64,000 nucleotides of DNA, from assembly GCF_008180155.1 (NCBI RefSeq), contig NZ_VSZS01000059.1:124001-188000 (forward strand), in the 5' to 3' direction. The notes below the pieces were generated by a model. It ran no database searches and was not told where the DNA came from. It was given only the letters and a program-made list of their open reading frames with translations. This document shows, one piece after another, positions 1-64,000 of this stretch. Source of the stretch: Neoaquamicrobium microcysteis. Lineage in GTDB: Bacteria; Pseudomonadota; Alphaproteobacteria; Rhizobiales; Rhizobiaceae. The stretch's first letter is position 1; every line of letters begins with the position of its first letter. Both the position numbers and the translations under genes were made by a program.

Positions 1-1
1 G

Positions 2-2107
2 CTCGGTAGGGACGCACTCGCCGAACAGCGGGCAGAATGGGAGCATCTTTTCGACAATCGCACCGCCAGCCGCGATCTCGGCGTATTCCATGTCTCGATC
101 GATACGGCATCACTGCGCAATGATGTCGACCAGGATGGCCAGCTGCGCGAGATCCTGCGCTCGGGATTTGGTGATCGACGGTTCGTGTATACCGCGCGGG
201 AGCACCCCCCTGACGAGCTCTACGTTTCCGGTGTCGTTGTGTTGCGCGATGGGGAGGGCGACCGACTGACCGGCGACGGGAAGGCTGCCGGGATCGTCCA
301 ACAGCGTTTTGATGATTCCGATGTAGGGCAGGATGTCGAGGCCCGCTTCCGATTCCATGGCTACGGCAATGGGGTGGAATGGGGCACCGCGCGTGTGCGC
401 GAACTAGTCGCTGGGACCGAAAGGGAAGTTCGCGACGACACCGGACGGTTGATCGGGGATGCGGCGCTGGCCGGCGATCTCGTTCAGAAAGAATGGCGCA
501 GAGAATTGCACAGCCGCAAGGGCAGGGACGTCATGCATCTGATTGTGTCGGCGCGGGCCGGCACGGGTGGGGCCGCGTTTGAAGCAGCCGTTCGCGAGTT
601 CCTGGGCGAACAGTTCGCGGGGCATCGCTACGTGTTTGCCGTTCACGATCCGGCGCTCGATCCAAAGGAAATGACCGAGGGTGGCAAGCGGCCGCACATC
701 CATGCCCACGCGATCGTCACCATGCGTTCTGAGACCGGGGACCGGATCGTCACCAGCCCTCAGATGTTCCGGGAATGGCGTTCCGTGATGGCCGAGAAGG
801 CGCGCGAGCAGGGTATCGACATGGAGCTGACCGACCGCCGGGAGTTTGCCAGCGCGCCGGCCTATACCCGCAATCAAGTCCGGCCTGTCAGCTATCGCGG
901 CCGGACCGAGCATGAGGGCACCAGCGCCGCCGCGCGCACCCGCTATCGGGCCAAACGGTCGAACGAGGTCGACCTCGCAACCACCGATCGCAGCCGGCAA
1001 TATGCAGCGACGGCGGCTGCAGCCTGGAGCGATCTTGCCAATGAGGCGGGCGGCTCGCGCGAGGGCGCGTTTGCAATGCTTCAGAGCGGTCGCTTGGAAG
1101 GATTGACGGGGACCACTCAAAATGAGCGTGTTTTCGCAGAAAGTGCAGACAAATCTGTCAAAAATATAACCAATATGATAGGGTTGAGCGAGCTCGTAAA
1201 GGATGAGGATGGACAGATGAGAGAGATGACGCGTCCCGAGTTCGAGGCCTATGAAACCCGCGTGGAAGCGGTCCTAGCGTCGGTGGAGCAAACGCTCGAT
1301 GATACGGATCGTCCCGACTTCGACGAAATCGCGGCAGCGGCGCGCGAGGTGGTCGATATCCGACGGGAGTATCTCGAGCTCACCGAACGCCAGGTCGACC
1401 GCGAGGGCGGGCAGGAACTGCGCGGCTCCCGTGACGATCGGTTTGAAGACGCCAATGCGCAGTGGAATGCAGCCGTGGCGCGGTTCGGACAGGAGGCGGT
1501 CGATACAGCGAACGAAGTTCTCGTTCAGGTTAATCACTATCGCGACGGGCTTGAGCGCATCGAGGCGGGCGAGCTGCCGCAGTCCTTCACGGCGAGCTAC
1601 CAGGCAGGGCTCGAGCGGGAAATCAACAGGGCTGCCGAAATGGCGATCGATGGCGACAACCAATATATGCGCGAAGCCGCGAAATCGGATCAGGAGTTGC
1701 AGCTTACGATCGATCAAGTCGAGCTGCGACGCGCACAGCAAGCGCCAAGCGACAGGGGCCAGGACGGAGAACAGGAAGCTTCTTCATTCGATCCGGGCGC
1801 AAACCGCCGGCCCGATGGCGCACCAGTTGGTTTCCAGGGTGCTGCCGAAGCCGAGCAGCATCGCGATCCGGATCGGGAGGGTCGTTCGACGCCCGAGCAC
1901 GATGACCAGATCATCGAACAGCAGGCGGCTATGCCGTCCGAGCAACGAACCCGGCATCACGATGACCGCTCCGCCGAAAGGAAGCCGGCCCTCGACGCGG
2001 AATTTGCCAGATCGGATCCACCGCAGCAGCATGTACCGCGTCTTCGTCAGATCGAGCTGGAACTCGAGGAGCAACAGGACCGCGGTCGCGACGATCGCGA
2101 AAGGTAG
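2..2107 (+). CDS. Relaxase (VirD2/TraI-like mobilization nuclease), 5' end outside window
   Basis: The frame is open without a stop from base 2, so the gene starts left of the window; the GTG at 185 is only an internal codon. A relaxase nicks the plasmid at oriT, binds the 5' end covalently and pilots the strand through the type IV system. The histidine-rich metal-binding motif of relaxases is visible (RPHIHAHAIVTM, around base 690-725). The catalytic tyrosine and motif I would lie further upstream, outside the window. The C-terminal half is long, charged, rich in Gln/Arg/Glu and probably mainly coiled coil or disordered, as is common for the secretion-signal end of these proteins. A small membrane protein gene follows 9 bases later. 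The exact MOB class cannot be given without the N-terminus. Confidence 0.85.
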   Translation, partial: LGRDALAEQRAEWEHLFDNRTASRDLGVFHVSIDTASLRNDVDQDGQLREILRSGFGDRRFVYTAREHPPDELYVSGVVVLRDGEGDRLTGDGKAAGIVQQRFDDSDVGQDVEARFRFHGYGNGVEWGTARVRELVAGTEREVRDDTGRLIGDAALAGDLVQKEWRRELHSRKGRDVMHLIVSARAGTGGAAFEAAVREFLGEQFAGHRYVFAVHDPALDPKEMTEGGKRPHIHAHAIVTMRSETGDRIVTSPQMFREWRSVMAEKAREQGIDMELTDRREFASAPAYTRNQVRPVSYRGRTEHEGTSAAARTRYRAKRSNEVDLATTDRSRQYAATAAAAWSDLANEAGGSREGAFAMLQSGRLEGLTGTTQNERVFAESADKSVKNITNMIGLSELVKDEDGQMREMTRPEFEAYETRVEAVLASVEQTLDDTDRPDFDEIAAAAREVVDIRREYLELTERQVDREGGQELRGSRDDRFEDANAQWNAAVARFGQEAVDTANEVLVQVNHYRDGLERIEAGELPQSFTASYQAGLEREINRAAEMAIDGDNQYMREAAKSDQELQLTIDQVELRRAQQAPSDRGQDGEQEASSFDPGANRRPDGAPVGFQGAAEAEQHRDPDREGRSTPEHDDQIIEQQAAMPSEQRTRHHDDRSAERKPALDAEFARSDPPQQHVPRLRQIELELEEQQDRGRDDRER

Positions 2108-2116
2108 GAGCTGGTC

Positions 2117-2332
2117 ATGAAGAACGACTGGCGCAACAATCAGCTTCCGCCACCTGAAGGCTCAGAAGATCGACCGGATGGGTTCATCTCGATCGCGATT
2201 CTGGCTTTTGCGATCGTGGCTCCGCTCATCTATTTCGGTCCTCGGCTCGGCACGGTCGAAGCGTGGATTGTCGATCTTTATCATGCGGCCGATCGTTGGA
2301 TGGCGCCCATCAGGGAGTTTGTGTTGGGCTAA
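2117..2332 (+). CDS. Small single-span membrane protein, unknown function
   Basis: A 71-residue protein with an AGGAG ribosome site just before the ATG and only 9 bases after the relaxase stop, so very likely cotranscribed with it. One hydrophobic segment (about residues 24-42, ISIAILAFAIVAPLIYFG) sits between a charged N-terminus and a short amphipathic tail. I do not recognise a family. Its place behind the relaxase suggests an accessory role in mobilization at the inner membrane, but that is inference from position only. Confidence 0.6.
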   Translation: MKNDWRNNQLPPPEGSEDRPDGFISIAILAFAIVAPLIYFGPRLGTVEAWIVDLYHAADRWMAPIREFVLG

Positions 2333-2360
2333 GAGCGCTAGGCGCGTATGAAGGACATCC

Positions 2361-2866
2361 ATGAAACTAAGTCGCGAGCAACTCCACGATCTGGTCTGGT
2401 GCCCATGACGGAGATTGCCCGGCAAACCGGCGTGCGCGGCCAACACATCGCTAAGGCCTGTGACGGCGCGGACGTAGCGCGTCCTTGCGCTGGCTACTGG
2501 CAGAAAGTCGAGCACGGGAAAGGCGTGACCCGCATGGCTCTCACCAATGATCGCTACGCGGCAAGCGACGTCATCACGATCGACGCTTCGGGCTGGTCAG
2601 TCTCGCAGGCAAAGCCGGAAGACGTCGCGAACGCCTTGCGCTTGATAGCCCCTTCTGTGTCAATGCCCGAAAGAGGGTTCGAAACGCTGCGCGGACCTTG
2701 CGATCCTCGATTTTTGCCAGCGCCTGCCGGGGAGCCTTCGTACGACAAAAAAGGGGTGGGAACCCGCCGGCCAGCTTTCCGGCGCTTGCCCATGCAAAGC
2801 AGACGGAGCATCAGGCCGAAGTCTGAGGGGTGTCGATTCATCTCGGAAAATAGCAAAACTCGATAG
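2361..2866 (+). pseudogene. Frameshifted HTH-like conserved hypothetical gene
   Basis: From the ATG at 2361 the frame reads MKLSREQLHDLVWCP and stops at once. The other frame continues with PMTEIARQTGVRGQHIAKAC and then a GYWQKVEHGK segment. Joined, these match a widespread conserved hypothetical family of the pattern LY(D/E)LVWSKPMT.IA..GVS...IAK.C...PRGYW.K...GK, probably DNA-binding. One base (or four, if the usual Lys is missing too) has been lost around 2399-2401. Downstream similarity continues through NDRYAASDVITID and then fades into low-complexity sequence. I therefore call it a decayed gene. A sequencing error in the read is the alternative. Confidence 0.55.
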
Positions 2867-2871
2867 ATGCC

Positions 2872-3876
2872 TTATCGAAGTTGTTCAGCCACCTTTGTGG
2901 CTAAGAGCTCGATCCCTTTGGCTGTCGTGGAGAAGCGTGGCGCACCGACATCGATCTGTCCGACGTAGCGCTGGGCGCCGGTGGCCTCCTTAAGCATGGA
3001 AATCTTATCGACAACCTGCTGAACCGATCCGCCAACGAAGGTCCCGGCAGGCGAAAGCATGTGCGCATAGGTCGCCGCCGGGATCGGACCGCGAAACATC
3101 CGGCGCATATACCCCGAATAATATGGGTAGAAGTCCTGCTGCGTTTCCTCAGCGGTCTCCGTGACGTGAAAATGCGAGAACAGGGAGACCTTGGCGTCTT
3201 CCTGCCTACGACCGCACTGAGCCCAGACGGCCCGATAGTACGCTGCGATGTCTGCATAGCCTTCGATGCTGCCGCCCAGCACCGGGATGACCAACGGGTA
3301 ACCTGACCGGGCTGCACGAGCGACGCTGCCTTGGCTGAGAGCACCGATCGATACAGGCAGCCTGGCTTGATGCGGGCGCGGGGCGATCTCCGCATTGTGC
3401 AGAGGCGCACGGAACTTGCCGGACCAGGTTACGCGCTCATTGGAGTTCAACAACTCGAACAGCTCAAGCTTCTCGGCGAAGAGGGCGTCGTAGTCCTTCA
3501 TGTCGAAGCCAAAGAGCGGAAAGTTGTCGTTGAAGGCGCCGCGCCCGAAGATGATCTCGACGCGGCCGCCCGAAACGAGGTCGGCCATGGAGAACTCCTG
3601 GAACGTCCGGACCGGATCGGCGGTGCTGAGAAGGGTCGATGCGCTGCTGAAGCGGATGCGCTTGGTCGCTGCGGCCATGCCGGAAATGAGGGTCGCTGTT
3701 GCCGAGTTGACGAAGCCCAGCCCGTGGTGCTCACCAACGCCGATTACGTCGAGACCAGCATCGTCGGCGAGCTTGGCCATATCCATGAGCTGACGAGTGC
3801 GCTCTATATATGTCGGCTTGTTGCCGGTGTGAGGATCGGCCACGATGTCGCCGAAGGTATAGATGCCGAGTTCCAC
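2872..3876 (-). CDS. Luciferase-like (LLM class) flavin-dependent monooxygenase
   Basis: About 334 residues with the bacterial luciferase-like TIM-barrel pattern: N-terminal ELGIYTFGD, an early GVGEHHG motif, FSSASTLLSTADPVRTFQ and a GRVEIIFGRGAF segment typical of the family. These enzymes use reduced flavin (FMNH2) and oxygen; the substrate is not predictable. I place the start at the GTG at 3876, preceded by AAAGGACAG; a longer open frame reaches 3921 but lacks a better ribosome site. It is the last gene of a minus-strand group with the DoxX-like gene and the NmrA-like oxidoreductase gene, suggesting a small redox or detoxification operon. The 3' end converges on the broken gene at 2361-2866. 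Confidence 0.85.
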   Translation of the reverse strand: MELGIYTFGDIVADPHTGNKPTYIERTRQLMDMAKLADDAGLDVIGVGEHHGLGFVNSATATLISGMAAATKRIRFSSASTLLSTADPVRTFQEFSMADLVSGGRVEIIFGRGAFNDNFPLFGFDMKDYDALFAEKLELFELLNSNERVTWSGKFRAPLHNAEIAPRPHQARLPVSIGALSQGSVARAARSGYPLVIPVLGGSIEGYADIAAYYRAVWAQCGRRQEDAKVSLFSHFHVTETAEETQQDFYPYYSGYMRRMFRGPIPAATYAHMLSPAGTFVGGSVQQVVDKISMLKEATGAQRYVGQIDVGAPRFSTTAKGIELLATKVAEQLR

Positions 3877-3932
3877 GACCTGTCCTTTCGAGGAGAAGGA
3901 CCGGGGCGCACCCCGATCCAATCTTGCGTTGA

Positions 3933-4340
3933 TTAAGCGTCGATGCTGCCGCGCAGGACGGCTGGCGAGCCATAAGGCGAGGGCTTACGACGCGCACCGT
4001 TCTGGGTGAGGAACGACACCACTAGCAGCACCAGACCCACCAGCGACGGCGGCAAGCCGGCGAAGTCGGAGATGCCGATATGGGCGCCGGCTGCGAGGAT
4101 CAGGTGGAAGAACATGCCGGCATAAGCCAGGTCCGACAGCGCCACGTTGAAGCGCGAGAGGATCGTCGCGGCCGCCAAAAGCTTTACCACGCCGAGGATC
4201 GGGACGATGTAGGCGGGATATCCAAAGTTGACGAACAGGCCCTGAACCATCGGCATGTTGAACAAATACATCAACCCGCCGCCGACATAGATGAGCGACA
4301 GGAGGATTGTGGCGACCCAATAAACCCATTTGATGTTCAT
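3933..4340 (-). CDS. DoxX-like integral membrane protein
   Basis: A 135-residue protein with four predicted membrane helices (near residues 7-27, 44-62, 70-90 and 98-114). Sequence features such as LIYVGGGLMYLFN and GYPAYIVPILGVVKLLAAATIL are typical of the DoxX/DoxX-like family, often found beside oxidoreductases in oxidative-stress or solvent-tolerance gene sets. It lies 7 bases downstream of the NmrA-like oxidoreductase gene and upstream of the luciferase-like monooxygenase, in one transcription direction. The function of the family is poorly known; a role in membrane redox is inference. Confidence 0.8.
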   Translation of the reverse strand: MNIKWVYWVATILLSLIYVGGGLMYLFNMPMVQGLFVNFGYPAYIVPILGVVKLLAAATILSRFNVALSDLAYAGMFFHLILAAGAHIGISDFAGLPPSLVGLVLLVVSFLTQNGARRKPSPYGSPAVLRGSIDA

Positions 4341-4347
4341 GGCTGGA

Positions 4348-5193
4348 CTACTTCAACCGGCCGGCCAGGATATCACGCAGGTCCCTTGGGGGACGACCGG
4401 ACAGCTTTTCGACATCACCGGTCACCACGTCGAAGGCGCCAGCGGCGAAATCCTGCTGGATGCCGACAACCGCATTGATGACGAAGGCGGGCAGACCCAT
4501 CTGCGCCATGCCAGCTTGCAGGGTTTCAACGGCAACCACGGCAAAGCCGATCTGGGTGCCGAGAACTTCAGAGGCCAGTGCCGCGCGTTCGGCGCCGGTG
4601 TAGTTCTTGGCACCCGTGGCATTGTAGATCGCTCCCGAATGACCTTCAGTCAGAACGATCCCGGCAGCGGCAGCGGCGACGTCGTCACGGCTCACGAAAG
4701 CCACCTTGTTCTCGGCAAAGCCGGTCAAGGCACCGGACGATGCCGATTGCTTCACTTCATCGGCGAGGGCTTCCGCATAATAGTTCATGCGCAGGATCGT
4801 CCACTGCGGTGCAGCCTTGATAAGCGCCTGCTCGCCGCGCCAGTAGCTTGCGCCAATGGCGGGTTCAGCCTGTTCGCGGGTACCGGCAGCCGACAGGAGG
4901 ACGATGTGCTTTACCCCTGCCGCAACGGCAGCGGCGATCGCGGCTTCGTTCTGTGAACCGCGCATACCTGGGCGAAGATCCCCTGTAGGAATGAGGATGA
5001 CTTTGTCGAGCCCGGCATAGGCCGTCGCCAAAGTTTCTGGCTTGTCGTAGTCGCCTTCGCGGCCTTCGACGCCGTCCGAGTTTTTGGGAGTGCGGGAGAT
5101 GGCGACGATCTTGTGACCCTGGTTGCGGGCCTGTAATTCTCGGACGATGGCCTTGCCGAGGTTTCCGCTTGCGCCGCTGACACCGATATTCAT
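4348..5193 (-). CDS. NmrA-like NAD(P)-binding oxidoreductase (QorB/YtfG type)
   Basis: A 281-residue Rossmann-fold protein. The dinucleotide-binding motif GVSGASGNLG is at residues 4-13, followed by VAISRTP and the GDYDKPETL segment typical of atypical SDR/NmrA proteins related to E. coli QorB, which reduces quinones with NADPH. The usual length and the conserved YWRGEQAL and ILRMNYYAE stretches are present, so the protein looks intact. It is transcribed divergently from an HxlR regulator gene (116 bases apart), a common pairing in which the regulator senses electrophiles or hypochlorite and controls the reductase. A broken relative of the same pair lies at 40.75-41.59 kb. Confidence 0.88.
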   Translation of the reverse strand: MNIGVSGASGNLGKAIVRELQARNQGHKIVAISRTPKNSDGVEGREGDYDKPETLATAYAGLDKVILIPTGDLRPGMRGSQNEAAIAAAVAAGVKHIVLLSAAGTREQAEPAIGASYWRGEQALIKAAPQWTILRMNYYAEALADEVKQSASSGALTGFAENKVAFVSRDDVAAAAAGIVLTEGHSGAIYNATGAKNYTGAERAALASEVLGTQIGFAVVAVETLQAGMAQMGLPAFVINAVVGIQQDFAAGAFDVVTGDVEKLSGRPPRDLRDILAGRLK

Positions 5194-5309
5194 GATTGAA
5201 CCTTTCGATACGTTCCGTTAGAGCGTAGCGATATGAAGGTTCGTTAATCGTTGCGCAAGAACGCACGATTTCGAACGTCACGCACCGCGAGGTGCGCAAT
5301 GGAGACAAG

Positions 5310-5708
5310 ATGGCCAAAACCAATCTCAAGCTCGTTGAAGTCGACTATGCCTCAGAAGGCGAGGCCAACTGCAAGGCGCTTGGCCAGATTTTCGAGCGCA
5401 TCGGCGACAAATGGACGATTATGGTCGTGGGTGCACTGTCGAGCGGGCCTATGCGGTTTAATGCCTTGCAGCGTGCCATTCCCGGGTTGTCTCACAAGAT
5501 GCTAACAACAACCCTCCGCGGGCTGGAGCGCGACGGCCTGGTAACGCGTACGGCGTTTGCCACCATCCCGCCCCGGGTGGACTATGAATTGACCGAGCAG
5601 GGTCGTTCGCTGCACGAACCGCTGCTTACCCTGGCTTCATGGGCTCGGTCGCAGCAGAGCTACATTGAGGACGCCCGAAAAAGGTTTGATGAACGAGCCG
5701 AGGAATAG
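5310..5708 (+). CDS. HxlR-family transcriptional regulator
   Basis: A 132-residue winged-helix protein with the full HxlR signature: NCKALGQIFERIGDKWTIMV, then GPMRFNALQRAIPGLSHKML and LRGLERDGLV, ending in VDYELTEQGRSL. The Cys of NCKALG near the N-terminus corresponds to the redox-sensing Cys in several HxlR/YodB-type regulators. I chose the ATG at 5310 because GGAGA lies 5-9 bases upstream; an ATG at 5292 has no clear site. It is divergent from the NmrA-like oxidoreductase and probably controls it and the two genes downstream of that. A paralogue stands at 41194-41586. Confidence 0.88.
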   Translation: MAKTNLKLVEVDYASEGEANCKALGQIFERIGDKWTIMVVGALSSGPMRFNALQRAIPGLSHKMLTTTLRGLERDGLVTRTAFATIPPRVDYELTEQGRSLHEPLLTLASWARSQQSYIEDARKRFDERAEE

Positions 5709-5897
5709 TCGATCAGAAGCGGTGCCTTCTCGCGCCGCCTTCGGATAGCTGATAGACGGCCGGTTTTGATAAGCTCACGCAGAGCAAAGCAACGACCGCA
5801 ATGGGGTCGGAAGCAGTTACCCCCGACATGTTCGGTAAGACTTCCGTTCTCCTCGACAGGGACGAGGCACTACACTTTGAGTTTGGCCAATTGCTGG

Positions 5898-7934
5898 CTA
5901 CACCCCACCAGCCTCAGTGACCTCGAGTTCGTCAGGGACGGTCGCGTCGAAAATCCGCCCCCAATTTTCTGAATCGCCGCGCGGCTTTCCGGATCTGATC
6001 GCTCCAGTTGCAAGCGTCTTCAATCGCCTCGCGGCCTTCACGAAATCCGCATCGAGCGATCTCGGCGTAGCGCCGCCCGAACGGCCTCGCGCTGGAGCCC
6101 TCCTGGCGGTAGGCACCGAGGCCGGTCCTTCGACCTTCGCGACAGGAACGTTTGAACCTAACGATCGCCTCCTGCCGGAAGGCTTCGCCACGTTCTCGGG
6201 ACCGGCTTTCAGTTCCTCCGGTTTAGAAGCGTCCGTCTGTTCGCCAACATAGGCCGCGGTTGTCGCTGGCACCGGCCGGGGCGGAAGGAACTCGGTTGCC
6301 GGTACATCCGGCACATGGGCCTGTGAGAAGCTCTCCATCTCGCGGAACGGCACCGTCCGGAAGAACCGCAGCTTGTCAGCGAAGATCGGCCCCTGCCCCT
6401 CGGCCAGGATGACCATCTTGTCTCCCGGCATCTGCCGCACCTCCTGCGGCATCATGAGGTCGCGCTCCCGCAATTGCTCCATTTTGGTGCGACGGTGCAA
6501 GCCCATCAGCTCCATCGTGCGGGATTCGGTCTTGTAGCGAACCGTGCGCTTGCCCAGGGCCTTCGACACGGCCTCCGCCGTTACCTGGTCGTTGGCGCCC
6601 AGGACGAGCTGGTAACCGCAATTCCCCATCAGCGAGTGCCGGGATGTCTCGCCATAAATCTCGTCCAGGTTCTTCAGGTCCTGGATCACGAATGCCACCT
6701 TCACGTTGTATCCGGCGACGTAAGGAAGCTTGGTCGTGATCTCGCTCATCTTCTTCAACTGGCGGAACTCGTCGAGCAGGAAGTAGACCGGGATCGAGCG
6801 CTCCCCATGCTCGAGCATCAGCACGTCGAGAGTCTGCTGCACGAACAATGCGAGCAGCGGCCGTAGCAGCGTGATGTCGGTGACGTTGGGAGCCAGATAG
6901 ATCGAGATTGGGCGGCGCTTCAAAGCGCGCAGGTCCATGTCAGTCACCGATGTCGCTGCCACGACGCGCTCATTGCGGAACGGCCGCAGGGCCTTCTGGA
7001 TATCGAGGAGCGCAGAAGCGGCGGCGCGCTCGGACAGAGCGACGTAAGCGTTGAAGCTCTCTATCGTGAAGCGAGACAGGTAGGGTTCTCGCTCCTTGAT
7101 CAGGGTCATCATCGCCTGGAGGTTTGCGCCACTGTTGAAGAATGACGTGACCTCGCCGAGGGTCCGGTGTCCTTCATAGTAGATGCTTTCATTGATGTAG
7201 CTGATTGCGCCGGCGATGAGCTGCTGGGCGGTAGCCTGCCAGATCGAATTCTCGGATTCGGTGACTTCCGGCACAAGAATGGCAGCCATGTTCTGGATGT
7301 CGGTGGTGCGTTCACCGCGGTCCGCTCTGATGAAATCTAGCGGATTGTAGCGATGCGACCTTTCCGATCCCGGCGCGAACAGGAACACCTGACTACCCTT
7401 CGATTTGCGATAACCGGCCGTGCTGCGAAAAATCTCGCCCTTCAAATCGGTGACGATCATCGAGCCTTCATGCGAAAGTGCGTTTGGAATGACGTAGCAC
7501 GCGCCCTTCCCCGAGCGTGTCGGCCCGATAATCAGGTGATGCCGATCATCGTTCACGCGAAGAATCTGGCGACCGAAACGGCCGAGGATTTTGCCCTTCC
7601 TCCTGAACCATCCATCACGACGGAGCGTCGTCGCGGTCTGGAATCGGGCGTCCCCGAGGGGGCTCGCGTTCGGTCGAAGGCCTACATGGGCGACGATGCC
7701 GGCAACCAGCGCGGCTGGGAGGAGGGCACCAAGCGCCACAACGCGCAGGACGCCGCTGTCACCATAGGTCAGAAGCTGCTGAAAAGGGGCGAACGGGTTC
7801 GTCGTAATCGTCGCCTGCAAGATTCGCCCATCGCCATACAGTAACTGCAAACCAAGGCCATAGGCCAACAGCCAGACGGCAAAAGCGACGGTCAGGCAAA
7901 AGCCGAAATAGAAGACGCGGAGCGACCCGGTCAT
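5898..7934 (-). CDS. virD4: VirD4/TraG type IV coupling protein
   Basis: A 678-residue inner-membrane ATPase that links the relaxosome to the secretion channel. Two N-terminal membrane segments (about 9-30 and 62-83) precede a Walker A motif GPTRSGKG at 137-144, the conserved DLKGEIF segment, and a Walker B motif VYFLLDEF at 383-390. The C-terminal 120 residues are Pro/Ala/Arg-rich and low complexity, a variable region that may contact cargo. The start overlaps the end of virB11 by four bases, so it is the last gene of the virB operon. No gene is seen in the 189 bases after it. Confidence 0.95.
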   Translation of the reverse strand: MTGSLRVFYFGFCLTVAFAVWLLAYGLGLQLLYGDGRILQATITTNPFAPFQQLLTYGDSGVLRVVALGALLPAALVAGIVAHVGLRPNASPLGDARFQTATTLRRDGWFRRKGKILGRFGRQILRVNDDRHHLIIGPTRSGKGACYVIPNALSHEGSMIVTDLKGEIFRSTAGYRKSKGSQVFLFAPGSERSHRYNPLDFIRADRGERTTDIQNMAAILVPEVTESENSIWQATAQQLIAGAISYINESIYYEGHRTLGEVTSFFNSGANLQAMMTLIKEREPYLSRFTIESFNAYVALSERAAASALLDIQKALRPFRNERVVAATSVTDMDLRALKRRPISIYLAPNVTDITLLRPLLALFVQQTLDVLMLEHGERSIPVYFLLDEFRQLKKMSEITTKLPYVAGYNVKVAFVIQDLKNLDEIYGETSRHSLMGNCGYQLVLGANDQVTAEAVSKALGKRTVRYKTESRTMELMGLHRRTKMEQLRERDLMMPQEVRQMPGDKMVILAEGQGPIFADKLRFFRTVPFREMESFSQAHVPDVPATEFLPPRPVPATTAAYVGEQTDASKPEELKAGPENVAKPSGRRRSLGSNVPVAKVEGPASVPTARRAPARGRSGGATPRSLDADFVKAARRLKTLATGAIRSGKPRGDSENWGRIFDATVPDELEVTEAGGV

Positions 7935-8962
7935 GCCGCATCTGTCCGTCCGCGAGCGAAGAAGATTTCGGAGACGCCGCGGCGGCCCCCTTCCCTGCGC
8001 AACTGGATCACGATCGGAATGACGCTCTGGATGTAGGAGATGAGATCGGCTTTCGGATAGGCGGCCGATAAGCCCGACTGCATCACCATCATGGCGAGCT
8101 GCTCGTAGGCACCAAGCGGCGTGTCGGCATGGACCGTCGACATCGAGCCGGGATGGCCCGTATTAATTGCGCGCAGAAAGGCGAACGCTTCCGATCCCCT
8201 GACTTCTCCAACGAAAAGCCGATCCGGTCGCATGCGCAGCGAGGCCTCGAGCAAGGACTGGATCGTCACATTGGCCGTTCCCTGGTCGCCACGAGAGGCG
8301 AGCAGATGCACCGCGTTTTTCTGCGGCGGGAAGAGCTCCCGCGTATCTTCCAACGTGATGATACGTTCCTGCAGGTCAACTGATTTGAGGCACGCGTTGA
8401 GGAATGTCGTCTTGCCGCTGGAGGTGCCGCCACTGATCAGGATGGACACGCGATTGATGATGGCCGTTCGAATGAAGCCGTAGATGTCCCTGGCCGAGAG
8501 CTGCTCGATCAACGTATGATCGGTCCCGCTGAGACCGCCGACGGCGACCGTCACCTGATCAAGCGATCCTTGATCGCGATAGTCGTCGAGCGTGAAGTTG
8601 CTGATGACTTGCTTGCGAATGGAAACGGCACCGCCTTCGGGCGCGGCGGGCGGTAGGACGACCTGTATTCGCTCTCCTGTCGGCAGGGCGGCGCTGAGGA
8701 TCGGACTTGACCGGTTGATGAACTGGTTGGTTGTGGCCGCGACGCGCTCGCCGATGTTGACGATCTCGTCGGCGGTGAGCTCAGGTATTTCATAGTGTTC
8801 CATGTGGGCCGAGCCCATCCGCTCCACATAAACCTGGCTCGGGGAGTTGATGGAGATCTCGACGACCTGGCTGTCATCAAGAAATGGCCGCAGCGACTCA
8901 AGCGCCCGGTTCAGAAAATGGTGTTTCTGTTCGGCGGCGAAGCTAGTCGAGATTACGTTCAC
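7931..8962 (-). CDS. virB11: VirB11 secretion ATPase
   Basis: A 343-residue hexameric traffic ATPase at the cytoplasmic face of the type IV channel. Walker A GGTSSGKTT is at 178-186, an Asp box ITLEDTREL follows, then Walker B LFVGEVRG and the His-box region TGHPGSMSTVHAD. Length and motif order are those of a complete VirB11. It overlaps virB10 by 20 bases and virD4 by four, showing tight translational coupling. Confidence 0.95.
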   Translation of the reverse strand: MNVISTSFAAEQKHHFLNRALESLRPFLDDSQVVEISINSPSQVYVERMGSAHMEHYEIPELTADEIVNIGERVAATTNQFINRSSPILSAALPTGERIQVVLPPAAPEGGAVSIRKQVISNFTLDDYRDQGSLDQVTVAVGGLSGTDHTLIEQLSARDIYGFIRTAIINRVSILISGGTSSGKTTFLNACLKSVDLQERIITLEDTRELFPPQKNAVHLLASRGDQGTANVTIQSLLEASLRMRPDRLFVGEVRGSEAFAFLRAINTGHPGSMSTVHADTPLGAYEQLAMMVMQSGLSAAYPKADLISYIQSVIPIVIQLRREGGRRGVSEIFFARGRTDAA

Positions 8963-10160
8963 GACGGATCTCCCTCAGAGCCTCGGTGACGGGATCCTCG
9001 TACATGGCGGAAAAATCGAGGTCCTGGCGGACGAAGACGAAGATGCGCTCGCCTTGGCTGACGCTGATCGTCGGCGGAATTCGCAACGAATCCCCGAGCG
9101 CCTGGTTGGCCATGTCGGAGAAGGTCTGCGCGAGGGTCTCACGGGCCAGCTCTTCAGCGTTCTGCGCATCGTCGCTGTCTCTGGCCGCGGCCTCGCTGCC
9201 GTAACCGGTCAGGTAGCTGGCGCCGGCGCCGACGATCGACAGCAGAATGGCCGCGCCGAATCGCTCTTGGAACTTCTTGTCGACGCGCCCGGTCAGGCCG
9301 GCACGGCCCAGGTTGTCGGCGCCGATCGAGTTCAGCCGGACCGAGACGCCGTCATCGCGCAGCATGCGGGTCCAGACCACGAAAATTCTCGTCTGGCCGC
9401 GTGTGATTTCGGACTGGTACTCACCAATGAGCCGGGTACCGGTCGGGATCAGGATGCGCCGACCGTCGAAAGAATAGACGTCCTGAGAGACGATCGCCCT
9501 CACCTGCCCGGGAAGGTCGCTGACGATGGCCGTCTCGAGGATGCCGGGGATCAGCGTTCCCTCAGGAACGAGCGCGTCGATACGTTCGATCCTTTTTGCC
9601 TTGGCGCCGCGGTCGCCAATACTGGACGCCGCGGCCAGAAACTTGCTGCTGCGATCCTCACCGGCGACGGTCAGCCCCTCCCCCTCGTTGCCGGTCAAAC
9701 TGCCTTGCCCGCCGGCGGTCGCATTGTCGACCACGACCAGTTTCGAGCGGAAGCGCTCGGGGAATTCTTCGGCCGGCGCTTCGACCGCTTCCGGCGGCGG
9801 CGGCGTACCGGGAACGGGCGGCGGTGGCACCTCGAACTCGGTCGTATCGGCCTCTTCTGCCGGAGGAGGCGGTGGGGGTGGCGGCGGAATCTGGACGATC
9901 TCCGGCGCCGGAGGTTCCGGCTCCGGCTCACCCTCGCGCACGAAGGATGGAGGACGGAACGTCGTGGTGGTGAACTCCTCGTCGCCGTCGAGCGTGTCGC
10001 GGACCGGCGGCTGCCTGCCGGCGAGAACCAGATAACCGGCAGCAATGCCCAGCAGGACCAGAACGGCGCCACCGACGAGCTGCTTACGACGAACGGCGTT
10101 GTCGGCAATAACGGGGTCGTCGCTCTGACCGAGGGCCACGAGTTCGGGGGAGCGCTTCAT
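8943..10160 (-). CDS. virB10: VirB10 channel scaffold
   Basis: A 405-residue protein spanning both membranes in the core complex. A short cytoplasmic N-terminus is followed by one membrane helix (about 28-48, ending GYLVLAG), then a Pro-rich periplasmic stretch (about 75-135) and the C-terminal TrbI/VirB10 beta-barrel domain with LIPTGTRLIGEYQS and the GSRGxxx-like GADNLGRAGL segment. Its start codon shares one base with the virB9 stop (TGATG arrangement). Confidence 0.93.
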   Translation of the reverse strand: MKRSPELVALGQSDDPVIADNAVRRKQLVGGAVLVLLGIAAGYLVLAGRQPPVRDTLDGDEEFTTTTFRPPSFVREGEPEPEPPAPEIVQIPPPPPPPPPAEEADTTEFEVPPPPVPGTPPPPEAVEAPAEEFPERFRSKLVVVDNATAGGQGSLTGNEGEGLTVAGEDRSSKFLAAASSIGDRGAKAKRIERIDALVPEGTLIPGILETAIVSDLPGQVRAIVSQDVYSFDGRRILIPTGTRLIGEYQSEITRGQTRIFVVWTRMLRDDGVSVRLNSIGADNLGRAGLTGRVDKKFQERFGAAILLSIVGAGASYLTGYGSEAAARDSDDAQNAEELARETLAQTFSDMANQALGDSLRIPPTISVSQGERIFVFVRQDLDFSAMYEDPVTEALREIRRERNLD

Positions 10161-10969
10161 CAGTTTCCGCTCCGACGCCGGCGCTTGGCCTTGTCATCTT
10201 CGACTGGCCCGAGGATTGCCGGATCGGGTGCAGCGAAATCCGACTTTCTGAGATTGAAGATGCAGATCCACTGATCGCCGTCCCGCAGCGTGAACTGGGT
10301 CGCCGTTCCGTCGACGACGATGTACTCCCCTTCCCTGCGGAAGTTTCTGAGCGTTTCGGAGAAATCCGAGTTGACCGCGAAGATCGCCGGCACGCGTCGG
10401 TCGAATTTGAAGAAGGTCTTGTTGCCATCGTCGAAGACCATGAGCGGCTTCAGCCGAACATCACCGGAGAACGAATAGTCGATGTTGACGTTCGCTTTGT
10501 CGATGCCGGAGATGTTCGGCCAGGCAGCTCGTTGTTCGGCCTCCTGTCGCAAAGCAGCGTTGAGATTCTTCTCCGGGTAGTGGAAGCGGATTCCAAAAAC
10601 CTTGCGGCCAGCCTCGGGCGCGAAATCATGCAGTTCGAGATAGTAGATGCGCTTGTCGGTGACGACGTTCATGTTCGTAACGACGTCCTTGGCGATCGGC
10701 TTGACGAAGAGGATGTTGCCCTTCTCGGCCGGGACGACCTGCCAACTTTCCGTGTCACCGAGCGAAATCGTTTCAAACTTCTCGTCCTCGTCGAAGATGA
10801 TCATGGTCGAGATGCCGTAGGTCGCGAAAACCTGGACGACGTTGTTTTCCTGATAGGTGACACTCGTCACCCGTGCATCGAGAGAACCACCCTTCGGGGT
10901 CTGCGCGGCGAAAGCCGGCCAGAAGGAGCCGCACAGCATGAGCATCACAGCCCAGGAGCGACCCCTCAT
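10160..10969 (-). CDS. virB9: VirB9 outer-membrane core component
   Basis: A 269-residue protein with a signal peptide (residues 1-22, ending AFAAQ), the N-terminal VirB9 beta domain (DARVTSVTYQENNVVQV) and the C-terminal domain with NVNIDYSFSGD and FDDGNKTFFKF motifs of the VirB9/TraO family. The frame is open far upstream, but the ATG at 10969 is followed by a clean signal peptide and overlaps the virB8 stop by four bases, so it is the true start. It builds the outer-membrane ring with VirB10 and the VirB7-like lipoprotein. Confidence 0.93.
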   Translation of the reverse strand: MRGRSWAVMLMLCGSFWPAFAAQTPKGGSLDARVTSVTYQENNVVQVFATYGISTMIIFDEDEKFETISLGDTESWQVVPAEKGNILFVKPIAKDVVTNMNVVTDKRIYYLELHDFAPEAGRKVFGIRFHYPEKNLNAALRQEAEQRAAWPNISGIDKANVNIDYSFSGDVRLKPLMVFDDGNKTFFKFDRRVPAIFAVNSDFSETLRNFRREGEYIVVDGTATQFTLRDGDQWICIFNLRKSDFAAPDPAILGPVEDDKAKRRRRSGN

Positions 10970-11661
10970 TGCGTATCTCCCGGTGTGACCGTCTCCTGAT
11001 CTCGGCGGTAGGAATAGACCTGGAAGCCGAGAGGGTTCTCGAAGCGCCATTCGTTGCGGACCGGCGTGTCGGTATAGCGGAAGCGCACGACGGAGATCCA
11101 ATGACGGACGATCGATTCCGTGTCGCTGCGCTCGTTGGTGGAGAACCGGACGATCGCCGTGCTGGCGTTCGGGAACGTCACGGATTTGATCTCGACGAGA
11201 ACCCGCTTCAGCCGGCCATAGACCTTTGTGGGGTTCTGCGGGTTGGCGGCGCTGTAGAGAAACTGAAGTTCGCGCGCCGCCTCGTCGGCGGAAAGGAGCG
11301 CCGCGATACCAAAATTCTCGGTAATGGCGTAGGGATCGTAGCCTTCGCGGGCACGGATATAGCGCACGACGTTGGCTTGTGTGATCGCCTGCTGCTCGGT
11401 CAGGTTGGCAGGCCGTGTCAGGCCGGACTTCACCTCGATGTAGCCAGTGGTCTGGTCGACGGTGACGACATAGGGCTCGAAGCTCTTCAGAGGTAGCATA
11501 AGCACCACGGCGAGCAGGCTGAGCAGGGCGATCCCGGCAAAGACGATCGAGAAGAACCAGGCGACGCGCGCCGAGCGCTTCGCCCGCTTGATGATCTCCT
11601 GCTCCCAGATATCGCCTTGCTGGAAATAGGACCGCAGCGCGGATTCGGACTTGTCTGCCAT
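10966..11661 (-). CDS. virB8: VirB8 inner-membrane assembly factor
   Basis: A 231-residue bitopic protein: cytoplasmic residues 1-33, one membrane helix about 34-57, and a periplasmic NTF2-like domain containing YVVTVDQTTGYIEV and the C-terminal NEWRFENPLGFQVYSYRRD segment, which is characteristic of VirB8. It nucleates assembly of the channel and contacts VirB9 and VirB10. It lies 44 bases after virB6 and overlaps virB9 by ATGA. Confidence 0.93.
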   Translation of the reverse strand: MADKSESALRSYFQQGDIWEQEIIKRAKRSARVAWFFSIVFAGIALLSLLAVVLMLPLKSFEPYVVTVDQTTGYIEVKSGLTRPANLTEQQAITQANVVRYIRAREGYDPYAITENFGIAALLSADEAARELQFLYSAANPQNPTKVYGRLKRVLVEIKSVTFPNASTAIVRFSTNERSDTESIVRHWISVVRFRYTDTPVRNEWRFENPLGFQVYSYRRDQETVTPGDTQ

Positions 11662-11705
11662 CCCTGCCCTTTTCGTGTTGTTCGGGACCCAACATCAACC
11701 TGCCG

Positions 11706-12716
11706 TCACATCTGCCGCGGCGTTCCATTCGACGTGATCGCGCGCTGCATGGAGGCGCCCGCGCCATCCTGCCGTGGTGAGTGGAGTCGAGCCTGGACGC
11801 GATGGACGGCGGCCTGCGTCTGGCGGGCGGATGTTCCGATGGCGGCACGGCTCCAGAAGATTCCCCTTGCGGTCAGTTGCCGCGAACGAGGCCCGATCGG
11901 CGTCGCCAACCCGCCCGCGATGCCTTGCGCGAGGGACTGCACCTGAAGGAGAACGAAGCTGCCAGCAAGGCAGAGCATGATGAAAGCAGCAAAGTCGCTG
12001 AGCTTCAGCTCGCGATTGCCGGAAATGCTGTCGATCGTCGTCAGTTCCGGTTCCATCGCCGCGATCAGGAATGCGGCGATCACGTAAACGAACAGCGGAA
12101 TGATCGCATAGAGCAACGACTGGTTCAGCCATCCCATGGCATAGCTACGGGTCACATCGAAAAAGAAGCAGGCAATGAAGATCGGCGCGGTGCCCAGCAG
12201 CACCCACAGCACGACCTTGGCTAGGACGAGAATGCCTAGCGCGATGGCAACGAACAGGCCGGCAAACACCATGATGATCATGCCGATCAAGGCCGGGAGG
12301 ACGGACAGATAGCCGGCCTGCTCTGAGAAGGCCGCCGCGGCGGTGTTTGCCGTCTTCCAGATTTGCGATAGCCCATTGGTGGGTTCGCTCACACCTGTGC
12401 CGGAAGCCGCCAGGATGGCGCGGCCGGCCGCTTCCGGCACGGTCGTCAGCCAGTCATAGACAAGATCGTTGAAATTCGACCATGTGCCGACAAGCACCAG
12501 GATGACGAAGACGCGCACCAGCCTGCCGATGATCTCGGCGACGCTGAGGCGTGACGTCCCGAGGAAAAGCTGCACGCCGTAGAACAGCACGGCAAGGACA
12601 AAGAGCAGACGCAGAAGCGGCTCGAGATCCTGGCTCAGCGCCTCGTACGCGCTCTGGGAAAAATTCTCTCCCGAAGCGTCAATCCGATCCAGCAGTTCTC
12701 CAATGAAGTCGTCCAC
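11706..12716 (-). CDS. virB6: VirB6 polytopic channel protein
   Basis: A 336-residue protein with six or so membrane helices (for example near 36-52, 66-80, 142-165, 170-190, 205-222, 245-262) and the conserved core WVLLGTAPIFIACFFFDVTR with the family Trp. The C-terminal 70 residues are basic and low complexity. VirB6/TrbL proteins form part of the inner-membrane pore through which the substrate strand passes. It sits 9 bases behind the small lipoprotein gene. Confidence 0.92.
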   Translation of the reverse strand: MDDFIGELLDRIDASGENFSQSAYEALSQDLEPLLRLLFVLAVLFYGVQLFLGTSRLSVAEIIGRLVRVFVILVLVGTWSNFNDLVYDWLTTVPEAAGRAILAASGTGVSEPTNGLSQIWKTANTAAAAFSEQAGYLSVLPALIGMIIMVFAGLFVAIALGILVLAKVVLWVLLGTAPIFIACFFFDVTRSYAMGWLNQSLLYAIIPLFVYVIAAFLIAAMEPELTTIDSISGNRELKLSDFAAFIMLCLAGSFVLLQVQSLAQGIAGGLATPIGPRSRQLTARGIFWSRAAIGTSARQTQAAVHRVQARLHSPRQDGAGASMQRAITSNGTPRQM

Positions 12717-12725
12717 CGCCCTGCC

Positions 12726-12950
12726 CTATTCTTCGTCGCCAGTCGCGAAGCCCTGAATCGCCGCCAATACCGCGGCCCTGTCCGCGTTGACCGAAAACAT
12801 CGGCCCGCATTCGTCGCCGGTGCTGGCAAAGCTCGACAGATTGGCCGGCCGTTTGCACGGCGCCGTCTTCTCGCGCGGCGTGCCGCATCCGCTGGCGAGA
12901 ACCGCCAGCGCGAACACCAGAGCTTTCGAGATGCACTGCCGCCCTCTCAT
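12726..12950 (-). CDS. Small VirB7-like lipoprotein (or entry-exclusion lipoprotein)
   Basis: A 74-residue precursor with a lipobox LASGC; lipidation is expected at Cys22, leaving about 53 residues with further Cys at about 32 and 48. It lies between virB5 (4-base overlap) and virB6. In the VirB archetype VirB7 follows VirB6, and entry-exclusion lipoproteins of the Eex type sit exactly between the virB5 and virB6 homologues in IncN-like plasmids. No other virB7 candidate is seen in the operon, so it may stabilise VirB9 through a disulfide or act in exclusion. The sequence alone does not decide. Confidence 0.75.
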   Translation of the reverse strand: MRGRQCISKALVFALAVLASGCGTPREKTAPCKRPANLSSFASTGDECGPMFSVNADRAAVLAAIQGFATGDEE

Positions 12951-13645
12951 TCGTATCGCAACGCTTTTTTAGTGTTCGACATATCGGTCAGCTTGCGCTG
13001 GTTCTCGGCGTGCAACGACTGCACGCCGGCATTCAGCACGCCGATCATCTCGTTCAGCGTCAGGCCCGTCTGGACCTGGAGCTGCGTGTTCTGGTCGATC
13101 GATCCTTTGATGTCCTCGGCCTTGCCGATATCGCCGCCGGCTGTTTCGAGAGCGGACCGGCGCGTTTCAACTGCAGCTTGAGAACCAGTGATCATAGCGG
13201 AGACGCCCATCACCGTTTTCATGAGCTCCTCATAGGATTTGTCGCTGGCCAGCGAGCTGTTGTCCTTGCCCGAAAGAGAGCGCACGAGCTGCAAGCCGTT
13301 GATGAAAAGCGTGGCAGCTTCGACCACTTTGGGATCGAGTGAGCCGAAATCGGCGATCCCACCCTTCAGGATGCTGTCGAAGGACGGCATGGAGGAGACG
13401 CTAAAACCGTTGCCGATCGCGATATCCTTCAGGGGACCAGCGTCGCCCCCGCGGTCGCCGGTGACCGCCTTCAGGGTCTCCTCGACCGTTGTGAGGATTT
13501 CCTTGTTCGTATCGAGAATCTTGCCGGTCTTTTCAGCGGTATCACGTGCGACCGCGTAGTTGGTCTTGTCGATGACCGGGATATCGGCTGCTGCCGGCGC
13601 TATGCCTGCGCCGACGAACGCCAGAATTGCCAACGAGCGTTTCAT
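12947..13645 (-). CDS. virB5: VirB5 minor pilus protein
   Basis: A 232-residue secreted protein with signal peptide MKRSLAILAFVGAGIAPAAA and a mainly helical mature part (AVARDTAEKTGKILDTNKEI, then SYEELMKTVMGVSAMI and LNEMIGVLNAGVQSLHAENQ). This helical-bundle layout and the position between virB4 and virB6 fit VirB5/TrbJ. The ATG at 13645 is chosen because GGAGA lies upstream and the signal peptide begins there; the frame is open for 28 more codons upstream. VirB5 sits at the pilus tip. Confidence 0.85.
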   Translation of the reverse strand: MKRSLAILAFVGAGIAPAAADIPVIDKTNYAVARDTAEKTGKILDTNKEILTTVEETLKAVTGDRGGDAGPLKDIAIGNGFSVSSMPSFDSILKGGIADFGSLDPKVVEAATLFINGLQLVRSLSGKDNSSLASDKSYEELMKTVMGVSAMITGSQAAVETRRSALETAGGDIGKAEDIKGSIDQNTQLQVQTGLTLNEMIGVLNAGVQSLHAENQRKLTDMSNTKKALRYE

Positions 13646-13656
13646 GTCGATCTCCA

Positions 13657-14721
13657 TCATTGAATATCGAGGAGCAGCTGCGCCTGCGTGTCTATACGCT
13701 GGACACATGCCCTCGCGTCGGCGTCCCAAACAAAGCCTTCGCGCCCGTCGCAGAAGCCGGTAACCGGCCTATCGTCGCCATCGTTCCCCGTCTCGTAACG
13801 GGTTGATCGGTTCGTGCCGGACAGGTCGCCGAGCGTCATGGCGTTGCTGGAATTGGTAAGATCGGCGAACGCCGTCCCGAGCAGGATCAGCCGATTGATG
13901 AGCTCGATGTTGGCGTTGCGCGCGCCCGAATTGTGATCCCAGCTGTCCTGGATCGTGCCGGAACCCATATTGCCGAGTTGTGTCAGCCAGGATGAGACAT
14001 CGCCGGACCCCTCCCCGATCGCAGCCGTAAGGCCCATGGCGTTCATGGTGCTGGTCCGGGCGCCCGCATAGGCGCTGCCACCGCCATAGTTGAGCGGAAT
14101 GCCCGATTTGTCGGAGCCGCCGAAGGCCGGAAGCCACTTCCGGGTTATGTTGGCGACATAGCCCTGCGTCTCCTTGAACGGCGGGATGCCGCCATATTTG
14201 TTCACGTTCCCCGCGCCGGCATTGTATGCGGCAAGCGCCAGGGAGACGTTGCCGTTGTACTTTCGAAGCTGCTGCTTGTAGTAGCGCGCGCCGCCGCGCA
14301 GGTTCTGCTCGATATTGTAGGGATCGACGCCGAGATCGCCCGCAGTGCCCGGCATTAGTTGCGCAAGGCCGACCGCGCCCACGGGGGACTTTGCGCATGG
14401 GTTGAAGCGACTTTCCTGGTAGACGAGCGCCAGGAACTGGTTTTCGTCAACGCCCTCCTCTCGCGCGATTCGGCGCACAAGGCCGGCGATCGCCGGATTG
14501 GCATTCGCCGCTGCGACAGGATCATCCTTGCGGCCCGGCCGGTACATCGAGCAGGTGACGCTCTGATTGTTGACGTAGCGCTCCTCGTCGACCGTCTCGA
14601 TCTCGGCGGTTTTCCGGCCGCGATCCTCGCGATCGTCCAGCACAGTGCCGTCAATGGTGGGGATGTCGGCCAAAGCAGGCGATGCCGCAAAGAGCAGCAG
14701 GAGGGAAAGACGCCGGATCAT
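13657..14721 (-). CDS. Lytic transglycosylase (SLT domain), second in operon
   Basis: A 354-residue secreted protein. After the signal peptide (MIRRLSLLLLFAASPALA) comes an SLT domain with the catalytic Glu in LVYQESRFNP, then AVGLAQLMPGTA and ALAAYNAGAGNV. The C-terminal 150 residues have no domain I recognise and end with a short Cys-containing segment (FCDGREGFVWDADARACVQR). It would open peptidoglycan for the channel. The start at 14721 overlaps virB4 by four bases. The operon also has a VirB1, so it carries two such enzymes; the shared GGIPPFKET.GYVA stretch shows they are related. Confidence 0.88.
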   Translation of the reverse strand: MIRRLSLLLLFAASPALADIPTIDGTVLDDREDRGRKTAEIETVDEERYVNNQSVTCSMYRPGRKDDPVAAANANPAIAGLVRRIAREEGVDENQFLALVYQESRFNPCAKSPVGAVGLAQLMPGTAGDLGVDPYNIEQNLRGGARYYKQQLRKYNGNVSLALAAYNAGAGNVNKYGGIPPFKETQGYVANITRKWLPAFGGSDKSGIPLNYGGGSAYAGARTSTMNAMGLTAAIGEGSGDVSSWLTQLGNMGSGTIQDSWDHNSGARNANIELINRLILLGTAFADLTNSSNAMTLGDLSGTNRSTRYETGNDGDDRPVTGFCDGREGFVWDADARACVQRIDTQAQLLLDIQ

Positions 14722-17132
14722 GCTGGAACCTCCCAGCCGCAGAACGCGGGCAGCCACTTCGCCGGATCGTCACCGAGCTGCGCGCGAAGCGCTGCACATT
14801 GCTCGATCGTCTCCTTGCGGCCGGACATCACGCGAACAAGGTCCGGCATGGAGGTGAGGTCGAGCCTGGCGATGACGGAGTCGTTCCCGTGCTTGATCAG
14901 GAACGTCCGCCGCTCAGGCGGGGTATTGCGGATGAAGGCGTATTCCTTGGTGGTCAGTCCGAAGCGTCGAATGTAGCTTTCCTCATCCGCTCGCGGGTTG
15001 GGGAAGTGCAGATTGGTTGCCGACTGCTCGATCAGCGTGTGCGATTGCGGCGAACGCGCAATGTCGGCCGCCGACTGTGTGCCGAACCCGACGATCCCGT
15101 TGAGCTTTCGGATCGTCTTCATCTTGTCGACGATGTAGTTGGAAAAGACCGTATCCTGCAGAAGCTTCCAGCCCTCATCCATGAAGATGAGAACCGGCTC
15201 GCCGGTAAGCAACTCGTCCAGCCGATGATAGAGGTACATCAGCGCCGGCGTGCGCACCTCCTGATTGTCGAGGATATGCGTCATGTCGAAGCCGAAGATC
15301 CGCCGGCCGGAAAAGGACAACACGTCGCGCGGCGCATTGAACAACCAAGCCTTCTCACCCTCGAACCATGGACGCAGGCGCGACTGGAGATCGTTGGCGT
15401 CGGAACGTGATCTGCCCATCAAGAGCCCGGACAGATTGGCAAGCGTGCGCTGCTCGATTGGCTCCTGGCAAATGCGACCGATCGCCCGCTCGAGCGTATC
15501 TTCTTCTTCCTGGGAGAAGCCGCCGCCATCGGCCGGGTCGAGCATGGCCTTGAGAAGGCGATGCAGAAACTCGCGATTGGTCGCGTTGTTCTCCAGCTGC
15601 ATTGGATTGAAGCCGGTCGCGATGCCAGGCTGGAGCACCTCATAGGCGCCATCGACGGCACGGATAAAGATCTCGGCGCCGCGATCCTTATCGAAGAAGA
15701 CGGCTCGCGGCTCAGGCGAGATCCGGAAGGCTTGCGCAAGCAAGAAGGTCAGCGCCACGGTCTTGCCCGACCCGGTCGGGCCGGTCACGAGAAAATGGCC
15801 GATGTCGCGCTGGTGGAAATTGAACCAGTAGGGCGTCTGCGACGTCGTCTCGAGGATCGCAATCGGTAGTCCCCAGTGGTTGTCACGAACCGAACCGGTC
15901 GCGAAGTTGTGCAGCGACGAGAAGCCGGAAAAATTCGCGCTGGACAGCATGCAGGAGCGTGCGATGTAGGCGTGATTGCCCGGCAGCTGCGCCCAGTACG
16001 AGGCCTCCATGTTGAGGTCCTCGCGCAGCCAATTGATGTTCATGTCCGTGAGACATGAGCCGAGTTCGGCGACCGCCTTGTCGAGGCCGGCGAGATCCCG
16101 CGACAAGCACAACAGGCTGAAATGGTGATAGCCGAAGACAGCTTCCTGATTGAGTAGGCTGTTCAGCGCGAAATCGGTATCGGTCTCGACAGTGCTGCCC
16201 GATTCGTCCGACGCGTGGATCTGGCGCTGCAGCCGCGAAATGCGCTCCTGCGCGATCGGCTTGTCAGCAAGCGTGAACGACTGGGTGCAGATGAACTCGT
16301 GGTTCATCTGTAGGAGCCCATCGAGCATCCCCGGCCCGGAGAACGGGGGATATTCCTTGATCGACAGCATGGCGCCGAAGCGGCTTTCCGCCTCGGTCGC
16401 ACCCTGTGCCTGCAACGTCCGCTTCGAGAAATACAGACGCGACGTCCCGACATAGCTGCGGATGCCCATGCGGGGCAGGCGCATCTCGCGCGCGACGCCG
16501 CAGGTGAGCAGCGCGTTGATGAAGGCGCAGGGTTCCGAGTACGGCTCGCCATCGCGGTAAGCGACGCCAAGCGGACGGGCGCCGTACTTTTGCAATTCAC
16601 GCGTGACGTTCCCTACGATCTCTTCGAGTTCGTTGATGCGTTCGTGCAACCGCTGCTCAAGCACCTCTTTTCCGGAGGAGCGATCGAGCAGTCGCGAAAA
16701 TCCTTCGGCGGCACCGAGCGCGCCACGCATCCCGGAACGGACGATCGTGAGGTAGAGCTCGTTTGTGAACATGCGCTTGTCGCGCAACGATGCCATATAG
16801 CGCGTGTTCAGAAGTTCGCAGAACGGGTCAGAGAAGGCTCCGCCGATCGATGGCTTGACCTCCTTGCGAATTACAGTCGACCAGAGCGAATAGCGGCTCG
16901 AGCCGAGTGCTCGGATCAGCGTGTTCTGGACGGCCGCGCGCATGTTGAGCTCGGCCTGATGCTCAGTCTGAAAGAACAGGCCATCCAGCTTGATCACCGA
17001 AAGGATCGCCCCGCTTTCGAGGCCGATAACGGTGTCTGCGACATGGCGCAGGTACGGAATGTGGTTCGACATCGGCCGCTCGCGCCGGCGCTCACGACCA
17101 AATCCCAGCTCTTCGGCGACGACGTTCAACAT
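14718..17132 (-). CDS. virB4: VirB4 secretion ATPase
   Basis: An 804-residue AAA+ ATPase that energises pilus assembly and transfer. Walker A GPTGSGKT is at 451-458; Walker B LIFMDEGWK lies near 690 and the VirB4 motif FGTQSAADIARSP follows. The N-terminal CagE/TrbE/VirB domain is present. The frame is open upstream to 17813 across virB3 and virB2, but the ATG at 17132 directly follows the virB3 stop (2 bases) and is the sensible start. No fusion with VirB3 is seen. Confidence 0.95.
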   Translation of the reverse strand: MLNVVAEELGFGRERRRERPMSNHIPYLRHVADTVIGLESGAILSVIKLDGLFFQTEHQAELNMRAAVQNTLIRALGSSRYSLWSTVIRKEVKPSIGGAFSDPFCELLNTRYMASLRDKRMFTNELYLTIVRSGMRGALGAAEGFSRLLDRSSGKEVLEQRLHERINELEEIVGNVTRELQKYGARPLGVAYRDGEPYSEPCAFINALLTCGVAREMRLPRMGIRSYVGTSRLYFSKRTLQAQGATEAESRFGAMLSIKEYPPFSGPGMLDGLLQMNHEFICTQSFTLADKPIAQERISRLQRQIHASDESGSTVETDTDFALNSLLNQEAVFGYHHFSLLCLSRDLAGLDKAVAELGSCLTDMNINWLREDLNMEASYWAQLPGNHAYIARSCMLSSANFSGFSSLHNFATGSVRDNHWGLPIAILETTSQTPYWFNFHQRDIGHFLVTGPTGSGKTVALTFLLAQAFRISPEPRAVFFDKDRGAEIFIRAVDGAYEVLQPGIATGFNPMQLENNATNREFLHRLLKAMLDPADGGGFSQEEEDTLERAIGRICQEPIEQRTLANLSGLLMGRSRSDANDLQSRLRPWFEGEKAWLFNAPRDVLSFSGRRIFGFDMTHILDNQEVRTPALMYLYHRLDELLTGEPVLIFMDEGWKLLQDTVFSNYIVDKMKTIRKLNGIVGFGTQSAADIARSPQSHTLIEQSATNLHFPNPRADEESYIRRFGLTTKEYAFIRNTPPERRTFLIKHGNDSVIARLDLTSMPDLVRVMSGRKETIEQCAALRAQLGDDPAKWLPAFCGWEVPA

Positions 17133-17134
17133 GA

Positions 17135-17434
17135 TCACGGCCCGTACGAGTTGGTGCGCCAGAACAGCCGGTTCGGCGTACGAGGCGTGCGGCGGCCGAC
17201 GACCTGGGCGAGATCGAGGATCCGGATATCGCGGCTGCAGAAGGCGAAGAGCGCGAGATAGATCAGTGGCGCCATCAACGCCGACCAGAAGCTTGTGCTG
17301 ACCAGGAAGGCGATCAGCGTGAAGCCGACGATGATGTAGAAGGCATTCAGAGGTATGCCCCACATCATGGGCGGCCGTGTGAGGCCGATCACCAGTGGCG
17401 TCAGATGCGGCTTTTCGTCGGTGAACTCGACCAT
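17135..17434 (-). CDS. virB3: VirB3 inner-membrane protein
   Basis: A 99-residue protein with the VirB3 pattern: hydrophilic N-terminus with LTRPPMMWGIPL, two close membrane helices (about 30-45 and 50-66), then SRDIRILDL and a basic tail. VirB3 works with VirB4 at the inner membrane. Spacing is 3 bases after virB2 and 2 bases before virB4. Confidence 0.92.
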   Translation of the reverse strand: MVEFTDEKPHLTPLVIGLTRPPMMWGIPLNAFYIIVGFTLIAFLVSTSFWSALMAPLIYLALFAFCSRDIRILDLAQVVGRRTPRTPNRLFWRTNSYGP

Positions 17435-17437
17435 GGC

Positions 17438-17773
17438 TCAGTTCCCCACGGCCGCGATCATCTCGTCGACGATCGCCGGCGCGCCAAAGACGAGACCGAT
17501 GCCAAGCACCACTGCGCCGGCAGTGAACCAGGAGAGGCGTCCAGCGAAGGCGAGGAAGCCGAGCGCGATCACGGCAATGATGGCGAGCAGCCGTCCGAAC
17601 GGGCCGGTGATGAAATCGACGATCATCTGGACCGCGGTTTCCAGCGGCGCGAAGGCGCCAGAGGATTGCGCGAGTGCCGGCTCCGCAAACACCAGACAGA
17701 TGGCCACCATCGTGGCGAAGGCTGTCGGCATCGGCACTGGCCGAGCAGCGGGCGAATTGGAAACGTCGTTCAT
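17438..17773 (-). CDS. virB2: VirB2 pilin
   Basis: A 111-residue pilin precursor with a long leader ending EPALAQ (cleavage expected around residue 36), and a mature part with two hydrophobic helices (LLAIIAVIALGFLAFAG and AGAVVLGIGLVFGAPAIV) separated by a short polar loop (RLSWFT), as in TrbC/VirB2 pilins. It lies 12 bases after virB1. An internal Met at position 15 could also serve as start. Confidence 0.92.
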   Translation of the reverse strand: MNDVSNSPAARPVPMPTAFATMVAICLVFAEPALAQSSGAFAPLETAVQMIVDFITGPFGRLLAIIAVIALGFLAFAGRLSWFTAGAVVLGIGLVFGAPAIVDEMIAAVGN

Positions 17774-17785
17774 GATTGCCTCCGG

Positions 17786-18664
17786 CTAAAAATGCATAAC
17801 ACCGCCGACCCATTGGCGGCGTTCGCGCGATGTGATGACTCCGCGGGCGGGGCTTGATCGCTGCCCATCGGCAACGTCACCCTGTTTGCTCGCAGCCGCA
17901 CCGCTTCCCTCAAGGCCCATCTGGATGTTGAGGATTTCGGCGACGTACCCGATAGTTTCCTTGAACGGCGGAATGCCGCCATGCTCGCGCACGCGTCCCT
18001 CGCCAGCGTTGTAGGCGGCAGCAACGAGAAGCGGATTGCCGAACTCATCGGTCAGCTCGCGGAGGTAGCGGACCCCGCCATCGATATTCTCGCCCGGATC
18101 GCAGATATCGGTCACACCGAATCGCTCGGCTGTCGCCGGCAGAAGCTGCATCGGTCCGCGCGCGCCCTTGGGCGAATTGCGCAGCCGGTCGAGCCTGCTT
18201 TCGGCGGTCACAACCGCGACGGCGAACTCCGCGTCGACATCGTGTCGCTGCGCCGCTTCGATGACGAGGCGTGTGATCTCAGCAGGCGTTGCCGGCGACG
18301 GCCCGCACTCCGGCATCCCGGGCCGAACGCCACTATCAAAATGATTGCCATCAGGTTCGAGCCCGCCGGCATCGGATGCTGGCACGCTGATCGGCTGGGG
18401 CGCCTGGTGCTGGGGAACGATTTCACCATCCTCCCCCAGCACATAGTCGTCCGGCATCCGGGCCCAACGGGCTTCGGCAACTGTGTCGGCGGCGGACGGG
18501 ACGCCATCCCCATGCCAAACTTCTCCAGCCTCTTGGCGCCGTAGAAGTTTCGATGCGTCCAGTTCGGACGCCATTGCCGCCCGGCCCGCGATAACGCACA
18601 TGCTCGTGAGGATTGTCACGGCCAGGAGCGGCGCTATCGATGGTGATTTTGTTCGGCTTCCCAT
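17786..18664 (-). CDS. virB1: VirB1 lytic transglycosylase
   Basis: A 292-residue secreted SLT-fold protein and first gene of the virB operon. The signal anchor covers about 12-31. The SLT domain (about 125-250) has the catalytic Glu in VVTAESRLDRLRNSPKGARG, then MQLLPATAERFGV and AAAYNAGEGRV. A 90-residue low-complexity linker separates the two. It opens the peptidoglycan locally so that the channel and pilus can be built. Confidence 0.9.
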   Translation of the reverse strand: MGSRTKSPSIAPLLAVTILTSMCVIAGRAAMASELDASKLLRRQEAGEVWHGDGVPSAADTVAEARWARMPDDYVLGEDGEIVPQHQAPQPISVPASDAGGLEPDGNHFDSGVRPGMPECGPSPATPAEITRLVIEAAQRHDVDAEFAVAVVTAESRLDRLRNSPKGARGPMQLLPATAERFGVTDICDPGENIDGGVRYLRELTDEFGNPLLVAAAYNAGEGRVREHGGIPPFKETIGYVAEILNIQMGLEGSGAAASKQGDVADGQRSSPARGVITSRERRQWVGGVMHF

Positions 18665-18703
18665 GGGTCCGCGTCCAAAGCCTTGTACCGGCAGATGTGA
18701 GAA

Positions 18704-18732
18704 TGGTTAGGCGACAGAAAAAACAATGTCAA
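18704..18732 (-). promoter_or_regulatory. Predicted sigma70-type promoter of the virB operon
   Basis: On the minus strand TTGACA (18732-18727) is followed after exactly 17 bases by TAACCA (18709-18704), about 40 bases before the virB1 ATG. The -35 box is a perfect match and the -10 box poor, which fits a promoter needing an activator. It lies in the 110-base divergent region with the nuclease-like genes. Confidence 0.45.
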
Positions 18733-18741
18733 TTTGATTGT
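18723..18741. promoter_or_regulatory. Dyad with TTGATTG half-site in the virB divergent promoter
   Basis: ACAAT (18723-18727) and ATTGT (18737-18741) form an imperfect dyad that overlaps the predicted -35 box of virB. The right arm contains TTGATTG (18734-18740), which recurs as a perfect dyad CAATCAAGTTTGATTG at 21677-21692 before the response regulator gene. A regulator site is a reasonable guess. Confidence 0.3.
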
Positions 18742-18774
18742 GATTTTTCTTGCAATGAATGAGGAGGCAGGTCA

Positions 18775-19413
18775 GTGTCGAGCGCAATGACAACCTGGAG
18801 GCGACGGAAAATGAGACGAACGGCCTGGTGCCTGGCAGCGATCGGCATATGCCTGCCCGCCTATGCGGCCGGGCCGGTGGACGAAGCGTATGTCCGTTCG
18901 CTCGCGGCGCCCGGGAAGACCGTCCTGGTCATGGAATATTACGACGGCCAGGGGAAAGTGTCGGAGCGCAAAGGCTATGCGTCGGCTTCCGGGTTCGAGG
19001 CAGTGTCGCCTACTGACTTGCGAGTCGATGCGAATCTGACGGTGCACCTCTACGGGATCGAGCCGTGCAAGGGTGACATGGTCAATCGCAAGGAAGGTTT
19101 TGCTGGATCCTGCGACGATTACGCTCGCCAGGGTCTGGCGACGCTCCTTCAGTCCCCTCGTGTTATCTACTGCCGCGCCTTTGTCAGCGAGACCGGCGCG
19201 CAGGCGCAGGACGCAACCTGCTACGGCTACTACAACTATCCGGGCAGCCTCGACTCGATCGACATGTTCGAGGAGCAGCTGGTCTCGCTCGGCACTCACC
19301 GCATCACAAAGCGGCCTGACGGGACGCCGGCAAGGAGCGACCTCAAGGAAGCCGAGGACATCGGCCGCCGCGGCTATGGCATGTGGGCTGATCCACGGGT
19401 TGCGGCCGAATGA
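18775..19413 (+). CDS. Secreted thermonuclease-fold (SNase-like) protein 1, degenerate
   Basis: A 212-residue protein with a signal peptide (core TAWCLAAIGICLPAYA) and a divergent SNase-like body: VHLYGIEPCKGD in the place of the usual VRLxGIDAPE, Cys pairs around SPRVIYCRAF and ATCYGYYN, and a typical SNase end AEDIGRRGYGMWADP. By eye the Arg, Asp and Glu of the second motif are replaced (His, Glu, Lys) and the third motif RYGR is absent, so nuclease activity is doubtful. A GTG start is used, with AGGAGG 7 bases upstream. It overlaps the next gene by four bases and diverges from virB1. Confidence 0.7.
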   Translation: MSSAMTTWRRRKMRRTAWCLAAIGICLPAYAAGPVDEAYVRSLAAPGKTVLVMEYYDGQGKVSERKGYASASGFEAVSPTDLRVDANLTVHLYGIEPCKGDMVNRKEGFAGSCDDYARQGLATLLQSPRVIYCRAFVSETGAQAQDATCYGYYNYPGSLDSIDMFEEQLVSLGTHRITKRPDGTPARSDLKEAEDIGRRGYGMWADPRVAAE

Positions 19414-19946
19414 AGTCCCCTGCCCTCTTCGTGTCGCTGACTATCGGCTTGACGCCGGTAACGGCCGCGCCGCCGAAGGGTTACTTCGAACTGAAACCAG
19501 GCGTGACGCTCGAAAGCGGAGACAGCTGGCAGTACAGCGGCCGACACTTCCGGCTCTTCGGCGTGCAGGCCTGCCTGCGCGGTACAGTATACACCGATAG
19601 GTCGGGCGCTCGTCGCGACTGTGGTGAGGCGTCATTGGCCGTGTTGGCCGCCTACATCGCAGATACGCATCCGGTTTGTGCGCAGGTCGGGCGATCGGCT
19701 GGAACGGTCTTTGTGTCCTGCTACGCAACGATCGGCGCCGACCGGCTCGATCTCGCCAATCTGATGATCTCCTCGGGCTTTGCCTTCGCCTCCCTCGACG
19801 GACGCGGCCTGCCCCACCACGCGTCCTACGCTGTGGTGGAGCAGGCCGCGCGGGAAAAGAAGGTCGGGCTGTGGCAATTCGATGATGTGCAGCATCCGGC
19901 GCTCCTGCTCGGTCAGCGTGCAGCCGATGGAAGAACCTCACCATGA
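19410..19946 (+). CDS. Secreted thermonuclease-fold (SNase-like) protein 2, degenerate
   Basis: A 178-residue protein starting with a signal peptide (to about residue 20, VTAAPP). The body resembles the SNase fold: SGDSWQYSGRHFRLFGVQAC at the first two motifs, then PVCAQVGRSAGTVFVSCYA and ADRLDLANLMISSGFAFA, ending KKVGLWQFDDV. Residues normally needed for catalysis are mostly changed (the Asp and Glu of IDAPE, the Arg of RYGR). Cys residues suggest disulfides. Four-base overlaps on both sides show it is cotranslated with its neighbours. Confidence 0.68.
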   Translation: MKSPALFVSLTIGLTPVTAAPPKGYFELKPGVTLESGDSWQYSGRHFRLFGVQACLRGTVYTDRSGARRDCGEASLAVLAAYIADTHPVCAQVGRSAGTVFVSCYATIGADRLDLANLMISSGFAFASLDGRGLPHHASYAVVEQAAREKKVGLWQFDDVQHPALLLGQRAADGRTSP

Positions 19947-20638
19947 GGTCGGTTGCCACCAGGTCGAACGTCGCGGCGTTGCTGCTGACCGCCCTGCCCT
20001 ATCCCGTCCATGGGGCCGACCTTCTGCGCGATCAGAGATCGTCCTCGGTCGCGGCAGAATCGGTCTCAGACTCGAGCCCGATCACGAAAATCTCTGGCCG
20101 GACGTCCGTCATCGATGGCAGAACGCTTTGGTTCCCAACGGGCCGGCACAAGGTGCGGCTGGCCTCGATCGACTCCTGTGAACTGCCACAGTGGGCCTAC
20201 GATCCTCGCCGCCACGGCGAAAGCGCGATCCCGAAGCCGGTGCCGTGCGGGCCCCTGGCGAAGGCTTGGCTGAAGCGCAAGGTTGGCAGCGCTCAAGTGA
20301 CCTGTATCGTTCGGTCACGTGATGCCGATGGTGCGCTCTTAGGCCATTGCTCGGTGCGCGGTCGCGATTTGGCGCTGGAAATGCTGCGCGTCGGTTGGGC
20401 GCGAGTGAACTCACCGGCGCCGGCCGAATATCTGACCTGGCAGAATTATGCCGTCTCTGCCCGGCACGGGATGTGGGCCACCTATGTGCTCGACATGCCT
20501 GAATGGCGACGCAAGGCGGTAGACCGAACGCCGACCAGAAGGCCTATCGCTGATTTCAACCTGCTTGCCGAACGCGAAAGCGAGATCTCACCGCCGTTCG
20601 AAGATGCGCGTAAGCGCCCGAAGCGAACAGACCGATAG
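19943..20638 (+). CDS. Secreted thermonuclease-fold (SNase-like) protein 3
   Basis: A 231-residue protein and the clearest SNase-family member of the three: SVIDGRTLWFPTGRHKVRLA, then SIDSCELPQ, a middle CGPLAKAWLKRKVG, VTCIVRSRDADGALLGHC, and an end RHGMWATYV. The Arg, Asp and Glu corresponding to R35, D40 and E43 of staphylococcal nuclease are kept, but the DGDT Asp is Arg and the Arg of RYGR is Ala. A hydrophobic N-terminus (LLLTALPYPVHGA) indicates export. Family membership is well supported; activity is uncertain. Confidence 0.75.
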   Translation: MRSVATRSNVAALLLTALPYPVHGADLLRDQRSSSVAAESVSDSSPITKISGRTSVIDGRTLWFPTGRHKVRLASIDSCELPQWAYDPRRHGESAIPKPVPCGPLAKAWLKRKVGSAQVTCIVRSRDADGALLGHCSVRGRDLALEMLRVGWARVNSPAPAEYLTWQNYAVSARHGMWATYVLDMPEWRRKAVDRTPTRRPIADFNLLAERESEISPPFEDARKRPKRTDR

Positions 20639-20659
20639 GTTGATCGAGGAGATGCCCCC

Positions 20660-21145
20660 ATGAACCGAATTATGCTGACCGCGACAGCGACAATCCTCGC
20701 CGCGGCGACGTGGACGTCAGTCCCGGGCCGCGCAGAAGCGAGCGAGTGGGGATGCGAGGTGCTCTTGTGCGCGTCATCCTCGAACCCGGCCTGGCGAGGT
20801 GTGCCGGCCTGTCACCCTCCGATGTATCGGTTGATCTCGGCGATGAAAGGCTGGGGGTTTTCCTGGCCGACCTGCCCCGAGGCCGGAACCGGCAAACCCG
20901 GTTATGAGGCCTACGACGAGTGTCCCGCGGGTTGGAGCGTTGGATCCAGCAATCAGGATCATGCCGGCCGACAGGCCGATTTATGTTTTCAGGTTCGCAA
21001 CAGCTGTCCGTCAGGCTTCGGCGGTCGCGATGGTTGCGAGCAAACTGTAACGATGCCTCGTCCCTTGCGAGAAGATCCGTATTATTTCGACATCAGGGCC
21101 GACGACGGCAACGTGAATCGGCACTGGTTCAACCTGCGCCGGTAG
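20660..21145 (+). CDS. TrbM-like secreted conjugation protein
   Basis: A 161-residue Cys-rich protein with a signal peptide (to about residue 27) and the TrbM pattern EWGCEVLLCASSSNPAW, then CHPPMYRLISAM and FSWPTCPEAGTGKPGYE. TrbM proteins are periplasmic accessory factors of conjugation systems, of unknown exact role. The gene follows the three nuclease-like genes by 21 bases (GAGGAGATG region before the ATG) and probably belongs to the same transcript. Confidence 0.75.
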   Translation: MNRIMLTATATILAAATWTSVPGRAEASEWGCEVLLCASSSNPAWRGVPACHPPMYRLISAMKGWGFSWPTCPEAGTGKPGYEAYDECPAGWSVGSSNQDHAGRQADLCFQVRNSCPSGFGGRDGCEQTVTMPRPLREDPYYFDIRADDGNVNRHWFNLRR

Positions 21146-21158
21146 CCATAGAGGCGCT

Positions 21159-21190
21159 AACAGCCCCGTCCGGTCACCTCTGCGGCTGTT
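21159..21190. terminator. Stem-loop after the TrbM-like gene (weak terminator candidate)
   Basis: AACAGCC (21159-21165) and GGCTGTT (21184-21190) can form a 7-base stem with an 18-base loop. No T tract follows in either direction, so it is at most a weak or factor-dependent terminator. It overlaps the 3' end of the minus-strand hypothetical gene. Confidence 0.25.
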
Positions 21191-21599
21191 CCGTCCGACG
21201 CGCAACCTTGGGCGGCGGACGCGAACCTCCCTCCATTTCATTACCGCCGCCGGGAGCCCTGCGGTCGAGAGCTTTTGCAAGGTCAGGTCTGAACGGATGC
21301 AGGGTGTGGATTGCGCGTTCTACCTCGCTCACCGACAAGACCGTCGCGTTGGAGGTCATGAGCGCCATCAGATAAAGGAGCTTGTCCCGCGCTTCCCCGG
21401 AGTTCGTGGGCTTCAAAGCGACCAACGCCTCCAGCGCCCTAATCTCACGCATTCCGTAAAATCGGACGACAGGATGGAGAAGAAGAGACCAAGGTTGACG
21501 CGAATATCTGCGCAGCCGGGCGGCTGTCGACCGCGTTCTGTAGTGCAGCGATACTACCTCTCGAATCGTACCAGTTCGACTGGTTGGCGTGAGACCCAT
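21174..21599 (-). CDS. Hypothetical protein
   Basis: A possible 141-residue product with a helical middle part (REIRALEALVALKP, DKLLYLMALMTSNATVLSV, EVERAIHTLHPF) and a basic, low-complexity tail. I recognise no family. The first 50 residues are Arg-rich and may not be real; an internal Met at about residue 50 could be the start. It converges on the TrbM-like gene. A chance frame cannot be excluded. Confidence 0.35.
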   Translation of the reverse strand: MGLTPTSRTGTIREVVSLHYRTRSTAARLRRYSRQPWSLLLHPVVRFYGMREIRALEALVALKPTNSGEARDKLLYLMALMTSNATVLSVSEVERAIHTLHPFRPDLAKALDRRAPGGGNEMEGGSRPPPKVARRTEQPQR

Positions 21600-21676
21600 T
21601 CAATTCTCTCCAGAACTGCCTTCCCCGCATGCAGAGAGCTGTCAATCGCTCCAGACGTTCCGAATCTTACTCTCAG

Positions 21677-21692
21677 CAATCAAGTTTGATTG
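21677..21692. promoter_or_regulatory. Perfect dyad CAATCAAGTTTGATTG upstream of the response regulator operon
   Basis: CAATCAA (21677-21683) and TTGATTG (21686-21692) are perfect inverted copies around GT. The dyad lies 130-145 bases before the response regulator start. It shares TTGATTG with the virB divergent promoter, so it may be a binding site of that regulator or another plasmid regulator. Confidence 0.35.
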
Positions 21693-21718
21693 AAAGGGGG
21701 TATCTGCCTCCCCTTTTT
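21693..21718 (+). terminator. Terminator-like hairpin 1 before the response regulator
   Basis: AAAGGGG (21693-21699) pairs with CCCCTTT (21710-21716) and T residues follow. With the next hairpin it makes a tandem pair that may insulate the two-component operon or act as an attenuator in its leader. Confidence 0.4.
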
Positions 21719-21724
21719 CGCAAT

Positions 21725-21746
21725 GGGGATGGCATCATCCCCTTTT
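21725..21746 (+). terminator. Rho-independent terminator 2 before the response regulator
   Basis: GGGGATG (21725-21731), loop GCAT and CATCCCC (21736-21742) form a perfect 7-base stem followed by TTTT. It lies 75 bases upstream of the response regulator start, either ending transcription from upstream or forming part of a leader. Confidence 0.55.
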
Positions 21747-21820
21747 GTGCAGTGCGAATATGCGATCTTATGCATCGCGCTGGGCGGCGCGGGTGACTCG
21801 ATTGATCGGGAGACCGAGTC

Positions 21821-22447
21821 GTGCATAGAGCCCTTGTCGTCGAAGACCAGAACCTGATGCGCCTGGCCCTCATGGCCGAACTGCGTGCGGGCCTGCGAGA
21901 CTGCTATGTAGCCGGCGCTCAAACCCTTCCGATGGCAAAGCAGCTTCTCGATCAAGATCAGTTCGATCTCGTGATCACTGACCCGGGCTTGCCAGGGTTC
22001 GATCCAACTTCTCGTCATGATCGACTTCACGTTGTAGAGACGATCATCGAGGCCGCGCCCGGTGCCGCACATCTCGTCGTCACCGGTTCGGATGACGAGG
22101 ACGAGGCATTGGCTTGCCGATTGCTCGGCGCGAGAGCCTATATCTGCAAGACGGGATTGTCGCAAGGCGAGTTGCCCCTCGTGCTCAAACAGATCGACCG
22201 GGGCGAATTCTCCATCCAGTTGTCCGATCTGGACACCGCGAAACTGGATTTGCGCTTCCCTACCCTCACTCCCCGCGAGGACGAAATCCTCGCCATGATG
22301 ATGCATCGCAATACCGGTACGAAACGTCGCGCGGTGTTTCAGGAGATGGCGACCAAGGCTGGAATCAATGCCGCTAGCGCCGAAAGATACTACAAGCAGG
22401 CGCGCGCCAAGTTGTTGAAGTTGGGTCGCCTCCCCGAGGGTCTCTGA
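21821..22447 (+). CDS. Response regulator with LuxR-like HTH
   Basis: A 208-residue two-component regulator. The receiver domain (about 1-125) has the acidic pair ED at 8-9, the phosphoacceptor Asp54 in VITDPGLPG, the switch Thr in LVVTGSDDE and the conserved Lys in YICKTGLS. The C-terminal part begins with TLTPREDEILAMMM as in LuxR-type HTH domains and has an insertion before AGINAASAERYYKQARAKLL, the recognition part. Translation starts at a GTG with GGGAG upstream. It leads a tightly packed operon ending in a histidine kinase gene, presumably its partner. Confidence 0.85.
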   Translation: MHRALVVEDQNLMRLALMAELRAGLRDCYVAGAQTLPMAKQLLDQDQFDLVITDPGLPGFDPTSRHDRLHVVETIIEAAPGAAHLVVTGSDDEDEALACRLLGARAYICKTGLSQGELPLVLKQIDRGEFSIQLSDLDTAKLDLRFPTLTPREDEILAMMMHRNTGTKRRAVFQEMATKAGINAASAERYYKQARAKLLKLGRLPEGL

Positions 22448-22450
22448 CGG

Positions 22451-23155
22451 ATGAGCGAACTCAACATCCACGGCGTGCTCGTGCCGATCGCACCGAACGA
22501 AGTCTCGCCGGAAGTCTGGAACGCTCTGGAAACCGGCGCCTATGAGGCGAACGAAGCACGGCGAGTTGCTCGTGCCATACGTCCAGGAGATCGCGTTCTG
22601 GAGCTTGGCGCCGGCCTGGGCGTCATCACATCGATCATCGCCTCGGTTGAGGACGTTCGTGTCTGGAGTTTCGAGGCCGATCCGCAGACCACCCGGCTTG
22701 CCAAGCGTGTCATCGACTTGAACTGCGACGGCAATGTCGTGCTCTCAAACGGCATCCTGGCGGCGGGCCCTTCCAAGACGGTGTCCTTCTACCGTCGGGC
22801 AGACTTTTGGATGTCGTCGGGACTTGCGGAGCAAGGCCCCTATGCAGAGGTCATCGAGATCACATCAGGCGACATCGACGCCTTCATCGAGCAGCATAGC
22901 ATCAACGCCGTGGTCATGGATGTCGAGGGAGCAGAGCTCGACCTGCTGCAGGACGCAATGTTGCCGGGGATAGAGCGCGTCTTCCTCGAACTGCACGACC
23001 ACCTGTATGGCCTGGCAGGAGTTCAGGCGATCACCGCGGCCATGGCGCAAAAGGAACTGATCTACGATCCGCGGGGATCGAGTGGCCCCTGTGTTCTGTA
23101 CTCGATCGACGACGGCGAAAGAAAATTCGATGCGGAGGTGGCCCATGCGATTTGA
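22451..23155 (+). CDS. FkbM-family SAM-dependent methyltransferase
   Basis: A 234-residue protein with SAM-binding motif I VLELGAGLGVIT (about 49-60), an acidic motif II end SFEADPQT, and the FkbM hallmark VVMDVEGAELDLL followed by VFLELHDHLYG. FkbM enzymes mostly methylate sugar or lipid oxygen or nitrogen groups. The gene lies 3 bases after the response regulator stop and overlaps the next gene by 11 bases, so it is part of the signalling operon, where a methyltransferase is unusual. The substrate is unknown. Confidence 0.85.
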   Translation: MSELNIHGVLVPIAPNEVSPEVWNALETGAYEANEARRVARAIRPGDRVLELGAGLGVITSIIASVEDVRVWSFEADPQTTRLAKRVIDLNCDGNVVLSNGILAAGPSKTVSFYRRADFWMSSGLAEQGPYAEVIEITSGDIDAFIEQHSINAVVMDVEGAELDLLQDAMLPGIERVFLELHDHLYGLAGVQAITAAMAQKELIYDPRGSSGPCVLYSIDDGERKFDAEVAHAI

Positions 23156-23690
23156 CACATTCCCCGGCGCCCTCTCGGGGCTATTGGCCCTCGCTTCGAT
23201 GGCCGTCGCCGCCTACACCGATCCGAGCGTCCTCACCATCGAAGGTGATCAGCGAACTGTTTCCGACCGATATCCCGTCGAGCGGTTGCGCTCGGACTTC
23301 GACAACGTCGAAATCGAAACGCGAACGCCGTGGACCAAGGAAGACGAAACCATCAAGTTCCGGGGTCCGAGGATCGCTGACGTTCTGCGGAGGCATGGGC
23401 TGCAGGGTGACAAGTCGGTGCAGTTCATCGCGTACGACAATTTCACCTCGGAGATCCTGCTAGAGGAGATCCAGAGCTACCAGCCGATCTTTGCGATCGA
23501 CCGCGCATGCGTTAGCGCGGACGTGCAGTCCGGCAGATGCAAGACAGATCAGGAATTCACGCCGCTATCTCCCGAGGAACAGGGGCCGGTCTTTTTGGTC
23601 TGGCCCTATGATCAGCTCCCTGCGGAATATGTACCCGCCCGCAATTCAATCTGGGTCTGGTTCGTCGTCGCCGTCAGGCCGGTGGAATGA
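23145..23690 (+). CDS. Secreted sulfite-oxidase-fold (molybdopterin-oxidoreductase-like) protein
   Basis: About 181 residues: a signal peptide (to about residue 23, AVAAYTDP) followed by LTIEGDQRTVSDRYP, a TPWT motif, IKFRGPRIADVLRRHG, AYDNFTSEILLEEI and the end PARNSIWVWFVVAV. This order matches the oxidoreductase molybdopterin-binding (SUOX-like) domain in the short secreted form that often accompanies histidine kinases. The usual cofactor Cys is not obvious, so it may bind a ligand rather than catalyse. The start at 23145 (GGAGG upstream) overlaps the methyltransferase gene; the stop overlaps the kinase gene by four bases. Confidence 0.72.
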   Translation: MRFDTFPGALSGLLALASMAVAAYTDPSVLTIEGDQRTVSDRYPVERLRSDFDNVEIETRTPWTKEDETIKFRGPRIADVLRRHGLQGDKSVQFIAYDNFTSEILLEEIQSYQPIFAIDRACVSADVQSGRCKTDQEFTPLSPEEQGPVFLVWPYDQLPAEYVPARNSIWVWFVVAVRPVE

Positions 23691-24952
23691 GGAGGTTTGC
23701 GCCAAGGCTCAAATCCGCCCTGCCCTTCACAAGCTTGGGTATCGCGCTGCTACTCTGCGGCGGGGCTTTCGTCCGATCCGAACAGTATCGTGCCGAGTCG
23801 GACCTGAACTACAGTCAGACGTACGAAGTTCAGTGGAGGACGACGCAAATCCGTGAGCATCTTGCTCGGATCCATGGCGAGCTGCGCCTGGCGGCGGCGA
23901 CCGGTCGTATGGAAGCTGATCTCAAACGCCAGGTCTTTTTGCTCAATACGAATGTCGACCAGTTGCTGAAGCTCGAATATGCGCCAAAATTCTTGGGCGA
24001 CCGCGATGTCGAGCTACTGCGCGGCTTGCAGGCCATAACGAGCAACCATCTTGATCCAATACTCGAAGGCAGCACGACCTTCAAAGGCGCGCTTCAGGTA
24101 ATGCCTGATTTGGAACAGCGGATGTTCGAGGTTTCCGGGACCGCTGTCGCACATGCCGAGACCTTGAACGCGACGGCGCACATTGAAGAAGCGGCGTCGC
24201 GAAACAGGTTCCTGTTTGCGGTAGCAGTGGTACTTGCTGCTATCGGCTACACTATCATCCATCTGCGAAATGCCTTCGCCAGACGGCAGGAACAGCACCT
24301 GCGGTCGTTCTCTTCGCTCTACGCGCACATGACGCGGTCGCGTGTCACCGCCTTGAAGCTGTTTCTGGGCTACCAGGACGAAGGCGACGTAAAGCACCCC
24401 GAGATGTTGATGCCGGCGAGAGAAGCGGTCCAGCAGCTGGAAGCCATCACAAACGGCCTCGGCACAGTAGCGTATGCAAATAAGGATACCCGCCGGGAAA
24501 GTCTGGCGACGGTTCTCGATCAGCTAGGCACGGTCGGTCCCTGCAAACTTGTTATGCGCGTCACTCCGGACGCCGCTCAGGCAAAGGTACCGGCTGCGCC
24601 GATGCGCCTGATCCTCGATGAGCTCATCCAGAATGCCGGGGCCACACTTGGAGACAGGCCGAAAGGCCAGATCATGGTCGCCGCGAAGGTTGAGGATCAT
24701 CGCTTCTTAAGGCGGCGCGACCTGTTGGTTGAGATACTCGATGACGGCCCGGGTATGTCGGCCGAGGTATTGGCGAAAGCGAAAACGCCATTCTTCTCTA
24801 CGCGTGCGGGCTCACACACGGGGCTGGGACTGACAGGTTGTGCGCAGATGGCGGCCGCTTTCGAGGGCGAGATTACTGTCGCATCGAAATTTGGACGTGG
24901 GACTTCGGTACAGGTCCGAATACCTGTTGGAGGCGCTGCATCAGCTCGATAG
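23687..24952 (+). CDS. Membrane sensor histidine kinase with unusual phosphoacceptor region
   Basis: A 421-residue protein with two membrane segments (about 13-29 and 193-213) around a 160-residue helical periplasmic sensor. The ATP-binding domain is complete: N box LDELIQNAGATL, G1 LDDGPGMS, G2 GSHTGLGLTGC, then GRGTSVQVRIP. The dimerization region is atypical: in place of SHELRTPL it has YAHMTRSRVTALKLFLG, whose His may be the phosphoacceptor. As last gene of the operon with response regulator, methyltransferase and secreted SUOX-like protein, it likely senses that periplasmic protein or its ligand. Confidence 0.85.
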   Translation: MRRFAPRLKSALPFTSLGIALLLCGGAFVRSEQYRAESDLNYSQTYEVQWRTTQIREHLARIHGELRLAAATGRMEADLKRQVFLLNTNVDQLLKLEYAPKFLGDRDVELLRGLQAITSNHLDPILEGSTTFKGALQVMPDLEQRMFEVSGTAVAHAETLNATAHIEEAASRNRFLFAVAVVLAAIGYTIIHLRNAFARRQEQHLRSFSSLYAHMTRSRVTALKLFLGYQDEGDVKHPEMLMPAREAVQQLEAITNGLGTVAYANKDTRRESLATVLDQLGTVGPCKLVMRVTPDAAQAKVPAAPMRLILDELIQNAGATLGDRPKGQIMVAAKVEDHRFLRRRDLLVEILDDGPGMSAEVLAKAKTPFFSTRAGSHTGLGLTGCAQMAAAFEGEITVASKFGRGTSVQVRIPVGGAASAR

Positions 24953-25082
24953 TTCGCTGAGTTGCGCTTCTGCCTAATAGCCGCAGCGAAAGGCGTTTCC
25001 GGCAAGAGCGCCGGGTGAGTCGGGTGTCCCTCCAAGCGTTGGTTGCGTCCGCACGAACATGATGCCCCGCTTCTGCATCAAG

Positions 25083-25098
25083 ATTGTCACCTGACAAT
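25083..25098. repeat. parS-like centromere site upstream of repA
   Basis: ATTGTCACCTGACAAT is a 16-base palindrome with one central mismatch. It differs from the site at 27494 by one base. Sites of this form (GTTNNCNGCNGNNAAC in repABC plasmids, here with A/T as outer pair) are bound by RepB for partition. Confidence 0.65.
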
Positions 25099-25140
25099 TT
25101 CCGGAAAACGACTGAAAATCAGTATGATAAGTGGTTTTCG

Positions 25141-25213
25141 GACCGGTGTTAAGAAAGCGTTAACTCAATATTCCTTGACCGGTCGATGGGAGTCAGATCA
25201 ATTTGCGCAAATT
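25141..25213. promoter_or_regulatory. repABC upstream control region
   Basis: The 160 bases before repA hold several palindromes: GTTAA...TTAAC (25148-25164), GACCGGTC (25177-25184, with a further GACCGGT at 25141-25147) and the perfect 14-base AATTTGCGCAAATT (25200-25213), about 32 bases before the repA ATG. In repABC plasmids RepA with RepB represses its own operon here. A TTGACC at 25175-25180 could be a -35 box. Confidence 0.45.
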
Positions 25214-25245
25214 TACACGATTGGCTCAGTTTTGCGACTTTCACG

Positions 25246-26463
25246 ATGAACCCAACCCGAGCTGTCAATTCGCGACCTAAAGGTGCTCAGGCGTTTGATG
25301 AAACGATCTGGGAAGATTCTCAGGCCTTGGGTTCTCAACTCCAGGTCTTGCGCGAGCGCCTATTCCCGCCGGAAGCCAAGAAGGAACTCCGTTCGTTCTC
25401 GACGGCCGAAACCGCAAAACTGATCGGCGTCACCGAAAGCTATATCAGAAATCTGGCAACCGACGAAGCGGGCCCGATCCCGGAGAAGGCGCATACTGGA
25501 CGGCGCCGCTACACGCTCGAACAGGTCCACGCATTGCGGCAGCACCTAACGAAGGGCAAGACGTCCTATGTGCCATGGCGCAAGGATGGGGAGCACCTTC
25601 AGGTTATCGCGGTCACCAATTTCAAAGGTGGATCTGGCAAGACCACCACCGCGACACATCTCGCACAATATCTCGCCCTTCATGGCCACCGCGTCCTAGC
25701 CGTCGACCTCGACCCCCAGGCATCAATGTCCGCCCTGTTCGGCTATCAGCCCGAATTCGACGTCGCCGACAATCAAACGCTTTATGGCGCGATCCGTTAC
25801 GATGAGGAGCGCCGGCCGCTCGCAGAGATCGTGCGCAAAACATATTTTGCGGGCCTTGATCTCGTGCCCGGCAATCTCGAGCTGCACGAATTCGAGCACG
25901 ATACGCCTCGCATTCTGTCGAGCGGCGAGCACGACGACGATGGGCTGTTCTTTATGCGGGTCGCCAAAGCGTTGCACAGCGTGGCGGACGATTACGACGT
26001 GGTGGTCATTGATTGTCCGCCACAGCTCGGCTTTCTGACTATGTCGGCGCTGTGCGCTGCAAGCGCCGTGCTGATCACCGTGCACCCGCAAATGCTCGAC
26101 GTCGCCTCAATGAACCAGTTTCTGGCCATGACGTCGCAATTGCTGGCGGTGGTGCGCGATAATGGCGGCAACCTCGACTATGACTGGATGCGCTATCTGG
26201 TAACGCGGCATGAGCCTAACGACGGTCCTCAGAACCAGATCGTGGCCTTCCTGCGCAATTTATTCGGCGAACGCGTGCTCACGCCGATGATGGTGAAATC
26301 GACGGCTATTTCCGACGCCGGTCTGTCAAAGCAGACGGTTTATGAAGCCCCGCGTGAGTCGATGCACCGGCAGACCTACGATCGCGCGTTGGAGTCGATG
26401 GACGCCGTGAATGGCGACATTGAGAAGTTGATCCTGCAGGCTTGGGGAAGGGCGGCCAAATGA
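25246..26463 (+). CDS. repA: RepA partition ATPase (ParA family)
   Basis: A 405-residue plasmid partition protein. The N-terminal part has an HTH used for autorepression (FSTAETAKLIGVTESYIRNL). The ParA domain carries the deviant Walker A KGGSGKTTT, VLAVDLDPQAS and VVIDCPPQLGFL. The ATG at 25246 gives the usual RepA length of about 400; the frame is open 20 codons further up without a ribosome site. The stop overlaps repB by four bases. RepA together with RepB segregates the plasmid and represses the operon. Confidence 0.95.
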   Translation: MNPTRAVNSRPKGAQAFDETIWEDSQALGSQLQVLRERLFPPEAKKELRSFSTAETAKLIGVTESYIRNLATDEAGPIPEKAHTGRRRYTLEQVHALRQHLTKGKTSYVPWRKDGEHLQVIAVTNFKGGSGKTTTATHLAQYLALHGHRVLAVDLDPQASMSALFGYQPEFDVADNQTLYGAIRYDEERRPLAEIVRKTYFAGLDLVPGNLELHEFEHDTPRILSSGEHDDDGLFFMRVAKALHSVADDYDVVVIDCPPQLGFLTMSALCAASAVLITVHPQMLDVASMNQFLAMTSQLLAVVRDNGGNLDYDWMRYLVTRHEPNDGPQNQIVAFLRNLFGERVLTPMMVKSTAISDAGLSKQTVYEAPRESMHRQTYDRALESMDAVNGDIEKLILQAWGRAAK

Positions 26464-27473
26464 AGAAACCCGATGGAAGGGGCAGGGACATCCTTCAGGG
26501 CCTCGTGGCTGCAGGCAAGCCAGGGCGCCCGACCGACGGATCGCTGCAGCAAGCGCGGCCGTCGGGCGCGGTCAAAGCGATGAGCCTGGGCCTTGATCGC
26601 CTTTCCGCCGAAGCGGCCCAAGCAAAGGCCTTGCGCGAAGAGCTAGCAAACCGCGAGACGACCCAGGAACTCGATCCGGCTCTGTTCAGTCCCTCGATCG
26701 TCTCGGATCGGATTCCGTCTACCAGCGACAGCCGCTTTCAGGAGCTGAAGGCGGCGATTGCTGAGAACGGTCAGCAGATACCGATCATCGCCCGCCCGCA
26801 CCCGTCCGAAGAGGGGCACTTCCAGATTGCAGCTGGACACCGCCGCTGGCGTGTGGCGCAGGAGCTTGGACTAAACGTCAAAGCGATCATTCGTAAACTC
26901 ACCGACCAGGAAGTGGTTATCCTGCAAGGCCAGGAGAACGGGCCGCGGGAAGATCTCACCTTCGTCGAGCGGGCGCGGTTCGCCATGCAGATGGAAAGTC
27001 ACGGCTTTGACCGCGATACCTTGTCGGCCGCCCTGAGCGTCGACAAGCCTGAGATTTCGCGGCTTCTAACGGTGGCGCAAGCAATCGGTGAGGATCTGAT
27101 CGTAGCGATCGGGCCAGCCCCGAAGGTGGGCCGTCCCAGATGGCTTCAGCTCGTCAAGGGACTCGAACAGTCCGGCGCACACGACGCGCTGCACAAACTG
27201 CGCGCCTCTTCGGAGTTCGTAAGCGCGGACAGCGATCAGCGCTTTGCGCTCGCTCTCCAGGCAGTTAGCCCCGGCAGGCGGGCGAGCAAGCGCCGACCGG
27301 CATCGTCTGACCGCGTTGCCTGGGTCGAGAAGAAGGGCGGCAACATCCGCCTAGTCTCGGACAACGCCGGCTTCGCAAGCTTTCTTCAGCGCCGCTTCCC
27401 TGCGCTCCTTGAGGAGTTCAAGAGCAGCCCTGAAGCCAAATCGAAAAAGACGCCGAAAGGAGCAACGCACTGA
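26460..27473 (+). CDS. repB: RepB partition protein (ParB family)
   Basis: A 337-residue ParB-type protein. The N-terminal RepA-interaction region is followed by the ParB core with GQQIPIIARPHP, FQIAAGHRRWRVAQELGL and a QGQENGPREDLTFVERARFA segment, then an HTH-like DTLSAALSVDKPEISRLL. It binds parS-like palindromes; two lie at 25083 and 27494, on either side of repA-repB. The ATG at 26460 overlaps the repA stop (ATGA). Confidence 0.95.
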   Translation: MKKPDGRGRDILQGLVAAGKPGRPTDGSLQQARPSGAVKAMSLGLDRLSAEAAQAKALREELANRETTQELDPALFSPSIVSDRIPSTSDSRFQELKAAIAENGQQIPIIARPHPSEEGHFQIAAGHRRWRVAQELGLNVKAIIRKLTDQEVVILQGQENGPREDLTFVERARFAMQMESHGFDRDTLSAALSVDKPEISRLLTVAQAIGEDLIVAIGPAPKVGRPRWLQLVKGLEQSGAHDALHKLRASSEFVSADSDQRFALALQAVSPGRRASKRRPASSDRVAWVEKKGGNIRLVSDNAGFASFLQRRFPALLEEFKSSPEAKSKKTPKGATH

Positions 27474-27493
27474 AAAACAGACGCTTTCGGGAA

Positions 27494-27509
27494 ATTGTCA
27501 GCTGACAAT
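27494..27509. repeat. parS-like site in the repB-repC gap
   Basis: ATTGTCAGCTGACAAT is a perfect palindrome; symmetry extends to 22 bases (27491-27512). It fits the repABC parS consensus except for the outermost base pair and lies 20 bases after the repB stop. Confidence 0.72.
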
Positions 27510-27547
27510 TTCTGACTAGCGAGCCGCACAAAGAAACCCGGGCAAAG

Positions 27548-27596
27548 AAAAAGGCCCCCGAAAACGACATTCCGGAAGCCCTTCTCAGGTCTGGTA
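27548..27596 (-). ncRNA. Antisense ctRNA (incA/RepE-type) controlling repC
   Basis: On the minus strand a promoter (27631-27603) would start an RNA near 27596. It ends in a hairpin made by GGCTTCCG (27580-27573) and CGGGGGCC (27560-27553), followed by a run of U (27552-27548). Every repABC plasmid studied has such a short antisense RNA in the repB-repC gap that lowers repC expression and causes incompatibility. Length of about 50 and position match; the ends are inferred. Confidence 0.75.
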
Positions 27597-27602
27597 AACA
27601 CG

Positions 27603-27631
27603 AGAATCGCACTTCCTGGAATCACAGTCAA
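27603..27631 (-). promoter_or_regulatory. Promoter of the ctRNA
   Basis: TTGACT (27631-27626) and GATTCT (27608-27603) on the minus strand are separated by exactly 17 bases. This is a good sigma70-type promoter directed into the ctRNA hairpin. Confidence 0.65.
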
Positions 27632-27697
27632 GGCCCTCGGGCCGAGAGCGTCGATTCGGCGAGCGGATTTCTATTGCCTAGCAAAAGGTGAAGAAAG

Positions 27698-29014
27698 ATG
27701 CAGACGCATATCACAACGACGCCCTTTGGGCGGCGGCCGATGACGCTTGCCATGATGGCCAGTCAGGTCGCAGCGAACGCCATGCCGGAAGGTGCAATCG
27801 TTCAAAAATGGCATGTCTTCAAATCCATCCGTGAAGCCAAGGATATGATCGGTGCCACGGATCGCTCGCTGGCGATCCTGAACGCGCTTCTCTCCTTTCA
27901 TCGGGACACGGAGCTTTCGGCCGAGGGCGAACTCGTCGTGTGGCCGTCGAACGAGCAGCTCATGGCCCGATCAAACGGCATGCCGGCGACAACGTTGCGG
28001 CGTCATCTGGCCGTCCTTGTCGATTGCGGGTTGATCATCCGCCGGGACAGCCCGAACGGCAAACGCTTTGCGCGCAAGGGCAGGGGCGGGCAGATCGAAC
28101 AGGCCTACGGCTTCGATCTGTCGCCGATCATCGCGCGAGCCGGGGAGTTCGCCGAACTGGCGGAGACGGTTCAGACCGAAAAACGCGCCTACAAGACTGC
28201 CAGGGAGCGCCTGACCTTGTTGCGCCGGGACATCGTGAAGATGATCGACGCTGGCATCGAGGAGGGGGTCCCAGGCAATTGGGGCAAGATGACCCGAACC
28301 TATCAAGCGATTATCGGCCGGCTCCCTCGAACCGCTCCCCGGCAACTTCTCGAGGATATCTGCGAGGACCTGGACCTGCTCTGGATCGAAATTCGTGACG
28401 TGCTGGAATCTTTCACGAAAACACAAAATTCGGACGCCAATGAGTCCCATTCCGGTCGCCACATACAGAATTCAAATCCAGACTCCATATCTGAATCTGA
28501 AAGCGGCTTAGGAGACAAAGAAGAAGCGGGCGGCAACGCTGCGGAAAACGACAACCTGCACAGCTTGCCCAAACGGGAATTGCCCTTGGGGATCGTGCTG
28601 GACGCGTGTGGAAACTGGCGCGAGCTAGCCAAGGATGGGGAAATCCGCAACTGGGGCGACTTTCTGGCGGCGGCGGAGGTCGCCCGGCCGATGCTAGGGG
28701 TCAGCCCCAGCGCCTGGCGAGAGGCCTGCGAGGCACTGGGCGAACGGCAGGCGGCGATCACGCTGGCCGCGATCTATCAGCGCGCCGATCAGATCAATAG
28801 CGCCGGCGGCTATTTACGCAGCCTGACCGATCGAGCGCGCGGCGGGAAATTCTCGGCCTGGCCAATGGTGATGGCGCTCTTGCGCGCGAAACTGGATACC
28901 CAAAAGGCGGCCGCGCAGACCCGAGGCGGGCCGCCGGACGATGGCGACAACAGGGAAGGGCGGCTCGAGGTGTCGGAAGCGCTTCTTAGAAGCCTGCGCA
29001 GGCCGAAATCCTGA
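27698..29014 (+). CDS. repC: RepC replication initiator
   Basis: A 438-residue initiator of repABC plasmids. The N-terminal RP-C domain (FGRRPMTLAMMASQVAAN, then WPSNEQLMARSNGMPATTLR and LVDCGLIIRRDSPNGKRFA) binds the origin. The C-terminal domain has GVSPSAWREACEALGERQA and RSLTDRARGGKFSAWPMV. Between them the DNA is AT-rich (about 28420-28510), where oriV lies in other repABC plasmids. A purine-rich AAGGTGAAGAAAG precedes the ATG. Copy number should be set by the ctRNA upstream. Confidence 0.95.
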   Translation: MQTHITTTPFGRRPMTLAMMASQVAANAMPEGAIVQKWHVFKSIREAKDMIGATDRSLAILNALLSFHRDTELSAEGELVVWPSNEQLMARSNGMPATTLRRHLAVLVDCGLIIRRDSPNGKRFARKGRGGQIEQAYGFDLSPIIARAGEFAELAETVQTEKRAYKTARERLTLLRRDIVKMIDAGIEEGVPGNWGKMTRTYQAIIGRLPRTAPRQLLEDICEDLDLLWIEIRDVLESFTKTQNSDANESHSGRHIQNSNPDSISESESGLGDKEEAGGNAAENDNLHSLPKRELPLGIVLDACGNWRELAKDGEIRNWGDFLAAAEVARPMLGVSPSAWREACEALGERQAAITLAAIYQRADQINSAGGYLRSLTDRARGGKFSAWPMVMALLRAKLDTQKAAAQTRGGPPDDGDNREGRLEVSEALLRSLRRPKS

Positions 29015-29085
29015 GGCGGATGAATCGGTGCGTCCACAGACGGCTGATCGGTGGTACGGCCGCGCGCGTGGGTCGAGCCAGGGGC

Positions 29086-29295
29086 TCATTCTTCGCATAC
29101 GAGACCGTCGAACGCCTCGAGCAGCGCATTCACGATCGCTTGACCCAGCGCCCGAGCTGTCTCGCCGATTTCAGCTTCGTCTCCGCGGCGGGAAGCGGTG
29201 GCCAGATTCGAACCCTGATCTGTCAGGATCGCATTGGCCCGATCGATCGCCCATTGTGCGAAATCGTCCCGGCTGTCGACGATTTTTTGTTCCAC
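29086..29295 (-). CDS. Small hypothetical protein
   Basis: A 69-residue acidic, helical product (KIVDSRDDFAQWAIDRANAI, then RALGQAIVNALLEAFDGLV) with a GTG start and GGGAG about 10 bases upstream. I recognise no family. The even amphipathic pattern favours a real gene, but chance is possible. It lies between repC and the toxin-antitoxin pair, on the opposite strand to repC. Confidence 0.4.
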   Translation of the reverse strand: MEQKIVDSRDDFAQWAIDRANAILTDQGSNLATASRRGDEAEIGETARALGQAIVNALLEAFDGLVCEE

Positions 29296-29399
29296 GACGG
29301 CGCGCTCCCGCGTTTACGATTCCTTTGGCCGATCCCGGCTATGATCAGGGCGCGCGATAGGTATTGCGTTCGCGCAATTACATTCTTGGCGTCTCAGGC

Positions 29400-29495
29400 C
29401 TAGCGGAACACGCCGTTCCGCTTTACCTGATCGAGAAGGTCCTTGACCGATGAGGGCGCGATCGAGAACAGCCGCATGTTTGTTGATTCAGTCAT
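29400..29495 (-). CDS. Very short possible ORF (31 aa)
   Basis: MTESTNMRLFSIAPSSVKDL continues to ...KRNGVFR and a TAG. The composition looks protein-like, but it has no clear ribosome site. It could be a remnant of a longer gene end, lying between the hypothetical gene and vapC. Its last codons coincide with the hairpin at 29402-29422. Confidence 0.25.
   Translation of the reverse strand: MTESTNMRLFSIAPSSVKDLLDQVKRNGVFR
29402..29422. terminator. Perfect 8-base hairpin downstream of repC
   Basis: AGCGGAAC (29402-29409), loop ACGCC and GTTCCGCT (29415-29422), followed by TT on the plus strand. It could end transcripts running on from repC, 390 bases upstream, although the T tract is short. 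Confidence 0.4.
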
Positions 29496-29522
29496 TCCAA
29501 CTGGTCGAAGTTCAACCAAGAT

Positions 29523-29945
29523 TCATGCGGTCCACGGATCGAGCAGCCCAAACCCAAAACCTTCGAAATCCTTTGTGTTGCGGGTCGCCAAGGTGAGGTG
29601 TTTCGCGGTCGCTGTCGCGGCGATCAAGCCATCCATGGATGACAGACCGCGGCCGCGACGCTTCGCCAGGGCCATCAGATCGCCCCAGGCTAGAGCGATC
29701 GACTCGTCTACATGGAGAACCCTTTGCTCGAAACGCTGCGGCAGATCCTGCGCCAGCCATTCAGCCAGAGTCTCGCGTTTCCGGCCTTCGTCCATGAGCG
29801 CGACGCCGCGCCGGATCTCGGCAATCGAAACTACGCTGATGAACGAACGGTCCTCATCAAGCTGGTCCAGCCATTCCAGAACCCGCGGGTCGGGGGCTGG
29901 CTTCGTCACCTCAGACAGAACATTCGTATCGAGCAATAGTCTCAC
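29523..29945 (-). CDS. vapC: VapC-like PIN-domain toxin
   Basis: A 140-residue PIN-domain ribonuclease toxin. The acidic residues expected for metal binding are visible: Asp6 in LLLDTNVLSE, Glu in SIAEIRRG, Asp in SSMDGLIAATA and Asp in TRNTKDFEGFG. It resembles the FitB/VapC group. It is encoded after its antitoxin with a four-base overlap and probably stabilises the plasmid. Confidence 0.9.
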   Translation of the reverse strand: MRLLLDTNVLSEVTKPAPDPRVLEWLDQLDEDRSFISVVSIAEIRRGVALMDEGRKRETLAEWLAQDLPQRFEQRVLHVDESIALAWGDLMALAKRRGRGLSSMDGLIAATATAKHLTLATRNTKDFEGFGFGLLDPWTA

Positions 29946-30208
29946 AGCCGCAGATCACGCGGTTCGTCGCGCTGACGCTCGACGTCGAGATCGGTGCCGC
30001 GCAGCGGCGAATCCATAAGGAACTCCGCAAGCGTGCCCTTGCGCACCGTCTTGCGCTGCCATTCCTCGGCCGAGACGACAACGACACTTGGCTTGCCGTT
30101 CCGGGTGATCGTTTGAGGTGCAGACTGTGCGCGCTCGATGACCTCCGACAGCCGAGCTTTGGCTCCTGCGACGGTCCAGTTGGTATCTTCTCTGGGTGCA
30201 GACAGCAT
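29942..30208 (-). CDS. vapB: Phd/YefM-type antitoxin
   Basis: An 88-residue protein of the Phd/YefM fold: WTVAGAKARLSEVIERAQSA, then QTITRNGKPSVVVVSAEEW. The C-terminal half is charged and should bind the toxin. The antitoxin gene precedes vapC, as usual, and probably represses the pair by binding the short repeats upstream (30221-30244). Confidence 0.88.
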   Translation of the reverse strand: MLSAPREDTNWTVAGAKARLSEVIERAQSAPQTITRNGKPSVVVVSAEEWQRKTVRKGTLAEFLMDSPLRGTDLDVERQRDEPRDLRL

Positions 30209-30220
30209 TGTTGGCCCCTA

Positions 30221-30244
30221 TGACTACTTTGACTATCCTGACTA
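30221..30244. promoter_or_regulatory. Three TGACTA repeats upstream of vapBC
   Basis: TGACTA occurs at 30221, 30230 and 30239, an exact 9-base period, 13-36 bases before the antitoxin ATG. This fits an antitoxin operator, with the antitoxin binding on one face of the DNA. Confidence 0.5.
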
Positions 30245-30291
30245 TATGGGATTGCCTGTACGGCTGCAACAGGGGAGGGGAGGGGGGCTTT

Positions 30292-31524
30292 TCAGAGCCC
30301 TGATGCCTTGGTGAGATTAACGCGGAATCGATCGCGGCGGCGCTGATATTTGCGGGTCATTTCGGCCGAGGCATGGCCAAGCTGCTTCTGGACGTAGCGC
30401 TCGTCGACCTCGGCCGAAGAGGCGAGGCCAGACCGTAATGAGTGTCCGGCAAACAGCTTGCCGCGCTGGCCCTCGGGCAGGTCGCCGCGCACACCGGCGG
30501 CGAGTGCCGTCCGCTTGACCAAGCGTGCGACCTCCTGGTCGTTGAGCCGCTCGGCGCCGACGGTCTTGCCTTGCCCTGTCACCCGGCGGAACATGGGGCC
30601 GTGGGCGATCCGGCCGAGCTTGAGCCATGTCTGCAGCGTGACGACCGGGCAGGTGGCGTCGGAAGAGCCGCGACCGATCTCGACCTCACGCCAGCCTGTC
30701 TTGCCCCGCAGCGTCACCAGCATGCCTTTGCCCAGGATTTCGACCCAGCCCGAAGAATCCTCGGTTTGGTCGCGGCCGACGTCGAGACCGACGATTTCGG
30801 AGCGGCGCAGGCCGCCAGCAAAGCCGAGCAACAGCATGGCGCGATCGCGCAGCCCGCGCAGGCTGCCACGGTCGAGCGTCTCCAGCATGGCGATCAGATC
30901 CTCGGGCAACACCGCCTCCTTCTGCCGAGGCGGGGCGGCGTGCTTGTTGCGGATGCCAGCCATCACCGTGGCGATATGGCGGTCCTTGCGATCAAGCGCC
31001 TGGCCGCGCTGGGCAAAGTTCCAGGTCAGCGAGGAGAGCCGGCGTTCGATCGTCGACACGGAGTTTGGCTTCTTGTCGCCTGTTGCCGTGCCGGACGCGC
31101 AGGCCGTGATGTAGAGCCCGACGGTCTGCGGGTCGGGCGGGAACATCTCGACGCCCTGCCGGCGGCACCAGCTGGCAAAATGCTTCCAGTCCGAGGCGTA
31201 GGCGCGCCGCGTGTTGGCCGAGCTCGCCGCCTCGACGTAATCGCGGGCGCGATCGGCCAGCGCGTCGAGATGCGCCGGCAGCCGCGGGTTCGAGACGACC
31301 GGAAGGGGAGGGGAGGGCGCCTGGACTTCCGCCGGCGGTTCTTCCGGGGTGCGACCCATCGCCATGACGACGTCGATGATGTCGGGCAGATCGTCTGCAT
31401 CGGCCGCCGGCTTCTCGGACCACAGCCGCGCAGTCGAAACACCATCTGCCGGCCCCGTGCTGTGGGACGGTGCGGAGGATCGCGCGAGGCGATTTTCGAG
31501 CATTTGGTCGACGTTTTGGGCCAT
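30292..31524 (-). CDS. Tyrosine recombinase/integrase
   Basis: A 410-residue site-specific recombinase. The SAM-like core-binding domain (about 85-190, with ANTRRAYASDWKHFASWC) is followed by the catalytic domain: Arg in GFAGGLRRSEIVG, HxxR in AGHSLRSGLA, and the box QLGHASAEMTRKYQRR with the nucleophilic Tyr. The first 85 residues are low complexity. It is divergent from DUF1403-scpB, with palindromic DNA between. It may resolve plasmid multimers rather than integrate, because it sits in a plasmid maintenance region. Confidence 0.9.
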   Translation of the reverse strand: MAQNVDQMLENRLARSSAPSHSTGPADGVSTARLWSEKPAADADDLPDIIDVVMAMGRTPEEPPAEVQAPSPPLPVVSNPRLPAHLDALADRARDYVEAASSANTRRAYASDWKHFASWCRRQGVEMFPPDPQTVGLYITACASGTATGDKKPNSVSTIERRLSSLTWNFAQRGQALDRKDRHIATVMAGIRNKHAAPPRQKEAVLPEDLIAMLETLDRGSLRGLRDRAMLLLGFAGGLRRSEIVGLDVGRDQTEDSSGWVEILGKGMLVTLRGKTGWREVEIGRGSSDATCPVVTLQTWLKLGRIAHGPMFRRVTGQGKTVGAERLNDQEVARLVKRTALAAGVRGDLPEGQRGKLFAGHSLRSGLASSAEVDERYVQKQLGHASAEMTRKYQRRRDRFRVNLTKASGL

Positions 31525-31547
31525 TTCTCATATTAAGAGCAAAACGA

Positions 31548-31629
31548 ACGATAATGCAACATTATCAGTCATTTTATCGTGTCGACAAGCGCGGCGGTTT
31601 GCACCCATTTTTGTTGCCAAAACCGCCGC
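31548..31629. promoter_or_regulatory. Nested dyads between recombinase and DUF1403 genes
   Basis: Three inverted repeats occupy the 125-base divergent gap: GATAATG-CAA-CATTATC (31550-31566), ACGATAA/TTATCGT (31548-31554 and 31574-31580), and GCGGCGGTTT/AAACCGCCGC (31591-31600 and 31620-31629, perfect 10-base arms). They may be operators for the divergent genes or the recombination site of the integrase. Confidence 0.45.
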
Positions 31630-31649
31630 CATGATTCATCATCCTCACG

Positions 31650-32669
31650 ATGATTCTGCGCCCGAAATCCTCTTTGCGCCACCAAGGGCCGATGCTCGCC
31701 GCCGCTGCGGCCACTCCGGCGGTTGCGCTGCCAGGCTGGCTGCGCCGCGCCGTTCCGGACGCGCAAAGCCTTGCTACGGAAGGGGTTGAGGACATCGCAA
31801 TCGCCGCGGGCGCCGCCATCGGGGCGCTCGACGCGGTGGTCCGCCGACAGGAACGATGGGCCGGCGCGTGGCGGCAACGGCAGGCGCTCGCCGCGGCGGC
31901 AGTGGCGACCAGGCAGGCCGGGCGCGTCGAGGACGCAGCGGCTCTGCGCGACGCCGTTCTTCTCACCCGACCCGGCGACGATGTCGGCCCGGCCGGCCAC
32001 ATGCTGCTGGCCTGGCGCCGTCTTGCGGCGCGGCCCGCGGAGGAGTTGCTGACCGCGGCGAGCATCGCCGGCGTGCTCGAGGGACTGGGTCTCGCTCGGG
32101 ATGACGAGACGACGAACGAGCTGACCGACGAGCTTCGGCAGCTTGCGGCGACCGAAGGTGCTGTCGGAATGCTGATCGGCGCCTTTGCGGCAGTCGAGAG
32201 GCGCGGCCTTCCACTCACCGTTGGATGCTGGTTTGCCGACGCCATGCTCGCGCAGCGGCTGGGCTGGACGCACGCCGTGCCGCTGCTCGGTGGCGAAGCT
32301 GCCGGCGCCGATGGTTCGGGCCGGCAGCGGCGCGGCGCGACCATCCTTGCGCCGAAGGGCATCGAGGCGGACCCCGAACGCGCGAAAACTCTGCTCGCCG
32401 CGCAGGCGCGTGCGGCGTTGCGTGCCGTCGACCAGTCAGCCGACATCGAGCGCCGGGCCGACCGCCTGATCGCCGTGGCGCCCGGCCTTCGCGCCCGAGG
32501 CGCGGACGTCGTCGTCGATCGGCTCATGTCGGACGACGCGATCGTGGCATCGGCGAAGATCGCCGGCATGAGCGACCGCAGCCTGCGCCGACTGTTCGAG
32601 CGCCTGGTCGAACTCGGCGCCGTGCGCGAGCTGTCCGGCCGCTCGACCTTCCGCATCTACGGGATCTGA
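31650..32669 (+). CDS. DUF1403 family protein
   Basis: A 339-residue, Ala-rich, almost entirely helical protein of the DUF1403 family, seen on Rhizobiales plasmids beside a recombinase and an scpB-like gene. Helices such as LRDAVLLTRPGDDVGPAGHM and LTDELRQLAATEGAVGMLIG fill the body. The last 40 residues (IAGMSDRSLRRLFERLVELG, then AVRELSGRSTFRIYGI) look like a winged helix. No function is known. The gene ends 5 bases before the scpB-like ATG. My family call rests on recalled pattern and neighbourhood. Confidence 0.7.
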   Translation: MILRPKSSLRHQGPMLAAAAATPAVALPGWLRRAVPDAQSLATEGVEDIAIAAGAAIGALDAVVRRQERWAGAWRQRQALAAAAVATRQAGRVEDAAALRDAVLLTRPGDDVGPAGHMLLAWRRLAARPAEELLTAASIAGVLEGLGLARDDETTNELTDELRQLAATEGAVGMLIGAFAAVERRGLPLTVGCWFADAMLAQRLGWTHAVPLLGGEAAGADGSGRQRRGATILAPKGIEADPERAKTLLAAQARAALRAVDQSADIERRADRLIAVAPGLRARGADVVVDRLMSDDAIVASAKIAGMSDRSLRRLFERLVELGAVRELSGRSTFRIYGI

Positions 32670-32674
32670 CGACG

Positions 32675-33370
32675 ATGGCGGAGGCGGCGCGGAAAAAACG
32701 AAAATCAGTAGACGGAGGCGACGGTCTCTTCGACCGCGAGCTCGACCATCTGCCGCCGGAGGCAAGGTGGCGGGAATGGATGAACCGCGTCGAGGCAACC
32801 ATCTTTGCGGCGAGCGAGCCGGTCGGCCGGGACACGCTGGCGCGGATCGTCGGCAAGACCTGCAGCATCGATCTTCTCATCGACGACATCCGCGAGGAGC
32901 TGCGCGGCCGGCCCTACGATCTGGTCGCCGTCGCCGGCGGCTGGAAGCACCTGACGCGGCCGGCCTACGCCGACGCCATCCGAACGGCGGTTGGCGCGAG
33001 CGCGCGTGCCGTCGACCTGACCCAGTCGGAAGTGCTGGTGCTGATGTGCATCGCCTATTTCCAGCCGATCACCCGCGCCGATCTGTCCACCTTCTTCGGC
33101 AAGGAGATCAGCCGCGACCTGATCGGCAATCTGCGCTCGCGCGGCTTCATCGCTTCAGGTCCGCGCGCGCCGCAACCCGGCGCGCCCTACACCTATGTCA
33201 CGACCCAGGCGTTCCTGCTCGAGTTCGGGCTCGAAACCCTGCGCGATCTTCCCGACCGTGAGGCACTCGAGGACGCTGGCCTGCTCTCGAAGGAAAAGCT
33301 GCTGGCCGGCGACATCATGCCAGAGTTGGCTGGCGGCCAAGAGGAGCTCGGGCTCGAAATAGACGAATAG
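32675..33370 (+). CDS. ScpB-like protein (SMC-Scp complex subunit)
   Basis: A 231-residue protein with the ScpB pattern of two winged helices: VEATIFAASEPVGRDTLARI, then IDDIREELRGRPYDLVAVAGGW at the first, and VLVLMCIAYFQPITRADLST, LIGNLRSRGFI and YVTTQAFLLEFGLETLRDLP at the second. Chromosomal ScpB binds the kleisin ScpA of the SMC condensin. No scpA or smc gene is adjacent, so this plasmid copy may serve another complex together with DUF1403. The frame is open upstream across DUF1403, but the ATG at 32675 begins the homologous part. Confidence 0.82.
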   Translation: MAEAARKKRKSVDGGDGLFDRELDHLPPEARWREWMNRVEATIFAASEPVGRDTLARIVGKTCSIDLLIDDIREELRGRPYDLVAVAGGWKHLTRPAYADAIRTAVGASARAVDLTQSEVLVLMCIAYFQPITRADLSTFFGKEISRDLIGNLRSRGFIASGPRAPQPGAPYTYVTTQAFLLEFGLETLRDLPDREALEDAGLLSKEKLLAGDIMPELAGGQEELGLEIDE

Positions 33371-33556
33371 CTGCACGTTGGGGACACAACTGCCGCTGGG
33401 CTCTGTCTGCTTCGCGGCCTTGCCAACTTTGTGCTGCGCCGCGGCCAGGCTTTGCCGATAGACAACGCGTTTGGCACCGCGTTACGCTGTCTACTGGGCG
33501 AGGAAGACGGTCGTGGATTTTACAGTAAGAGAATCGCGGCCGATGAGGGGGCGATT

Positions 33557-35671
33557 ATGAAGCTGTCGAATATTTCTATTCGAAACCTAAAAGGCATTCG
33601 CGAGGGTGGATTCAATCCAACGACCTTTGCATGCCTTGTCGGAGAGAACAACGCAGGCAAGTCCACGGTCCTTCAAGCGGTCACTTACGCTCTCAATCGT
33701 CCAAGCCAGCTTCCGGATCAGCTGTACTATGATGCACAGCTTCCGATCCTAGTGGAGCTAGGATTTACAGGCATTACTGCTGCAGATATCGCGCGTTTGG
33801 CGGAGGAGCACCGCGCGAGGATCGAGCCCCTTGTGATCGATGGATCGTTTACGCTCAAGGTATCGTACCGCATTGGCGAGAAGGTCGAGATTAAGACCGC
33901 ACGTTTGGTCCCGAACGAGCCCAGATATCAGCAAGAGACAATCAATGCTGTTTTTGCAGGCAAGACAGGAGCTGCTGTTCGCGCTGCGCTGATTGAGTCC
34001 TATCCGGAATTTGCGCAGGAGGTACCGGATGGTGCGATGAACCAGGGGCAAGCCAAAGCCTTCCTGTCAGCTAAGCTTGGCGAGTTGCCACCGGAAGCGT
34101 TTGCGCTGGCGGACGCGCCTCTGCCAACAGGGATTAGCTCGTCGATCACCGCGTTCCTCCCCGAAGTGATCTATATTCCGGCCGTCAAGAACCTTAGCGA
34201 TGACTTGAAAACCACGCAGTCGACCTCGTTCGGTCGCCTCTTGGGGTTGCTTCTCGATGATATGACACCTGATCTCGCAGCCATAAATCAATCGCTGCAG
34301 GAACTCGATGGCATGCTCAACCGGATAGTGGTCGAGGGCGATGTCGTAGATGGGCGCCACGAAAAGGTGAAGGAGCTCGAAAACACGGTCGAAGAGTTTC
34401 TGAGCGAGAATTTCCCGCTGGTAAAAGTGGAACTCAGCATACCGCGGCCCGAGCTACGCACGATTCTCAATGCTGCTCAGATTTATGTGAACGATGGCTC
34501 AAAGGACCTTATCGACAACAAGGGAGATGGGATCAAACGATCGTTGACGTTTGCCCTGCTGCAAACCTTCGTGCTGCACTTGGCGGCGCGAAATCAAGTG
34601 GCGGCCGAGCAGGAGCAGGAAGTGGCACCCCGGCCCCTCCTGTTTCTGTTCGAGGAACCGGAACTCTATCTGCATCCCAAATCGCAACGAGTCTTGTTCG
34701 GTACGCTCGCGCGTATCGCGGAGACCCATCAAGTCATTGTTACAACGCATTCGCCCCTATTCTTCGCCCCCGGTGTCACGGCATCATTCGTCCGCGTTGC
34801 CAAGCGGGCGGCAGATCCTAAGCCAGTGGGCGTTCTCTATCCCGTCGACTTGACCCTTGATCAAGCCAGCGCGGAAGCTTTTCGATTGGCCCGTTTCGAG
34901 AACGCGGACGCTGCCTTTTTTAGCAGGCGGGTTGTGCTGTTTGAAGGTGAATCTGACGACGCATATTGCAGACATATTGCAAAGACGCTGAACGCGAACT
35001 GGGATTTCGACGCGAAGAATATCGCCATGGTTCGCGTGTCAGGAAAAGGCAACTTCGCAAAATACAGGCGTTTCTTCGAAAGCTTTGGTATCGAGGTCAA
35101 AATCGTCGCCGACCTCGACGCTCTGTTCGAAGGCTATCAACATCTCGGGGTCCCAGCCGAAGTCAGTCCTATCCGAGCAGAGACCATCGCTGGGATCGAT
35201 GCTCGCATCGAGGCCTTGGGGATTAGGGCAGAGCCTGCCACCCGCCAGATTAAGGATCAACTTGGAAAGGAAAGCTGGCGTCAGCGATACAGCGCGGCGA
35301 AGGACGCTGTAGGAAAGCTCAGCCACGGAGAGGCTCTCAACGAGGATATTGTGAAAGCGCTGGACGACCTGTTCGTCTGGGAGAAGGATATCGCGCGCGT
35401 GAAAGCCTGCCGTGAGGACATTGATGCTCGAAACTGCCTCGTGCCGGTCCTCGATGCGATGCGCGCCAGTGGAATCTCGGTCCTCTCGAAAGGGGCGATT
35501 GAGGACTACTATCCGGCAGACACACCGGGAACCTCGAAACCGGACCGTGCCCTATCAGCTTGTAGTCTCGTAGCAGGCGCACAAATCGCTCGGGGTCTGT
35601 CGGCGTCGCTGGCCCCTGATCGGGAGCCCGAACTATGCGAGATCTTCGCCGAGATTTTTCTCGAGCCTTGA
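33557..35671 (+). CDS. OLD-family ATP-dependent nuclease (ATPase plus TOPRIM)
   Basis: A 704-residue protein. The ABC-type ATPase has Walker A GENNAGKST at 29-37 and the signature/Walker B FEEPELYLHPKSQRV, then the His switch VTTHSPLFF. A C-terminal TOPRIM domain follows with VVLFEGESDDAYC and KIVADLDALF. OLD proteins nick or degrade DNA and act in phage exclusion or repair. The ATG at 33557 has GAGGGG before it; the frame is open further up without homology. GC content looks lower than in the neighbours, hinting at separate acquisition. It converges on the YhaN-like gene. Confidence 0.88.
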   Translation: MKLSNISIRNLKGIREGGFNPTTFACLVGENNAGKSTVLQAVTYALNRPSQLPDQLYYDAQLPILVELGFTGITAADIARLAEEHRARIEPLVIDGSFTLKVSYRIGEKVEIKTARLVPNEPRYQQETINAVFAGKTGAAVRAALIESYPEFAQEVPDGAMNQGQAKAFLSAKLGELPPEAFALADAPLPTGISSSITAFLPEVIYIPAVKNLSDDLKTTQSTSFGRLLGLLLDDMTPDLAAINQSLQELDGMLNRIVVEGDVVDGRHEKVKELENTVEEFLSENFPLVKVELSIPRPELRTILNAAQIYVNDGSKDLIDNKGDGIKRSLTFALLQTFVLHLAARNQVAAEQEQEVAPRPLLFLFEEPELYLHPKSQRVLFGTLARIAETHQVIVTTHSPLFFAPGVTASFVRVAKRAADPKPVGVLYPVDLTLDQASAEAFRLARFENADAAFFSRRVVLFEGESDDAYCRHIAKTLNANWDFDAKNIAMVRVSGKGNFAKYRRFFESFGIEVKIVADLDALFEGYQHLGVPAEVSPIRAETIAGIDARIEALGIRAEPATRQIKDQLGKESWRQRYSAAKDAVGKLSHGEALNEDIVKALDDLFVWEKDIARVKACREDIDARNCLVPVLDAMRASGISVLSKGAIEDYYPADTPGTSKPDRALSACSLVAGAQIARGLSASLAPDREPELCEIFAEIFLEP

Positions 35672-35764
35672 AAATGCAAGTTTTAAAGCCGTGCGTGCTG
35701 GAACTCCAGCTTACAAATTTCAGCCATGCTTTGAGGACTGAAGGGCGCGGTTGCTGTTGCAGAG

Positions 35765-35780
35765 GCCAGGTGCCCCTGGC
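35765..35780. terminator. Small hairpin between converging genes
   Basis: GCCAGG (35765-35770), TGCC loop, CCTGGC (35775-35780), in the 151-base gap between the OLD-like and YhaN-like genes. No T tract follows on either strand, so terminator function is uncertain. Confidence 0.25.
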
Positions 35781-35822
35781 GATCTTGACGTGTTTACCTG
35801 ACCCGAGTCTTGCCGCCCACAA

Positions 35823-38800
35823 CTACGCAATCTCATGCATGCCCGTTTGCGGTAGCACCTGAGATGCGATTTCGCATAGATGCCGATGGTGGGTAAAATA
35901 GATCACCTGACCTACCTGAGCCATCTGCGCAAACAGCCGGAATACCTCCTCCGACCGCGGTTCGTCGAAGGTTTCCATGATGTCGTCGGCGATAAAGGGG
36001 ACGGAAGGCCGGGCTGCCGCGAACTCCTCGTATCCGGCAAGACGCAACGCCAGATACAGCTGGAACTGCGTGCCCTTGGACATCTCCACCGCAAGCTTGG
36101 AACCGCCATGCCGTGACAGACCGATGAGCGCTTCGCGATCCTTGTCGGGCCGCGTGGCAAGGCCGGTATATTCGTCGCGCGTGATCAGCCGGAACGCTTC
36201 GGATGCCCGGTTCATCATCGCGCTGCGATGTTTGTCGCGATAGGCGCGAATGCCGTGCTCGGCGACCAGGCTTCCGCTTCTGAGGCGAAGATAGCGCAGC
36301 GCCAGATCCTCGATTTCCAGGAGCAATGTGCGCCGGTTCGCCTCAAGGCGGGCAGCGGCATCATCGCCGCCAATGGCGGTCAGGCGATCGGTTGCACGCG
36401 CCTTGTCGGCGAACAGGTTCTTCGCCCGGCCGTCGAGATCTTCAAGACGTGTCACAAGCTCGGCCTGCTCCCGCTGCAGTTCGGCCACGTCGGCATCGGC
36501 AAGGTTGGCCATGGCAGTTTCCAGCGATGGCAGCTGCATATCACCAACGATCTGCCGTTCGAGCTTGCCCTGCTGCTCGACCAGTTCATCCCTTTTCCGG
36601 CAGCGTTCGAGAGCTTGCCGAACATCCGCAAGGGTCTCGGTCTGGAAGAAGTCTGTCGGTTCCTTCGTGCGCGCGGCATGGACCGCTATTTCGCCGTCCA
36701 GCCGTTCGCGTTCGATCGCGAGATCGATAAGGCTCTGGTCCCGTTCCTGTCGCTTCGCCTCAACCTGTCTGGCTTCCTCGTGTCGTCGGAGCAGGATCTT
36801 GGCGGCGTCAACGGGATTGCTGTCGTCGAATGTGTCGCCGAGAGCGTCATGCAGTTGGGCGACCGCTTCGACGAAGGACTTTCGATCTGCCTCCATGGAG
36901 TCAATGCGGTGTCGGAGATCATCCTGCTCGCGTAGAACTTCGGGAAGGCTGGCGATCGCATCGAGAAGCTCACGGACGGCGCCGACACTTCCTTCCCCGT
37001 TGAACCAGGTGCTTACGAGGGCGGTCGACCAATCTGTCTGCCAATTTTCAGCTGCGGTGACAGCATCGTCGAGCTCCGCTTTCCGTCGAACCGCGGCCGC
37101 TTCCAAGTCACCGATGCGATTGTGGGCGTCCTGCCGCTTGGTGTGCATCGCAGCATGGTCCGAGAGGATGGTGTCGGCCGCCAGCATCAGAGCGGCCACA
37201 TCCAGACCATCGATAACGATCCCGACATTGATCAGGGTCATCGCGAGCGAATCCTGCTCCGTCGCGAGCGCAGTCCTGGCTTCTTCGGCGTCACTCGAGG
37301 CACGGCGCAAATCATCCCACGCAGTCAGCGCCGAAGTGCGGGTCTCAGCCCATCGGCCGATCCTTGTCAGCCATGACCCGACGGATGCATCGTCACCCAG
37401 ATCGATTTCCGCTGGCGTTTCCGTCCTGATCTCGCGGCGCAGTGTCTGCAGTTCTTCATCGGTCTCCCGCAACAATTGGCGTTGGCGGTCGACGCTCGCC
37501 GTGGTTGCCGCCAGCCCTGCGGCCAGGGAACGCAGCTCCTCGAGTTCCCTGGCCCTGTTCAAACGTGCGGCCGCTGCTGCATCGGTCGCTCGCATTCGGG
37601 TCTCGAAGCGATCGGCCGTTTCCCGATCGAGGACCGACAGATGCTGCGCCCAGGCTTCTTCCCGTTCGAGAAGGGCGGCCTTCGCCTCATCATCATCCAT
37701 GATGTCGATCGCTTCGCGGAGGGCAGCCAGCCGTGCTGCATCTTCCTCCTGCTTCGTCGAGAGCTCTCGTTGACGCTCGATGATCTGCGAGCGACGCTTC
37801 TCTATGTCGCTGGAAGCCCTCTTCCAGAATTCAACGCGATCGGCAGCGGGTGGCGACATGCGCCGAAGTTCGTCACCGTCACCGGACCATGGATGCAGCC
37901 CGCCGACGGCATCTTCAAAATCCTGGCGTTTGGCGGGAACACCTCGTTCGGCAAGGCGGAGTTCGGCAACAAGATTGCCATCGCGCAAGCGGCGCAGCAC
38001 CGATTGAAGCTGTGCCACCTTGCCAGCATCGATCTGGGTGCCCTGGCCATCTAGTGCTTGGCGGGCACGCTGCTCTTTCTCAAGGGCCAACCGGGCTGCC
38101 TCATGCTCCTTTTCGGCCGATTGTCGTGCGACATCAACGCCGGACTTTTCGCTGATCAGATCACGCAGCGTCCCGATCGTGGCAGCCGGTATGAGCAGTG
38201 ACTTCGGATCGTCGATGTCTGCCTGACCCAGCGTAGCGAGGATGAGATCGACCTTCCGGCTCGATCCAGACAGCGCCTGCGTCCTTTTCGGCAGATCTTC
38301 TTGCGCGGTCGCATATCGTGCGGCGGCGTCTGTCAGCTGATCGAGGCGATCCGCCATCTCAAGCAGACGGTTCTCGACCACGAGCCCTTCGAGTTCCTCC
38401 CGGGCCTTCTGCTCGCGCTGTCCAATGCCGGCGAGCTGGGTTTGAAGCCGCGTCTCTTCGACAATCAGGTCTGGAAGTGCGGACGCCCACTCAGCTGGCG
38501 GATGTGGCAGGTCCGCGTATTCGGAAAGCTGCTCGTCTCCCTGACGGTATTCGGCCACCAGGGGGTGGGCACGCAGGACGCGCGCGATCTCGTCGTGGCG
38601 GGCCTTTGCCGTACCGATCTCCTTCATGGCGGCGTCATAGGCCGCTTCAGCCTGCTCGAGCGCTGTCATCAGCGTTCTGTAAGCCGAGGCCTGGACGTCG
38701 ATATCATCGCGCTGCGATTTGAGTTCCGCGATCTGGCGTTTCAGGCCGGCGATCTTCGTCGAGCTGGCGCGCTTCCGGAAAATGCCATCGGCCTCAGTGA

Positions 38801-39302
38801 TCGCAGTCTCGAGAATGGAACTGATGCCGGCGAGGCCAGCGCTCGCCGAGAACAGCAACTCCCCCAGATCGCCCTTGCTTTCCAGAATGGCGTTGCCGCC
38901 ATCTTCCAGCGTCTGATCGTCGAGCGAGAACATCATGCGATAGGCGTCGCGCGTCAGCCCGGCGAGCGGGACGCTCAGGATCGCCTCGTTGACCGGCTGC
39001 CCGTGCGCGTCTAGTAGCGAGTTGCTGCGCTGCTTGACGCGCTTGAATTCATGCGCCTGCCCGTCGAACTCGAGGCAGGCGCCGATCTCCATCGCCTTGC
39101 CTTGATGTAGGAAGCCGTAGCGCGTGCGTTCTTCTATGCCGAAGAGGAGATCGAGATAGCCAGAAAGGGCCGTCGATTTGCCTGCTTCGTTCAAGCCGTA
39201 GATGATGTGCAGGTCCGGCGTGCCAGCAACGTGTTCTCCGAAGTCGATCGAATAGTCTGTGAACTTGCCGTAGCGGGTGAGATCGAGCTGGCGCAGACGC
39301 AT
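35823..39302 (-). CDS. YhaN/SbcC-like AAA ATPase with long coiled coil
   Basis: An 1159-residue Rad50/SbcC-like protein. It opens with LRQLDLTRYGKFTDYSIDFG and Walker A YGLNEAGKST (35-44). Long coiled-coil segments (about 175-250 and 280-1000) flank a middle turn. The C-terminal half-site has FIADDIMETFDEPRSEEV (Walker B) and the H-loop VIYFTHHRHL. The family (AAA_27, YhaN) pairs with YhaO-type nucleases for DNA-end processing or repair. The ATG shares one base with the stop of the upstream nuclease gene. Confidence 0.88.
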   Translation of the reverse strand: MRLRQLDLTRYGKFTDYSIDFGEHVAGTPDLHIIYGLNEAGKSTALSGYLDLLFGIEERTRYGFLHQGKAMEIGACLEFDGQAHEFKRVKQRSNSLLDAHGQPVNEAILSVPLAGLTRDAYRMMFSLDDQTLEDGGNAILESKGDLGELLFSASAGLAGISSILETAITEADGIFRKRASSTKIAGLKRQIAELKSQRDDIDVQASAYRTLMTALEQAEAAYDAAMKEIGTAKARHDEIARVLRAHPLVAEYRQGDEQLSEYADLPHPPAEWASALPDLIVEETRLQTQLAGIGQREQKAREELEGLVVENRLLEMADRLDQLTDAAARYATAQEDLPKRTQALSGSSRKVDLILATLGQADIDDPKSLLIPAATIGTLRDLISEKSGVDVARQSAEKEHEAARLALEKEQRARQALDGQGTQIDAGKVAQLQSVLRRLRDGNLVAELRLAERGVPAKRQDFEDAVGGLHPWSGDGDELRRMSPPAADRVEFWKRASSDIEKRRSQIIERQRELSTKQEEDAARLAALREAIDIMDDDEAKAALLEREEAWAQHLSVLDRETADRFETRMRATDAAAAARLNRARELEELRSLAAGLAATTASVDRQRQLLRETDEELQTLRREIRTETPAEIDLGDDASVGSWLTRIGRWAETRTSALTAWDDLRRASSDAEEARTALATEQDSLAMTLINVGIVIDGLDVAALMLAADTILSDHAAMHTKRQDAHNRIGDLEAAAVRRKAELDDAVTAAENWQTDWSTALVSTWFNGEGSVGAVRELLDAIASLPEVLREQDDLRHRIDSMEADRKSFVEAVAQLHDALGDTFDDSNPVDAAKILLRRHEEARQVEAKRQERDQSLIDLAIERERLDGEIAVHAARTKEPTDFFQTETLADVRQALERCRKRDELVEQQGKLERQIVGDMQLPSLETAMANLADADVAELQREQAELVTRLEDLDGRAKNLFADKARATDRLTAIGGDDAAARLEANRRTLLLEIEDLALRYLRLRSGSLVAEHGIRAYRDKHRSAMMNRASEAFRLITRDEYTGLATRPDKDREALIGLSRHGGSKLAVEMSKGTQFQLYLALRLAGYEEFAAARPSVPFIADDIMETFDEPRSEEVFRLFAQMAQVGQVIYFTHHRHLCEIASQVLPQTGMHEIA

Positions 39303-40573
39303 CAGCTGATCTCCGATACTTCCGGCTTCAACCGGGCCAGCATGTCCTCGCTGCCTTCCGTCAGCAACTGGTCGATCAGGGCTTCGAACGCGGCTTCGTC
39401 ATCCCCGCTGAAACCGCGCGCCTCCGGTGGCATATCATCGCGCAGTTCCCTGACCAGATCACGCACTGCCTCGCGAACACCATGCTGGTGAATGATGTCG
39501 CTGCGCATCAGCTCACCGAGTTCCAGGACCGGGTCGGCGGTAATTCCTCCAACCGGCGTGCTGATCGGCGCCGTGGTGGCAATCTCGATCTTCTCGATCC
39601 AGGTCTTGCCGAGCCGTTCGGCGCGCTGCTCGGTTTCTGCCAGCAGCAGATCGCGATCACGTCGCAGCTGCCACGACAAAGGCGTTGGGCCCGTCAACCG
39701 AAGGCGGCCGACGAGATGGGCCGAGCGTATCCGATCGCGGACGACACCCATGCCTTGCTCAATGAGCTCGGCCGCCTCTCGCCAGGTTGCGGCGGATGAA
39801 AGGTCGACCGAGACCCGTTCGAACTGGGCAACGCTTGTTGCGCGTTCTTCGACGGTGAGGCTGCGATCGTCATTGACCGTGACGAGCGTGACGGATTTCT
39901 CACCTGCTTCGTTGATGTCGCGACCCTGCGGCATGCCCGGCATGATCACCATGCGATCGCCGGCATGTTGGGCACGAACATGAACATGTCCCAAGGCCCA
40001 GTAATCGAAGCCCCAGCTATGGAGGTCTGACGCCTTGCACGGCGCATAGAGATCGTGGCCCGGCGCTCCGGCGAGACTCGTATGCATAATGCCGATATTG
40101 ATCGCGTCCGGGGTAGGGCGGTGATATTTCTCGAGGAGGCTTTCCGGTGCTTGCGGTTTTGAAAAGCTCAAGCCGTGAACAGAAATGCCGATGTTGCCTC
40201 TAGTGAGATTAATTGCCTCGGCGCGCCCACCAAATCTCGTGACCAAAGGTGGCAGGATCAGCTCCTGAGTGATCCTCGACATGGCATCGTGATTGCCGCG
40301 AATGATGAACGTCGCGATGCTGGCTTCATGAAGCCGCTGCATCTGGCTTGCCAGAAAGCGGGCGGTTTTCATCGACGTCTGATCGCCGTCGTATAGATCG
40401 CCAGCGATAATCAGTGCATCGACCTGTTCATCGATGCAGAGATCCACGATGGCGATCAGGGCCTGGCGCGTTGCGTCGCCAATCAGCTCGGCGAGATCAC
40501 TATTGCGCATCGCCAGCGAGCGCAGTGGGGAATCCAGGTGAAGGTCGGCCGTGTGAACAAATCGAAATGCCAT
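39302..40573 (-). CDS. YhaO/SbcD-like DNA exonuclease (metallophosphoesterase)
   Basis: A 423-residue nuclease subunit with the phosphoesterase metal motifs in order: HTADLHLDSPL (residues 7-17), GDLYDGD, IRGNHDAMSR, MHTSLAG and LGHVHVRAQ. The C-terminal half (about 290-423) is helical and should bind the ATPase, as in SbcD-SbcC. The ATG at 40573 begins the metal-binding domain; the frame is open 54 codons further up without homology. The ribosome site is weak. It is coupled to the YhaN-like gene (TGATG). Confidence 0.88.
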   Translation of the reverse strand: MAFRFVHTADLHLDSPLRSLAMRNSDLAELIGDATRQALIAIVDLCIDEQVDALIIAGDLYDGDQTSMKTARFLASQMQRLHEASIATFIIRGNHDAMSRITQELILPPLVTRFGGRAEAINLTRGNIGISVHGLSFSKPQAPESLLEKYHRPTPDAINIGIMHTSLAGAPGHDLYAPCKASDLHSWGFDYWALGHVHVRAQHAGDRMVIMPGMPQGRDINEAGEKSVTLVTVNDDRSLTVEERATSVAQFERVSVDLSSAATWREAAELIEQGMGVVRDRIRSAHLVGRLRLTGPTPLSWQLRRDRDLLLAETEQRAERLGKTWIEKIEIATTAPISTPVGGITADPVLELGELMRSDIIHQHGVREAVRDLVRELRDDMPPEARGFSGDDEAAFEALIDQLLTEGSEDMLARLKPEVSEIS

Positions 40574-40754
40574 ACAATGATGTTTGTCTGATTTCAGGGA
40601 GACTTTGAACAAGAGATTATCGTATTGCCATCGACAGCGCACAGAATCCTCATCCACGATGCGCAGCGTCGATGCATCCGCCTCTCTGGTGACGTCGGTT
40701 CGATGCTGCTCTTCGCATTGGACGCCTTGGCCCACACCATCAGTTCCATGATCT

Positions 40755-41061
40755 CGGTGAGGAAGACGACATGACCCACCCCGGCTTCCACCGCCGCATC
40801 GATCGCCGCGACGTTCTGGATGGCGCGCCGACCCGGTCGGAGATCGGAGGTCGGGATGACGAGCAGCCGGTCGAGCCCTTCATAGGCTGCCGCCAATGTC
40901 TCCGGCCGGTCATAATCGCCCGGCCGCGCCTCGTCGGCGTCGGCCGCCGCTTCGGGGGTGCGCGAGATCGCGACGATGTCATGGCCGCCGCGCGCCTTCA
41001 ACTGCCGCACCGTCTCCGCCCCCAGCTTCCGCTCGCTCCGCTGACACCGATTTTCATTGCA
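40755..41061 (-). pseudogene. Truncated, frameshifted NmrA-like oxidoreductase
   Basis: From the ATG at 41061 the frame gives MKIGVSGASGSWG and is lost. The next frame continues RQLKARGGHDIVAISRTP and matches the intact protein at 4348-5193 up to VGHVVFLT. Adding one A (AAG for AG near 41030) restores GASGKLGAETVRQL, so one base was deleted. After about 40755 similarity ends and the 3' two thirds are missing. The gene is therefore dead. Its divergent HxlR regulator next door looks intact. Confidence 0.8.
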
Positions 41062-41193
41062 GTCGCCTCACATCCGTGAATACGTACATTTTGTGCGTCA
41101 CGATATGATGGTAACTTGAGAACGGCGCAAGAACGCACTGCAATGTGCCTCACGCACATCGATGATCGTGCCGAATGCAAATGCAGGAATACG

Positions 41194-41586
41194 ATGAACG
41201 GAATTGCCATCAAGCTCACGGAACCGGACGAGGCCGACCACGAGGCCGCCAACTGCAGGGCGCTTGGCGAGATCCTCGATCGCATCGGCGACAAATGGAC
41301 GGTGATGGTGGTCGGCGTGCTGTCGAAGGGACCGATGCGCTTCAACGCCATCCAGCGCACCATCCCCGGCGTCTCCCATCGAATGCTGACGCTGACGCTG
41401 CGCGGCCTCGAACGCGACGGGCTGGTCAGGCGAACGGCTTTCGCGACGATACCGCCACGGGTCGACTATGAACTGACCGAACTGGGTCGTTCCCTGAAAG
41501 CTCCGCTCGAAACGCTCGCGAAATGGGCGCGCGACCGGCAGCCCGAAATCGAGGCGGCAAGAGAGATGTTTGACCCGCGACCCTGA
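41194..41586 (+). CDS. HxlR-family regulator, second copy
   Basis: A 130-residue winged-helix regulator closely similar to the copy at 5310-5708: NCRALGEILDRIGDKWTVMV, GPMRFNAIQRTIPGVSHRML, LRGLERDGLVRRTAFATIPP and VDYELTELGRSL. The start ATG at 41194 has AGGA 7 bases upstream. Its probable target, the divergent oxidoreductase, is broken, so the regulator may be an orphan or control other genes. By eye the nucleotide identity to the first copy is only about three quarters, so the pair is old. Confidence 0.85.
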   Translation: MNGIAIKLTEPDEADHEAANCRALGEILDRIGDKWTVMVVGVLSKGPMRFNAIQRTIPGVSHRMLTLTLRGLERDGLVRRTAFATIPPRVDYELTELGRSLKAPLETLAKWARDRQPEIEAAREMFDPRP

Positions 41587-41640
41587 ACTTCCTCCAGATT
41601 TGAGTAAAGTCCGTCGATCACTTGCTTCGATCCCCGACTA

Positions 41641-42018
41641 TCAGCGGCAAGCGATTCCCGCCTGCAAGTCCGACATGGCGAACGGGTCGGCTGGATTCTG
41701 AATGAGCATCCTGGCCCTCCCCGAAACGTGCCGACGCGAGCCGAAAAGCCCCGCAAGTAGCTCGACCAGATAATCGCGGGAATAGGTGACGGAGTCACGA
41801 TCGCTGACATAGCCGGTGATTGTGGCTTCCGACTGCCAGGCGAACAGGATCGGAACGGCGTCGATGCCGGAATCGGCCTGCATCTGCGCGAGGCGGAAAA
41901 GCGACTGTTGGAAGTTGTAATTGTAGCCGTGGACGAAGATGCCGACGTCAAGCCCGTCGATGCGATCCACGTTCATCGCCGCCATATGGATGAGCGCTAC
42001 TTCACTGAGGCCGGACAA
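41641..42018 (-). pseudogene. Fragment of an alpha/beta hydrolase (DUF900-like)
   Basis: The reading frame gives GLDVGIFVHGYNYNFQQSLF, then RLAQMQADSGIDAVPILFAW and GYVSDRDSVTYSRDYLVELL, the N-terminal half of DUF900-type hydrolases (HGYN, LFAWPS, YSRD pattern). The nucleophile Ser region that should follow is absent; the last 35 codons show no similarity. No start before the homologous part is convincing either. It is a truncated remnant inside a degraded stretch. Confidence 0.6.
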
Positions 42019-42119
42019 ATGGCTTGCACCCGATGGTTCTGTTCAGACCGTCATCAACCCCCTCGCTATACGGAGAACATGCACACATGAGTGGAAGCTC
42101 TCTCGTGACTTGGAAGGCC

Positions 42120-42324
42120 TGCCTGGGAATGTCAGAGCGCGAGTTTTCCACGCGGCGTTTGAACAGGAATCAAGCGCATCGGGCGAGGCGACTTCGTGTC
42201 GCTGTTTAAAAATCCGATCGCGGCGTCGCTTCTCGCGGTGACGCTTTTCCTCGTGCTGTGGACCGTGTGGGTGAGCCTCAGACCGCGAAGCAGGCCCCTT
42301 TCGGAGTTGGTGGAACCCGAATGA
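42120..42324 (+). pseudogene. Possible C-terminal remnant of a TctA-type transporter
   Basis: One frame reads LGMSEREFST and, after a frame change near 42170, another reads IGRGDFVSLFKNPIAASLLA followed by a hydrophobic segment and a hydrophilic end at TGA 42324. This order resembles the end of tripartite tricarboxylate transporter membrane proteins (LGP..E..FR.AL..S.GD...F..RPIA). The match is short and made by eye. Confidence 0.35.
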
Positions 42325-42361
42325 TGCGAAGCCTGTTTGAGATGTCGCGTATGCCTTCCGT

Positions 42362-44025
42362 TCAGCCCTGAAAGGCGCGGGCGATGATCGCATCCATGTC
42401 GACCGACGCCGGGAGCGTGCCGTAGGTCCTGCCGCCTGCATCGCCGAGGCGCGTCATGCAGAACGCGTCGGAAACTGCGTGTGGAGCATGGCGGATCAGC
42501 ATTGCGGCCTGTATGGCCAGCGCCATTTTCTCCGCGAGGTAGCGGGCGCGGATTTCCGGCATGTGCTCGTCATAAACCATGCGGCGGCACTCCTCGACCG
42601 TCGCGTCAAGGCGCGAATCCTCGCCGCGAACCGCGTCCAGCTCGGCGAAGAAGACGTCGCCCGAGAGCGGCTCCTTGCGAAACGCTCGGATGATGTCGAG
42701 GCTGATGACGTTGCCTGGTCCTTCCCATATGCCGTGGATCGGCGCCTCGCGATAGACCCGCGGCATCACCGATTCCTCGATATAGCCCGGCCCGCCATGC
42801 GTTTCGAGGCATTCGTGGACAAAGGGAACGACGCGCTTGTTGACCCAGTATTTCGCCACGGCAACGGTTATGCGCCCGAAGGCGCGCTCTTCCTCGCTCT
42901 GCGTCGAGGAGTCGAAAGCGCGCGCGATGCGCATCATCAGAGTGGTCGCGGCTTCCGACTCGAGCGCCAGATCGGCGATCACGTTGCGCATCAGCGGCTG
43001 GTCGGCCAGCCTGCGCTGAAAGGCGGTGCGGTGACGAGTGTGGTGGATGGCTTGCGTCAGCGCCAGTCTCATCATGCCGGTCGGAATCAGCGCGCATCCG
43101 AACCTGGTATGCAGCATGAATTCCATCACGGTCGGGATTCCGCGCCCTTCCTCGCCGACCAGCCATCCGTGCGTTTCCTCGAACTCAAGTTCGGTCGAGG
43201 GGTTCGACCTGTTGCCGAGCTTGTCCTTGAGCCGCTCCAGCGAGATCGGGTTGCGTGTCCCGTCGGAAAGCCAGCGCGGCACCAGAAAGCACCCCGGACC
43301 CTTCTCGGTCTGCGCCACGACGAAGATGATGTCTGCCCCCGCTGCCGAGCAGAACCATTTATGGCCAGTCAGAAGATACTCGTTGCCGGGGCCGGGTTGC
43401 CCCGCGGGCGTCGCGAAGGTGGTGTTGCGGCGTATGTCGGAGCCGCCCTGCTTCTCGGTGGACGTGAACGCCATGGTGATGCTGTTCTTCTCCCCATGCG
43501 GGATCGGACGGGGATCATACTCGGTGGACACCATCAAAGGTTCCCACACCTTGGCGAGGTCCGGCTGCTTGCGCAGCATCGGCACGATTCCGTAGGTGAT
43601 GTCGACGGGGCACAGCACGCCGCATTCGAGCTGCGAGAAGAGTATCTCGGCCGCGCCACGTGCGACATGCGAGCCCGGCCGGTTGGCGCGCCATGGCAGC
43701 GCATGAACCTCATGCCTGAAGGCCAGCCCGAGTATATCGTGCCAGGCCGGATGGAACTCGACCGTGTCGACGCGCTGTCCGAACCGGTCGAAGCGGCGGA
43801 GCTCGGGCACGATCCGATTAGCCAGAAGCGTCTTTTCGATCCACTCGGGAGCGAACACCTTGCCGCCCAGTTCGGCCAGGTTCCCGGAGGCCCATTCACC
43901 CCCTCGCGCGCCACGGCTTCCCTGAGGACGGTGTCGTTCTCGTAAGCATTCGCGAATTCAAGCGGAGGCGGCTGGTTCTCCACCGTGTGGGTCCGAAGCC
44001 GCGACCGCGGTTGCAGGTACGACAT
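42362..44025 (-). pseudogene. AidB-like acyl-CoA dehydrogenase, frameshifted near N-terminus
   Basis: The N-terminal frame from ATG 44025 reads RTHTVENQPPPLEFANAYEN, then LREAVAREG. The main frame continues WASGNLAELGGKVFAPEWIE to the C-terminus. The switch lies at a run of five C on the plus strand (43899-43903); a sixth would restore one reading frame of about 554 codons, the usual AidB length. The rest is intact: ITMAFTSTEKQGGSD, HKWFCSA and ETHGGPGYIEES are typical of the AidB-like acyl-CoA dehydrogenases that use FAD. It ends the left catabolic operon. Restart at the GTG at 43858 would lose the N-terminal helix. A sequencing slip in the homopolymer is possible. Confidence 0.8.
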
Positions 44026-44082
44026 TGCACGCCTCCCATGGCTCGAACGCCTGCACCACGGGCTTCTCCGGGGCAGATCCGC

Positions 44083-45618
44083 TCACTGTATCGAAGCTCG
44101 ACCGTGCCGGGCTTTCGCTGCGGAGCGATCGACGCGGCCGTTCTGGTCCCGAGGCAGGGCATCGGCGAAAATGATCTTTCGTGGCCGCTTGTAGCGGGCG
44201 ATGCGGTTGCCGGCGAACTCGGCAAGCTCTTCGACTTCGGGGGTTGGTCCGTGCGCGACGACGAGCGCGACGACGACCTCTCCCCATTGCGGATCGGGCA
44301 CACCGAACACCACCGCCTCCGTCACCGACGGATGCTGGAGTAGGGCGTGCTCCACTTCGGCCGGATAGACGTTCTCGCCGCCGGTCTTGATCAGTTCCTT
44401 GGCCGGCGTGCGGCCGGCATAGTGCAGAGCGCCGTCGCCGACCAGCTTTCCAAGATCGCCCGTATGGTGCCAGCCATTGCGGAAGACGACGGCGTTCTCC
44501 TCGTCGCGCCGCCAATAGCCGCTCATGACGATCGGGCCGCGCACCACGATCTCGCCGACCGTTCCCTGGGCCGCCGGCCGGTCCGCCTCGTCGACGATCG
44601 CGATTTCGCAAAGCGGGCCTTGCGTGCCGGACGAGCCGGGCCGGTCCCGCGCCATGCCGATCGTCACGATGCCGGTGGTCTCGGTCTGGCCGAAGCCTGT
44701 CCAGAAGCGCGCCCGCGGCCATTCGGTTTCGAGCCGTTCCACGACGGAAGGCGCTTCAAGGCCGAGACAGGTCTTCAGCGAGGAAAGATCGTGCCCGCCC
44801 GCCTGCGCGGCGTCCAGGATCGCGGCGAGCATAGGCGGAAAGGAACCGATCGTGGTGACGCCTTCAGCCGCGATCACCGCGGCGGCGTCCGCAGCGTCGA
44901 AACGCGGCCGGACGACCGTCGCGCCGCCGGCGAACTGCACGGCGAAGGAGAAGCCGAGACCCATGATATGAAAGGCGGGCAGGTTGCCGAGAAAGACGTC
45001 CGCGGGCGCGAGGCCGGTCGCCAGGCAGAGCTGGGCAGCGGCGGCGATCATGTTGCCATGGGTTATCATCGCGCCGCGGGCAACGCCGTCGACGGCGGCC
45101 GTGTAGACCAGCAGCAGCACGGCATCCGCCTCCGGCGGTGGCGGCAGGACGCCCCCAGGCGAGGTGGCGGCCGCCTCGAAGCCGACAAAGGCGCCCGCTG
45201 GTTCTCCCATGGTCGCCGCCAGCTTCAGCGGCGCGACGCCCGCGATAGTCGATGCAACGGCCATGGTCGCATCATCTGCGATCAGAACGGCCGGCTCGCA
45301 ATCGGCGACGATGCCCGCGAGTTCCGCTTCGGAGAGCCGCCAGTTGAGGGGAACGACGATCGCGCCGAGCCGGGCGGCCGCGCCGAGCAAGGTGTGGAAC
45401 CCGATATGGTTCTCCGCCAGTACGGCTATTCGGTCGCCCGGCAGGACTCCGAAGCCGGCAAGCCAGGTGGCGAGCGCCTCGCACCTGGCCTTGTGGTCGC
45501 CATGCGTAGTGATTGCTTCGCCATGGCGGAAGGCGGCCGCCTCGCGCCTGACCGCCGAGTTGCGCGCGATCACACTCCAGACGGTGAAATCCCGAAGCCC
45601 TTTCACGATCTCCCCCAT
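44083..45618 (-). CDS. AMP-dependent synthetase/ligase with altered P-loop
   Basis: A 511-residue ANL-superfamily enzyme. The usual A3 loop YTSGTTGxPKG is YTAAVDGVARGAMITHGN here, without the Thr/Lys residues that hold ATP phosphate. Later motifs are normal: FGQTETTG, HHTGDLGKL, GRTPAKELIKTGGENVYPAE and the end LPRDQNGRVDR, where Arg-rich sequence replaces the usual GK. It probably activates a carboxylic acid to its CoA ester, as other genes of the operon suggest, but activity is open. The ATG at 45618 begins 10 bases after the esterase stop. Confidence 0.82.
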   Translation of the reverse strand: MGEIVKGLRDFTVWSVIARNSAVRREAAAFRHGEAITTHGDHKARCEALATWLAGFGVLPGDRIAVLAENHIGFHTLLGAAARLGAIVVPLNWRLSEAELAGIVADCEPAVLIADDATMAVASTIAGVAPLKLAATMGEPAGAFVGFEAAATSPGGVLPPPPEADAVLLLVYTAAVDGVARGAMITHGNMIAAAAQLCLATGLAPADVFLGNLPAFHIMGLGFSFAVQFAGGATVVRPRFDAADAAAVIAAEGVTTIGSFPPMLAAILDAAQAGGHDLSSLKTCLGLEAPSVVERLETEWPRARFWTGFGQTETTGIVTIGMARDRPGSSGTQGPLCEIAIVDEADRPAAQGTVGEIVVRGPIVMSGYWRRDEENAVVFRNGWHHTGDLGKLVGDGALHYAGRTPAKELIKTGGENVYPAEVEHALLQHPSVTEAVVFGVPDPQWGEVVVALVVAHGPTPEVEELAEFAGNRIARYKRPRKIIFADALPRDQNGRVDRSAAKARHGRASIQ

Positions 45619-45628
45619 GGCCGCCCGG

Positions 45629-46390
45629 TCACGCCGACACGTTTTCCGCGAACGCCACAGCGCGGCGGTTGATCTCGTCCCGGTCGTAGTCGATCGTGGC
45701 GACGTGGAAGCTCCTTTCCAGTTCGACATGATCGACAGGACCGCCGAGCGTCTTCCTCAGCAGTTCGGCCGAGCCGGGCGGGATGACGTGGTCCTGCGGG
45801 CTGTGCAGGAGCAGGGCGGGTATCCTGATGTCCGGCAGCCCGGCTTTCAGTTCGGCTATTCCCTCGACCAGCGAGATGAGGCCGGCGGCGGGGCTGCGGT
45901 CGTATCCCAGTTCCTTCGAGTTCGGATCGGCGACGTCGCCGGCCACCGCCGGCAAGTAATGCTCGCCGGCCGCCAGCACGGCTTTCGCGCCTTCCACGAA
46001 GGCGGTGAAATCGTCTGCTTCGGCGGCCGGATTGACCAGCACGATACCCCTGATCTGCGGATACCGGCTGGCGAGCCACAAGGTGAGCGAGCCGCCCATG
46101 GAAAGACCGGCAACGACCACGCTGTCGGTGCGGTCCGCGAGTTCGTGCCAGGCGGCGTCGGCCGCCTCGGTCCAGTCGCTCCAGCGATAGTTCACCATGT
46201 CCTCGACGGCGGTGCCGTGGCCGGGAAGGCGCGGCAACTCCACGGTGAAGCCGGCCTTCGCGAACGCCTCGGCCAGCGGCCGCATGGATTGCGGGCAGCC
46301 GGTGAAGCCGTGCAGCACCAGCGCGCCACGGCCGTCGCCCTTGGCCGAGAAGGGCTCGGCGCCGGCAAGAACCTCGAATCGTGCGTTCAT
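45629..46390 (-). CDS. Alpha/beta hydrolase (carboxylesterase, Est30-like)
   Basis: A 253-residue esterase of the monoglyceride-lipase/carboxylesterase type. The oxyanion region LVLHGFTGCPQSM comes early, the nucleophile Ser is in GLSMGGSL, the acid in LLLHSPQDHVIP and the His in RSFHVATIDYD. No signal peptide is present, so it is cytoplasmic. In the operon it could hydrolyse an ester or acyl-CoA intermediate of the imported compound. Spacing to the transporter ATPase gene upstream is 45 bases. Confidence 0.88.
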   Translation of the reverse strand: MNARFEVLAGAEPFSAKGDGRGALVLHGFTGCPQSMRPLAEAFAKAGFTVELPRLPGHGTAVEDMVNYRWSDWTEAADAAWHELADRTDSVVVAGLSMGGSLTLWLASRYPQIRGIVLVNPAAEADDFTAFVEGAKAVLAAGEHYLPAVAGDVADPNSKELGYDRSPAAGLISLVEGIAELKAGLPDIRIPALLLHSPQDHVIPPGSAELLRKTLGGPVDHVELERSFHVATIDYDRDEINRRAVAFAENVSA

Positions 46391-46435
46391 CGTCGTCCTC
46401 CAGGAATGTGAAATGAACTGGCGGCGGGCGCCCGT

Positions 46436-47293
46436 TCAGCCGAGCCAGCGCTTGCGGCGGCGATAATGCTTCACTTCGCGAAAGCTCTTGCGCTTCCCCT
46501 CCTTGTCGAGGCCGAGATAGAATTCGCGCACGTCCTCGTTGGAGGCGATCTCCTCGGCCGAGCCTTCCATGACGATGCGCCCGGTTTCCATGACATAGGC
46601 GGTGTCGGCGATTTTCAGAGCCGCGCGCGTGTTCTGCTCGACGATGAGCAGGCTCAGCCCGTCGGAACGGAGCGTGGCGAGGAGCGCGAATATGTCTTCC
46701 GTGATCTTCGGGGCAAGGCCCAGGGACGGCTCGTCCAGCAGCATCAGCTTCGGCTTCGACATGAGACCCCGGCCGATGACCATCATCTGCTGCTCGCCGC
46801 CCGACAGGTAGCCGGCGGTGCGCTTTCGCAGATCCGCCAGACGCGGGATGGTCTGATAGACATACTCGATGCGCTGGCGTGCCTCCGCCCCGCTCTTGAG
46901 GGTGGAACCGCCGGCGACCAAGTTCTGTTCGACGGTGAGGTGTGAAAGCGGTCGACGGCCCTCCATCACGTGGCTGATGCCACGCCGCACAATCCTGTCG
47001 GCGACGACACCGGATATACGCTCGCCGCCAAACACGATCTCTCCTGAGTTCACCTCGCCATTCTCGGCAAGCAGTATGCCGGAAATCGCCTTCAGCGTCG
47101 TGCTCTTTCCGGCTCCGTTTCCGCCCAGAAGCGCCGTGCAGCCACCTTGCCTGACTGCAAGGCTGATGCCCTTCACCGCGAGCACGATGCCGTTGTACAT
47201 GGCTTCGATGTTCTTAAGCTCGAGAAGTGCAGGGCTGGGGAGGCCCTGCATGTTTCCGTCGCTGCGGGCGGCGCTGGTCACGGGTGTCACCAC
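46436..47293 (-). CDS. Branched-chain amino acid-type ABC transporter ATPase (LivF type)
   Basis: A 285-residue ATPase: Walker A GGNGAGKST, Q-loop region, signature YLSGGEQQMM, Walker B LMLLDEPSLGLAP and His switch VEQNTRAAL. It is longer than plain LivF by a basic tail ending VKHYRRRKRWLG, shared with the LivF at 53721-54539. The GTG at 47293 overlaps the binding-protein gene by seven bases; an internal Met at 47251 is a second option. Transporter genes for this complex lie upstream: binding protein, LivM, LivH and LivG. Confidence 0.92.
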   Translation of the reverse strand: MVTPVTSAARSDGNMQGLPSPALLELKNIEAMYNGIVLAVKGISLAVRQGGCTALLGGNGAGKSTTLKAISGILLAENGEVNSGEIVFGGERISGVVADRIVRRGISHVMEGRRPLSHLTVEQNLVAGGSTLKSGAEARQRIEYVYQTIPRLADLRKRTAGYLSGGEQQMMVIGRGLMSKPKLMLLDEPSLGLAPKITEDIFALLATLRSDGLSLLIVEQNTRAALKIADTAYVMETGRIVMEGSAEEIASNEDVREFYLGLDKEGKRKSFREVKHYRRRKRWLG

Positions 47294-48510
47294 CTCTTCA
47301 CATTGGCCAGCGGCACATCACTTGCCGCCGTGGTGTACCGGCCGTCCCTGACGGTTCCGATGTTCACGGTCGCGCCTTCAGTGGGGAAGGTCGCGTCAGC
47401 CGTGAAGGAGAAATCGGGGATAACGCCCATATTGCCGACCGCCGTCTCGGTGATCAGAACCTCGCGAACCTTCTCGCCGGTCAGGTCGTCGGGGCCGTAT
47501 GCGTTGATTGCAGCTTCAATGGAGCGAACCGATAGGATCGCCTGAGCGATGCCCTGAAGCGTCAGCACGCCCCATGGCGCCTCCAGTCCATACTCCGACG
47601 CGAGCAGATCGTAGAATTCCCGTGCCGGACCCGTCGCGTCCTCGGTAGCGACGGCCATGCCGTAGACCTCGAAGTCGCCCTCGACCTGGTCCAGCCCGCC
47701 AAGCGTCTGTCCAGCGGTGGGTAGCGAGTTGTGGCTCGACGTCACGATCGGGATGTTCGCTCCAAGCGCCTGAAGTGCGCGCTTCGTCGCCACCACCGTT
47801 GCCGTGTTCGAATTTACGAAGATGACTTCGGCGCCCGCGTTGACCATGCGGCGCATGGGCGCGGTGAGGTCGGTCGGCTGCGGAGCATCCCATATGACGT
47901 CGACCATCGCAGCCTTGTCCGGATTCTCGCTTATGAACGCCTGAATGCCGTCGTGCAGATCGACCGTCAGCAGCGCCTGTTGTGAACCGACGAGGCCGAC
48001 CCTGATCGGTTCGGAACGGCCTTGGGTCTCATAGAACCAGTTCAGGAAGCCGCCATATTCGTGGGCGTAAGTCGCGCGCGGGAAGAAGACCCAGGAATCG
48101 TCGACCCAGCCTGCATGCGTGGCGCCGCCGACCGCCATCATCACCACCTTGTCCTCCGGCAGTCGCTGGGACAGTGCGGCGATATCGGTCGACCCGGTGC
48201 TGCCGATGATGAGGGGGTTGAGTTCGGACAGTATGCCCGGCCACAGGCTGGCGGCCTGCGCCGCGTCATAGCGCGTATCATAGGTGCGGGTGCCGATCTG
48301 GACGCCGAGATCCTTGCCCACTTCGGCATTCCACCAAGCGAAGACCGCCTCGCGCCCGGCATGGACCGGCCTCATGATGTTGGCGAATGGCCCGGAAAAG
48401 TCGGAAAAGAGGGCTACATTATAGGTCTTTTCCTGGGCAAAGGCCGGTATGGTAATCGTTCCGGTCGCCAAAGCGACCGCGAGGCCGAAGGTTCGTCTGT
48501 TAAAGCGCAT
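47287..48510 (-). CDS. ABC transporter substrate-binding protein (Liv/Leu type)
   Basis: A 407-residue periplasmic binding protein with signal peptide (to about residue 20, IPAFAQ) and the Peripla_BP_6 fold: VALFSDFSGPFANI, GSTGSTDIAALSQRLPED, VGLVGSQQALLTVDLHDG and VIFVNSNTATVVATKRALQ. It captures the substrate for the LivHMGF complex encoded around it. GGAGG lies upstream of the ATG at 48510. It is only distantly related to the two binding proteins of the right operon, so the two systems may take up different compounds. Confidence 0.9.
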   Translation of the reverse strand: MRFNRRTFGLAVALATGTITIPAFAQEKTYNVALFSDFSGPFANIMRPVHAGREAVFAWWNAEVGKDLGVQIGTRTYDTRYDAAQAASLWPGILSELNPLIIGSTGSTDIAALSQRLPEDKVVMMAVGGATHAGWVDDSWVFFPRATYAHEYGGFLNWFYETQGRSEPIRVGLVGSQQALLTVDLHDGIQAFISENPDKAAMVDVIWDAPQPTDLTAPMRRMVNAGAEVIFVNSNTATVVATKRALQALGANIPIVTSSHNSLPTAGQTLGGLDQVEGDFEVYGMAVATEDATGPAREFYDLLASEYGLEAPWGVLTLQGIAQAILSVRSIEAAINAYGPDDLTGEKVREVLITETAVGNMGVIPDFSFTADATFPTEGATVNIGTVRDGRYTTAASDVPLANVKRW

Positions 48511-48547
48511 TTCCAGTTCCTCCATTGGTCCACTGCTTCTTTTCCGC

Positions 48548-49606
48548 TCAGGCGTGTGGATAGGGCCAGAGCCGGTATGCCTGCTTCAGCTTGTTCCAGC
48601 GATGCATCAGCCCCTTCGGCTCGACAATGAGGAAGAAGGTGATGAGCCCGCCAAGGACCAGGTTCATCCCCGCGAAAACGAGCTGGCCGCCGAATGCGGG
48701 GAAAACCTCATTGAGAACGGGGCCGAGCGCGGTGACGAGTTCCTGCAGTCCGCGCACCACGACGGAGCCAACGATCGCCCCGACAATCGAACCGATGCCG
48801 CCGATGATGATCATCGCGATCATCCATATCGAATTGAACAGGGTGAACTGCTCGACGCTGATGAAACGAATGTAGCTTGCCCACAATGCGCCACCGACGC
48901 CGGCGTAAAAGGCGCCGATCAGAAAAGCCAGAACCTTGGCGCCGACCACGTTGATGCCCAGTATTCCCGCGGCGACGTCGTCCTCCCGCACCGCCACGAA
49001 TGCCCTCCCGTAGCGGCTCCGCACGATGCCGAATGCGCCACAGACCATGATGATGCAGACGATGAGGTTGAGGTAGTAGATGCTCGTTTCCGTGGTCAGC
49101 CGCAGGGAGCCAATCGAGGCGGCGGGAACCGAAAGGCCATGCGAGCCACCGAAGAGATCCGTAGGAAGATTGACGATCGCGAGTTGGAACACGAACTGCG
49201 CGGCGATGGTGGTCAATGCGAGGTAGAAGCCCTTGATGCGCGCGGCCGCGATGCCGAACAGGAGTCCGAACACGGCGGCCGCTACCCCGCCGAGCGGGAT
49301 GCATAGCCAGAACGGCGCGCCGGCGCGCGCGAGAGCGGCGGCGGCGAACGCGCCCACGCCCATGAATGCCGCCTGTCCGAGCGTGATCTGTCCCGCATAA
49401 CCCATGGTTATCTGAAGACCCACAACGACGATCGCGGTGATCAGGATGCCGTTGCCGATCGCCGTCAAGCGCGTGCCGAATATCAACGGCAGGACGAACA
49501 GGAATGCGACGAACAGGCCGAGCGCGACCCATTGCTTGCCGGTGCGCACCAGCGCCCGGTCGGCGGCGTAGCTTTCCGCGAAGACGCCGGATGGAAGGAG
49601 CGCCAT
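48548..49606 (-). CDS. ABC transporter permease (LivM type)
   Basis: A 352-residue membrane protein with about nine helices and the LivM pattern GYAGQITLGQAAFMGVGAFA, then AAARIKGFYLALTTIAAQF and IAMIIIGGIGSIVGAIVG. The hydrophilic N-terminus has about 25 residues and the C-terminus ends with a soluble tail (KGLMHRWNKLKQAYRLWPYP). It forms the channel with the LivH-type permease, whose gene ends three bases upstream. Confidence 0.92.
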   Translation of the reverse strand: MALLPSGVFAESYAADRALVRTGKQWVALGLFVAFLFVLPLIFGTRLTAIGNGILITAIVVVGLQITMGYAGQITLGQAAFMGVGAFAAAALARAGAPFWLCIPLGGVAAAVFGLLFGIAAARIKGFYLALTTIAAQFVFQLAIVNLPTDLFGGSHGLSVPAASIGSLRLTTETSIYYLNLIVCIIMVCGAFGIVRSRYGRAFVAVREDDVAAGILGINVVGAKVLAFLIGAFYAGVGGALWASYIRFISVEQFTLFNSIWMIAMIIIGGIGSIVGAIVGSVVVRGLQELVTALGPVLNEVFPAFGGQLVFAGMNLVLGGLITFFLIVEPKGLMHRWNKLKQAYRLWPYPHA

Positions 49607-49609
49607 GTC

Positions 49610-50494
49610 TCAGACCCTCTCGATCGTTTTCCAGCCGAACAGGCCGGAGGGCCTTATAAGCAGGATGAGCAGAATCAGGATAAAGGGAACGACCGAAGCG
49701 ATGTTGAGGCCCAGCCACGGGTCGAGATAGTATTGGGCGAGACTCTGCGCGACGCCGACGAGCGCACCCGCGACAATCAGGCCGGTGATGGATTCGAGGC
49801 CGGCTAGCAAGGCGACCGGGAGCGCGGCGAAGGCGATGTCGGCGGCGTGGAGGTTGAGCGAGCGGCCGCTCAGGTAGACGCATGCCGCGATCGCGGAAAT
49901 CAGCGCACCGATGATCCATGCCAACGACATCGACTTGCGCACCGAGATCCCGAGGGAAAGGGCGACCTGCTGGTCCTCGGAGACGGCTGTGAGAGCGAGG
50001 CCCGTGCGCGTATGGTTGAAGAACCACGACAAGCCGAAAGCCAGCACGATCGTGATGACGCCGCCTATTACTAGCGCTTGAGACATGATGATATCGCCGA
50101 CGATGACAGGCCTAAGAGGGAAGACTACGGGAAAAGCCCGCGTTTCAGCCCCCCAGATGATGATGATCAGTCCGCGCATGAGTATAAGCAGCCCGACCGT
50201 GATCATCACCATGGAGAAGACGGACTCACCTACCAGCCGGGACAGGAAAAGTCGGTCCAGCACGTAGCCGCAGATGGCGGCGCCGATGAAGGTGACGGGG
50301 AGTCCGATCCATAGCGGCAGCTGACGATCGATCACCACCGCCCACATCAGGAACGCACTGAACACGATCAGTTCGCCCTGCGCGAAATTGAACACCTTGC
50401 TGGCGCGGTATATGACGACGAATCCCATAGCGACGAGCGCATACAGAAGGCCGATCAGCACGCCGTTGGCGACACTGTTGACAAACTCGATCAT
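49610..50494 (-). CDS. ABC transporter permease (LivH type)
   Basis: A 294-residue permease of the LivH group: NGVLIGLLYALVAMGFVVIY, SKVFNFAQGELIVFSAF, LTAVSEDQQVALSLGISV and FAALPVALLAGLESITGLIV. About eight membrane helices. Its ATG overlaps the stop of the upstream acyl-CoA ligase gene by four bases. Confidence 0.92.
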   Translation of the reverse strand: MIEFVNSVANGVLIGLLYALVAMGFVVIYRASKVFNFAQGELIVFSAFLMWAVVIDRQLPLWIGLPVTFIGAAICGYVLDRLFLSRLVGESVFSMVMITVGLLILMRGLIIIIWGAETRAFPVVFPLRPVIVGDIIMSQALVIGGVITIVLAFGLSWFFNHTRTGLALTAVSEDQQVALSLGISVRKSMSLAWIIGALISAIAACVYLSGRSLNLHAADIAFAALPVALLAGLESITGLIVAGALVGVAQSLAQYYLDPWLGLNIASVVPFILILLILLIRPSGLFGWKTIERV

Positions 50495-52506
50495 GATGCC
50501 TCCACGGGCAGTTGGCGGTGTTCCCGTTTTTCCATGCGTGCGGTTGTCCCCGGGCCGTGATCAATCCGTTCAATGTTCACCTTGCTTTTTAGCAGGCCCT
50601 TCTTGCCATCCTGGTATCGGATCGGGATTTCGAGATCGAGCGCGTCGCCGGGTCCGTAAAGCGCTTCGATCAGGGAGGCGTAGCGCTCGGCGAGAAAGCC
50701 GCGCCGCAACTTCCGCGTCCTGGTCAGTTCGCCCTCGTCGGGATCGAGCGGCTTGGGAAAATTTGCGAAGCTGGCGACGCGCGAATGCTGCGGCAGGAGC
50801 CGGTTCACCTTTTCGATCTCTCCCGCGATGAGGGCACGGACCTCTGGCTTCTGGCTGAGATCCGAGAAGGTCGAGAAGCCGATCTTGTGCTCGTCGGCCC
50901 ATTGCGAAACCACATCGCCGTCGATCTCGACGAGGGCCGCCACATTGTCGCGCTCGCCTTCGCCCACGGTCATCACCTCGCGGATGAAGGACGAGAAGCG
51001 GAGTCGCGTCTCGATATATTGTGGCGGATAGGTCTCGCCTCCGGCCAGCGTGCGCAGATCATCCAGCCGGTCCATGAAGACGATATCCCCGCTGGGTGCC
51101 CTCGTGCAGTAGTCGCCGGTGCGGAACCACTCGCCGTCACGGCGTTCCTCCGTCTTGTCCGGCTCGTTGAGGTAGCGGTGGAAGCCGGTGCCGCCCTTCA
51201 CCAGAAGTTCGCCCTGCGGGGTTAGCTTCCACTCGATCTGTTCGCCATAGGCGGGATCGACGGGAATGATGGAGCCCGAGGTCTCAAGGTCGAAGGTTTC
51301 TCCCTGATGGATCGAGATCAGTCCGAACTCGGTGTTGCCGTACGCGTTGCGCAATGGCACGCCCATGGTGTGGAACAGTCTGAACGCATCGGGAGCCATC
51401 GCGGCGCCCGCGCAGAGCGCTGAACGGGTTCGCACCAGGCCCAGCTTGTCACGCAGCGGCTTGAGCACGGCGAATTCGGCGAACGGTTTGACAAACCGGG
51501 TCCAGACGGGGGGTGTCTTGCCTTCTAGGCGGGCGAGATTGGTCCGCCGGCCTACGTCGAGGCCAAGTTTGTAAATGGCCCTACGAGCTGCTCCAGCTGC
51601 GAACATCTGCGTTTCAACCGTGCTGGCGAGGCTTTCCCACTGACGCGGGCCGAAGAACACCGTCTCGACGCCGATCTCCCTCAAATCCGCCAGGATCGAT
51701 TCCGGACGCTCGGGGAAGTTGACCACGAGCGGCTGCAGAATACCCATGCCCATGCCGAGAAACTGTTCAAGAGCCCAGGCCAGGGGAATGTAGGAAAGAT
51801 ACTCCATGCCCGGTTTCGTGCCGGCGCCGTTGCCCAGCCGCTGCGCGTTGTCGAGCAGGAAGGCGTGGGACCAGACCACACCCTTGGGCCTGCTGGTGGT
51901 GCCGGAGGTGTAGAGAATGACGGCCGGGTCCGTCGCCTTGCCGGCGTCGACCGACGCCTCGAACACGCCGGGCCTGGCGGTCAGGTATTCCGCGCCGAGC
52001 GCACGCAGCTTTGCGATATCGCTGAGAAGGGGGTGCTCGTAGGACCACATGCCCTTGTCTTCCCAGTAGATGACAGCGCGTATCCTTGGCAGGTCGGCGA
52101 CAAGGCCGAGCACCTTGTCGACCTGCTCCTGATCTTGAGCGAAGACGGTGGCGATCTCGCTGTGCTCACATACGAAGCGCAGTTCATCGGCGGTCATGTC
52201 GGGGTATAGCGAGACGCAGACCGCACCGACCGACTGTATCGCCAGTTCCGCAATGAAATGCTCGGACTCGTTCTCGCCGATGACGGCTACGGCGTCTCCA
52301 CGCCCAACGCCCTTCGCCATGAGTCCGCCGGCATATTCCCGCACCGCCATGAGAATGTCCGACCACGAGAACTTCTGCCAGATGCCCTTGCGCTTGGAGC
52401 GCTGGGCAAGGACATCAGGGTTTGCCGCAGCGCGGGCGAGAAGCACCTGCGGGAGTGTCTTGCCCGCACCGGAAATCGCCTGGGTGGAGCCTGCCGGATG
52501 CCTCAT
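50491..52506 (-). CDS. Long-chain acyl-CoA synthetase-like ligase (left operon)
   Basis: A 671-residue ANL enzyme of the FadD15/long-chain type. The P-loop is YTSGTTSRPKGVVWSH; GNTEFGL, WFRTGDYC and DRLDDLRTLAGGETYPPQYI follow, and the C-terminal hinge gives LTRTRKLRRGFLAERY. It should turn a carboxylic acid into its acyl-CoA. Lying between the transporter genes (four-base overlaps with livG and livH), it probably traps the imported substrate as CoA ester at once. Unlike the ligase of the right operon it has about 50 extra C-terminal residues. Confidence 0.88.
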   Translation of the reverse strand: MRHPAGSTQAISGAGKTLPQVLLARAAANPDVLAQRSKRKGIWQKFSWSDILMAVREYAGGLMAKGVGRGDAVAVIGENESEHFIAELAIQSVGAVCVSLYPDMTADELRFVCEHSEIATVFAQDQEQVDKVLGLVADLPRIRAVIYWEDKGMWSYEHPLLSDIAKLRALGAEYLTARPGVFEASVDAGKATDPAVILYTSGTTSRPKGVVWSHAFLLDNAQRLGNGAGTKPGMEYLSYIPLAWALEQFLGMGMGILQPLVVNFPERPESILADLREIGVETVFFGPRQWESLASTVETQMFAAGAARRAIYKLGLDVGRRTNLARLEGKTPPVWTRFVKPFAEFAVLKPLRDKLGLVRTRSALCAGAAMAPDAFRLFHTMGVPLRNAYGNTEFGLISIHQGETFDLETSGSIIPVDPAYGEQIEWKLTPQGELLVKGGTGFHRYLNEPDKTEERRDGEWFRTGDYCTRAPSGDIVFMDRLDDLRTLAGGETYPPQYIETRLRFSSFIREVMTVGEGERDNVAALVEIDGDVVSQWADEHKIGFSTFSDLSQKPEVRALIAGEIEKVNRLLPQHSRVASFANFPKPLDPDEGELTRTRKLRRGFLAERYASLIEALYGPGDALDLEIPIRYQDGKKGLLKSKVNIERIDHGPGTTARMEKREHRQLPVEAS

Positions 52507-53333
52507 GCGGCATCTCCGAGGTAGGCGGCGATCACCTCGGGATTGCGCTGGATGTCCGAGGGTGCGCCTTCCGCAAGCTTGCGACCGAAATCGAGCACAG
52601 CGACCCTGTCGGCTAGATCCATGACAACAGACATGTCATGCTCGACCAGGACGACGGGCATCTTGCGCGCCTCGCGCAGGTCGAGGATGAAGCGCGCCAG
52701 ATCCTCCTTCTCCTCGACGTTCATGCCGGCCATGGGCTCGTCCATCAGCAGCACCCTGGGCTCCATGGCGAGCGCGCGCCCGAGGTCGACACGCTTGCGC
52801 AGGCCGTAACCGAGCGCGTCGACCGGCTGGTGCCGGATCGCCTCGATCTCCAGGAACTCGATGATGTCCTCGACAGCCTCGCGGTGGCTGATCTCCTCGC
52901 GATGCGTCCAGGGAAAGTAGGCGAACGCCTGAAGCGGGTTGGTGCGCATGAGGTGGTGGCGCCCGACCATGATGTTGTCGAGCACGGACATGCCGGCGAA
53001 CAGATGGGCGCTCTGGAAGGTTCGAGCCAGCCCGCGCTTTGCGATCTGATGCGTCGAAAGCCCCCGGACATCCTCGCCGTTGAGGAGAAGCCGGCCCTGC
53101 TGCGGCCGGTAGAGCCCGCTCAGCACATTCAGCAGCGAGGTCTTGCCGGCCCCGTTCGGGCCGATGACGGCGAGCAGTTCGTCGTCGCGGATGTCCATGG
53201 AGACGTCGGACAGAGCCTTCACGCCCCCGAAGTTGAGGCGCAGTTCCTCGGCGCTGTAGACCGTGCGAAGGTGGCGAACATCCTCCGCGCCGACGGCTCC
53301 GGCCGCCGTCGACATGGTTGCAGTCTGTGTCAC
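52503..53333 (-). CDS. ABC transporter ATPase (LivG type), left operon
   Basis: A 276-residue ATPase and first gene of the left operon: Walker A GPNGAGKTSL, the LivG-specific ARTFQSAHLFAGMSVLDNIM segment, a signature-like GYGLRKRVDLGRALA, Walker B VLLMDEPMAGMNVEE and His switch VEHDMSVV. It has the usual LivG length. The gene begins at the 387-base divergent control region. Confidence 0.92.
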   Translation of the reverse strand: MTQTATMSTAAGAVGAEDVRHLRTVYSAEELRLNFGGVKALSDVSMDIRDDELLAVIGPNGAGKTSLLNVLSGLYRPQQGRLLLNGEDVRGLSTHQIAKRGLARTFQSAHLFAGMSVLDNIMVGRHHLMRTNPLQAFAYFPWTHREEISHREAVEDIIEFLEIEAIRHQPVDALGYGLRKRVDLGRALAMEPRVLLMDEPMAGMNVEEKEDLARFILDLREARKMPVVLVEHDMSVVMDLADRVAVLDFGRKLAEGAPSDIQRNPEVIAAYLGDAA

Positions 53334-53720
53334 GTCTCGACTTCCTCCCGTCGCAGGTTGCCCGGTCTGCCTAGGCTCCCCGGAGCGTCATGCGAGATAG
53401 TACGCTACTATAAGATATGGAGTGTTACAAGATTTTTCCGGCGCGGTGGACTTTGATTTTAGGTGAGTCCAACTCATTTTGAGCCTTGTGCGCTAGGATA
53501 ACATGCGCTAGCGTACGATAAAAGCCACGCCGGCAGCGTGGGAGGTTTCGCGCCGGCCTAGCGGAATGGTGGGAGGAGTCATGCATCGCATGGGAAGCGG
53601 CCGCTCCGGTTGGCTCATCCGTGCCGAGAACCGCGCGTCGCCGCGTACGGTACGCGAGCATCCTCTTCCGCTGTCCGCCCCAACTGCCGAATCGCTGGCC
53701 ATCAAGTTTGGGGAGGTCTC
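53334..53720. promoter_or_regulatory. Divergent control region of the two Liv operons
   Basis: This 387-base gap holds the promoters for both operons; I see no gene in it. It is AT-rich around 53395-53470. A palindrome ATAGTA-CGC-TACTAT (53397-53411) contains TACGCTA, and the reverse TAGCGTA occurs at 53509-53515. TGCGCTAG is repeated directly at 53489-53496 and 53504-53511. These may be sites for the TetR protein encoded at 61568-62263. Confidence 0.5.
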
Positions 53721-54539
53721 ATGTTGAGTCAAGCTCCGCTCAATGCCGACCTTCATGTCGTCAATGCGCAGGTTCTCTATGACGGCGTCGTGGAGGCCGT
53801 GCGCGACGTCTCGTTCTCCGTTGACGCCGGTCGCATCGTCTGCCTTCTGGGAGCGAACGGCGCGGGCAAGAGCACGCTGCTGAAGGCGATATCGGGAATC
53901 CTCGGGCCGGAGAAGGGCGCTCTGACCAAGGGCTCGATCACCTTCGCCGGGAAAGGCCTCACCGCTCTCTCATCCGACGGAATCGTCCGCAAGGGTATCG
54001 TCCAGGTTCCGGAAGGCCGGCGGCTCTTCGTCAATCTGACCGTAGAGGAGAACCTGCTGATGGGCGGGTTCACGGTGCGTGCGGCCGAGCGCGCCGTGAG
54101 ACTGGAGAGCGTCTATTCCCTGTTCCCCGACCTTACCGATCATCGGCATCGCGTCGCGGGCTATCTTTCGGGCGGCCAGCAGCAGATGGTGGCCATCGGC
54201 CGCGCCCTGATGTCCAGCCCGTCGCTGCTGATGCTGGATGAACCCTCTCTCGGCCTCGCGCCCAAGATCGTTGAGCAGATATTCGCGGCGATCTCCTCGC
54301 TGCGAGACAGCGGCGACATCGCCATCCTCCTTGTCGAGCAGAACGCGCGGCTCGCGCTGACCATCTCCGACTATGGCTATGTGCTGGAGCGCGGCCGGGT
54401 CGTGTTCGATGGCGATGCCGCGACTCTCCTCGGCAGTCCCGAGATCCAGGAATTCTATCTCGGGTTGGACCAGTCCGCCGGCCGCAAGTCACTACGCGAC
54501 GTCAAGCACTATCGCCGACGCAAGAGGTGGCTGGCATGA
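53721..54539 (+). CDS. ABC transporter ATPase (LivF type), right operon
   Basis: A 272-residue ATPase: Walker A GANGAGKSTLL, signature YLSGGQQQMVAIG, Walker B LLMLDEPSLGLAP, His switch VEQNARLAL. Like its partner in the left operon it ends with a basic tail, VKHYRRRKRWLA. The ATG at 53721 has GGGGAGG upstream; the frame is open for 37 more codons, which lie in the control region. The stop overlaps livG by four bases. Confidence 0.92.
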   Translation: MLSQAPLNADLHVVNAQVLYDGVVEAVRDVSFSVDAGRIVCLLGANGAGKSTLLKAISGILGPEKGALTKGSITFAGKGLTALSSDGIVRKGIVQVPEGRRLFVNLTVEENLLMGGFTVRAAERAVRLESVYSLFPDLTDHRHRVAGYLSGGQQQMVAIGRALMSSPSLLMLDEPSLGLAPKIVEQIFAAISSLRDSGDIAILLVEQNARLALTISDYGYVLERGRVVFDGDAATLLGSPEIQEFYLGLDQSAGRKSLRDVKHYRRRKRWLA

Positions 54540-55315
54540 AGGCGCCGACGCCGATTCTTTCGATCCGCGACCTGTCCAAGCGCTTCGGCGGCGTACAGGC
54601 GCTGTCCGGCGTTACGGTCGATATCCGCCAGAACGAGATCGCCAGCTTCATAGGGCCCAACGGCGCGGGGAAGACGACGATCTTCAACATGATATGCCGG
54701 ATCTACGACCCGACGTCGGGCACGATCTCGTTCAACGGGAAGGATCTGCTGCGCCACAGGCCGCACCACCTGGCAGGCCTGGGCATCGGCCGGACCTTCC
54801 AGAACCTTGCGCTCTTTCGTCACGGCACCGTGGTCGAGAACCTGCTCGTCGGCATGCACGCCCATCTGAAGTCTGGCGTACTCGACGGCGCGCTCTTTCT
54901 CGGGCGCACGGCGCGCGAAGAGGCACAGGCGCGCGAGGAGGTAGAGCGCATCATCGAGTTCCTTGAAATCGAGGAAATCAGGAACCAGCCGGTGGCGATG
55001 CTGCCCTACGGATTGCAGAAGCGGGTGGAACTCGGCCGCGCCCTGGCGACCAGGCCGAAGCTGCTTCTGCTCGATGAGATGGTCTCCGGCATGAACCAGG
55101 AGGAAACGGAAGACATCGCGCGCTTCGTGCTCGACCTGCGCGACGAATTGAACATGACTGTGATCATGATCGAGCACGACATGAACGTGGTGCTGGATAT
55201 CTCCGACACAGTCCATGTTCTGAACTTCGGCGTGCCGATCGCTTCCGGCACGCCCGCGGAAGTTGCCGGCAATCCGACCGTGATCGAAGCCTATCTTGGA
55301 GCCGCGCACGCATGA
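54536..55315 (+). CDS. ABC transporter ATPase (LivG type), right operon
   Basis: A 259-residue ATPase: KRFGGVQALSGVTVDI, Walker A GPNGAGKTTIF, the LivG segment GRTFQNLALFRHGTVVENLL, PYGLQKRVELGRALA, Walker B LLLLDEMVSGMNQEE (Met in place of the usual Pro) and His switch IEHDMNVVLD. It starts at 54536 within the livF stop (ATGA) and overlaps the ligase gene by four bases. Confidence 0.92.
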   Translation: MKAPTPILSIRDLSKRFGGVQALSGVTVDIRQNEIASFIGPNGAGKTTIFNMICRIYDPTSGTISFNGKDLLRHRPHHLAGLGIGRTFQNLALFRHGTVVENLLVGMHAHLKSGVLDGALFLGRTAREEAQAREEVERIIEFLEIEEIRNQPVAMLPYGLQKRVELGRALATRPKLLLLDEMVSGMNQEETEDIARFVLDLRDELNMTVIMIEHDMNVVLDISDTVHVLNFGVPIASGTPAEVAGNPTVIEAYLGAAHA

Positions 55316-57174
55316 GCGAACTGTCCCGAGACATCGTCCACACAACCTTGCCGCATCTGCTCGTCCACCGGGCGCGGACATCCCCCGATCTGGTCGCCCT
55401 GCGGGAGAAGGTTCGCGGCGTATGGCGGCGCACGACCTGGCAGGAATACGAGCAACGGGTGAAGATATTCGCCTTCGGCCTCGCGCGGCTCGGCTTCAGG
55501 CGTGGCGACCGGCTGGCGATCGCCGGCGAGGACACGCCCGAATGGCTGATCGCGGATCTCGCCGTCCAGGCGCTGGGCGGCGTCACCGTCGGAATCTATC
55601 CGACCAACCCGTGGGCGGAACTGCAATACATCGTCGCCCATTCGCAATGCCGGTTCGTCGTCTGCGGAGACCAGGAGCAGGTCGACAAGATACTCGACGC
55701 CTCGTCGAACGGAACCGGCCTGCCGCTGGTCGAGAAGGTGATCGCAGTCGACATGAAGGGCATGCGAAAATACGACGACCATCGTCTCATCTCGTGGGAG
55801 GACGTCGAGAGTTTCAGCGCAGAAGCCGACACGGCCGACGTCGATCGCGCGTGGACCGGGGCGCTCGAAACGATCACGCCCGAGGACATCTGCATCATCG
55901 TCTACACCTCCGGCACTACCGGGCCGCCGAAGGGCGCACAGCTTCGCCACCGCAATCTCCTGCATTCGGCCGCCGCGATCGTGCGCACCTACGGACTGAC
56001 CGCCGACACCTATTCGGTGCTCTGCTATCTGCCTCTGTGCCATGTCGGAGAGCGCATCTGCTCGATGACCGTGCATCTGTGCACCGGTGGCACGGTGAGC
56101 TTCGCGGAGTCCATCGACACGATCGACACCAATATCCGCGAGATCGGTCCCACCTTCTTTCTCGGCATGCCGCGCGTATGGGAAAAGCACAGGCTCAACG
56201 CGCTGATCCGGCTCAACGAGGCGCGCCCCTACCAGAAATGGCTGTTCGGCTTCCTGTACGGCCATATCCGCCGGCGGCTGGAACCGAAGCTGGCGGCAGG
56301 CCGCGCGCCGCGCGCGGAAGGCGTGCTCGAACGCCTCGAATACTGGGGCGCTCATCTCCTGGCCTTCCGCGCCATGAAAAAGCACATGGGCCTCGACCAT
56401 TCCATCGTGCGGATATGCGGCGGCGCGCCGGTATCGCCCGAGACCCTGCTCTTCTTCGCCGTGCTCGGTCTTCCGGTCTATCAGGTCTACGGACTGACCG
56501 AGAGCGGCGGCATCACCTTCCTCCAGCACGAAAAGGCGTGGTTGCCGGGAGGTGCGGGAGCGCCGATCGAAGGCGTCGAATACCGGCTCGCTGAAGACGG
56601 CGAGATCCTGATCCGGAGCCCCACGGTCTTCCATGGCTATCTCTTCGACGAAGAGGCGACGCAGAAGGCGCTGAGCCCGGACGGCTGGCTCTCCACCGGG
56701 GACGTCGCCGAACGGGCCGGGGACAACGAGATCCGCATCGTCGATCGCAAGAAGGCGATCATCATCACCTCGGGCGGCAAGAACATCGCGCCGTCGGAGA
56801 TCGAGAATGCGCTGAAGGAATCGCTGTTCATCCGCGAGGCGATCATCCTCGGCGAGCAGCGCCACTTCGTCGCCGCCCTCATCCAGATCAACATGGATTC
56901 CGTCGGAAAATGGGCGCAGGACAAGGGCCTCGCCTATACGAACTACCGCTCGCTGTCGCAGCTTCCGGAAGTCAACGAACTCATCGCCAGGGATGTCGAG
57001 CGCGTCAACAAGCGCTTCGCGCGCGTCGAAAGCGTCCGCAAGTTCGTGATCCTGTCCAAGGAGCTCGACCATGACGACGGCGAACTGACGGCGACGCAGA
57101 AGGTCAAGCGCGCCTTCATCGAGAAGAAATACGCCGAAGAGATCGCGCGGATCTACGGGAAGGAGCCCGCCTGA
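55312..57174 (+). CDS. Long-chain acyl-CoA synthetase-like ligase (right operon)
   Basis: A 620-residue ANL enzyme with all motifs: P-loop YTSGTTGPPKGAQLRH, YGLTESGG, GWLSTGDVAE, DRKKAIIITSGGKNIAPSEI and the catalytic Lys region LTATQKVKRAFIEKKYA. It activates a carboxylic acid with ATP and CoA. It lies between LivG and LivH genes with four-base and one-base overlaps, mirroring the left operon, so transport and CoA activation are probably coupled. The chain length or ring structure of the substrate cannot be told. Confidence 0.9.
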   Translation: MSELSRDIVHTTLPHLLVHRARTSPDLVALREKVRGVWRRTTWQEYEQRVKIFAFGLARLGFRRGDRLAIAGEDTPEWLIADLAVQALGGVTVGIYPTNPWAELQYIVAHSQCRFVVCGDQEQVDKILDASSNGTGLPLVEKVIAVDMKGMRKYDDHRLISWEDVESFSAEADTADVDRAWTGALETITPEDICIIVYTSGTTGPPKGAQLRHRNLLHSAAAIVRTYGLTADTYSVLCYLPLCHVGERICSMTVHLCTGGTVSFAESIDTIDTNIREIGPTFFLGMPRVWEKHRLNALIRLNEARPYQKWLFGFLYGHIRRRLEPKLAAGRAPRAEGVLERLEYWGAHLLAFRAMKKHMGLDHSIVRICGGAPVSPETLLFFAVLGLPVYQVYGLTESGGITFLQHEKAWLPGGAGAPIEGVEYRLAEDGEILIRSPTVFHGYLFDEEATQKALSPDGWLSTGDVAERAGDNEIRIVDRKKAIIITSGGKNIAPSEIENALKESLFIREAIILGEQRHFVAALIQINMDSVGKWAQDKGLAYTNYRSLSQLPEVNELIARDVERVNKRFARVESVRKFVILSKELDHDDGELTATQKVKRAFIEKKYAEEIARIYGKEPA

Positions 57175-58046
57175 TGAGCTACTTCCTCAACCTCGTTTTC
57201 GCCGGCCTGGCGGTCGGCGCGATCTATGGCATGCTGGCGATGGGCTACGCCATCATCTACAAGGTGAGCCGCGTCGTGAACTTCGCCCAGGGCGAGATCA
57301 TGATGCTGATCGGCTACATCTCCTATTCGGTCGCATTGCGGACCGACGCCAGCGCGCCGCTGGTCATGCTGTCCGTCATCGCGGGAGCGATCGGAGTGGG
57401 CCTGCTGATCGAGCGCTTCATCGTTCGGCCGATGCTGGGGCAGCCCGTGTTCTCGCTGGTGATGATGACCATCGCGCTCGCCGTCATGATCCGGGCGGTG
57501 GTCGGGTTGATCTGGGGACTGGATCCCTACCGCTTTCCCGGGTCGGCCACCGGCGCGCCGATCGAGCTGTTCGGGGTCTACATGCAGCCGATCCAGCTCT
57601 TCCTGCTCGCGGTCTATGTCGCCCTCTGCGTCGGCGTATGGGCGTTCCTGCGCTTCAACATCGTCGGCATCGCCATGCGGGCGACGGCCACCGACTCGAC
57701 GGTCTCGCTGCTGATGGGCGTCTCGGTCAGCCGCCTTTATCGCGTCGCCTGGATCATATCGGCGCTGATAGCGGGCATCGCCGGGGTGCTGTTCGCCAAC
57801 ATCTATCATATCGGCCCCGATCTCGCCCATGTCGGCATCCGCGCCTTCCCGGCCGCGATCCTCGGCGGTCTCGACTCCGTGCTCGGCTCCGCGCTCGGCG
57901 GGCTGATCATCGGCGTCGTCGAAAACCTGGCGGGCGGCTACATCGCCTCCGCCTACAAGGAGATAGCAGGCTTCGTCGTCATCCTCGTGATCCTGATGAT
58001 CCGGCCATACGGCCTGTTCGGTCAAAAAGACATCGAGAGGGTCTGA
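57174..58046 (+). CDS. ABC transporter permease (LivH type), right operon
   Basis: A 290-residue permease with the LivH pattern FAGLAVGAIYGMLAMGYAII, SRVVNFAQGEIMMLIGY, AMRATATDSTVSLLMGVSV and IRAFPAAILGGLDSVLGSAL; about eight helices. Its ATG shares one base with the ligase stop (TGATG), and its stop shares one with livM. Confidence 0.92.
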   Translation: MSYFLNLVFAGLAVGAIYGMLAMGYAIIYKVSRVVNFAQGEIMMLIGYISYSVALRTDASAPLVMLSVIAGAIGVGLLIERFIVRPMLGQPVFSLVMMTIALAVMIRAVVGLIWGLDPYRFPGSATGAPIELFGVYMQPIQLFLLAVYVALCVGVWAFLRFNIVGIAMRATATDSTVSLLMGVSVSRLYRVAWIISALIAGIAGVLFANIYHIGPDLAHVGIRAFPAAILGGLDSVLGSALGGLIIGVVENLAGGYIASAYKEIAGFVVILVILMIRPYGLFGQKDIERV

Positions 58047-59095
58047 TGCGAACGAGAACCTATCGCGAGAACTACCGCGAACTGACCGAACTGCTCCCCT
58101 ACCGCAGTTCCTGGAACTGGTACGCGCTGCTGCTGGCCGTCCTGGTGTCCCTGCCGTTTATGGTGCCCACCTATGTGATGACCTACGTCACGCTGATCCT
58201 GATCGCGGCGGTCGGAGCGGTGGGCCTCAACATCGTGACCGGAACCGCCGGCCTGATCTCACTCGGCCATGCCGGCTTTCTGGCGATCGGCGCCTACACC
58301 GCGGGAATAGCGATCTCGACCTATGGCTGGCCGATTCCGGCCGCGATCCTCGCGGCGGGCTTCGTATCGGCGGCCGCGAGCCTGCTCGTCGGCGTCCCCT
58401 CGCTGCGCCTGAAGGGGCTTTACCTGGCTATCACGACGCTCGCCTTCTCGATCATCGTCGTCCATCTCATCAACCAGTGGGAGGGGCTGACCGGCGGCTC
58501 TTCCGGCATGCCGGTCGGGCGACCGGACTTCCTCGGCATCCCGATGCGATCGCCGGCCTCGATGTTTTACCTGACGCTGGTGATCGCGGGGCTGACGGTG
58601 CTTGGAACGCTCAATCTCCTGCGCAGCAGGGTAGGGCGGGCATGGGCCGCGCTGCGCGACTACGATACGGCGGCAAGCATGATGGGCATCAATCTGGTCC
58701 GCTACAAGCTGCTGGCCTTCGCCGTCAGTTCCTTCATCACCGGCGTCGCCGGTTCGCTGATGGCTCTGAACATCCGCTACCTGAACACCGACAGCTTCGA
58801 ACTCATCGTCAGCATCGAAGCGATCGCGATGATCATCGTCGGCGGGCTGGGCAGCGTCCGCGGCGCGATCCTGGGCGCGACGCTGATCACCGTCCTTCCC
58901 GATTTCAGCCGCTACGTCCTTTCCCTGTTCGGCGGCGCGCTCGGGTCGATCGCCAGCGGCAATACCGCGGAGATCAAAGGCATAATCTACGCGCTGGTCA
59001 TCATGCTTTTCCTGCGTTTCGAGCCGGACGGCCTCGCGCATCAATGGAACCGGACAAAACGCTTCTGGTCGGACTGGCCCTACAGCCGGAAGTGA
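58046..59095 (+). CDS. ABC transporter permease (LivM type), right operon
   Basis: A 349-residue permease: LNIVTGTAGLISLGHAGFLA, VPSLRLKGLYLAITTLAFSI, GINLVRYKLLAFAVSSFITG and IAMIIVGGLGSVRGAILGA. It ends with the soluble segment PDGLAHQWNRTKRFWSDWPY, similar to the left LivM. The frame is open upstream across livH, but the ATG at 58046 (TGATG with livH) begins the family homology. Confidence 0.92.
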   Translation: MRTRTYRENYRELTELLPYRSSWNWYALLLAVLVSLPFMVPTYVMTYVTLILIAAVGAVGLNIVTGTAGLISLGHAGFLAIGAYTAGIAISTYGWPIPAAILAAGFVSAAASLLVGVPSLRLKGLYLAITTLAFSIIVVHLINQWEGLTGGSSGMPVGRPDFLGIPMRSPASMFYLTLVIAGLTVLGTLNLLRSRVGRAWAALRDYDTAASMMGINLVRYKLLAFAVSSFITGVAGSLMALNIRYLNTDSFELIVSIEAIAMIIVGGLGSVRGAILGATLITVLPDFSRYVLSLFGGALGSIASGNTAEIKGIIYALVIMLFLRFEPDGLAHQWNRTKRFWSDWPYSRK

Positions 59096-59153
59096 GGCGG
59101 AGGATCGGGACGACATACTGCAAGGCCGACCGCAACCAATGGGAGGAACCGGA

Positions 59154-60308
59154 ATGCGACCTGCAAGCAAACTGCTGACAGCACTGTGCCTGGCTCTCGG
59201 ATCGAGCGCCGCATTGGCGAACGATCCCGGCGTCACCGACACGGAAATCGTGGTGGGGGGCTTCGTTCCCTTCACCGGGCCGGCGGGACTGCTGGGCTAT
59301 GCCGGCACGCTCGGCAGCCGGATCGCGGCCGCCGAAATCAACGACCGGGGCGGCGTCAACGGCCGCAAGATCAACCTGATCGTCGAAGATGACGAGTACG
59401 TGCCGGCCAAATCCGTGCAGGCGATGCAGAAGCTCATCGACGTCCACGACATATTCGCGATGACGTCCGTCTCGGGCGGATCCCACGGTCTGGCGGTGAT
59501 GCCGATGATCGAGGAACACAACATTCCGACAATCAATCCGCTGGTCACGACCGACGCGCATTTCGAGCCCGCGCGCGCAAGCTTCTTCGGCATCGGCATG
59601 AGCTACCAGCAGGGCGTGATCGATCTGGTCAGGTTCGTCGACGCCACGGAAGACGGCCTCACATGGGGGTCTATCGTCCAGGACGACGAATCGGGCATCC
59701 CGCGCGAGGAAGGACTCGATACCGTGCTGGCCGAACTCGGCAAGGAAGCCGTGCTCAAGCAGCGGTTCAAGCGCGGCCAGGCCGATTTCGCGGCGGAGGT
59801 TCTGCGCGCCAGGGAAGCCGGTGTCGATGCGATCGTGCTGGGCGGATTGCCGGCCCAGAACGCGGCGATCCTCAAGGAAGCGAAGAAGATCGGCTACGCG
59901 CCGAAATTCGGCGCGGTCTGGATGGACCACATCCCGCAGGTGATCGATCTCTACGGCCCCGAAGGCGACGGAGTCTATGTCTACGATTTCGTTCCCTCGA
60001 TGACCGATGAGCGGCTCAAGCCGTTCCTTGAACTGGCCAACAAGTACCTGCCGGCCGAGGATGTGCCCAAACTCAACCGGTACTCGATCATCGCCTATAC
60101 CGGGATGAAGGTGCATGCGGCGGCGATGGAGGCGTGCGGCAAGGAGCTGACCCGCGCCTGCGAGATCGAGAACCTCAAGAAGATCAGGGATTTCGATGCG
60201 GGCTTCATGGCGCCGTTGAGCTTCGGTGAGGATGTGCGGCTCACCGACCTGAAAGGAAGCGTGCTGCGCGTCGATCACGCCGCCGGCGCTTTCGTCGCAG
60301 TTGAATAG
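59154..60308 (+). CDS. ABC transporter substrate-binding protein 1, right operon
   Basis: A 384-residue periplasmic binding protein: signal peptide to about residue 22 (SSAALAND), then TDTEIVVGGFVPFTGPAG, GYAGTLGSRIAAAEINDRGG and VNGRKINLIVEDDEYVPAKS. GGGAGG lies upstream of the ATG at 59154. It is followed 42 bases later by a close paralogue of the same length, so this system has two binding proteins for one permease. Confidence 0.92.
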   Translation: MRPASKLLTALCLALGSSAALANDPGVTDTEIVVGGFVPFTGPAGLLGYAGTLGSRIAAAEINDRGGVNGRKINLIVEDDEYVPAKSVQAMQKLIDVHDIFAMTSVSGGSHGLAVMPMIEEHNIPTINPLVTTDAHFEPARASFFGIGMSYQQGVIDLVRFVDATEDGLTWGSIVQDDESGIPREEGLDTVLAELGKEAVLKQRFKRGQADFAAEVLRAREAGVDAIVLGGLPAQNAAILKEAKKIGYAPKFGAVWMDHIPQVIDLYGPEGDGVYVYDFVPSMTDERLKPFLELANKYLPAEDVPKLNRYSIIAYTGMKVHAAAMEACGKELTRACEIENLKKIRDFDAGFMAPLSFGEDVRLTDLKGSVLRVDHAAGAFVAVE

Positions 60309-60350
60309 CCGAACTTCACAGATGAACCTTGCAGCAAGGGAGGAACCAGC

Positions 60351-61505
60351 ATGCGTGCATTCATTGGATTAGTGGGAGCAGTCTCGATCGGACTTTCGAC
60401 AAGCGTCGCGCTGGCGGCCGATCCGGGTGTCTCCGACACCGAGATCGTCGTTGGCGGCATCGCGCCCTTTACCGGGCCGGGCGGGCCGCTCGGCTATGCC
60501 GGCACGCTCGGCAACCGGATCGCCGCCGCCGAGATCAACGAGAATGGCGGCGTCAACGGCCGCACGATCAGGCTCGTCATCGAGGATGACGACTACGTGC
60601 CTGCGAAAACCGTGCAGGCCATGCAGAAACTCATCGACGTCGACCAGATCTTCTCGCTGACGACCGTTTCCGGTGGCTCGCACGGTCTCGCCATCATGCC
60701 GATGATCGAGGAGGGCGACATCCCGACGATCAATCCGCTGGTCACGACGGAAGCCCATTACGAGCCGCCCCGGCCCAGCTTCTTCGGTATCGGAACCGAC
60801 TACCAGCAGGGTGTCATAAACCTCGTCAAGTATCTGGACGCTAGGACGCCCGACCTGTCATGGGGCGCGATCGTCCAGGACGACGAGTCCGGCCAGGCCC
60901 GGCTCGAAGGGCTCGATACCGTGCTCGAGGAACTCGGCAAGACCTCAAGCCTGCAACAGAAGTTCAGGCGCGGCCAGACGGATTTCGCCGCCGAAGTGCT
61001 GAACGCGAGGGCGTCCGGAGCAACGGCGCTCATCCTCGGCGGCCTGCCCGCCCAGCACGCCGCTATCCTCAAGGAAGCCAAGAAGATCGGCTATGAACCC
61101 CAGTTCGGCGTCATGTGGGTCGATCATATCCCGCAAGTCATCGACCTGTTCGGTCCCGAAGGCGACGGCGTCTATGTCTACGACTTCGTGCCGTCGATGA
61201 CCGATCAGCAACTGGCGCCGTTCCTGGAACTCGCGCGGAAACATTTGCCGGCCGACGACATCGCCAGGCTCAACCGCTATTCGGTGATCGCCTATGCGGC
61301 GCTGAAGGTCCAGGCGGCTGCGATGGAGGCCTGCGGGCAGGAGCTCACGCGGCGTTGCGTCAACGAGAATATCGAAAAGACGACGGATTTCGAGACCGGC
61401 CTGATGGCGCCGATCAGCTTCGGCGAAGGTGTGCGGCTGACCGACATGGCCGGCAGGGTTCTCCGGATCGACGCGGCGGCCGGCAGGTTCGTTCCCGCCG
61501 AGTGA
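60351..61505 (+). CDS. ABC transporter substrate-binding protein 2, right operon
   Basis: A 384-residue tandem paralogue of the preceding gene, apparently about three quarters identical at protein level: SDTEIVVGGIAPFTGPGGPL, RIAAAEINENGGVNGRTI and VDHIPQVIDLFGPEGDGVYV. The signal peptide ends at about residue 22 (VALAAD). GGGAGG precedes the ATG. Differences lie partly in segments around the putative ligand pocket (GIGTDYQQG against GIGMSYQQG), which may widen the substrate range. Confidence 0.92.
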   Translation: MRAFIGLVGAVSIGLSTSVALAADPGVSDTEIVVGGIAPFTGPGGPLGYAGTLGNRIAAAEINENGGVNGRTIRLVIEDDDYVPAKTVQAMQKLIDVDQIFSLTTVSGGSHGLAIMPMIEEGDIPTINPLVTTEAHYEPPRPSFFGIGTDYQQGVINLVKYLDARTPDLSWGAIVQDDESGQARLEGLDTVLEELGKTSSLQQKFRRGQTDFAAEVLNARASGATALILGGLPAQHAAILKEAKKIGYEPQFGVMWVDHIPQVIDLFGPEGDGVYVYDFVPSMTDQQLAPFLELARKHLPADDIARLNRYSVIAYAALKVQAAAMEACGQELTRRCVNENIEKTTDFETGLMAPISFGEGVRLTDMAGRVLRIDAAAGRFVPAE

Positions 61506-61511
61506 CCACGC

Positions 61512-61541
61512 CGCCGCGCCGGCTACCGCGCCGGCGCGGCG
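61512..61541. terminator. GC-rich hairpin between converging genes
   Basis: CGCCGCGCCGG (61512-61522) and CCGGCGCGGCG (61531-61541) form a perfect 11-base stem with an 8-base loop, right after the second binding-protein gene and before the end of the TetR gene. No T tract follows, but the very stable stem suggests a bidirectional terminator or transcript-end protector. Confidence 0.5.
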
Positions 61542-61567
61542 CATTCCAGCTGGAGACGTCGCGCGAA

Positions 61568-62263
61568 TCAATCGTCGAGCGCGGCGGCGACTTTCTCGAG
61601 CCGTGCGATGGACCGATCGAGACGGTCGAGCCTGTTGTCGGCGGTCTCGGCCTCCATGCCGCGCCAGATCACGGTCGTGATGGCGTCCCTTGCCTCCTCG
61701 ACCGAAAAGTCGCCCTCCTTGCGCAGGAAGGCCCAGGTCTGGTGCTCGATGCAGCCGAAGATCATGTTGCGAAGCAGTTCGGCGGACACATCGTCCGTCA
61801 ACTCGCCCGACGCGATCGCCGCTTTCAGCGCGTCGAGGATGCGTGAGGTGAACCGCCGGTTGAGCTGATAGATGTGCATCGTCCGATAGGTCGGGTCGGG
61901 TCGCAGTTCCATCAGCACGAAGCGGGTGAGGCTTGGTTCCCTGCGGATGATCGACAGCGCGAGGCCGACCTCGTAGCGCAGTCTCTCGCGCGCCGAGCCG
62001 TGGATGGACCCATCGGCCGGCAGGGACAGGATTTCCTCGAACCAGGCTTCGGCAACCTTTATCAGCAGGTCCCGCTTGGTCGGGAAGTACCGGAATATCG
62101 TTCCTTCGGATATGCCGCAGATTTGCGCGACCTCGGTGGTGACGACGTTCTCGTATCCGCGTTCGGCCAGCATGCGCCGCGTGACGGTCATGATCTCCGA
62201 CATGCGCTCGTCGCGCGGTCGTCGCCTGCTGTTGCGTTTTCCCGGAGCCTTCATCCGCACCAT
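61568..62263 (-). CDS. TetR-family transcriptional regulator
   Basis: A 231-residue repressor-type protein. The N-terminal HTH reads MTVTRRMLAERGYENVVTTE, then VAQICGISEGTIFRYFPTKR and DLLIKVAEAW. The remainder is a helical ligand-binding domain. FadR/PsrA-like TetR proteins often control acyl-CoA degradation gene sets and are released by acyl-CoA; this is a reasonable guess here given its neighbours. Its most likely sites are the TACGCTA-containing elements in the 53.4 kb and 63.15 kb promoter regions. The start ATG at 62263 could be as late as 62251. Confidence 0.88.
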   Translation of the reverse strand: MVRMKAPGKRNSRRRPRDERMSEIMTVTRRMLAERGYENVVTTEVAQICGISEGTIFRYFPTKRDLLIKVAEAWFEEILSLPADGSIHGSARERLRYEVGLALSIIRREPSLTRFVLMELRPDPTYRTMHIYQLNRRFTSRILDALKAAIASGELTDDVSAELLRNMIFGCIEHQTWAFLRKEGDFSVEEARDAITTVIWRGMEAETADNRLDRLDRSIARLEKVAAALDD

Positions 62264-62346
62264 TTGCCAGGGGCAGCCAAGTCGACGACGCCCATATCCT
62301 TCGTTTTGCGCCGATATCGATACTTCGGTTTCGGCGGCTCATGCAA

Positions 62347-63108
62347 TCACGGGATCGAAAGCAGTTCCTCGACATGGCCGTATCCGGCCTCCGGATCAAG
62401 CATGATGTAGCGGTCGGAACCGCGCTGTTCGACACGCGGCTGAATCGTCCGACCGGAACGAGCCTTCGCGGCCGCGACCGCCCCGGCGAGGGTGCGCGTG
62501 GTCGCCAGCAGCCCGAGATTCATGCGGGTAGGAAACACGATCGTCCGGTGGCCTTCGGCGGCCAGCCTCAACGCGTCGGCGGGCGCCAGCCATTCGGTGT
62601 CGACCGTTTCGCGCCCGTCCGCCACCGCCTCGCCGGCCGGCGCGGAGGCGACATAGAAGAACGTATCGAAGCGTTTGGGGACGACCGGCGGCGTCAGCCA
62701 TCGCGAGAAGAGGGTCAACATTCGCAGATCGAGCGTGACCTCATGCTGCCTGACATAGTCGATGAAGGCGAGCGTGCCGTTCTCCATTGCCGCGCGCGCG
62801 TGCGCGGAGCCCTCCCGGTCCGCCGGGGGTGCGACGCATCCGGGCAGCATGCCCGATTCCTCGAATGCCTCCCTGATCGCGGCGATGCGCGGTCCCCGCT
62901 CGATCTCGGCAACGTCGTTCCACCCTATCGCGGACTCGGCCCAGCGCGGGTCGAGATCATGCTCCTCCACCTTTCCGCCGGGGAAAACCATTGCGCCCGA
63001 CATGAAGTCGATCTGGTGATGCCGGCGCACCATCAGCACTTCGAAGACGGGCTGCTCGCGCACCAGCATGATGGTCGACGCCAGGCGGATAGGAGAAGTC
63101 GTGCTCAA
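62347..63108 (-). CDS. NUDIX hydrolase (NUDT7/NUDT19-like, possible CoA diphosphatase)
   Basis: A 253-residue NUDIX protein whose box is split by an insertion: GAMVFPGGKVEEHDLDPRW, then about 20 residues, then AAIREAFEESGML. This split form is typical of NUDT19-like proteins that cleave CoA or acyl-CoA, and such genes often accompany acyl-CoA dehydrogenase genes in Actinobacteria and Alphaproteobacteria. The upstream SAM-like extension LASTIMLVREQPVFEVLMVR fits. It is divergent from the acyl-CoA dehydrogenase at 63276. Confidence 0.85.
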   Translation of the reverse strand: MSTTSPIRLASTIMLVREQPVFEVLMVRRHHQIDFMSGAMVFPGGKVEEHDLDPRWAESAIGWNDVAEIERGPRIAAIREAFEESGMLPGCVAPPADREGSAHARAAMENGTLAFIDYVRQHEVTLDLRMLTLFSRWLTPPVVPKRFDTFFYVASAPAGEAVADGRETVDTEWLAPADALRLAAEGHRTIVFPTRMNLGLLATTRTLAGAVAAAKARSGRTIQPRVEQRGSDRYIMLDPEAGYGHVEELLSIP

Positions 63109-63151
63109 TTTGTCGTCCTCGCTTCTGCGTTGCGCCTACGAGTTGTTATCA

Positions 63152-63158
63152 TAGCGTA
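63152..63158. promoter_or_regulatory. TAGCGTA element in the NUDIX/acyl-CoA dehydrogenase promoter region
   Basis: TAGCGTA at 63152-63158 (reverse TACGCTA) lies in the 167-base divergent gap. It matches elements at 53401-53407 and 53509-53515 in the Liv operon control region. A shared regulator site is possible. Confidence 0.35.
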
Positions 63159-63275
63159 TAGTACGTTGCGACACCAAACGAGTCGTGGAATAGTTCCTGC
63201 CGTCTGCGCGGGTCGCCTGTCGGTCGGACTTCTTCGCCGAGGGACAGGTGGCGGGCGCCGGCCAGGGAGGATATC

Positions 63276-64000
63276 GTGGCTGAACTGATCCTTACGGACG
63301 ATCAGCGTTCCGTGCTCGAAACTGCGCAGCGGTTTTCCCGCGAGGCGCTCGCGCCATTCTATCAGGCGCGGGAAGAGCAGGAACGCATTGACCCGAAGCT
63401 CATGGAGACCATGGGGGAACTTGGCCTCATCGCGCCTGAAACGCCGGAGGAACTGGGCGGCCTCGGTCTCGACAGCGTGACGTCGGGACTGATCGCGGAA
63501 GCGCTCGCCTATGGCGACTTCAGCATGGCCTATGTCCCCATCATGGGATCGTTGATGACAAAGCTGCTGTCGAGCTACGCGGAGCCGGCCGTCGCCGCGG
63601 AGTGGGTGCCGCGCATCGTCAAGGGGCGGTCGCTGATCGCCGTCGGCCTCACGGAGCCGCGCGGGGGGTCGGACGCCGCCAATCTGGTGCTCAGGGCCGA
63701 GAAATGCCCCGGCGGCTACCGCCTCAACGGCGAGAAAACATCGATCACCGGCGCGGATCAGTCGGACGGCGTCGTTCTCTTTGCCCGGACCGGCTCGAAG
63801 GAGGCGGGCGCGCGAGGGGTGACGGCCTTCTTCGTGCCGACGGCGTTGAAGGGCATCAGCGCCACCCGCTTCCGGGACGTGGGCAGCCGCATACTGGGAC
63901 GCGGCTCGCTGTTCTTCGACGATGTCGTCGTGCCCGAGGACCACAGGCTCGGCGACGAGGGCGGTGGCTTCGTGCAGGTCATGCAGGGCTTCGACTTCAC
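63276..64000 (+). CDS. Acyl-CoA dehydrogenase, 3' end outside window
   Basis: From a GTG at 63276, with AGGGAGG 6 bases upstream, the frame is open to the window edge (241 residues seen). The sequence is that of an acyl-CoA dehydrogenase: LETAQRFSREALAPFYQARE, then MGELGLIAPETPEELGGLGL and AVGLTEPRGGSDAANL in the FAD-binding middle domain, then YRLNGEKTSITGADQSDGVV. The catalytic Glu would lie beyond the window. It would oxidise an acyl-CoA made by the ligases of the Liv operons. Confidence 0.9.
   Translation, partial: MAELILTDDQRSVLETAQRFSREALAPFYQAREEQERIDPKLMETMGELGLIAPETPEELGGLGLDSVTSGLIAEALAYGDFSMAYVPIMGSLMTKLLSSYAEPAVAAEWVPRIVKGRSLIAVGLTEPRGGSDAANLVLRAEKCPGGYRLNGEKTSITGADQSDGVVLFARTGSKEAGARGVTAFFVPTALKGISATRFRDVGSRILGRGSLFFDDVVVPEDHRLGDEGGGFVQVMQGFDF

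Follow-up and report, generated by a model that had tools for sequence, protein, structure and literature searches.

ScpB of the SMC-ScpAB type (3w6j, 4i98) is a KITE protein with tandem winged helices and is usually regarded as working only with ScpA and SMC. Fic proteins with a C-terminal winged helix are represented by SoFic (3eqx), the Fic protein of Mycobacterium marinum (7cb8), and CbFic2 of Coxiella (8cil). Multimer resolution of the cer/PepA-ArgR type would embody the idea of an enzyme-fold DNA-binding accessory protein near an Xer-like recombinase. The Fic protein CbFic2, which has a C-terminal HTH, was reported to bind DNA, and its dimerisation on the DNA was proposed (PMC10628234). 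For plasmid pSmeLPU88b, a recombinase and toxin-antitoxin block behind repABC was described, and the part of that article considered contains neither of the words ScpB and DUF (PMC10194956). The DUF1403 family is not named in a corpus of 5.39 million open-access papers, and no description of a DUF1403-ScpB operon was found among the listed titles and abstract openings on ScpB, repABC, plasmids, and the Ti plasmid. The plasmid pair of DUF1403 and ScpB appears to be previously unstudied.

Organization of the locus

The window, i.e., the whole stretch of 64,000 nucleotides analysed, originates from Neoaquamicrobium microcysteis; it lies on a plasmid of the repABC type that also carries conjugation genes. 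Pfam matches placed the recombinase, DUF1403, and ScpB genes where a previous sequence-only reading had located them (Table 1), and the distance of 5 bases that it gave from the DUF1403 stop to the ScpB start agrees with the coordinates 32669 and 32675. The same reading had pointed out that scpA was missing, which was borne out: the contig of the window contained no scpA match (E 0.001), and the sole ScpA match of the genome was found on another contig, next to the chromosomal ScpB. Overall, the source genome has one ScpA, four ScpBs, and three DUF1403 proteins, and each of the three extra ScpBs adjoins a DUF1403. An OLD-type gene lies between the pair and the Rad50/SbcC-like gene.

Table 1. 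Features of the locus (positions in the window) and the evidence for each.
Feature	Position	Strand	Evidence or remark
repA, repB, repC, plasmid replication and partition genes	25186..29014	+	TIGR03453, TIGR03454, NF040974 above cut-off
Tyrosine recombinase, XerC/D-like, divergent	30292..31524	-	PF00589 (Pfam Phage_integrase) 8e-14
IR1, extended imperfect palindrome	31541..31575		perfect core GATAATGCAACATTATC at 31550-31566
IR2, inverted repeat GCGGCGGTTT...AAACCGCCGC	31591..31629		between IR1 and DUF1403
DUF1403, predicted Fic fold, C-terminal winged helix	31650..32669	+	PF07183 2.1e-68; AF2 model
ScpB, plasmid-type, tandem winged-helix KITE protein	32675..33370	+	PF04079 1.4e-32, 112.9 bits vs. 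cut-off 27.4
Rad50/SbcC-like gene	35823..39302	-	PF13514 5e-66

Conservation of the gene pair and its neighbours

On many large plasmids of Alphaproteobacteria, the genes of DUF1403 and a divergent ScpB are joined in a tight operon. A scan with plasmid-ScpB patterns gave 544 relatives, of which the best 80 loci were kept, and DUF1403 or its remnant was located directly 5' of ScpB in all 80. In 69 of them DUF1403 was one open frame, in 8 it was spread over two frames, and in 3 only its C-terminal end was present, once at a contig edge. The gap between the two genes was 2, 5, or 3 bases in 55 of the 69 one-frame pairs.

The pairing was also tested independently of plasmid-motif selection, in 81 genomes of the host family, one per genus. 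Among the matches listed, 38 ScpBs scored 100–125 bits, and 37 of these had a DUF1403 match just 5' on the same strand, one DUF1403 being a fragment. Below 100 bits there were ten more ScpB matches, each weak or a fragment; that of genome G444 (87.8 bits) had no adjoining DUF1403 among the matches listed, and ScpB of G463 was truncated. In genome G411, the roughly 2.4 kb upstream of a plasmid-type ScpB contained no DUF1403, and a DUF1403 without ScpB was present elsewhere. None of the 81 genomes contained a second ScpA. On a wider scale, tblastn matches were obtained in 684 of 72,556 plasmid records (36 covering at least 80% of the query), and a class-wide sample, in which up to five candidates were scored per genome, yielded a DUF1403 match in 4 of 385 genomes including the source genome. 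No viral relatives were confirmed by sequence in viral contigs, and by fold all matches in BFVD had E above 0.3.

The surroundings of the pair, searched to a distance of at most 6 kb in either direction, were less uniform. A Rep gene was found within 6 kb of 18 of the 49 loci with full flanks (among the best 80 of 544 relatives), so proximity to repABC is frequent, not universal. The recombinase is likewise a frequent, not a constant neighbour: a homologue was present in 44 of these best 80 loci (25 of the 49 with full flanks), and a divergent one not more than 700 bp away in 26 of the 69 one-frame pairs. It was found in 10 of 12 named plasmid regions, and the query that selected six of these had the recombinase start in it. 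Two loci of Rhodobacterales, L007 and L009, possess the pair and have no match to this recombinase. With 44 of 80 loci, the recombinase was rejected as a core part of the module. Of the plasmid module suggested by the sequence-only reading, there remains a conserved DUF1403-ScpB pair, usually with the palindrome and often near repABC and the recombinase.

The Rad50/SbcC-like ATPase noticed by the same reading is indeed encoded in the window. It is unrelated cargo and not part of the module, and the OLD-type gene was rejected as a member together with it: homologues of the two genes were detected in none of the best 80 of 544 loci (phmmer, E 1e-5).

Plasmid-type ScpB

ScpB of the window scored 68.5 bits with the ScpB equivalog model TIGR00281, below the cut-off of 89.2, and is therefore considered divergent. 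Its sequence matches in PDB were 1t6s, 3w6j, 2z99, and 4i98. In the phylogenetic tree, plasmid ScpBs formed their own group apart from chromosomal ScpB with a support of 100/100. Column comparison with chromosomal ScpB demonstrated that the RWREWM segment is specific to the plasmid proteins; the ScpB core motifs are kept, and a C-terminal segment is common to both. The winged helices also match MarR-type repressors with Z about 9.

Predicted fold of DUF1403

The AF2 model of DUF1403 had a pLDDT of 86.8 and a pTM of 0.84. The top structural match in VIA-align was 3eqx_B (Z 18.3, rmsd 4.7, 285 aligned); rows 1–26 were all Fic proteins with Z from 18.3 to 10.8, and the first non-Fic row had Z 8.0. 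Foldseek gave a best E of 1e-3 at probability 1.00, with none counted below 1e-3. The Fic match spans residues 42–339, the winged helix occupying approximately residues 268–339. By prediction, DUF1403 is a Fic fold followed by a C-terminal winged helix. The fused DUF1403-ScpB model (pLDDT 80.6, pTM 0.61; alignment of 93 rows, 9 of them paired) contained parts matching Fic with Z 17.3 and, for ScpB, 3w6j_F with Z 13.1 at rmsd 14.4.

The Fic catalytic motif HxFxxGNGRxxR was absent from all 67 DUF1403 members tested. All 67 had 3–5 mismatches at the seven fixed motif positions, resembling shuffled sequences. Nine Fic comparison proteins had 0–1 mismatches and are no independent control, because they were chosen by a motif filter. 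Pfam Fic matched none of the 67 members at E 10, and hhalign of the DUF1403 profile against Fic gave 4.7% only. The relation to Fic proteins is therefore seen in the predicted structure and not in sequence, and DUF1403 is, by the model, a pseudo-Fic protein; the AMP-transfer motif has been lost.

These data bear on the proposal of the sequence-only reading that DUF1403 is a kleisin analogue, which would build a plasmid condensin with ScpB and SMC or the SbcC-like ATPase. DUF1403 does occupy the position next to ScpB that ScpA would have, and it consists almost wholly of helices; the winged helix at its end was correctly anticipated and is present in the predicted model. However, the model fits the Fic fold over residues 42–339, a fold unrelated to kleisins. 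This is one of the two outcomes that the reading had set against its own idea, the other being the lack of an interface with ScpB, on which the pTM of 0.61 of the fused model is neutral. No homologue of the SbcC-like gene was detected in the 80 loci given above. A kleisin analogue is not supported by the predicted fold. Alignment of DUF1403 with ScpA by hhalign gave 0.3% over 14 columns vs. 99.9% for plasmid and chromosomal ScpB by the same method; this miss by itself proves little, since hhalign misses the Fic relation too, and very distant kinship to ScpA is compatible with 0.3%. Kleisins consist of a helical N-terminal domain, a linear middle segment, and a C-terminal winged helix; no kleisin chain was among the PDB matches listed for the model, which by itself excludes nothing. 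Overall, we consider a kleisin role of DUF1403 extremely improbable.

Palindromes and the recombinase

The palindromes noticed by the sequence-only reading are real and conserved. IR1, located 100 bp 5' of the DUF1403 start at the source locus, has the core consensus G[AG]TAA-N7-TTA[TC]C, mostly about 100 bp before DUF1403. It was found in 108 of 140 loci and in none of 700 mononucleotide shuffles; the 32 loci without it include L007 and L009, both having the gene pair. IR1 was present in 22 of 26 pairs with an adjacent recombinase and in 27 of 43 pairs without one (Fisher p 0.06). In these 27 pairs its distance to DUF1403 was about the same, and it was also kept where TniQ or another gene intervened. 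The site is thus tied to DUF1403 and not to the recombinase gene. The register of IR2 is preserved in other loci with changed arms, and IR2 may be an operator of the DUF1403-ScpB promoter.

The recombinase scored far under the cut-offs of the XerD and XerC models. Its sequence (P0003) contains the R, HxxR, H, and Y residues of tyrosine recombinases, which we take to lie in the motif words GLRRSEI, HSLRSG, LGHAS, and KYQRR at residues 238, 361, 382, and 392. DUF1403 and ScpB could be accessory factors of this enzyme in multimer resolution, with IR1 (12-bp arms and 7-bp centre) as the crossover site. The size of IR1 is that of a tyrosine-recombinase core site, and both the frequency of the recombinase at these loci and the somewhat commoner occurrence of IR1 beside it fit this explanation. 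The persistence and nearly constant position of IR1 where the recombinase is not adjacent or another gene intervenes, and the Rhodobacterales loci, argue against it, and we regard it as improbable.

IR1 and IR2 occupy the expected operator positions of a divergent promoter. Together with the similarity of ScpB to MarR-type repressors, this is consistent with a plain autoregulated pair of transcription factors, in which ScpB and the DUF1403 winged helix would act as repressors and control nearby plasmid genes, segregation being no part of their function. However, there is no constant target gene: from locus to locus the neighbour on the far side of IR1 differs, and the operon and IR1 are retained. 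This explanation seems unlikely to us.

Proposed role of the pair

Our best explanation, to which we give even chances, is that the pair is a site-specific DNA-binding complex for plasmid maintenance, in which a pseudo-Fic protein reads its own palindrome and carries the KITE subunit ScpB. The operon, the loss of the motif, and the palindrome with its tie to DUF1403 are shown, as is the Fic fold by prediction, whereas the physical complex, the palindrome binder, and the maintenance role are inferred. DUF1403 and ScpB would be two subunits of one complex on large low-copy, mostly repABC-type plasmids. DUF1403 would be the scaffold, its C-terminal winged helix reading IR1 and probably also IR2, for which the DNA-binding Fic protein CbFic2 is a precedent. 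ScpB would be its dedicated partner, its gene accompanying that of DUF1403 and not scpA. The palindrome-bound complex may control the operon that encodes it and, in many cases, the divergent recombinase, and may form a nucleoprotein site, often near replication and partition genes, which would aid plasmid segregation. Another protein might bind IR1 instead, and the centre of IR1 may be simply promoter sequence. ScpB possibly connects the complex to the host SMC-ScpA ring. The fullest version, a dead Fic protein in the kleisin's place as the partner of a KITE protein, bound to the palindrome and capturing the host SMC ring via ScpB for plasmid organization or segregation, we consider rather doubtful.

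A condensin adaptor was also considered, in which plasmid ScpB would bind host ScpA, and DUF1403 on the palindrome would load the SMC ring of the host onto the plasmid or tether it there. The core motifs and C-terminal segment shared with chromosomal ScpB are in line with it. Among 237 host-family genomes, all 91 with DUF1403 had ScpA; DUF1403 occurred in 91 of 200 ScpA-positive genomes and in none of 37 ScpA-less ones, 17 of the latter being inferred from gaps in genome numbering (Fisher p 3e-9). However, a strong RepC match (at least 83 bits) was found in only 6 of the 37, with 2 more weak, so most ScpA-less genomes may lack suitable plasmids. The association is confounded, and dependence of DUF1403 on host ScpA is not claimed. 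The search with the SMC hinge HMM missed the source genome itself and is therefore uninformative. Plasmid ScpBs are one distant group, and ScpB homologues without ScpA binding are known: in the part of the article considered, six of six archaeal pairs failed to bind ScpA (PMC7055376). A link of plasmid ScpB to the host SMC-ScpA ring is possible, and the adaptor as a whole we consider tentative and somewhat unlikely. This adaptor is a special case that overlaps with the site-specific complex.

An entire group of ScpBs goes with a protein of predicted Fic fold instead of ScpA; the plasmids concerned number in the hundreds, Ti and rhizobial plasmids among them, and pRL10 of Rhizobium johnstonii 3841 (L085) is one that has the pair. 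DUF1403 gains a predicted fold, and the palindrome is a directly testable candidate site. If the pair binds it, do plasmids steer or mimic the chromosome-folding machine of the host, or was ScpB repurposed?

Comparison with known systems

Compared to the cer/PepA-ArgR type, the recombinase is inconstant here, and the site follows DUF1403. The DUF1612/HTH_13 proteins of rhizobial plasmids (RHE_PE00001 family) are a further point of comparison. HTH_13 weakly matched 24 of the 67 DUF1403 members (best 9e-4, E limit 10), and profile comparison with DUF1403, built from two sequences, gave 4.1% only. In one example (L005), a DUF1612/HTH_13 protein is encoded 3.7 kb from the DUF1403-ScpB pair, not adjoining ScpB.

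The Fic proteins with a C-terminal winged helix have their domain order and fold in common with the DUF1403 model, with Z of 18.3 (3eqx), 17.9 (7cb8), and 15.5 (8cil, the fifth match in rank) from residue 42 to residues 332–339. DUF1403 has 11–13% identity to these three and differs from them by the lack of the motif and of a Pfam Fic match and by being encoded with ScpB. Finally, plasmid ScpB shares sequence and fold with ScpB of SMC-ScpAB and differs from it by the score under the equivalog cut-off, the separate group in the tree, the RWREWM segment, and the partner gene, which is DUF1403 and not ScpA.

Genes of the module region

The contig of the window is a repABC plasmid with conjugation genes. 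The recombinase, DUF1403 and ScpB genes proposed by the sequence-only reading were recovered in their places, including the five-base gap between the latter two. The absence of scpA nearby was also confirmed: the genome's sole ScpA match adjoins the chromosomal ScpB on a different contig. The OLD-family ATPase directly behind ScpB is likely a defence or DNA-processing gene. The YhaN-like ATPase and the phosphoesterase represent a plasmid-borne SbcCD-like nuclease pair. A small gene upstream of the VapC-like toxin gene occupies the antitoxin position, and a VapC/antitoxin pair was found again in several related loci.

Features of the module region (window positions)
Feature	Position	Strand	Remark
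PIN-domain (VapC-like) toxin gene	29523-30208	-	between repC and recombinase
XerC/D-like tyrosine recombinase (P0003)	30292-31524	-	real gene, divergent
IR1 palindrome	31550-31566 (core)		between recombinase and DUF1403
IR2 inverted repeat	31591-31629		between recombinase and DUF1403
DUF1403	31650-32669	+	real gene
ScpB	32675-33370	+	real gene
OLD-family ATPase with TOPRIM domain	33557-35671	+	PADLOC Old 5e-85
YhaN-like AAA_27 ATPase (1159 aa) and SbcD/Mre11-like phosphoesterase	35823-40735	-	end to end

Pairing of DUF1403 with plasmid-type ScpB

The DUF1403-ScpB pair is a unit. In the source genome, three of the four ScpBs adjoin the three DUF1403 genes. A plasmid-ScpB pattern scan with one genome per species yielded at least 544 relatives, and near relatives are favoured because only the best 80 loci were kept. 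Among these best 80, DUF1403 was directly upstream in one open frame in 69, split over two frames in eight, and present as the C-terminal end alone in three, one of these at a contig edge. Loci L061, L080, L088, L092, L021, L029, L045, L072 and L075 have DUF1403 and ScpB in one frame, with nothing between the genes but one stop codon and 3-6 bases.

A second test, independent of plasmid motifs, covered 81 genomes, each from a different genus of the family. DUF1403 was present in 30, and ScpA, never twice in one genome, in 66. Thirty-eight ScpBs of 100-125 bits were counted from the listings, and 37 stood close behind a DUF1403 match in the same orientation (one of these matches a fragment below the cut-off). 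The sole exception, genome G411, carried a plasmid-type ScpB without DUF1403 in approximately 2.4 kb upstream, as well as, on a separate contig, a DUF1403 that lacks ScpB. Ten ScpB matches below 100 bits, fragments or doubtful, were left out of this count; one of them (G444, 87.8 bits) had no listed DUF1403 alongside. In genome G463, the ScpB behind DUF1403 ends early, after about 65 residues. Among 72,556 plasmid records, 684 had a DUF1403 match, 36 of them covering at least 80% of the query.

Plasmid and chromosomal ScpBs fell on opposite sides of the tree (40 vs. 32 rows; support 100/100), which was built from every second alignment row plus eight others and whose bootstrap was not fully settled. 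The two groups matched at 99.9% in hhalign; the plasmid proteins carry their own N-terminal RWREWM segment.

Neither an OLD-type nor a YhaN/SbcC-like homologue was found beside the module in any of the 80 loci, and both were rejected as its parts, including the Rad50/SbcC-like ATPase to which the sequence-only reading had pointed. A Rep gene of any kind was in the flanks of 27/80 loci (18/49 with full flanks). The recombinase, assigned to the module earlier, is a frequent but not constant neighbour: homologues were in the flanks of 44/80 loci (25/49 with full flanks) and in 10 of 12 named plasmid regions. The two regions without it were from Rhodobacterales, which makes it a common companion outside that order.

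Conserved palindrome upstream of DUF1403

GATAA-N7-TTATC with at most one mismatch preceded DUF1403 in 49 of the 69 pairs; 13 further sites occurred in 886,895 bases, the three loci that lack a DUF1403 call being left unscored. The site was kept without the recombinase (27/43 pairs, vs. 22/26 with it within 700 bp; Fisher p 0.06). By our own count, it lay 98-102 bp before the DUF1403 start in 43 of 54 aligned regions, all preselected to have one 40-140 bp ahead of the assigned start. A slightly wider IR1 pattern was found in 108 of 140 loci from all sources (142 minus two with short flanks; some are near-copies, and L001 duplicates the window) vs. 0 of 700 mononucleotide shuffles. The other 32 loci, both Rhodobacterales loci read among them, gave no match. 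IR2 stays in register across loci, with arms varying on both sides.

Blastn with the 151-bp IR region (E up to 10) matched 336 plasmids, and six were picked for a closer look. The site adjoined an annotated DUF1403 in three, the same gene named hypothetical in one, an unlisted DUF1403 in pTiS4, and, in Martelella pMM259, a DUF1403 remnant with an IS6 transposase gene behind it. The pTiS4 gene (L211, approximately 4135-5013; 64% identity) is missing from the PLSDB gene table. Since the site accompanies DUF1403 in these plasmids and in pairs with or without the recombinase, the conserved element goes with DUF1403. Many rows show by eye a TATGCT-like -10 box approximately 7 bases ahead of the start codon, so transcription of the operon may start from a leaderless promoter.

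Predicted fold of DUF1403

According to structure prediction, DUF1403 has a Fic fold, and the kleisin analogue suggested by the sequence-only reading is not supported. The model, from a 67-member alignment (three of 69 pairs omitted as short), had pLDDT 86.8 and pTM 0.84. Fic proteins ranked top in Foldseek (best E 1e-3, probability 1.00), with no match counted below E 1e-3. In VIA-align, rows 1-26 were all Fic proteins, with SoFic 3eqx_B at the top (Z 18.3, rmsd 4.7, 285 aligned, 11% identity), and the first match after them was winged-helix-only (Z 8.0). The C-terminal winged helix is included in the Fic match. For the kleisin candidate, hhalign against ScpA gave 0.3%. Sequence methods miss the Fic relation: hhalign gave 4.7%, and Pfam Fic matched none of the 67 members. 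The motif HxFxxGNGRxxR is absent from 67/67 (3-5 mismatches at 7 fixed positions, a level also seen in shuffled sequences); the nine Fic comparison proteins were chosen by this motif and are no independent control. Locus L005 encodes a DUF1612/HTH_13 (RHE_PE00001) protein at 11463-12515. Its two-sequence profile reached 36% probability against Fic, so this family of plasmid proteins could be related to the Fic fold as well.

Possible function

Most simply, the pair can be read as a DNA-binding complex serving plasmid maintenance, in which pseudo-Fic DUF1403 would read the palindrome and carry ScpB. The fused DUF1403-ScpB fold had pTM 0.61 and pointed neither way on an interface between the two. 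Plasmid ScpB may still reach the host SMC ring as an adaptor, a reading that falls within that of the maintenance complex, so the odds of the two overlap. Of 237 genomes of the family, 91 have DUF1403, each of them together with ScpA; the 37 without detected ScpA (26 of them above 3 Mb; 17 handles inferred from numbering gaps) all lack DUF1403. However, a strong RepC match occurred in only six of those 37, vs. 8/22 tested ScpA-positive genomes without DUF1403 and 3/3 with it, so the link may simply follow the distribution of such plasmids among genomes. Archaea have ScpB homologues that fail to bind ScpA (six of six tested pairs; PMC7055376).

DUF1403 was named in no open-access paper searched, and the open-access titles and abstract beginnings listed held no description of the operon. 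Neither the Fic assignment nor the tight pairing nor the palindrome appears to have been described before. That DUF1403 binds DNA is plausible by analogy with CbFic2, a DNA-binding Fic protein that carries an HTH at its C-terminus and whose dimerisation on DNA has been proposed (PMC10628234).
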